This document shows positions 1-25,645 of a stretch of 25,645 bases of DNA, piece after piece. The position numbers and the translations under genes were made by a program. Position 1 is the stretch's first letter. Every line of letters begins with the position of its first letter. The notes beneath the pieces were generated by a model. It ran no database searches. It was not told the DNA's origin and saw nothing but the letters and a program-made list of their open reading frames with translations. The stretch spans positions 9,477 to 35,121 of the IMG/VR virus record IMGVR_UViG_3300008261_003981. One strand, 5' to 3'. Source of the DNA: a virus.

Positions 1-57
1 ATAAACAATCCAAATGCAGAAACAAGTTGTGGTTGCGGAAGTAGCTTTTCGGTATAA
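1..57 (+). CDS. A-type Fe-S cluster carrier (IscA/HesB-like), C-terminal fragment
   Basis: Only the last 18 codons and the stop (TAA at 55-57) lie in the window. They read NPNAETSCGCGSSFSV at the end, which matches the C-terminal signature of the IscA/ErpA/HesB family: the paired cysteines of the C-G-C motif that bind the Fe-S cluster, followed by S-F-x-V. The third conserved cysteine would lie upstream, outside the window. Such proteins carry or assemble Fe-S clusters in the cytoplasm, and some T4-like marine phages are known to carry them as auxiliary genes near the structural region. The call rests on a short but very characteristic tail. Whether the full gene is intact cannot be seen. Confidence 0.8.
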   Translation: MNNPNAETSCGCGSSFSV

Positions 58-111
58 GCATAGCTGCCTTAATGACTAAATAGACGATAACAGGATTATA
101 GGAGCGTCATT

Positions 112-444
112 TTGGCAGATTTCGTAGAACTTACCTTAGAGCAAGGTGCAACATTCAACACAGTCATTAATGTAAACGATGGTACTGGCTCTCCTCAAAA
201 CCTGACTGGATACACGGCTCGATCTATGATGCGCCGTTCCTACTACACCTCCTCCAAAAAAGAATTCACAGTTTCAGTATCTACACCAGCTTTGGGTGAA
301 ATTACTATGTCCATGACTGCGGCCAATACGGCAAATTTAACTGCGGGTAGATATGTCTATGATGTGGAAATAGATGATGGTGCTGGTGAAGTCACAAGAA
401 TATTTGAAGGTATTATTACAGTATTACCTAACGTAACGAGATAA
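112..444 (+). CDS. Small virion protein, BppU N-terminal-domain-like
   Basis: The protein has 110 residues with a beta-rich pattern: LTLEQGATFN near the start, NLTGYTARSMMRR in the middle, and LTAGRYVYDVEI then RIFEGIITVLP near the end. This resembles the beta-sandwich attachment domain found at the N-terminus of baseplate upper proteins (BppU_N type) and in short structural proteins of T4-like marine phages. The start is TTG at 112, chosen because a GGAG ribosome site lies at 101-104 with 7-nt spacing and no in-frame ATG fits better. It is followed after 3 nt by the next small virion gene. The likely role is a baseplate or fibre attachment protein; the exact position in the particle is unknown. 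Confidence 0.6.
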   Translation: MADFVELTLEQGATFNTVINVNDGTGSPQNLTGYTARSMMRRSYYTSSKKEFTVSVSTPALGEITMSMTAANTANLTAGRYVYDVEIDDGAGEVTRIFEGIITVLPNVTR

Positions 445-447
445 AAA

Positions 448-648
448 ATGGCCATCACAGTACAAGTTAAACCTAGAAAAACGACAATCTCATCTGTAAC
501 GGTTGCAAGAACCGCTAATTTAAATTTAACACAACTGAACAATGTTGATATTACTACACCAGCCAACAACGAAGTTTTGGTTTATGAATCTGGAACCGGT
601 CGCTGGCTAAATAAAACTATATCAACAATTTCAGGCGGATCGTTTTAA
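448..648 (+). CDS. Short virion/fibre-associated protein
   Basis: The protein has 66 residues. Its second half carries the pattern L-x-x-V-D-I-x-x-P-x-x-x-x-V-L-V-Y-x-x-x-T-x-x-W, a short beta module that recurs in tail-fibre proteins of many phages. Its stop (TAA at 646-648) abuts the ATG of the next gene with no gap, which suggests translational coupling to the giant fibre gene that follows. No catalytic motif is visible. It may be an adaptor or a detached N-terminal module of the fibre; this is inference. Confidence 0.55.
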   Translation: MAITVQVKPRKTTISSVTVARTANLNLTQLNNVDITTPANNEVLVYESGTGRWLNKTISTISGGSF

Positions 649-3600
649 ATGACAATTATTCAGATAAAGTATTCTTCAGCGAATACTGCACCAGCTAATG
701 GTTCATTAACCGCTGGTGAATTAGCTTATTCTGAAGTTTCCAAAAAGTTATTTATTGGAAATGAATATAGCGGTGAAGCCAATGTTATTGGTGGTCAATT
801 TTATACTGACCTAATAAATTCCAATACTTCATTATCAGTAGCAAATACCATAGTAGTTCGTGATTCACAAGGATCATTTTCTGCCAATGTAATTACCGCA
901 AATAGTTTTGTTGGTACTATTGTTGGTAATTTAGATGGCAGTTCAGCAACTGCTAATAGACTTTCAAATCCATTTGTCATTACTTTAGGTAGTGATGCAT
1001 CTGGTAATATTTCAATTGATGGTTCTGCAAATGTAACTCTCAATGTAGAATTAACAAATAGTGGTGTATCTTCTGGTACTTATGGTAATACAAGATTCAT
1101 TCCTACATTTACTGTAGGTGCAGATGGTCGTATTACTGGTGTTTCAAATGTAGCAATCGATTTTCCTGATGCTGCTAATTTCTCGCAAGCATCGTATAAT
1201 CAGGCTAACAGTTCATACTTACACGCCAATGCGGCTTTTGCAGCTGCCAATACTGCATTAAATTCCAATGCACATGCCAATGCAGCTTTTAATGTTGCTA
1301 ATACGGCCAATACTACTGCAACTTCTTCTAGTTCATATTCCAATTCTGCATTTGCGGTGGCCAATACGGCCAATACAACTGCAACAGCAGCTTCATCATA
1401 CGCAAATTCGGCTTATCTAGTTGCTAATAGTGCCAGTTCTTATGCTAATGGTGCTTTTGTTGCCGCTAATACTGGTTTACTTTCTTATGGCCACGCCAAT
1501 GCGGCTTTTAATGTTGCCAATACTGCAATCACCAATTCTGTAAATACTTCATTATTATTAACAGAAATTTTTGCTAATGTTACAGCTACAGAAACACAAA
1601 TACAAACTGCTGGTGGTTATGCTAATGCCGCATACAGACATGCTAATGCAGCTTACATTAATTCAAATACTAAATTCAGTTCATCTGGTGGTACAATTTC
1701 AGGTGATGTAAATGTTACTGGTAACCTTACCATTTCTGGAAATGTAACTTATGTAGCCACAAATCAATTAAATCTTGGTGATGCTATCATCACTCTTAAT
1801 GCGGATCTAGGACAGGCTGCAACACCAACAGAAAATGCTGGTATCGAAATTGAACGAGGCAATCAAGCTAATGCTTCTATTATTTGGAATGAAACTCTAG
1901 ACCGTTGGCAGTTTACAGGCAATACAGGCACAAGTAATATTGCTTCTGATGCGGCCGAAAGTTATGCCAATTCTTCTTTTGAGGCTGCCAATGCAGCTTA
2001 TGCTTTTTCTGGCCAAACACAAATTTTAGTATTAGGTGCCGCTATTGCGGCCAATGCAGCAGGCTCATATGCCAACTCGGCATTTTTAAGAGCTAACTCC
2101 GCTTTTAACGGTACATCAGGTAGTCATTCTAATGCCGCTTATGCACATGCTAATGCGGCCTTTACTGTTGCAAATGCTTCAGGATTATTATTTGTTACAG
2201 GTGCTTACACTCACGCCAATGCAGCTTTTGATGCTGCTAATAATGCTTATGAATCTGGAGGTATTGTTGCTGGTGGTTATGCTAACTCTGCATATCTAAA
2301 AGCTAATGCGGCTTATACAAGTCAAAATACAACAGGTGTATATGCAAACACCGCATATCGCCATGCAAATTCTGGTTATCAAGAAGCAAATAGTGCTACA
2401 TTAATTGCTTTAGCCGCTTATGCATTGGCTAATACTATTCAATTTTCAGAAGGTGCTTTAGTTGCTGAAGCAGCTTTTATTCAAGCAAATGCTGCTTTTG
2501 TTCAAGCAAATTTAGCAGGTTCTTATGCTAACTCAGCCTACACACAAGCAAATGTAGGATTCAGTACTGCAACTGCTGCTTCTTCATATGCTAACGGAGC
2601 TTTTACAGTAGCCAATACAAAATTGTCTGCTGCTGGTGGAACAATTTCTGGCGATCTTACTGTTTCAGGTAATTTGCGAGTTGATGGTGATCGTGCAACA
2701 TTCCTTGTTTCTTCAATATCGATTGAAGATAATTTAGTTGATATTGCTTCAGACCAAACAGGAACTCCAACACTCAATGCAGGTTTGCGTGTAGTTCGTG
2801 GTGATGAAAGTGCGGTACAATTTAGATGGAATGAATCTCTTGATAGGTGGCAATATACAATTGATGGTTCATCCTTTATTAATATTGGTGCGGAATCAGA
2901 TGGGTTATATGCTAATGCCGCTTATGCGGTTGCCAATACCGCCAATGCACATTCTATATCTGCACACAGTAAAGCAAACACGGCTAACAGTTTAGCACAA
3001 GCCGCATATGATACTGCCAACAATGCTGGTAGTAGTACAATTCTTCAGGCGGCTTTTCAAGCTGCAAACTCAGCTGGTTCATATGCCAATGGTGCATTTG
3101 GTGCCGCCAATTCGGCAGGTTCATTTGCCAACTCCGCATTAGCATCTGCAACTACGGCAGATCAAAGATCCACAATTGTTGGCATATATGCTAATGGTGC
3201 ATTTGAGATTGCTAACGTAGCCAATGAAAAAGCTGCTTCTGGATGGCGTCATGCAAATTCATCTTACATACAAGCCAATGCAGCCTTTAGTGCAGCTAAT
3301 AATAAATTAGATTTATCTGGTGGCACACTTACTGGTGGATTAACAGTTCAAGGTAGTGTTACTGTTATTGGCGGTTTGTTATATGCGAATTCTAGTACAG
3401 TTCTTTTAGCAGATAATATTGTTACACTTAATGCGGCTATTAATCAATCGTCAGCACCAGAGTTTAATGCCGGTATTGAAATTGATCGTGGTTCTTCAGA
3501 CAATGTTTCATTACTTTGGAACGAATCGGTAGATTCTTGGCAATTTACCAACGATGGTACAAACTATATTAATATTGCATCCAGTTCAGCAGGAACATAT

Positions 3601-4425
3601 GCTAATGCAGCTTTCTTGACCGCTAACTCCGCTTCTTCATATGCCAATGGTGCATTTGAAAAATCCAATACTAATACACTTTTAGCTCAGGCTGCATTTA
3701 ATCAAGCCAATACAGGAAACACAACTGCTCAGGCTGCATTTAATAGAGCAAACTCCGCATATGAATTGGCTAACGGCAAAAGTACATTTGCATTTAGCTC
3801 ATTTCCACCAGGCGATCCAAAAGTTGGTGATCGGTGGATTGACTCCGATTTAGGTCAAGAATTTATCTATATTAATGATGGTGATTCAGCTCAATGGATT
3901 GAATTATCTGCCTTTGTTGATCAAAATTTAGTTGATGATAATATCTATTATGTTTTGGAAAATGATCATCTAGGTACAGATTTAAATACAGTACAGAGTA
4001 TTTACGGTGTCAGTATTACACTTGGTTCAAATGTCGTATATGAATTTGAAGCTTCTTTTGCATTAAAGAAAACTTCTGGTACAAATCCACATAGTATTGA
4101 ACTTGGTTTTGCAGGTACTTCAGCTATAAATCATATACTTTATCGTGTAAATTATACTGGTTCCGCATTGAATTCCATAGCAACACCAACCTCAATTATG
4201 ATAAATAGTATATCAAACACAACAGTATCATCAAATACGAATGTGAATAATCATAACATATTCTTAAAAGGTATGATTTCTGTTGGATCTGGTGGTACTT
4301 TTACTCCACAATATAGGTTATCTGATGTAACCGGTGGAGCATTTAGTACATTAGCTGGATCATATTTTAAAATGGAACCAGTAGGTGCAGCAAATACAAA
4401 TATAAACGTAGGAACTTGGTCCTAA
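649..4425 (+). CDS. Giant tail-fibre-like protein with Ala-Asn heptad repeats (1258 aa)
   Basis: Residues 1-50 look like the N-terminal domain seen in Mtd-like tail proteins (ELAYSEVSKKLFIG). Residues about 65-170 are the common fibre beta domain with GDASGNISIDGSANVTL-like and FTVGADGRITGVSNV pieces. From about 180 the chain is dominated by a heptad repeat A-N-x-A-[F/Y]-x-x (for example HANAAFAAANTA). It is interrupted by three copies of one compact module, near residues 347-428, 663-748 and 891-980, each running GGTISGD...TVSGNL...AGIEI.RG...WNE..DRWQFT. The last 210 residues (from about 1049) start with a D-R-W-I-D module and end in a unique beta-rich region, a plausible receptor-binding tip. 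There is no catalytic motif. The periodicity suggests a long alpha-helical or coiled-coil shaft with beta knobs. Fibre identity is strong; the exact appendage is unknown. Confidence 0.75.
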   Translation: MTIIQIKYSSANTAPANGSLTAGELAYSEVSKKLFIGNEYSGEANVIGGQFYTDLINSNTSLSVANTIVVRDSQGSFSANVITANSFVGTIVGNLDGSSATANRLSNPFVITLGSDASGNISIDGSANVTLNVELTNSGVSSGTYGNTRFIPTFTVGADGRITGVSNVAIDFPDAANFSQASYNQANSSYLHANAAFAAANTALNSNAHANAAFNVANTANTTATSSSSYSNSAFAVANTANTTATAASSYANSAYLVANSASSYANGAFVAANTGLLSYGHANAAFNVANTAITNSVNTSLLLTEIFANVTATETQIQTAGGYANAAYRHANAAYINSNTKFSSSGGTISGDVNVTGNLTISGNVTYVATNQLNLGDAIITLNADLGQAATPTENAGIEIERGNQANASIIWNETLDRWQFTGNTGTSNIASDAAESYANSSFEAANAAYAFSGQTQILVLGAAIAANAAGSYANSAFLRANSAFNGTSGSHSNAAYAHANAAFTVANASGLLFVTGAYTHANAAFDAANNAYESGGIVAGGYANSAYLKANAAYTSQNTTGVYANTAYRHANSGYQEANSATLIALAAYALANTIQFSEGALVAEAAFIQANAAFVQANLAGSYANSAYTQANVGFSTATAASSYANGAFTVANTKLSAAGGTISGDLTVSGNLRVDGDRATFLVSSISIEDNLVDIASDQTGTPTLNAGLRVVRGDESAVQFRWNESLDRWQYTIDGSSFINIGAESDGLYANAAYAVANTANAHSISAHSKANTANSLAQAAYDTANNAGSSTILQAAFQAANSAGSYANGAFGAANSAGSFANSALASATTADQRSTIVGIYANGAFEIANVANEKAASGWRHANSSYIQANAAFSAANNKLDLSGGTLTGGLTVQGSVTVIGGLLYANSSTVLLADNIVTLNAAINQSSAPEFNAGIEIDRGSSDNVSLLWNESVDSWQFTNDGTNYINIASSSAGTYANAAFLTANSASSYANGAFEKSNTNTLLAQAAFNQANTGNTTAQAAFNRANSAYELANGKSTFAFSSFPPGDPKVGDRWIDSDLGQEFIYINDGDSAQWIELSAFVDQNLVDDNIYYVLENDHLGTDLNTVQSIYGVSITLGSNVVYEFEASFALKKTSGTNPHSIELGFAGTSAINHILYRVNYTGSALNSIATPTSIMINSISNTTVSSNTNVNNHNIFLKGMISVGSGGTFTPQYRLSDVTGGAFSTLAGSYFKMEPVGAANTNINVGTWS
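1186..3780 (+). repeat. Ala-Asn heptad repeat arrays in the giant fibre gene
   Basis: Within the 1258-aa fibre, four arrays (about 1186-1677, 1945-2631, 2905-3309 and 3598-3780) encode repeats of seven residues, A-N-x-A-[F/Y]-x-x, often as 21-residue units ending ADQ.A..SGSY. At DNA level the Ala codons (GCT, GCC, GCA, GCG) and Asn codons (AAT, AAC) vary from unit to unit. The protein pattern is therefore kept while the DNA is scrambled, which points to selection on the protein rather than a fresh tandem expansion. Occasional three-residue insertions, for example before HANAAF, would act as stutters in a coiled coil. Confidence 0.8.
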
Positions 4426-4443
4426 AAACGAGAGAAAAAAAAC

Positions 4444-4977
4444 ATGCCGACAATTAATTTTCCAACCGGTCCAACATTAAATGACGAATATTCCTTTGGA
4501 GGTAAAACGTGGAAGTATAACGGTACCGCATGGGAATTAATTTCAACCGGTATAACATCCACAATCCGTTTACATGCTAACGCAGCCTTTGATGCCGCCA
4601 ATACTGCGGATCAAAAAGGAACAAGTGCTGGGTCGTATGCAAACGGTGCCTTTGCAAAAGCAAACACCGCAAATACTTTAGCTCAAGCGGCTTTCGATGC
4701 CGCTAACGCTGCAGCCGGTGTATTTGCACAAGCTGCTTTTAGTCATGCTAATGCAGCTTATCAAACTGCTAACTCTGCTTCATCATATGCAAATGGAGCT
4801 TTTCTTGCAGCCAACACCGCAGATCAGAAAGCCGTAAGTGCTGGTTCATATGCCAATGGTTCTTTTACTGCCGCTAATACAGCTGACCAAAGAGCAGTAA
4901 CTTCTGGTACATATGCTAATGCAGCCTTTGCAGCTGCCAATAAACAGTTGAAGGTACCACTCTTACAGTTAATGTAA
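4444..4977 (+). CDS. Fibre protein, N-terminal fragment of a split gene
   Basis: The 177-residue product opens with a domain whose core reads NDEYSFGGKTWKYNGTAWEL (residues 13-32), a module shared with the gene at 5968 and with other marine phage fibres. Residues 40-165 are Ala-Asn heptads. The frame ends at TAA 4975-4977 after ten unrelated residues (KQLKVPLLQLM). From 4944 another frame continues with VEGTTLTVNVTT, exactly as in the intact paralogue at 9208. Relative to that paralogue about 58 nt are missing between the last heptad and the beta module, which is not a multiple of three, so the frame is lost. A GAGAG purine run precedes the ATG. It may be translated as a truncated shaft protein or be half of a pseudogene. 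Confidence 0.6.
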   Translation: MPTINFPTGPTLNDEYSFGGKTWKYNGTAWELISTGITSTIRLHANAAFDAANTADQKGTSAGSYANGAFAKANTANTLAQAAFDAANAAAGVFAQAAFSHANAAYQTANSASSYANGAFLAANTADQKAVSAGSYANGSFTAANTADQRAVTSGTYANAAFAAANKQLKVPLLQLM

Positions 4978-5802
4978 CTACTCTGTCTGTTGAAGATTCT
5001 ATTATCCAATTAGCTAATGGTAATATTGGTGATGCTGTTGATATTGGATTTATAGGCCATTATAGTAATGGTAGTGCTAATGTACATACAGGTTTGGTTC
5101 GTCATGCAGCTGATGATACCTACTATTTGTTTAAAGAATATTCTCCTGATATTACAAACGTTATTGATGTTGCCAATGCACGAATTGCTACAATCAATAC
5201 CAATGTAATTGCTTCTTCAATACTGTTAAGAAATGTTGATCCACTTACACAGGCCAATGCGGCTTTTGCAGCTGCTAACACAGCAGACCAAAAAGCAGTC
5301 AGCGCTGGATCATATGCTAATGGTGCCTTTGTAGCAGCTAACACTGCTGACCAAAGAGCAGTTACTTCTGGATCATATGCTAACTCAGCCTTTACAGCTG
5401 CCAATACTGCCGACCAAAGAGCAGTAACTTCTGGATCATATGCCAATGGTGCCTTTGCAGCCGCCAATACTGCTGATCAAAGAGCAGTAACAAGTGGTTT
5501 GTATGCCAACTCAGCATATTTACATGCTAATGCGGCTTTCAATGCAGCCAATAATGCAGTAGATACATGGGTTCGTGATGCTGCCAATAGTGCTTCAAGT
5601 TATGCCAATAGTGCATACATTAAAGCCAATGCGGCTTTTGGTGTTGCTAACTCTGCTTCATCTTATGCTAATGGTGCCTTCGAAGCTGCCAATACCGCAG
5701 ATCAGAAAGCCGTTACTTCTGGTTCATATGCTAACTCTGCTTTTGGTACTGCTAACTCGGCTTCTTCTTATGCTAATGGTGCCTTTACTACTGCTAATAG
5801 TC
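4573..5802 (+). repeat. Ala-Asn heptad arrays of the split fibre gene
   Basis: Two arrays (about 4573-4944 and 5254-5802) flank the broken beta module. The second contains near-regular 63-nt units encoding ANTADQ[KR]AV[TS][SA]GSYAN.AF.A. These units are closely similar, at DNA level too, to units at 9520-9960 and 10260-10720 in the next large fibre gene. Such similarity makes both recombination and misassembly easy here. Confidence 0.75.
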
Positions 5803-5942
5803 GAGTATTGTTTACATATTCTGATACTGCGCCAGGCGGAACACCAAAACAAGGTGACCAATGGTATGAATCGGATTCAGGCATTTTGTTTACTTACATA
5901 AACGATGGCGACAATTCGCAATGGGTACAACTTGGCATTTAA
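5094..5942 (+). CDS. Fibre protein, C-terminal fragment of a split gene
   Basis: The frame is open from 4944 to 5942, but the first usable start is TTG at 5094, with no convincing ribosome site; the true start was probably that of the gene at 4444. The open region begins inside a beta module (VEGTTLTVNVTTLSVEDSI), continues through GFIGHYSNG, HTGLVRHAADDTYYLF and NVDPLTQ, then Ala-Asn heptads with an AVDTWVRDAANSASSYAN linker. It ends in a module with GGTPKQGDQWYESDSG and NDGDNSQWVQL, the same kind of module that starts the C-terminal region of the 1258-aa fibre. Rejoined with 4444-4977 it would make a roughly 500-residue fibre. It is probably a decayed gene or an assembly casualty rather than a separate protein. 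Confidence 0.55.
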   Translation: MVRHAADDTYYLFKEYSPDITNVIDVANARIATINTNVIASSILLRNVDPLTQANAAFAAANTADQKAVSAGSYANGAFVAANTADQRAVTSGSYANSAFTAANTADQRAVTSGSYANGAFAAANTADQRAVTSGLYANSAYLHANAAFNAANNAVDTWVRDAANSASSYANSAYIKANAAFGVANSASSYANGAFEAANTADQKAVTSGSYANSAFGTANSASSYANGAFTTANSRVLFTYSDTAPGGTPKQGDQWYESDSGILFTYINDGDNSQWVQLGI

Positions 5943-5967
5943 TCTAATTTAAAAGATTAAGTAGATT

Positions 5968-6474
5968 ATGCCGAATATTAATTTTCCTACAAGTCCAGCT
6001 TTAAATGATCAATATTCATTTCAAGGCAAAACCTGGACTTATAATGGAGTTGCTTGGGTATTAACATCAAGTCCTACATCGTTAAGACTTGATTCGGCAT
6101 ATGGTCATGCTAATGCGGCTTTTGCTTATGCAAATACTATATCAGGTGGTGCTGCAATTGATAACGTTGCAAGACTGCAAGCTAACTCATCGTATATTCA
6201 TGCTAATGCGGCCTTTGATAAAGCCAATACAGGTTCTGGAAGTGCTAATAGTTTTGGTGTAATCTATACTGCAAATAATAATACTTTTGCTAATGCAGAA
6301 ACTTCTAATGCTCAAGTTAATTTTGTAGGTGAATCTGGTGTTGTTGTATTTGCCAATTCAATTACCAAAACAATTACTGTAGCTGGTACTCCAGGCGCTC
6401 AAGGATTAACGGTAGATTATGGATTTGTTGCAGACCCTATATATTACTCAATCGATTACGGATCTTTAGCTTAA
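5968..6474 (+). CDS. Small fibre/virion protein sharing the GKTW..NG N-terminal domain
   Basis: The product has 168 residues. Residues 1-35 are a close copy of the N-terminus of the 4444 gene (INFPTSPALND, then FQGKTWTYNGVAW). Two short Ala-Asn heptad stretches follow, around a linker SGGAAIDNVARLQANSSY that is repeated almost exactly in the gene at 8806. Residues about 95-140 form a beta-rich region (VIYTANNNTFANAET, then VVVFANSITKTITVAG), and the tail reads GFVADPIYYSIDYGSLA, an ending seen in other T4-like marine phage structural proteins. It looks like a complete but minimal version of the fibre family. The role is structural; the location on the particle is unknown. Confidence 0.6.
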   Translation: MPNINFPTSPALNDQYSFQGKTWTYNGVAWVLTSSPTSLRLDSAYGHANAAFAYANTISGGAAIDNVARLQANSSYIHANAAFDKANTGSGSANSFGVIYTANNNTFANAETSNAQVNFVGESGVVVFANSITKTITVAGTPGAQGLTVDYGFVADPIYYSIDYGSLA

Positions 6475-6498
6475 TTTTGAAAAAAATTTTGGAACAAC

Positions 6499-6506
6499 TA
6501 TAAATA
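6499..6506 (+). promoter_or_regulatory. T4-type late promoter element TATAAATA
   Basis: This is an exact match to the T4 late promoter consensus recognised by the gp55-type sigma factor. It lies 6 nt before the ATG at 6513, so the expected start point would be almost at the ATG and the transcript would be leaderless or nearly so. No ribosome site is visible between the element and the ATG. The match is exact, but its promoter activity is inferred. Confidence 0.55.
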
Positions 6507-6512
6507 ACTATT

Positions 6513-8465
6513 ATGTCAACACAAGTTCAATTAAGACGAGGTAATACCACTCAGACAAACGCATTTACAGGTGTGGTTGCTGAAGTTACCGTAGATACAG
6601 ATAAAAATACCGTTGTTGTTCATAATGGTTCTACCGCTGGTGGTTTTCCATTAGCAAGAGAATCTTCTGTAACGACTGTAGGTTCTTATGCTAACTCCGC
6701 ATACATTCATGCCAATGCTGCTTTTGCGGCCGCTAATAATGCGGTTGATACATGGGTTCGTGATTCTGCTAATTCAGCATCTTCTTATGCCAATGGTTCA
6801 TTTACTAAAGCCAATACTGCCAATACATTAGCACAAGCCGCTTTTGATAAAGCCAATTCTGTACAATCATTTTTAACCTTTGATGCAAATGGTACAAATG
6901 TTGTAGCAGATTCTCAAACAGATACAATTACAATAACACCAGCAAATGGTATTATTGTTACAGGTAATGCATCAGCAGATTCGATTACATTAGGCCTTAC
7001 TGAACTTGCACAAGGTAATACAGGCAGTCAAATATTTGTTTCACCTAATGGTAATGATAATAATGATGGTCTTGCAACTAGTCGTGCAAAAAGAACTATT
7101 CGTGCTGCAATGAACGCAGCTCGTCCATTCACACAAGTTACAATCGCTTCAGGTACATACGAAGAAATTACTCCAATTATTGTACCTCAATTTGTACAAG
7201 TAAAAGGTGATGGTGAAAGAACTACTATTATCAAACCATTAGATACTTCAAAAGATGTATTTTGGGTTAATAATGGTTGTTGGATTAGTTGCATGAAATT
7301 TGAAGGCTATTTAGCCAATGCTGTTGCTTTTCCAGGTTCAACAATTTCTTCTGGCACGGCTCAAAGTGGTGGTGCTAGTACAATTACTCTTGCTTCTGGT
7401 GAAGATTCTTTAGATGGCATTTATAGAGATATGACCATCAGTATTACAAGTGGTACAGGTGCAGGTCAAGGAAAAATAATTTCTTCTTATAACGGAACAA
7501 CAAAAGTTGTTACTGCTAACTCTGCATGGTCTACACAACCAGATAATACTTCTGTATATGCAATTAAAATTCCATTAAGATCAACACCAGCAGCCAATAC
7601 TGCAAGATGGTCTACATGTATTACTGCATCACCATATGTTTATGTTTGTTCTTCAGGCACAACAACAGGCACAGGTTTGCGTGTTGATGGTTCTTTAGCA
7701 ACAGGTAATAAGAGTATAATTTCTGCACAGTTTACACAAGTTAATGTGGGCGGCAAAGGATTTCATGTATCAAATGATGGTTATTCTCAGTTAGTTTCTA
7801 TGTTTGGTATTTTCTGCGATATTGCTTTCTTAGCAGAATCAGGTGGTACTGCTTCAATGGGTAACTGCAACGTTAACTTTGGTAATAAAGGTCTTGTATC
7901 TAATGGCAAAGGTGCCTTAGTGATGACTGCAACATTCAATGGTGATACAACAGTTGGTTCATTTACCGCCAATCTAAATAATGTATCAGCAAATACTGAT
8001 CCATTTTTTAATATATTGGCAACTGAGCCGTATGTTGGTTTGATTGGTCTTGTAAATGGTGATACCTCAGGAACATATTATTATGTTACAACTTCTTCAC
8101 CAATTTCTGGTGGACAAACAGTAGTAGAATTTAGAGAATCGTTAGACAATGTATTTACAAGTGGTACAACAATTAATTTTTATCAACAAAGTCAATTAAG
8201 AGCAAGTGGTCAAACATTTGAATTTGTAGGAGCTGGAACATCAATAAGTACAGCATTACCAAGAAATGGTGGAGTCCCAAATACTGAATTACAGATTGTT
8301 CGTATCGCAGAGGGTGCAGTTTTCTGTACTTCTACCGATCAAAATGGAAATTTCTTAGTATCAGATTTGTCGATTGACCAAGCAACAGGTACAATTTCTG
8401 GTACAACATTTACAAAGAGCTTGTTTGCTCAAATGACACCATTCATTCTTGCTTTGGAAGGCTAA
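6513..8465 (+). CDS. Virion protein with Mtd-like N-terminus and beta-helix domain
   Basis: The product has 650 residues. Residues 1-50 (VQLRRGNTTQTNAFTG, then EVTVDTDKNTVVVHNG) match the N-terminal domain of the major tropism determinant type, a virion-attachment module. A brief Ala-Asn heptad section follows (about 55-115). Residues about 170-275 resemble the DUF1565/pectate-lyase-like right-handed beta helix (QIFVSPNGNDNNDGL, TIRAAMNAARPF, SGTYEE). A GTGAGQGKIISSYNG module sits near residue 310, and the rest is beta-rich. No catalytic residues can be assigned. Proteins of this plan are appendage or baseplate-associated structural proteins in T4-like cyanophages. A 6-nt gap separates it from the next gene. 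Confidence 0.7.
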   Translation: MSTQVQLRRGNTTQTNAFTGVVAEVTVDTDKNTVVVHNGSTAGGFPLARESSVTTVGSYANSAYIHANAAFAAANNAVDTWVRDSANSASSYANGSFTKANTANTLAQAAFDKANSVQSFLTFDANGTNVVADSQTDTITITPANGIIVTGNASADSITLGLTELAQGNTGSQIFVSPNGNDNNDGLATSRAKRTIRAAMNAARPFTQVTIASGTYEEITPIIVPQFVQVKGDGERTTIIKPLDTSKDVFWVNNGCWISCMKFEGYLANAVAFPGSTISSGTAQSGGASTITLASGEDSLDGIYRDMTISITSGTGAGQGKIISSYNGTTKVVTANSAWSTQPDNTSVYAIKIPLRSTPAANTARWSTCITASPYVYVCSSGTTTGTGLRVDGSLATGNKSIISAQFTQVNVGGKGFHVSNDGYSQLVSMFGIFCDIAFLAESGGTASMGNCNVNFGNKGLVSNGKGALVMTATFNGDTTVGSFTANLNNVSANTDPFFNILATEPYVGLIGLVNGDTSGTYYYVTTSSPISGGQTVVEFRESLDNVFTSGTTINFYQQSQLRASGQTFEFVGAGTSISTALPRNGGVPNTELQIVRIAEGAVFCTSTDQNGNFLVSDLSIDQATGTISGTTFTKSLFAQMTPFILALEG

Positions 8466-8471
8466 TAAAAA

Positions 8472-8813
8472 ATGGCACAAAATATACCTTTAAACGTTTT
8501 TAGAACAATTGCATTACCGGTTACAACGGTTGCAAATACTGTTTATACTTGTCCAGCTGGAATTACAACAGTTGTTCTTCTAGCACAAGTATCTAATGTT
8601 AATACATCAAGTTATGTTGATGTTACCGCTTCACATATTCGTAATGGTAATGTTACACGACTAATTGCAAATACAGAAATACCTACAGAAGATGCAACTA
8701 ATATGTTGATGGGTAAATTAGTTTTGGAAGCAGGAGACGGATTTAGAATTTCAGCAAGTGCAAATAGTAGTGCAGAGTTAACATTATCACTATTAGAAAC
8801 CTCAAATGGCTAA
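8472..8813 (+). CDS. Small conserved virion protein
   Basis: The product has 113 residues with a compact beta-sandwich look: IPLNVFRTIALPVTT, then VYTCPAGITTVVLLAQVSN, KLVLEAGDGFRIS and a final ELTLSLLETSNG. Similar small proteins sit among fibre genes of T4-like marine phages. The stop overlaps the start of the next gene (ATG at 8806 is read in another frame across the last two codons and TAA), so the two are translationally coupled. It may be a cap or adaptor for the fibre that follows; that is inference from position only. Confidence 0.6.
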   Translation: MAQNIPLNVFRTIALPVTTVANTVYTCPAGITTVVLLAQVSNVNTSSYVDVTASHIRNGNVTRLIANTEIPTEDATNMLMGKLVLEAGDGFRISASANSSAELTLSLLETSNG

Positions 8814-11800
8814 TCATAAATTATTAAGCGGCCGAGTAAAAGTAACACCTGCAGCTAATGTAGCGGCAGATCGTTATAATTATCTTGGACTAGAACAAGC
8901 TGAACCAAACCTTGGCGTTGCAAATGCTGATGGTTTTGTTCTCACGTATAATACAAACTCACCAGGCGGTAGACTATGGCAATCTTCTTCATTACTTTCT
9001 GGTGGATTAGTTGCTCAGTCTGCATTTCAAACTGCTAACAATGCTGAAGCGTTATCCACATCTGCATACATTCACGCTAATGCGGCCTTTGATAAAGCCA
9101 ATACAGTTGGTTTACATGCCAATGCGGCCTTTACAACTGCTAATACAAAATATAGTTCATCAGGCGGAACAATTACTGGTGATGTATTAATTACAGGCAA
9201 TTTGAGTGTTGAAGGTACCACTCTTACAGTTAATGTAACTACTCTGTCTGTTGAAGATTCTATTATCCAATTAGCAAATGGCAATATTACAGATACTATC
9301 GATATTGGATTTATAGGTCATTATAGTAACGGTACCGCAAATGTACATACAGGACTTATTAGACACGCTGTAGATGATACTTATTATTTGTTTAAAGAAT
9401 ATTCTCCTGATATTACAAATATTATTGATGTTGCCAATCCAAGTTTTAAGATTGCTACATTAAGTGCCAATCTAACAGCCAACTCAGTATTAATCCGTGG
9501 ATTAGATCCACTAACACAAGCTAATACCGCAGATCAAAGAGCAGTAACTTCTGGTGCCTATGCTAACTCTGCATACATCCATGCCAATGCAGCCTTTGCA
9601 GCTGCTAATACTGTATCGGGTGGTGCTGCAATTGATAACGTTGCTAGACTGCAAGCTAACTCATCTTACATCCATGCTAATGCAGCCTTTGCAGCTGCCA
9701 ACTCAGCAAACATAACCGCACAAGCTGCTTTTGCGGCCGCCAATAATGCAATAGATACTTGGGTTCGTGATGCGGCCAATAGTGCTTCGTCATATGCTAA
9801 CGGAGCCTTTGCAGCCGCTAACACCGCAGATCAGAAAGCTACAAGTTCTGGCTCATATGCCAATGGTGCCTTCGTAGCTGCCAATACCGCAGATCAAAGA
9901 GCAGTTACTTCTGGTGCTTACGCTAATAGTTCTTACTTACATGCTAATGCGGCTTTTGCAGAAGCCAATTTAAAATATAGTACTAATGGTGGTACAATTT
10001 CTGGTGATGTAACTGTTACAGGTAATTTAACTGTATCAGGCCAAACAACCTATGCCAATAGTACTGTTGTAAATCTTGGTGATGCTGTCATTACTCTTAA
10101 TGCAGATATTCCACAAGGATTTGCACCAACAGAAAATGCAGGTATTGAAATTGATCGTGGTTCATCCGATAATGTTTCTTTACTTTGGAATGAAACATCT
10201 GATAAGTGGACATTTACTAATGATGGTACAAATTATAGTCAAGTAGGTTCAGCAGCTGCCGAATCGTATGCTAATGGTGCTTTTGCAGCCGCTAATACTG
10301 CTGATCAAAGAGCAGTTACTTCTGGTGCTTATGCTAATAGTTCTTACTTACATGCTAATGCGGCCTTTGCAGCCGCTAATAGTGCAGCTAGTTCTTCTAC
10401 TGATACTTTTGCGAGAACACAAGCTAATGCTTCTTTTATAACTGCCAACTCTGCTTCATCATATGCTAATGGTGCCTTCGTAGCTGCCAATACTGCCGAC
10501 CAAAGAGCAGTTACTTCTGGTGCCTACGCCAATGCAGCCTTTGGTATTGCTAACTCTGCTTCAAGTTATGCTAATGGTGCCTTTGGTGTTGCCAATTCAG
10601 CAAGTTCATATGCTAACGGAGCCTTTGTAGCTGCTAACACCGCAGACCAACGAGCTGTAACTTCTGGCTCATATGCTAACTCAGCATATCAAACTGCTAA
10701 CTCTGCTGCTTCATATGCTAATGGTGCTTTTGCATCTTCTAATACAAGACTTTCGACTTCTGGTGGTACAATTTCTGGCGATCTTGTTGTTACGGGAAAC
10801 CTAAGTGTTGAAGGTGCTACTGTTACAGTTAATGTAACCACATTAGCCATTGAAGATTCTATTATTCAATTAGCCAAAAATAATACTGGTGATAGTATTG
10901 ATATTGGTTTCTTAGGTCACTACAATAACGGTAGTGCTAATATTCATACAGGTTTATTCCGCAGAGCAGCGGACGATAAGTACTATTTGTTTGAAAACTG
11001 GAATGGTGAACCTACTGGTCAAACAATTGATATTTCCAACCCAACATTTACAATTGCCACATTAAGTGCCAATCTAACTGCCAATTCTGTTATCATTCGT
11101 GGATTAGATCCATTAACACAAGCTAACGGAGCTTTTGGTGTTGCTAATTCGGCATCTTCTTATGCAAATGGTGCTTTTGCAGCTGCTAACACAGCTGATC
11201 AAAAGGCCGTTACTTCAGGTTCATATGCTAACTCCGCATACATTCATGCCAATGCGGCCTTTGCGGTTGCTAACTCAACAAGTGTAACAGCACAAGCAGC
11301 TTTCAATACCGCCAACAATGCTGTAGATACTTTTGCACGAATTCAAGCCAATGCGGCCTTTGATAAAGCCAATACCGCAGAAGGTACAGTAGGTAGTTTA
11401 GCGTATGCTCATGCTAACAGTTCTTATTTACATGCTAACGCAGCCTTTGCAGCTGCTAACAGTTCACCAGGTACAGTAGGCCAATTAGCTTACAATCATG
11501 CCAATGGTGCCTTTGCTTTAGCTAACTCAGGTGGTTCACAAATTTATGTTGCATCATTACAGAATTTTTCAAGTAATGGTCAAAACACCACATTTACTTT
11601 ATCTACAACACCAACTTCTGCAAATCAGTTGTTTGTTTATGTTGATGGTATTTACCAACAAGCTTCTGCATATACTTTAACTAATAATGTTATTACATTA
11701 TCTGAAGCTCTCGATGCCAATGCGGTACTTGAAGTTCGTGTACTTGCCAATAGTACACCTGCACATATTAATAACCAAGTAGATACATTTACTGGTACAG

Positions 11801-12435
11801 GTGCATGTACAACATTTACTTTAACTTCTGTACCTAGAGATAAAAATTTAACAACTATTATTGTTGGTGGTGTACCACAATTAAAATCTGCTTATAATAT
11901 TTCTGGATCATCTCTTGTATTTTCTGGTGCTCCAGCAAATGGTGCCTCGATTGAAGTATCTACTTACTCTGGTGGTGGTTCATATGCCACTTCATTTACT
12001 TCAGTTATTGATACATTTACTGGTGATAACAGTACAACAACATTTACATTATCAACACTACCGCAATCTGAAAATCAAACATTTGCTTTTTTAAATGGTG
12101 TATATCAACAGAAAAATACTTATTCAATTTCTGGTGCAAATATTGTCTTTACAGCCACAGCAACATCAAACGATACTATTGAAGTAGTAACAGTTGCTGG
12201 TAGTGAGATGAATGTAACTTCTGCTCGTTACAATACAAGAACATACACCGCTAATGGCGTACAAACAACATTTACAATATCTTCTGGCCATACCGCAAAT
12301 TCTATTTTAGTATTTGAAAATGGTATTTGCCAAGAACCAATTGCAGACTATACAGTAAGTGGAACCACATTAACATTCGTTGGTGGTGCACCAGTAGTTA
12401 ACACAAGAATTCAAATTAGAGAACTTCCAGTTTAG
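8806..12435 (+). CDS. Large tail-fibre-like protein with heptad repeats and C-terminal beta repeats (1209 aa)
   Basis: The N-terminus (HKLLSGRVKVTPAANV, residues about 3-60) is a distinct attachment-like domain. Ala-Asn heptads alternate with three beta modules near residues 120-235, 395-480 and 653-772. The first and third belong to the GHYSNG/HTGL.R.A.DD.YYLF subtype, and the second to the AGIEIDRG/WNE subtype found three times in the 1258-aa fibre. Residues about 921-1209 are four tandem beta repeats of roughly 72-76 residues, each with a T-T-F-T-[LI]-S core, a V-x-G-x-x-Q turn, and an S-G-x-x-[LI]-x-F strand. These are typical of fibre tips in T4-like marine phages. The gene overlaps its upstream neighbour by 8 nt. 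It is the best intact reference for the split gene at 4444-5942. Confidence 0.75.
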   Translation: MANHKLLSGRVKVTPAANVAADRYNYLGLEQAEPNLGVANADGFVLTYNTNSPGGRLWQSSSLLSGGLVAQSAFQTANNAEALSTSAYIHANAAFDKANTVGLHANAAFTTANTKYSSSGGTITGDVLITGNLSVEGTTLTVNVTTLSVEDSIIQLANGNITDTIDIGFIGHYSNGTANVHTGLIRHAVDDTYYLFKEYSPDITNIIDVANPSFKIATLSANLTANSVLIRGLDPLTQANTADQRAVTSGAYANSAYIHANAAFAAANTVSGGAAIDNVARLQANSSYIHANAAFAAANSANITAQAAFAAANNAIDTWVRDAANSASSYANGAFAAANTADQKATSSGSYANGAFVAANTADQRAVTSGAYANSSYLHANAAFAEANLKYSTNGGTISGDVTVTGNLTVSGQTTYANSTVVNLGDAVITLNADIPQGFAPTENAGIEIDRGSSDNVSLLWNETSDKWTFTNDGTNYSQVGSAAAESYANGAFAAANTADQRAVTSGAYANSSYLHANAAFAAANSAASSSTDTFARTQANASFITANSASSYANGAFVAANTADQRAVTSGAYANAAFGIANSASSYANGAFGVANSASSYANGAFVAANTADQRAVTSGSYANSAYQTANSAASYANGAFASSNTRLSTSGGTISGDLVVTGNLSVEGATVTVNVTTLAIEDSIIQLAKNNTGDSIDIGFLGHYNNGSANIHTGLFRRAADDKYYLFENWNGEPTGQTIDISNPTFTIATLSANLTANSVIIRGLDPLTQANGAFGVANSASSYANGAFAAANTADQKAVTSGSYANSAYIHANAAFAVANSTSVTAQAAFNTANNAVDTFARIQANAAFDKANTAEGTVGSLAYAHANSSYLHANAAFAAANSSPGTVGQLAYNHANGAFALANSGGSQIYVASLQNFSSNGQNTTFTLSTTPTSANQLFVYVDGIYQQASAYTLTNNVITLSEALDANAVLEVRVLANSTPAHINNQVDTFTGTGACTTFTLTSVPRDKNLTTIIVGGVPQLKSAYNISGSSLVFSGAPANGASIEVSTYSGGGSYATSFTSVIDTFTGDNSTTTFTLSTLPQSENQTFAFLNGVYQQKNTYSISGANIVFTATATSNDTIEVVTVAGSEMNVTSARYNTRTYTANGVQTTFTISSGHTANSILVFENGICQEPIADYTVSGTTLTFVGGAPVVNTRIQIRELPV
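8983..11545 (+). repeat. Ala-Asn heptad arrays of the 1209-aa fibre
   Basis: Several arrays (about 9010-9145, 9520-9960, 10255-10740, 11125-11535) encode the same seven-residue pattern as the other fibres. Recurrent linkers are shared between genes, notably AIDTWVRDAANSASSYAN (also in the 5094 and 6513 products) and SGGAAIDNVARLQANSSY (also in the 5968 product). The shared linkers suggest that blocks move between paralogues. Confidence 0.75.
11566..12432 (+). repeat. Four tandem beta repeats at the fibre C-terminus
   Basis: Four diverged units start near 11566, 11784, 12009 and 12238. Each carries T-T-F-T-[LI], a V/I-x-G-x-x-Q turn and a closing I-E-V or I-x-I-R strand. The repeats are protein-level only; the DNA has diverged. 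Confidence 0.7.
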
Positions 12436-12443
12436 AGATAACT

Positions 12444-12527
12444 ATGCCATTTACACAAATAAACACTACAAATATTCAACCGAATACCGTTGTTGATTTT
12501 GCCACCATCGGCAGTTACTCGTGTTAG
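12444..12527 (+). pseudogene. Out-of-frame N-terminus of the first RCC1 fibre gene
   Basis: An ATG at 12444, eight bases after the upstream stop, starts MPFTQINTTNIQPNTVVD, a plausible fibre N-terminus. The frame closes at TAG 12525-12527. The downstream body lies in the +1 frame, and its similarity to the paralogue at 20326 starts near 12487. The paralogue has about 75 residues before the equivalent point and this gene has about 15, so a deletion with loss of frame is the simplest reading. Confidence 0.55.
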
Positions 12528-13935
12528 TAGCACACAATTAAGAGTTCAACTACCAGCAAAATCAGCGGCGACCTATAATCTTTATGTGGTTAATCCCGAT
12601 GGTGGTACAGGTATTCGTGTAAATGGAGTAACTTATTCATCAAATCCAAATTGGGTTACTTCCAGTCCTTTGAGTAATCAAGTTTCTGGCGTAGCATTTA
12701 ATGTCACTCTTAGTGCTACTGGAGCTACTTCATATGCTGTAGCTGCTGGTTCCACATTACCAACTGGCACCACACTAGCAGCTAATGGTTATTTTTATGG
12801 TACTGTTACTGTTGGTCTTCAAACCACATACTCATTTGATGTTGTAGCTACTGATGCTGAAAATCAAGATGCTTCAAAAACATTTCAAGTAACAGTATCA
12901 ATAGTATCACCTGGTCTTTTTGTATTTGGAAATCAAGCATTTGGTCAATTAGGACTCAATGATGGAGTCAGCAGTAAATTAGGTAATGCCAATCAAGCTT
13001 TTTTTGGAATTAAAACAGATGGTACTTTATGGGCATGGGGATTTAATACTACTGGCCAATTAGGACGTAATTTTGCTCAAGCAGATTTATTGGCTGCGTC
13101 CAGTCCAGTTCAAGTTGGATCAGGAACAGATTGGGCTCATATTAATAACGGTGGTTCAACCGTATTGAGTGCAATAAAAACCAATGGTACACTATGGATG
13201 TGGGGTTATAATTTTTCTAATCTGTACCTTGGTGGAATTACTGGGTACCGAAGCAGTCCAGTGCAATTAGGAAGTAATACAAATTGGTTAAGAAGTTATA
13301 CGAATTATGCTTCTGCTGCCATTAAAACAGATGGTACTTTGTGGGCATGGGGAACTAATACTAATGGCCAATTAGGAGGAAATAATACAGTTTATAGATC
13401 CAGTCCAACACAAGTAGGAACAGATACGAATTGGTCAATAATAGGTAATGCTAATGGCAATATGTTAGGTATTAAAACTAATGGTACTTTATGGTCGTGG
13501 GGAAATAATAATTATGGTCAACTAGGACAAAATGATGCAGTTCTAAGATCCAGTCCAGTTCAAGTAGGATCAGGAACAGATTGGTCGGATGTTGTAACTA
13601 CATCCAGCGGGCCTGCTATCTATGCATTAAAAACTAATGGAACAATATGGTCGTGGGGAAGAAATGTAAATGGTAATTTAGGTCAAAATGATGCAACTCA
13701 TCGATCTAGTCCAACTCAAATAGGTAGTTTAACAGGTTGGACAAAAATAGCTCCTGCGGCCCAAGGCTCGCATGCAGGAGCTATTAGAAATGGTGCATTA
13801 TGGTTATGGGGAAATAATGCTTATGGACAATTAGGACAAAATAATGCAATTCTTAGATCCAGTCCAGTTCAAGTAGGATCAGGAACTGGTTGGGCTGATG
13901 TTATATTATCATCACAGGCCACACTAGTAGATTAA
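12490..13935 (+). CDS. RCC1-propeller fibre-like protein, first copy (N-terminus damaged)
   Basis: The open frame gives 481 residues from a TTG at 12490 with no visible ribosome site, so the native start was probably ATG 12444 in another frame. Residues 1-55 are the end of an IPT/TIG fold (AATYNLYVVNPDGGTG). Residues about 55-138 are an Ig-like domain (WVTSSPLSNQVSG, LPTGTTLAANGYFYGTV). The rest is a seven-bladed RCC1-type propeller. Blade motifs such as IKTDGTLWAWG...GQLG recur six times after a first partial blade (LFVFGNQAFGQLG). Between blades lies an R-S-S-P-x-Q-[VI]-G loop. RCC1 propellers bind proteins or glycans; here a receptor-binding or fibre-tip role is inferred. It is paralogous to the intact gene at 20326. 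Confidence 0.7.
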   Translation: MLILPPSAVTRVSSTQLRVQLPAKSAATYNLYVVNPDGGTGIRVNGVTYSSNPNWVTSSPLSNQVSGVAFNVTLSATGATSYAVAAGSTLPTGTTLAANGYFYGTVTVGLQTTYSFDVVATDAENQDASKTFQVTVSIVSPGLFVFGNQAFGQLGLNDGVSSKLGNANQAFFGIKTDGTLWAWGFNTTGQLGRNFAQADLLAASSPVQVGSGTDWAHINNGGSTVLSAIKTNGTLWMWGYNFSNLYLGGITGYRSSPVQLGSNTNWLRSYTNYASAAIKTDGTLWAWGTNTNGQLGGNNTVYRSSPTQVGTDTNWSIIGNANGNMLGIKTNGTLWSWGNNNYGQLGQNDAVLRSSPVQVGSGTDWSDVVTTSSGPAIYALKTNGTIWSWGRNVNGNLGQNDATHRSSPTQIGSLTGWTKIAPAAQGSHAGAIRNGALWLWGNNAYGQLGQNNAILRSSPVQVGSGTGWADVILSSQATLVD

Positions 13936-14043
13936 TTCTACATGACTTAATATATTCTTATCATCATATAAACCAAATAATACAAGACTATTATTTAAGT
14001 AACATATATATTATTATGATTTAATTATTTGAAAGGTGTTTTT
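13936..14043 (+). other. AT-rich gap before the glycan cassette
   Basis: This 108-bp stretch has no gene. It is very AT-rich, with runs such as ACATATATATTATTATGAT. No exact TATAAATA element, no strong terminator and no tRNA is visible. It marks the boundary between fibre genes and the cassette. Its last bases hold an AAAGG ribosome site (14032-14036) serving the GTG at 14044. Confidence 0.5.
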
Positions 14044-15918
14044 GTGAAAAAAATTTATTTCCTATCAGGACTACCACGTTCTGGATCAACAGTCTTGGCT
14101 GCTATTCTTAGCCAAAATCCAAGTATTCATGCCACATCTACTTCTAATCTTTTAGATACCTTAGTGGGTACTCTAAGAGCATGGGCAGATAGTTTGACCA
14201 CTAGAGCTCAAACAGATCAGAAAAAAGAAGAAGAAAAAATTCAGAATGTTTTAAATAACATCTGTAAAACTCAATACGATGATATTGATAAACCCATTAT
14301 TCTTGATAAAGCTCGAGGTTGGGCAGATGATACTAACATGCGTACCATGTCTAAAGTTCTTGGACATAAACCTAAAATTATTGCCACGGTTCGTAATGTA
14401 GAAGATTGTGCCGCTTCTTTTGTTCGTGTGGCCAAGCCAAAAGATTTGGATTATTTTTTACTTAAAGATGACCTAATTAAACATCTTAAAGAATCATATC
14501 AAACATTTGAAAAAGGATATTCATTTGCACCTGAATGCTTTTTAATCATTGACTATGATGATTTGATGAATGATCCGCAAAAAGAATTAAAACGAGTTCA
14601 TGAGTTTTTAGAAACATTTGAAAAAGGATATTCATTTGCACCTGAATGCTTTTTAATCATTGACTATGATGATTTGATGAATGATCCGCAAAAAGAATTA
14701 AAACGAGTTCATGAGTTTTTAGAATTACCGGATTTTGAATATGATTTAAATACCATTGACGGTACCAATCTGCAAGAAAAAGATGAAGAAGTTTGGGAAG
14801 TAAAAGGCCTTCACGATATTAAACCAAAATTAGGTTATCAACACAAAGAAGATTCTAAAGATGTATTGAAACATCGTTATTATGAATTCTTACAACCAAG
14901 ATTTTGGTTAGGTGAAAAAGTCAATCCAAATAAACCAATACATGACCTTGATCTACAGTTGGCTGCCGGTCTAATGGGTGACTTCAAAGAAGGTTGGAGA
15001 TTAGCTCAAAAGATTGAACAAGAAGAACCATGGAATAATCGTGCAGCCTTTAATCGTGGTTGGTATCTCATGCAACATGGTAAACTTTTAGAAGGTGAAA
15101 AACTATTGTTCCGTGGCCGTGATGAAAGTGTTTTTGGTAATGAACCTCCTAGGTCTCCAATGCCAATGTGGGATGGCAAATCAAAAGGTACCGTACTATT
15201 AAACCTAGAAGCTGGATTAGGTGACCAGATACACGGAGTTCGTTACGCAAGGGATATTGCAAAGATTGCTGGTGAAGTGATTGTGGCGTGTTCTGGTTCG
15301 TTGGCGACACTATTCCGTGATGTAGAAGGAGTTGTTGCGGTTTGCCAGAGTGATGCCGTATATGGGGTAGTTCATGATTATTGGGCACCATCGATGTCCA
15401 CGATACCTATTCTAGGTTACGAATACAAGGATATATCAGGAAAACCATACATAAATAAACCGTTAGTAGAACCACATAAAGGTTTGAGAATCGGTCTACG
15501 GTGGCAAGGTAATCCACAGTTCGAACATGAACAACATCGGATCTTTCCACCAACTAAACTATTTAATGCCGTAGAAGATGTAGATGCAGAATTTATATCA
15601 CTGCAACGAGATGAAGGTTCTCAATACAAACCATATTGGGTTAAAGAAGTACCACTAGGTCATTGGGAACAAACACGAATGGCAGTAGCTAGTTGTGATC
15701 TAGTTATCACATCATGTACCTCTGTTGCACATCTCTGTGGTGCCATGGGAATACCAACATGGATTGTAGTACCTATATTACCATACTATTTGTGGGCTTT
15801 ACCAGGAAACACAACAGTCTGGTATGATTCGGTGAAGCTGTATCGCCAAGAAGTATTTGGAGAATGGTCTGCTCCATTTGATCAGATCAAAGTTGATTTA
15901 CAAAATTTTAAAAAGTAA
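14044..15918 (+). CDS. Sulfotransferase-TPR-GT9-like glycosyltransferase fusion
   Basis: GTG at 14044 is preferred, giving 624 residues, because AAAGG lies 7 nt upstream; an in-frame TTG at 14029 lacks a site. Residues 7-20 (LSGLPRSGSTVLAA) are the PAPS 5'-phosphosulfate loop of sulfotransferases, and IIATVRNVEDCAASF near residue 111 matches the 3'-phosphate-binding R...S region. Residues about 153-226 include a perfect 37-residue tandem duplication. Residues about 305-365 look TPR-like. The C-terminal half matches TPR-linked GT9 (heptosyltransferase-like) enzymes: PMWDGKSKGTVLLN, EAGLGDQIHGVRYA, LRIGLRWQGNP and CTSVAHLCGAMGIP. The product should transfer sulfate and a sugar in the cytoplasm; acceptors are unknown. 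With the duplication, the sulfotransferase part may be altered. The fusion itself is clear, being one continuous frame. Confidence 0.75.
   Translation: MKKIYFLSGLPRSGSTVLAAILSQNPSIHATSTSNLLDTLVGTLRAWADSLTTRAQTDQKKEEEKIQNVLNNICKTQYDDIDKPIILDKARGWADDTNMRTMSKVLGHKPKIIATVRNVEDCAASFVRVAKPKDLDYFLLKDDLIKHLKESYQTFEKGYSFAPECFLIIDYDDLMNDPQKELKRVHEFLETFEKGYSFAPECFLIIDYDDLMNDPQKELKRVHEFLELPDFEYDLNTIDGTNLQEKDEEVWEVKGLHDIKPKLGYQHKEDSKDVLKHRYYEFLQPRFWLGEKVNPNKPIHDLDLQLAAGLMGDFKEGWRLAQKIEQEEPWNNRAAFNRGWYLMQHGKLLEGEKLLFRGRDESVFGNEPPRSPMPMWDGKSKGTVLLNLEAGLGDQIHGVRYARDIAKIAGEVIVACSGSLATLFRDVEGVVAVCQSDAVYGVVHDYWAPSMSTIPILGYEYKDISGKPYINKPLVEPHKGLRIGLRWQGNPQFEHEQHRIFPPTKLFNAVEDVDAEFISLQRDEGSQYKPYWVKEVPLGHWEQTRMAVASCDLVITSCTSVAHLCGAMGIPTWIVVPILPYYLWALPGNTTVWYDSVKLYRQEVFGEWSAPFDQIKVDLQNFKK
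14501..14724 (+). repeat. Perfect 111-bp in-frame tandem duplication
   Basis: Positions 14501-14611 and 14612-14722 are identical base for base, and the match runs 2 nt further (to 14724). The unit encodes 37 residues, including FAPECFLIIDYDDLMNDPQ. It keeps the reading frame. Absolute identity implies a very recent event or an assembly artefact. Confidence 0.9.
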
Positions 15919-15930
15919 TAGGAGATAGTA

Positions 15931-16353
15931 ATGCCAACAAGATCAGGTTATAATGTTCGAGTTCAGAATGGTCAAGTAACAGATTGCTGGGATACACCAG
16001 CACCAGAAGGTCAATCCGGTTGGAGTGCAGCCGTAGAGATTACTCCAGACCTCACACCTAACCGTGAAATTCTTACAACACACCATTTTGATATTACCAA
16101 AAATCCAATCGAGATTGTTTGGGGTAAGCGTGAGTTGTCAGTTGATGAGCGTAAAGGTTCTTTAATTGGTCAAGCTGAGTTTGAAGTAATGCGTTTAGAA
16201 AACCAATTGCAAATGAAGCGTAATATGCCAGAGTTTGCTGACCAAATCTCTACACTCGAAGCTGAGATTGAAGCCGCCAAGTCAACTAGAGATGCTCGTG
16301 TTATTCAAGTTAATGCAGCCGTTACACATGAGGATGTTGACGCACTAATGTAA
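15931..16353 (+). CDS. Conserved phage protein of unknown function
   Basis: The product has 140 residues and a strong ribosome site (GGAGA at 15921-15925). The N-terminal part (GYNVRVQNGQVTDCWDTP, then DLTPNREILTTHHFDITK and PIEIVWGKRELSVDERKG) resembles a small family found near fibre genes in T4-like marine phages; no function is known to me. Residues about 85-130 are charged and helical (EAEIEAAKSTRDARV), a likely coiled coil. It sits between two transferase genes, but nothing in it suggests catalysis. A fibre-assembly or accessory role would be a guess. Confidence 0.55.
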   Translation: MPTRSGYNVRVQNGQVTDCWDTPAPEGQSGWSAAVEITPDLTPNREILTTHHFDITKNPIEIVWGKRELSVDERKGSLIGQAEFEVMRLENQLQMKRNMPEFADQISTLEAEIEAAKSTRDARVIQVNAAVTHEDVDALM

Positions 16354-16370
16354 TTTTTTGAAAGTTTGTT

Positions 16371-17087
16371 ATGAATTCTTTGTTTTTTTCGTATAATATG
16401 GATGTAGATAAGGCTTACATCATTCGGGTTAAAGATAATAAAAAATCTGAAGATGTGGCCTTACGATGTGCCGAATCATGTGAAAAGGTTAAAATGCCTT
16501 TTGAATATTGGGATGCCTATGATGGTTATTCTCGGCGCATCAAAGAGCCGGAACATTCCAAAAATAGTTCAGTAATGAAAATGATGAAAATCACCGATCA
16601 TTACTTGACGAGAGGTGAGGTGGCTTGTGCATTATCTCATATTTCTTTGTGGGCTAAGTGTATTGAGATAGACCAACCAATTGTTATTTTAGAACATGAT
16701 TCGATTATGGTTCAACCATATCTCACTCATACCGTTTTTAATTCAATCGCATATCTAGGTAATAACGAACAGGTCAACGGTGGTTGGCCAGTTCTACCAA
16801 CACCTACTCATGCATCAGAAGGACCAAACTATCATTTTATTTGTAGGGCTCATGCATATGCCATTGATCCTGCTGTGGCAAAAAATATGATTTCTCATGT
16901 AATTAAATTTGGTATCTGTGCACCACTTGATATCATTCTTCGAGCTGACATATTTCCAATTCATCAGACGGGTATCTACGCATATGATGTGAAAGAAAGA
17001 GAAGAAGATGGTAATCTTAAAACAACCATTCTTGGTAGACCTTTAGAAGGCCGTTCAACAATTCGTAATGATAGATTAGAAGTATGA
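16371..17087 (+). CDS. GT25-family glycosyltransferase
   Basis: The 238-residue product follows the GT25 (LPS galactosyltransferase-like) plan. An N-terminal strand DKAYIIRVKDN is followed by a W-D-A-Y-D-G segment, then LTRGEVACALSHISLWAK, the family's most conserved block, and VILEHDSIMV, where E-H-D stands in place of the usual E-D-D metal-binding triad. A second half with HAYAIDPAVAKNMI matches the family's acceptor-side region. The enzyme would transfer a hexose, typically galactose, from a nucleotide sugar. The start at 16371 has only a weak GAAAG site; Met9 (16395) is an alternative. The stop overlaps the next ATG by 4 nt (ATGA), so translation is coupled. Acceptor unknown. Confidence 0.7.
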   Translation: MNSLFFSYNMDVDKAYIIRVKDNKKSEDVALRCAESCEKVKMPFEYWDAYDGYSRRIKEPEHSKNSSVMKMMKITDHYLTRGEVACALSHISLWAKCIEIDQPIVILEHDSIMVQPYLTHTVFNSIAYLGNNEQVNGGWPVLPTPTHASEGPNYHFICRAHAYAIDPAVAKNMISHVIKFGICAPLDIILRADIFPIHQTGIYAYDVKEREEDGNLKTTILGRPLEGRSTIRNDRLEV

Positions 17088-17665
17088 ATTACACCATAAG
17101 GTTTCACGATCACACCATTAGAAGTTTTCAACACATTGTAAGTTCAATTGGCTTTCCAAAAACAACTATTGAAATTGGTTGTTTTGAAGGAGAAAGCACA
17201 TTCAATATAGCGGCCATTTGCCATCAACGAGATTCTAATTACAAACACTATGCAATCGATCCTTACGATATAAGTGATGATCTACCAGAAAAAAATATAC
17301 CACAGACCAAAGAAATGTTTTTAAGTAATTTAGAAGAATTTGAACCTAAAGGTGTGGTAGAGTTTATTAATAAAAAATCATTTGATGGATTGATTGACTT
17401 ATATAACCGTGGTGTTAAAGCCGATTTCATTTATGTTGATGGTGACCATCGAGCACCAGGTGTATTACAAGATTGTGTTTTAGGATTTGAATTGTTGAAT
17501 AAAGGTGGTGTAATGTTATTTGATGACAGTATGGTATGGAGAAAAGATAACAACCCATGCAACTCACCTAAAATGGCAGTAGATAATTTTATGCAATGTT
17601 ATTGGGATAAATTAGAAATTTTTGAGTTACCTACTGGCTATCAATCTGCTATTCGTAAATTATGA
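17084..17665 (+). CDS. Class I SAM-dependent methyltransferase
   Basis: The product has 193 residues. TTIEIGCFEGESTFNIA (about 27-43) is the glycine-rich SAM-binding motif I, HYAIDPYDIS the acidic motif II, and ADFIYVDGDHRAPGVLQD followed by NKGGVMLFDDS corresponds to the D-G-x-H and post-motif regions of the Methyltransf_24 type. Enzymes of this kind often sit in polysaccharide clusters and O-methylate sugars. It has ATGA overlaps at both ends, linking it to the GT25 gene and the GT2-like gene, so it is probably made in proportion to them. The substrate is inferred from context only. Confidence 0.7.
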   Translation: MNYTIRFHDHTIRSFQHIVSSIGFPKTTIEIGCFEGESTFNIAAICHQRDSNYKHYAIDPYDISDDLPEKNIPQTKEMFLSNLEEFEPKGVVEFINKKSFDGLIDLYNRGVKADFIYVDGDHRAPGVLQDCVLGFELLNKGGVMLFDDSMVWRKDNNPCNSPKMAVDNFMQCYWDKLEIFELPTGYQSAIRKL

Positions 17666-18495
17666 TTCATGTTGTATTAAGGACTTGCAATAGAACTTCT
17701 CTACAGTCCGATAGAATAGTAAATAAATCTGAATGTATTCTTCGGTGTTTAAATTCAATTATCACCAATCTCAGAGATATACCAGAAAAATCATTACACA
17801 TTATTGATGACAATTCTGTTGCTGAATTTCAGGACATACTTAAAGAACTGATTCAACCACACGATTTCGTTACAATCAATTTTTTACCACCAAGAAATCA
17901 AGAAGGATTATCACCTAAGAAAAAATCTAGGCACTCAGTTCAAGTAGCCTACGAATACATCTACAATTTACCTGATGATGATTTGGTGTACATTGTAGAA
18001 GATGATTATCTACATTTTCCTAATGCCATTGGTGAAATGATTGAATCGTGGACATATCTTTCATCGGTCACTGGTTTAGAAATAGGTATTTTTCCACAAG
18101 ATTTCAATCAACTATATTATCATCCAAGTCATCCATATAATGAAACATATTATAGGCCATGTTTTGTTGTTCCTACACAGCATAGATATTATAGGAGCAC
18201 ATGGTTTACACAAGAATCATTTATGATTCAAGCCAAGATATTTAAAAAGTATAAAGAACACTTTGATAAATTATTAATTATTGGTGAAGAAGAACATCAT
18301 TGGGAAGGTAACACGATATCCACGGTGTGGAATAAACCAGAATTTAAAATGTTTATGCCAATGGGTTCACTCGTGGTACATATGTCAAACAAGATGGACA
18401 TACCGTTTTATATAACGAAAGATACCGTAATTAAATTATGGGAAAAAAACAAAACATACTGGTCGTTGGAACAGGATTCTCAGGTTCAGTTATAA
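17662..18495 (+). CDS. GT2-like (GT-A fold) glycosyltransferase
   Basis: The product has 277 residues. It begins MIHVVLRTCNRTS, a typical first strand of GT-A enzymes. It then has LHIIDDNSVAE (nucleotide-binding strand and D-D-N-S) and DDDLVYIVEDDYLHFPNA, where E-D-D acts as the DxD metal site. Later come LIIGEEEHHWEGN and MGSLVVHMSNKM. It may use UDP-galactofuranose, because the next gene makes that donor; this is inference. It starts in an ATGA overlap with the methyltransferase. Its 3' end overlaps the mutase gene by 58 nt, far more than the 4-nt overlaps elsewhere in the operon. The last 14 residues, after a slippery heptamer, look unconserved. Confidence 0.65.
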   Translation: MIHVVLRTCNRTSLQSDRIVNKSECILRCLNSIITNLRDIPEKSLHIIDDNSVAEFQDILKELIQPHDFVTINFLPPRNQEGLSPKKKSRHSVQVAYEYIYNLPDDDLVYIVEDDYLHFPNAIGEMIESWTYLSSVTGLEIGIFPQDFNQLYYHPSHPYNETYYRPCFVVPTQHRYYRSTWFTQESFMIQAKIFKKYKEHFDKLLIIGEEEHHWEGNTISTVWNKPEFKMFMPMGSLVVHMSNKMDIPFYITKDTVIKLWEKNKTYWSLEQDSQVQL

Positions 18496-19439
18496 CCAGG
18501 GAACTGGCCAATCATGGTTATAATATTACCATAATTGACCAAAGAGGCCATATTGGTGGCAACTGTTATGATGAGATGATAGATGGTGTTCTAGTACACC
18601 GCTACGGACCGCACATCCTACACACAAATAACAGTAGAGTAATTGAATGGTTGTCCCAATACACCGAGTGGGTACCATATCAACATAAAGTCAAAGCATA
18701 CCACAAAGGCCAATATTTAACTTTACCACCTAATTTGGAAACACAAAAAATATTGGGTGATAAATTGTTTGAAACTCTGTATGTGCCTTATTCTAAAAAG
18801 ATGTGGGGCTTGCCAACCGATAAGATTGATAGTAGTATATTAAACCGTATCAAACTAAGAAATGATTTAAACGAATTATATTTTCCAAATGATGAATACC
18901 AATGCCTACCCAAAGGTGGTTATAATAAACTATTTGGAAATATATTAAACCATTCAAATATAAAAATAAAATTAAACACCAAGTTTTCTAAAGAAATGGA
19001 AACTGAATATGATTTTGTTTTTAATTCAATGGCAATAGATGAGTATTATGATTACTGTCATGGTGAATTACCATATCGATCAATTAAGTTTCATTTTACC
19101 AAAAAATCTTACTTTGATATGCCAACATCGGTAGTTAATTTTACGGATGATGGGCCATATACACGCATCACAAAATGGGAATTGTTTCCTGAACATGGAT
19201 TCGGTGAGAGATATACATTAGAAGAACCTTGTGATTATCGAGATAATAATTATGAACGATATTATCCAGTCAAAGATTCAGAAGGTTTAAATCGAGCAAT
19301 ATATAATAAGTATAAGGACATAAAAAACGACAAGGTCCAGTTTATTGGTAGATGTGGATTGTATGTTTATATTGATATGGATATGGCAATCAGTTCATCA
19401 TTGGCAATCGTTGATAATTTTATTAAGGAACAAATATGA
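18438..19439 (+). CDS. glf: UDP-galactopyranose mutase
   Basis: The flavoenzyme interconverts UDP-galactopyranose and UDP-galactofuranose. Residues 7-25 (ILVVGTGFSGSVITREL) form the FAD-binding Rossmann loop. GHIGGNCYDE and HRYGPHILHTNN follow, both signature mutase segments. KKMWGLP, DEYYDYCHGELPYRSIKF and VVNFTDDGPYTRIT match the substrate-binding region. RYYPV and GRCGLYVYIDMDMAI, with the Y-x-Y-x-D-M active-site element, match the end of the fold. At 333 residues it is a little shorter than most bacterial enzymes (about 365-390) but retains the main blocks. The ATG lies inside the GT2 gene. The stop overlaps the next gene by 4 nt. Confidence 0.85.
   Translation: MGKKQNILVVGTGFSGSVITRELANHGYNITIIDQRGHIGGNCYDEMIDGVLVHRYGPHILHTNNSRVIEWLSQYTEWVPYQHKVKAYHKGQYLTLPPNLETQKILGDKLFETLYVPYSKKMWGLPTDKIDSSILNRIKLRNDLNELYFPNDEYQCLPKGGYNKLFGNILNHSNIKIKLNTKFSKEMETEYDFVFNSMAIDEYYDYCHGELPYRSIKFHFTKKSYFDMPTSVVNFTDDGPYTRITKWELFPEHGFGERYTLEEPCDYRDNNYERYYPVKDSEGLNRAIYNKYKDIKNDKVQFIGRCGLYVYIDMDMAISSSLAIVDNFIKEQI
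18444..18450 (+). promoter_or_regulatory. Candidate -1 frameshift slippery heptamer A_AAA_AAC
   Basis: In the GT2 frame the codons are GAA AAA AAC, so the heptamer is in the exact phase required for -1 slippage. After a slip the next codon is CAA at 18450-18452, and the ribosome then reads QNILVVGTGFSG, the mutase frame. A short hairpin, CCAG-GGAA-CTGG (18496-18507), lies about 45 nt downstream, farther than is usual. Function is a hypothesis; the phase is seen directly. Confidence 0.4.
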
Positions 19440-20266
19440 AAAAGATTTTAATTATGGGTTTACCTGGTGCCGGTAAAACATTTTTGGCAGAAGCATTAAA
19501 AAAATACCTAGAAAAACATGCTGAACGAGCCGATTATGGTGAAATGTTACCCATCACAGGATTTAGTGCTCAAGTAACTTGGTTCAATGCTGATGATGTT
19601 CGTAAGAAATTCAATGATTGGGATTTCTCTAAAGAAGGACGTATTCGGCAATCATTAAGAATGGCACAGTTTGCATTTGAAGCTGGTGGTGATTATGTTA
19701 TCTGTGATTTCGTGGCACCTATTCCAGAAATGAGAAACAATTTCAAAGCTGATTGGACAATTTGGGTTGATACAATTGAAGCTGGTCGTTATGAAGATAC
19801 GAATAAAATGTTTGTACCACCAGATGTATATGACTTCCGTGTTACAGAACAAAATGCAGAGAAATGGGCTGAGTTTATTGGTAATCACATTATTGAAAAT
19901 CGTAGGCGGCCTGTGTTTGACTGGAAGAAAGAAACAGTTCAAATGTTAGGTCGTTGGCAACCATGGCATGAAGGTCACCGAGCGTTGTTTGACCGAGCCA
20001 TTGCCAAAACTGGTCAAGTAGTCATTCAAATTCGAGATTGCCAAGGATGGCAAGGTTCTAATCCGTTTGCCATTGAACAGGTTAAATCGTATATCCGTAG
20101 AGATTTAGATCCAATCTATCAAGGCCAATACGAGATTCAAGTGGTACCCAATATCGTCAATATCACCTATGGTCGTGATGTGGGATACAAAATCGAACAA
20201 GAAACCTTTGACAAATTAATCACCGACATCTCAGCCACCAAGATTCGTAAACAAATGGGAGTCTAA
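19436..20266 (+). CDS. APS kinase-like domain fused to a nucleotidyltransferase domain
   Basis: The product has 276 residues. The N-terminal half has a P-loop (GLPGAGKT, residues 8-15), FNADDVRKKFNDWDFSKEGR and IRQSLRMAQFA, which align with the D-G-D-N-V-R and G-F-S-x-x-D-R-x-x-N-I-R-R regions of adenylylsulfate kinase. That enzyme makes PAPS from APS and ATP. From residue 170 a second domain shows LGRWQPWHEGH (H-x-G-H at 178-181) and, at 265-271, ISATKIR, the two hallmarks of the HxGH nucleotidyltransferase superfamily (NMNAT, ATP sulfurylase and cytidylyltransferase relatives). Its substrate is unknown; APS formation is possible but unproven. The ATGA overlap with the mutase places it in the same operon as the sulfotransferase that would use PAPS. 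Confidence 0.7.
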   Translation: MKKILIMGLPGAGKTFLAEALKKYLEKHAERADYGEMLPITGFSAQVTWFNADDVRKKFNDWDFSKEGRIRQSLRMAQFAFEAGGDYVICDFVAPIPEMRNNFKADWTIWVDTIEAGRYEDTNKMFVPPDVYDFRVTEQNAEKWAEFIGNHIIENRRRPVFDWKKETVQMLGRWQPWHEGHRALFDRAIAKTGQVVIQIRDCQGWQGSNPFAIEQVKSYIRRDLDPIYQGQYEIQVVPNIVNITYGRDVGYKIEQETFDKLITDISATKIRKQMGV

Positions 20267-20270
20267 CCAA

Positions 20271-20309
20271 ATGTGGATGATTTATAAATATAGTATAAAT
20301 CACCCATAT
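20271..20309 (+). promoter_or_regulatory. Long intergenic hairpin containing a late promoter element
   Basis: Arms 20271-20286 and 20294-20309 can pair over 16 positions with 14 Watson-Crick pairs, one G-U and one A-C mismatch, around a 7-nt loop (AATATAG). It lies entirely between the kinase gene and the second RCC1 fibre gene and is followed by a short T run. It could act as a terminator or RNA-processing stem for the cassette transcript, or protect the 5' end of the fibre mRNA. Confidence 0.6.
20283..20290 (+). promoter_or_regulatory. T4-type late promoter element TATAAATA
   Basis: This is an exact consensus match 35 nt before the ATG at 20326. A near copy, TATAAATC, follows at 20294-20301. 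AGGAT at 20313-20317 is a plausible ribosome site. It probably starts late transcription of the RCC1 fibre gene independently of the cassette. Confidence 0.6.
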
Positions 20310-20325
20310 TTTAGGATAGGCTCAA

Positions 20326-22062
20326 ATGACCACGAAAATTCTTGGAACTCAAATCACCGCTGGAACAATTGAAACTACACAATTAAGTAATACAGCAACA
20401 GCAACTCTTGTTAAAACACTAGCGCCTAAAGTTTTATATGCCAACGTGGCCAGTAATACCTTTACAGTATTAGATGATACAGCGGTTAACGTAGGTGGTG
20501 GTTACATTGTGGTTACTGGTGCCGAATTCCAATCTGGGGCCACCGTATTAATTGACACAACTCCTGCTTCAGCCGTTACATACGTAAATTCTACAACTTT
20601 ACAAGTTCAAGTTCCAACAAAATCAGCGGCATCTTATAATCTTTATGTGGTTAATCCTGATGGTGGCGTTGGTATTAAAGTTTCTGGTATTACATATAGT
20701 TCAGAACCATCTTGGGTCACTTCAAGTCCTTTAAGTAATCAAGCAGCCAATACAGCTTTTGCTGTCACTCTTAGTGCCACTGGTGCAAACACATATACTG
20801 TAGCAGCTGGGTCTACATTGCCAGCAGGTACTACATTAGCTGCCAACGGATATTTTTATGGTACAGTTTCTATTGGTGCTCAAACCACATATACATTTAG
20901 TATTGTAGCTACCGATGCTGAACTTCAAGATTCTTCAAAAACATTTCAAGTAACAGTAACGATCCAAGGAATTGATACACCAGGATTTTTGTATACATGG
21001 GGCGCTGTGGGGACTGCAGGTAGCCAGCCAACGGGTGTGATCAATGGAAACGCAGCTACTCCGCAAAAAAATGGATCAGAAACATGGTCCAAAATATCTG
21101 CCGGGTCCGGGTCAAGTAAAGGTATTAAAACCGATGGCACCTTATGGACATGGGGAAAAAATGTGTTGGGTGAATCAGGAGGTGCAAATGCCGTTGACAG
21201 TCCAATACAAATAGGATCAGCGAACAATTGGTCGCTGGTGGATGGCAGGGGGTATTCTGCTGCAGCCATCAAAACCGATGGTACATTGTGGACTTGGGGA
21301 TATAATAATAGGGGTCAATTAGGCCTTAATGGTACAAGTAATCAAAACTTTCCACAACAGGTGGGAACAAATACTAATTGGCAAAGTGTAACATTCACAG
21401 GGTTGGACCTTGAGGCAGCGTTTGCAATCAAAACTGATGGCACACTATGGGCATGGGGAGATAACGAATACGGCATATTAGGACTCAATGATAAAGTTTA
21501 TAGATCCAGTCCAGTACAGGTAGGAACGAATACAAATTGGAGCAAACTTGCTATTGGAACGATTGGAGCTATCAAAACAGATGGTACCTTATGGTTGTGG
21601 GGCAGGGGTCATTATGGTCGATTAGGAATTGGTAACTCAATTTATAGATCAAGTCCAGTACAAGTAGGAGCAGATACAAATTGGAGCATGGTAGTTGGTA
21701 CTCGATATGCTGCAATGGCAGCTATCAAAACAAACGGTACTCTATGGACATGGGGCAGGCAAACAAGAGGTGTATCAGGTCGTGTTAGTGCCGATTTAAC
21801 CGGTGAAACAAACTCGCCAACCCAAGTAGGATCAGCAACCGATTGGAGTCGAATAAGTGCGGGCCAGCAAAATTTTATGATGGCCATTAAAACCAATGGT
21901 ACCTTATGGTTGTGGGGAGATAACCAATATTATCAATTAGGCACAGGTGATGGAGGTCTTAATGTGGCAAATAGATCCAGTCCAACACAAATAGGATCAG
22001 CGACCAAATGGACTACAGTAAGTGCTGGCCGGTTTCATAGTTTGGCTATATCTAATATTTAA
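20326..22062 (+). CDS. RCC1-propeller fibre-like protein, second, intact copy (578 aa)
   Basis: Residues 1-60 are an attachment-like N-terminus (MTTKILGTQITAGTIETTQL). Residues about 62-128 form an IPT/TIG domain (GGGYIVVTGAEFQSGATV, then YNLYVVNPDGGVG). Residues about 128-212 are an Ig-like domain (LPAGTTLAANGYFYGTV, then FSIVATDAE). A seven-bladed RCC1 propeller follows, with blade strands LYTWG, LWTWG, LWTWG, LWAWG, LWLWG, LWTWG and LWLWG. The chain ends HSLAISNI, a strand that can close the first blade. It is a likely fibre tip or receptor-binding protein; glycan binding is inference. It has its own late promoter. It is a paralogue of the gene at 12444-13935, which lies on the other side of the glycan cassette. 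Confidence 0.75.
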   Translation: MTTKILGTQITAGTIETTQLSNTATATLVKTLAPKVLYANVASNTFTVLDDTAVNVGGGYIVVTGAEFQSGATVLIDTTPASAVTYVNSTTLQVQVPTKSAASYNLYVVNPDGGVGIKVSGITYSSEPSWVTSSPLSNQAANTAFAVTLSATGANTYTVAAGSTLPAGTTLAANGYFYGTVSIGAQTTYTFSIVATDAELQDSSKTFQVTVTIQGIDTPGFLYTWGAVGTAGSQPTGVINGNAATPQKNGSETWSKISAGSGSSKGIKTDGTLWTWGKNVLGESGGANAVDSPIQIGSANNWSLVDGRGYSAAAIKTDGTLWTWGYNNRGQLGLNGTSNQNFPQQVGTNTNWQSVTFTGLDLEAAFAIKTDGTLWAWGDNEYGILGLNDKVYRSSPVQVGTNTNWSKLAIGTIGAIKTDGTLWLWGRGHYGRLGIGNSIYRSSPVQVGADTNWSMVVGTRYAAMAAIKTNGTLWTWGRQTRGVSGRVSADLTGETNSPTQVGSATDWSRISAGQQNFMMAIKTNGTLWLWGDNQYYQLGTGDGGLNVANRSSPTQIGSATKWTTVSAGRFHSLAISNI

Positions 22063-22135
22063 TTTTAATTAATTCTGCGATTAGAGAATAAAACAATAAA
22101 AACCTATCGAATTTTAAAAATGGCTATTGACCAGC

Positions 22136-22151
22136 AAGGTATAAATACCTT
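22136..22151 (+). promoter_or_regulatory. T4-type late promoter TATAAATA inside a 7-bp inverted repeat
   Basis: TATAAATA occupies 22140-22147, 20 nt before the ATG of gp13 at 22168. The element sits in AAGGTAT-AA-ATACCTT, perfect 7-bp arms. A TAGGAG ribosome site follows at 22156-22161. The rest of the gap 22063-22167 is AT-rich with no gene. This is the best-placed late promoter in the window. Confidence 0.7.
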
Positions 22152-22167
22152 AATATAGGAGATTATT

Positions 22168-22935
22168 ATGCCGGCTGTAACAGATAGACAAACATTTAAA
22201 GATTATTGCCTACGTAGATTAGGTTTTCCCGTCATTGATATTAACGTGGATGAGGATCAAATCGAAGATCGAATTGATGATGCCCTTCAATACTGGCAAG
22301 ATTACCATTTTGATGGACTTCAAAAATTTTATTATGTCAAAGCAATAACTCAAAGTGATATTGACCAAAAATACATTGATTTAAGTAATGTTCAAGATAG
22401 TTCCAATAATAAATTAGATATTGTTGGTATCTCTCGTATATTCCCTATTCAAGATTCTCAAGCGTCCATTAGTATGTTTGACCTAAGATATCAATTACGA
22501 TTAAATGAACTCTATGATTTTACCTCTGCATCATATGTTAACTATACATTAACACTACAACATCTACGTTCATTAGAACTTATGTTTTCGGGTGAAGTAC
22601 CAATTCGTTTTCAACGTCATATGCAAAAGTTGTACATTGATTGGGCATGGGGATCATCACAGGCACCTAAAATTGTTGTTGCTGAGTGTTATGCTAACAT
22701 TGACCCTACTGTTTATAACAGAGTATGGAATGACCGTTGGATGAAAGAATATACTACGGCGTTAATCAAAAGAACATGGGGTAATAATTTAAAGAAGTTT
22801 AATAATCTACAGTTGCCTGGTGGTGTAACACTAAACGGCGATAAAATCTATGAAGAAGCCGTTGGTGAAATTGAAAAGTTGGAAACCGAAATGCAAAACG
22901 AATATGGTGCACCATTAGAATGGTTTATGAATTAA
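22168..22935 (+). CDS. gp13: T4 gp13-like neck protein
   Basis: The product has 255 residues. The N-terminal DRQTFKDYCLRRLGFPVIDI and the acidic helix EDQIEDRIDDALQYWQDYHF are typical of T4-like gp13. The C-terminal WMKEYTTALIKRTWGNNLKKF, then GDKIYEEA and LETEMQ, also fits. T4 gp13 (309 aa) joins the portal side of the filled head with gp14 to form the neck to which the tail docks; this version is shorter. It has a strong RBS and a late promoter. The next gene starts 1 nt after its stop, and the order gp13-gp14-gp15 supports the call. Confidence 0.85.
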   Translation: MPAVTDRQTFKDYCLRRLGFPVIDINVDEDQIEDRIDDALQYWQDYHFDGLQKFYYVKAITQSDIDQKYIDLSNVQDSSNNKLDIVGISRIFPIQDSQASISMFDLRYQLRLNELYDFTSASYVNYTLTLQHLRSLELMFSGEVPIRFQRHMQKLYIDWAWGSSQAPKIVVAECYANIDPTVYNRVWNDRWMKEYTTALIKRTWGNNLKKFNNLQLPGGVTLNGDKIYEEAVGEIEKLETEMQNEYGAPLEWFMN

Positions 22936-22936
22936 C

Positions 22937-23818
22937 ATGGCAACTTCAGTTTATTTTAACAACTATAACTCTGTAGCCGAACAACGAGTTTTAGAGGATC
23001 TAATTGTTGAGTCCATAAAAATTATGGGCTTTGATGGTTATTATCTACCAAACGATAACGATATTGCTCGTGATTTATTGTTTGGTGAAGATCCAGTTAA
23101 AAAATTTCAATCAGCATTTCCATTAGAACTCTATCTTTCCAATTCATTAGATTATGATGGTGAAAAAGAATTCTTTTCTAAATTTGGTTTAGAAATTAAA
23201 AACAATGTTAATGTGATTGTTTCTAAAAGGTCATTTTCTCAACGAGTTCCACAAAATGTATTTCAAAGGCCTCGTGAAGGTGATTTAATTTATGTTCCTT
23301 TTTTAAATGGTACAGGTGAATTGTATGAAATTAAATTTGCAGATCAAGATAAAGATTTTAATACATTGGGAAGAAAAGTACCATACTTTTACGAATTACA
23401 ATTAGAGAAATTCAAATTCTCACATGAGCTCATCAACACAGGTGTTCAAGAAATTGATGATTCAGCAACATTTTCATCTTACACAATACAACTCAATGTT
23501 GCTGCTGGTGCAGGTACATATCAAAATAAAGAAATTGTTTATCAAGCGCTCGATAGTACAGAAGCCAATGCAACCGTGGTTGCTGTGGTACAAGAATGGA
23601 ACAAAAAAGCCAATACACTAAACGTTACCAATATTGCTGGTGAATTTATACCTAACAGAAATATTATTGGTGCATCAAGTAATGCTAGTTATGTTTTAGC
23701 TAATTTTAATCCATTAAAAGATAGTACTAGAGATGAATCAAGTGATAACTACATTATCGAGAATCAAGCCAATTCAATTATTGATTTTTCTGAAACCAAT
23801 CCGTTTGGAAGTATATAA
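22937..23818 (+). CDS. gp14: T4 gp14-like neck protein
   Basis: The product has 293 residues. The start, SVYFNNYNSVAEQRVLEDLI then IMGFDGYYLPND, and the segment FQSAFPLELYLSNSLDYDGE are characteristic of gp14 in T4-like phages. With gp13 it completes the neck. Residues about 190-262 carry an extra beta domain (GTYQNKEIVYQ, TLNVTNIAGEF, ASYVLANFNP) that T4 gp14 (256 aa) lacks and that is also present in gp15 here. The stop overlaps the start of gp15 by one base (TAATG). Confidence 0.85.
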   Translation: MATSVYFNNYNSVAEQRVLEDLIVESIKIMGFDGYYLPNDNDIARDLLFGEDPVKKFQSAFPLELYLSNSLDYDGEKEFFSKFGLEIKNNVNVIVSKRSFSQRVPQNVFQRPREGDLIYVPFLNGTGELYEIKFADQDKDFNTLGRKVPYFYELQLEKFKFSHELINTGVQEIDDSATFSSYTIQLNVAAGAGTYQNKEIVYQALDSTEANATVVAVVQEWNKKANTLNVTNIAGEFIPNRNIIGASSNASYVLANFNPLKDSTRDESSDNYIIENQANSIIDFSETNPFGSI

Positions 23819-24909
23819 TGGCCAACACTTTTTATAATCGAATCATACGAAAACTGGTTATTGGTTTTGGTAATATGTTTAATGACATTACTTTGGTTCG
23901 TTACAATCCTAATTTGACTGAAGCAGAACGATTAATTGTTCCTATTATTTACGGACCAAAAGAGTTATATGTTTTTCGTAACGAAGAAGATTCATTATTG
24001 GATAAAAAAGTTCAAGTAACACTACCAAGAATGTCATTTGAAATGACCGGTTTTACATACGATGCTTCTAGAAAATTAAACACCAATTTTAAAAATTTTG
24101 CACAAACAAATACTGGTTTGGTATCACAATATAATCCTGTACCATATAATTTTGATTTTAACCTTTACATTTATGTAAGAAACATTGAAGATGGTACGCA
24201 AATTATCGAACATATTCTTCCTTACTTTACACCAGATTATACAATCAAATTAAATTTAATACCTGAAATGGGTATTGTTAAAGAAGTTCCAATAATTTTA
24301 AATTCAACTTCACAAGATATAGATTATGAAGGTGATTATTCTAGAGGTACCAGAAACATTATTTGGACACTAAACTTTACGGTCAAAGGATTTATATTTG
24401 GTAAAATTAATGATTCATCTAGTGGTTTGATTACACATTCAATTACATCCGTTTTAAACAAAATTGGACCAGAGGATGTTGTTCTCTTTAATATGAATGC
24501 AAATTCTGGTTTTGGAAATTACCAAGTAGGTGAAATTGTATATCAAGGATACTCAGCCGGCACAGCAACTGCCACCGGAAAAGTTATAATCTGGAACAAT
24601 AATACATTACACCTAACAAACATTAATGGAAATTTTGTTTCGAGTGTACCTATTCGATCAACCAGTTCAAGTACAAATTACACATTTGCTTCTTACAGTC
24701 CAACACCAGAAACACTTGCAAGAATTAACGTTACGCCATCTCCAACCGATGCAAATGTCAATACACCACATATTATTAATTCGGAGATATCAGAGTTTCC
24801 AAATATCGTAAGTGGTGAGTTACCAGATAATTTTGCTGGTGATGCCATGCTTCAGGTTGGAGAAGATGACCTACATATACAACAACAGAAAACAACAGAT
24901 TTACAGTAA
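23818..24909 (+). CDS. gp15: T4 gp15-like tail terminator / sheath stabiliser
   Basis: The product has 363 residues. The N-terminal part (TFYNRIIRKLVIGFGNMFND, LIVPIIYGPKELY, LPRMSFEMTGFTYDASRKLN) is the highly conserved core of gp15, the hexameric ring that caps the tail tube and sheath and binds the neck. Later PYNFDFNLYIYVRNIEDG and IWTLNFTVKGFIFG complete the family fold. It is longer than T4 gp15 (272 aa) because of an added domain at about 230-297 (GNYQVGEIVYQ, TLHLTNINGNF) similar to that in gp14, plus a roughly 65-residue tail. Its start overlaps the gp14 stop. Confidence 0.88.
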   Translation: MANTFYNRIIRKLVIGFGNMFNDITLVRYNPNLTEAERLIVPIIYGPKELYVFRNEEDSLLDKKVQVTLPRMSFEMTGFTYDASRKLNTNFKNFAQTNTGLVSQYNPVPYNFDFNLYIYVRNIEDGTQIIEHILPYFTPDYTIKLNLIPEMGIVKEVPIILNSTSQDIDYEGDYSRGTRNIIWTLNFTVKGFIFGKINDSSSGLITHSITSVLNKIGPEDVVLFNMNANSGFGNYQVGEIVYQGYSAGTATATGKVIIWNNNTLHLTNINGNFVSSVPIRSTSSSTNYTFASYSPTPETLARINVTPSPTDANVNTPHIINSEISEFPNIVSGELPDNFAGDAMLQVGEDDLHIQQQKTTDLQ

Positions 24910-24920
24910 AGGTAAACAAA

Positions 24921-25361
24921 ATGCCACGTACACTACAATTTAAACGATACGGTTCAGAAACATTAGCCAATACAACTGGTGCCAATGGTGAATTAATTAT
25001 TAATAGTACCAATAAAACTTTAACTGTTCATGATGGTATAACTCCTGGTGGATTTACACTATTGAATGAAGCAATTGAAATAGACATTGATCAATATGCT
25101 CGTAATACTGCCAACAGTAAATTGTCGTTAAGTGGTGGTACTGTAACAGGTAATTTGGCCGTAACAAATACAATAACTTCTTCAAACATTGTTTCAAGTA
25201 ACACAATCACTTCAAACAATTTAACAGTTACAGGCCTTTTTTCTGTTGATGGTGTTATATTACAATGGCATACACCAATACCTCTAACATCTAAAGGTGA
25301 TCCAGGTGATAAAGCAGGATTTATTGCAATCGATAATGACAAAATATATCGTTGTGTATAA
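24921..25361 (+). CDS. Small fibre/virion protein with Mtd-like N-terminus; premature stop
   Basis: The product has 146 residues to TAA 25359-25361. Residues 1-50 (LQFKRYGSETLANTTGANGE, then TLTVHDGITPGGFTLL) are the Mtd-like attachment domain. GGTVTGNLAVTNTI is the fibre beta motif. The C-terminal module TSKGDPGDKAGFIAIDNDKIYRCV is one that in related phages continues with N-Y-x-x-G-T-x-x-I-W. Here the same frame continues after the stop with NYTNGTNDIWRYINFTGGTW to a second stop at 25425-25427. So the gene appears cut 22 codons short by a nonsense codon, or is read through. An AAGG site precedes the ATG. Structural role inferred. Confidence 0.65.
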   Translation: MPRTLQFKRYGSETLANTTGANGELIINSTNKTLTVHDGITPGGFTLLNEAIEIDIDQYARNTANSKLSLSGGTVTGNLAVTNTITSSNIVSSNTITSNNLTVTGLFSVDGVILQWHTPIPLTSKGDPGDKAGFIAIDNDKIYRCV

Positions 25362-25427
25362 AATTATACCAATGGAACTAATGACATTTGGCGATATATA
25401 AATTTTACTGGCGGCACTTGGGGTTAA
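25362..25427 (+). pseudogene. In-frame C-terminal extension beyond the TAA stop
   Basis: The 21 codons before the second stop (TAA 25425-25427) lie in the same frame as the upstream gene and complete its C-terminal module (NYTNGTNDIWRYIN). They have no start codon of their own. Confidence 0.55.
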
Positions 25428-25443
25428 TTAAAAGCAAAATACT

Positions 25444-25645
25444 ATGAATAACTTGAATAAAACTTTGGCCGATGTTTTTGACATTGCACCTATACCAGAA
25501 GAAAAGAAAGAAAAGCTTCCGGTGTTACAAACACATTACAACGAACCTGATTTAAAACAGGACCTCACGGATGCATACCAACAATCAAGAGAAAACCTTC
25601 AAGGCCTTATTGACCAAGGCCAAGAAGCAATGCACGAAATACTTA
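25444..25645 (+). CDS. gp16: T4 gp16-like small terminase subunit, N-terminal part
   Basis: The first 67 residues are in the window. LADVFDIAPIPEE near the start and DAYQQSRENLQGLIDQGQEA at about 43-62 match the conserved N-terminus of gp16, where Y-x-x-x-R-x-N-L-x-x-L-I-x-x-G-x-E-A is the family signature. The small terminase recognises concatemeric DNA and regulates the gp17 packaging motor. Its position after gp13-gp14-gp15 is the usual order. No strong ribosome site is visible. A near-consensus late element (TATAAATT, 25397-25404) lies 39 nt upstream. Confidence 0.85.
   Translation, partial: MNNLNKTLADVFDIAPIPEEKKEKLPVLQTHYNEPDLKQDLTDAYQQSRENLQGLIDQGQEAMHEIL

Follow-up and report, generated by a model that had tools for sequence, protein, structure and literature searches.

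Analysis of a 25.6 kb stretch of DNA (the window) from a 35.1 kb IMG/VR viral record revealed a single protein of 624 aa (positions 14044–15918, + strand, GTG start) in which a sulfotransferase half is joined through a TPR-like linker to a GT-B glycosyltransferase half. We propose, with a probability of roughly 55%, that this phage enzyme is bifunctional and both glycosylates and sulfates the RCC1 tail-fibre-like protein encoded next to it. Both folds, the conserved cofactor and glycosyltransferase motifs, purifying selection on the two halves and the gene linkage were established by computation. The component enzyme families are known and the architecture is new; no sulfotransferase–glycosyltransferase fusion was found in literature phrase searches of open-licence papers, no full-length match to the three-part protein among 50,697 phage records, and no near-full-length match in a viral structure library (best TM-score by query 0.52).

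The open frame runs from 14029 to 15918 without an internal stop, and the GTG at 14044 was assigned as the start by matching it to the start of close relatives, which is also where an earlier sequence-only reading had placed it. That reading had reported a PAPS loop and glycosyltransferase signature blocks within one frame, and LPRSGST, EAGLGDQIHG and CTSVAHLCGAMG are all seen there. A promoter and terminator scan returned signals no more frequent than in shuffled sequence. The N-terminal half (14044–14907, + strand) matches PF13469 with 86.6 bits against a cut-off of 27 (E value 3.8e-24; Pfam), and Pfam, PDB profile matches and Foldseek together identify it as a sulfotransferase with a TPST-like fold. 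The PRSGST loop that would bind the 5'-phosphosulfate of PAPS (14074–14091, + strand) is invariant in 24 relatives, as are the T-V-R, C and S positions of the 3'-phosphate motif. In an AlphaFold2 model of the close homologue L003 (pLDDT 86.5, pTM 0.63), human TPST2 is the best Foldseek match to this half (E value 2e-7), with CurM and OlsST among the next matches and heparan-sulfate 3-O-sulfotransferases also matching; the TM-scores by target of the best matches range from 0.45 to 0.59. The PAPS loop, the 3'-phosphate motif and the fold are common to the fusion and the PF13469 enzymes TPST1/2, CurM and OlsST.

The appearance of TPST1 and TPST2 among the top matches by sequence profile and by fold, together with the 16 and 20 tyrosines of the two RCC1 proteins in the window, could reflect two independent marks on one protein, namely tyrosine sulfation and Ser/Thr glycosylation, which would be a sub-case of the main explanation. 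However, CurM and OlsST are about as good as matches by sequence profile, and in the profile alignment the catalytic Glu of TPST (Glu99 in TPST2) falls on an invariant Thr of the sulfotransferase half. Because of this substitution, tyrosine sulfation is not specifically supported, and we regard the two-mark alternative as unlikely. Standalone sulfotransferases of phages S-SKS1, S-SRM01 and S-SCSM1 and of OM43 phages have a domain homologous to that of the fusion but are encoded by separate genes that are not joined to the glycosyltransferase half. The function of phage sulfotransferases has been called unclear (PMC10580990).

The linker (14944–15126, + strand) consists of four helices predicted from AlphaFold2 secondary structure (residues 264–324 of the L003 homologue), which form two TPR-like hairpins in that model; the Pfam TPR models gave no match in the window protein. 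The C-terminal half (15187–15915, + strand) was assigned as a GT-B enzyme through alignments with phage and bacterial TPR-linked glycosyltransferases (TPR-GTs) and through Foldseek matches to SPINDLY and TibC. Its motifs are ExGxGDQIH, GLRWQGNPQFEHE, SLQRD, SCTSxxHLxxAMG and WY...RQ...W, and in the aligned phage and bacterial TPR-GT rows ExGxGD, WxGNPxF, HL..A and WY..RQ...W are invariant or nearly so. A profile of this half finds bacterial TPR-GT proteins at about 1e-38, and it aligns with TPR-GT proteins of Planctomycetota, Acidobacteriota and Pseudomonadota; it is homologous to the bacterial TPR-GT proteins. No Pfam model matches the C-terminal half even at E≤1. The earlier label "GT9-like" holds for the GT-B fold and the motifs but not for the family itself, as PF01075 gives no match to the window protein at E≤1.

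In the L003 model the C-terminal half adopts a GT-B fold, for which Foldseek gave matches to SPINDLY, a protein O-fucosyltransferase, and TibC, a protein heptosyltransferase. In the Caulobacter protein FlmG, as in the fusion, a single chain carries a TPR region and, after it, a GT-B domain; FlmG O-glycosylates flagellins, a surface structural protein (PMC7591256). The N-terminal sulfotransferase and a TPR region of just two hairpins are features of the fusion and not of FlmG, and the likeness is one of layout. TibC modifies a bacterial surface protein, and the BAHT/TibC heptosyltransferases feature a catalytic Asp-110, sugar-binding residues, an iron finger and a dodecameric assembly (PMC4358343); they match the fusion in GT-B fold, with about 12% identity in the structural alignment, but unlike it have no sulfotransferase. 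SPINDLY and the GT41 protein O-glycosyltransferases share the TPR and GT-B layout and match structurally, although the likeness of GT41 to the window protein is by fold only, with no match to PF13844.

The same architecture was found well beyond the window. An initial search of viral contigs yielded 52 loci, and an alignment scan gave 482 viral relatives, the best 80 of which match over nearly the full length. Both halves occur together in 106 six-frame ORFs of the fetched loci, a count in which some contigs are represented twice, so that the distinct number is lower. The fusion is carried by hundreds of phages, most of them uncultured. A fusion created by sequencing error, with a stop codon lost between two separate genes, is ruled out by these 106 fused ORFs and by the reversed order in split pairs, which run glycosyltransferase then sulfotransferase. 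Comparison of both halves in thirteen pairs gave dN/dS values of 0.02–0.22 where estimable. The exception is the glycosyltransferase half of the window/L003 pair (0.48), where a dS of 0.01 represents too few changes to be meaningful; two of the thirteen pairs (L012/L013 and L025/L040) gave no estimate owing to saturated synonymous sites, and the sulfotransferase half of L011/L014 is near saturation (dS 2.39). Both halves are under purifying selection wherever dN/dS can be reliably estimated.

Related loci arrange the same parts differently. Five phages (L131, L133, L134, L169 and L178) encode RCC1, glycosyltransferase and sulfotransferase as separate genes in a row. A contig binned as Nomurabacteria (L060) has, after an RCC1 gene, one ORF in which the glycosyltransferase precedes the sulfotransferase; because its glycosyltransferase half branches outside the sulfotransferase–glycosyltransferase clade in the glycosyltransferase tree, the phylogeny suggests that the halves were fused a second time, in the opposite order. 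Its place in the sulfotransferase tree, drawn with a midpoint root, is less sure. A further contig (L058, 1646–5695) has a 1350-aa ORF that combines sulfotransferase, glycosyltransferase, methyltransferase and TPR regions with GT41, the O-GlcNAc-transferase family, and adjoins an RCC1-like gene; only here does a GT41 domain occur, as an extra C-terminal module. As a phage-or-cell check, the MAGs containing L058 and L060 were searched with PF03237 and PF04984, neither of which matched. One locus (L051) has the glycosyltransferase alone after RCC1, and in Synechococcus cyanophage BUCT-ZZ01 an RCC1-like gene is followed by a glycosyltransferase–methyltransferase protein. Marine virus AG-345-E08 has a TPR-GT and a separate sulfotransferase amid RCC1-like and 2OG-Fe oxygenase genes; in this cluster (L129, 4546–10341) one 2OG-Fe(II) oxygenase-like ORF was confirmed by Pfam.

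Because a fusion, a reverse-order fusion and adjacent split gene pairs all bring the two activities together, it is probable that both halves share one pathway. The earlier proposal that the two steps act on the same acceptor stands as far as a single pathway is concerned. Fusion for co-expression only, with the halves serving different pathways, would account for standalone sulfotransferase genes in phages such as S-SKS1 and S-SRM01 and for the glycosyltransferase-only genes of L051 and BUCT-ZZ01, but the reverse-order fusion and the adjacent split pairs point to one pathway and make this improbable.

The candidate acceptor is encoded immediately upstream of the fusion gene by an RCC1-repeat (beta-propeller) gene (12490–13935, + strand; Pfam RCC1, 1.3e-36), and a second RCC1-repeat protein lies further downstream (20326–22062, + strand; PF00415, 3.7e-42). 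After removal of identical copies there were 87 distinct loci with the glycosyltransferase half, and in 71 of them the fused gene is flanked by genes on both sides. In 62 of these 71 loci the gene immediately upstream of the fusion is an RCC1 gene, and in 68 there is one no more than two genes away on one side or the other. When a random non-RCC1 gene was drawn from the same loci instead, 6.7 upstream RCC1 neighbours were expected and at most 15 were obtained in 10,000 draws; the 71 loci are related by descent, and this kinship was kept in the control. An RCC1-type gene precedes most fused forms and also the split, reverse-order, glycosyltransferase-only and glycosyltransferase–methyltransferase forms. 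Adjacency by itself is no proof of an acceptor, and we favour the RCC1 protein in this role by a modest degree. Among the nearest solved folds are TPST2, SPINDLY and TibC, all of which modify proteins. PHROGs places phage RCC1-repeat proteins under DNA metabolism, and an RCC1-like protein of phage GAP32 has been detected in virions by mass spectrometry (PMC5259590).

Downstream of the fusion gene, all on the + strand, are genes for a small linked protein of 140 aa (15931–16353), a syntenic GT25-family glycosyltransferase (16371–17087; PF01755, 3.9e-16), a SAM methyltransferase (17084–17665; PF13578, 1.4e-16), a GT2-family glycosyltransferase (17662–18495; PF00535, 2.9e-6) and a UDP-galactopyranose mutase (18438–19439; PF03275, 2.5e-44). 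The last four, along with an APS-kinase-like gene, recur downstream of the fusion in other loci. A homologue of the 140-aa protein lies within two genes downstream in 51 of the 71 loci; the protein itself had no family match above noise in Pfam, PHROG or NCBIfam, and that it is a tail-fibre chaperone is a guess. Genes for a T4-type neck protein and a tail-sheath stabiliser also lie downstream (PF11649 and PF16724), which indicates that the window derives from a T4-like phage, and the nearest phage matches of another downstream protein are annotated neck proteins at no more than 49% identity. Positions 4444–12435 of the window hold tail-fibre-like ORFs with 21-residue alanine/asparagine repeats encoded by 63-nt tandem units, for example SYANGAFVAANTADQRAVT.

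This sugar-related neighbourhood could instead serve the host surface, with a sugar added to LPS or capsule and then sulfated, for instance as a superinfection block, and with the proximity to tail genes being incidental. Pfam annotates GT25 as an LPS biosynthesis family, and the UDP-galactopyranose mutase, the GT2 enzyme and an NDP-sugar epimerase-like ORF occur in the same record. We nevertheless consider modification of the host surface rather unlikely, since RCC1 adjacency persists in the fused, split, reverse-order and glycosyltransferase-only forms, none of the families matched in the window was recognised as a lipid carrier or flippase, and the glycosyltransferase half is nearest to TPR-GT proteins, SPINDLY and TibC.

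A mechanism is proposed for modification of the RCC1 protein, in which we infer the catalysis, the donor sugar, the acceptor and the order of the steps. By analogy with FlmG, docking of the acceptor would fall to the TPR-like helices, and the C-terminal TPR-like and GT-B half would add a sugar to the RCC1-repeat, tail-fibre-like protein of the phage. The PAPS-dependent N-terminal half would then add sulfate to the product, whether at the new sugar or at a protein residue close by, and the neighbouring GT25, GT2, methyltransferase and UDP-galactopyranose mutase proteins could extend or trim the glycan. Virion glycosylation in mycobacteriophages, as cited in PMC12619734, provides a precedent. 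More tentatively, at somewhat less than even odds, a single fused enzyme may glycosylate and sulfate RCC1 tail proteins in the host cytoplasm before virions assemble, as a widespread system that would give the phage a surface coat or receptor-binding tip that is charged and independent of the host. The fusion points to a specific, testable partner for phage sulfotransferases, namely the glycosyltransferase encoded in the same polypeptide or by the neighbouring gene, and to the RCC1 protein beside it as their likely substrate; the linkage also argues that phage RCC1-repeat proteins are decorated surface proteins. Sulfated virion glycans in aquatic phages, if they exist, would bear on adsorption, host range and particle charge.

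PAPS may be supplied by the product of the gene at 19436–20266 (+ strand), in which an APS-kinase-like domain is fused to an HxGH nucleotidyltransferase. The protein scores 30.5 bits against PF01583, above the cut-off of 21.1, and 20.7 bits against the NCBIfam apsK equivalog, below the cut-off of 138.7. Its best Foldseek matches are APS kinases (PAPSS1 kinase domain, E value 1e-6), for a structure predicted from rows of viral loci and the window only. All five of the larger fusion contigs tested carry this gene, and the APS-kinase-like fusion has at least 576 relatives in viral contigs. Among the 35 loci of 15 kb or more in which the gene occurs, only 12 have a recognised sulfotransferase nearby, and phage DLP_6 has the gene with no PF13469 match. 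A dedicated PAPS-supply gene is therefore only partly supported, and the APS-kinase-like gene is not specific to sulfotransferase clusters.

The window copy of the fusion gene differs from its relatives in a perfect, in-frame tandem duplication of 111 bp within the sulfotransferase half (14501–14611 and 14612–14722, + strand, the second copy identical to the first), which the sequence-only reading had not mentioned. The duplication is absent from every relative checked, and no other viral contig has its junction. The PAPS loop lies 382 residues from the GDQI motif in the window, compared with 308–345 in the sulfotransferase–glycosyltransferase relatives measured. Because the copies are perfectly identical and no relative checked has them, the duplication is either very recent or an artefact of assembly. 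The repeated unit spans a core strand and helices of the sulfotransferase fold, and the sulfation activity of the window copy is therefore doubtful; its sulfotransferase half may be impaired. That this copy is broken or mis-assembled, with an inactive sulfotransferase half as read, has about an even chance given a perfect repeat in the core fold and a junction confined to this contig, although the duplication keeps the frame and the remainder of the gene is intact. Such a defect would be compatible with the proposed glycosylation and sulfation of RCC1 proteins by the family as a whole, and intact copies that lack the duplication are common in related phages. Upstream of the window, the same record (L055, 106–3813) contains three radical SAM-like ORFs, with CxxxCxxC-type motifs recognised by eye, among glycosyltransferase-like, amidinotransferase-like, epimerase-like and deacetylase-like ORFs.
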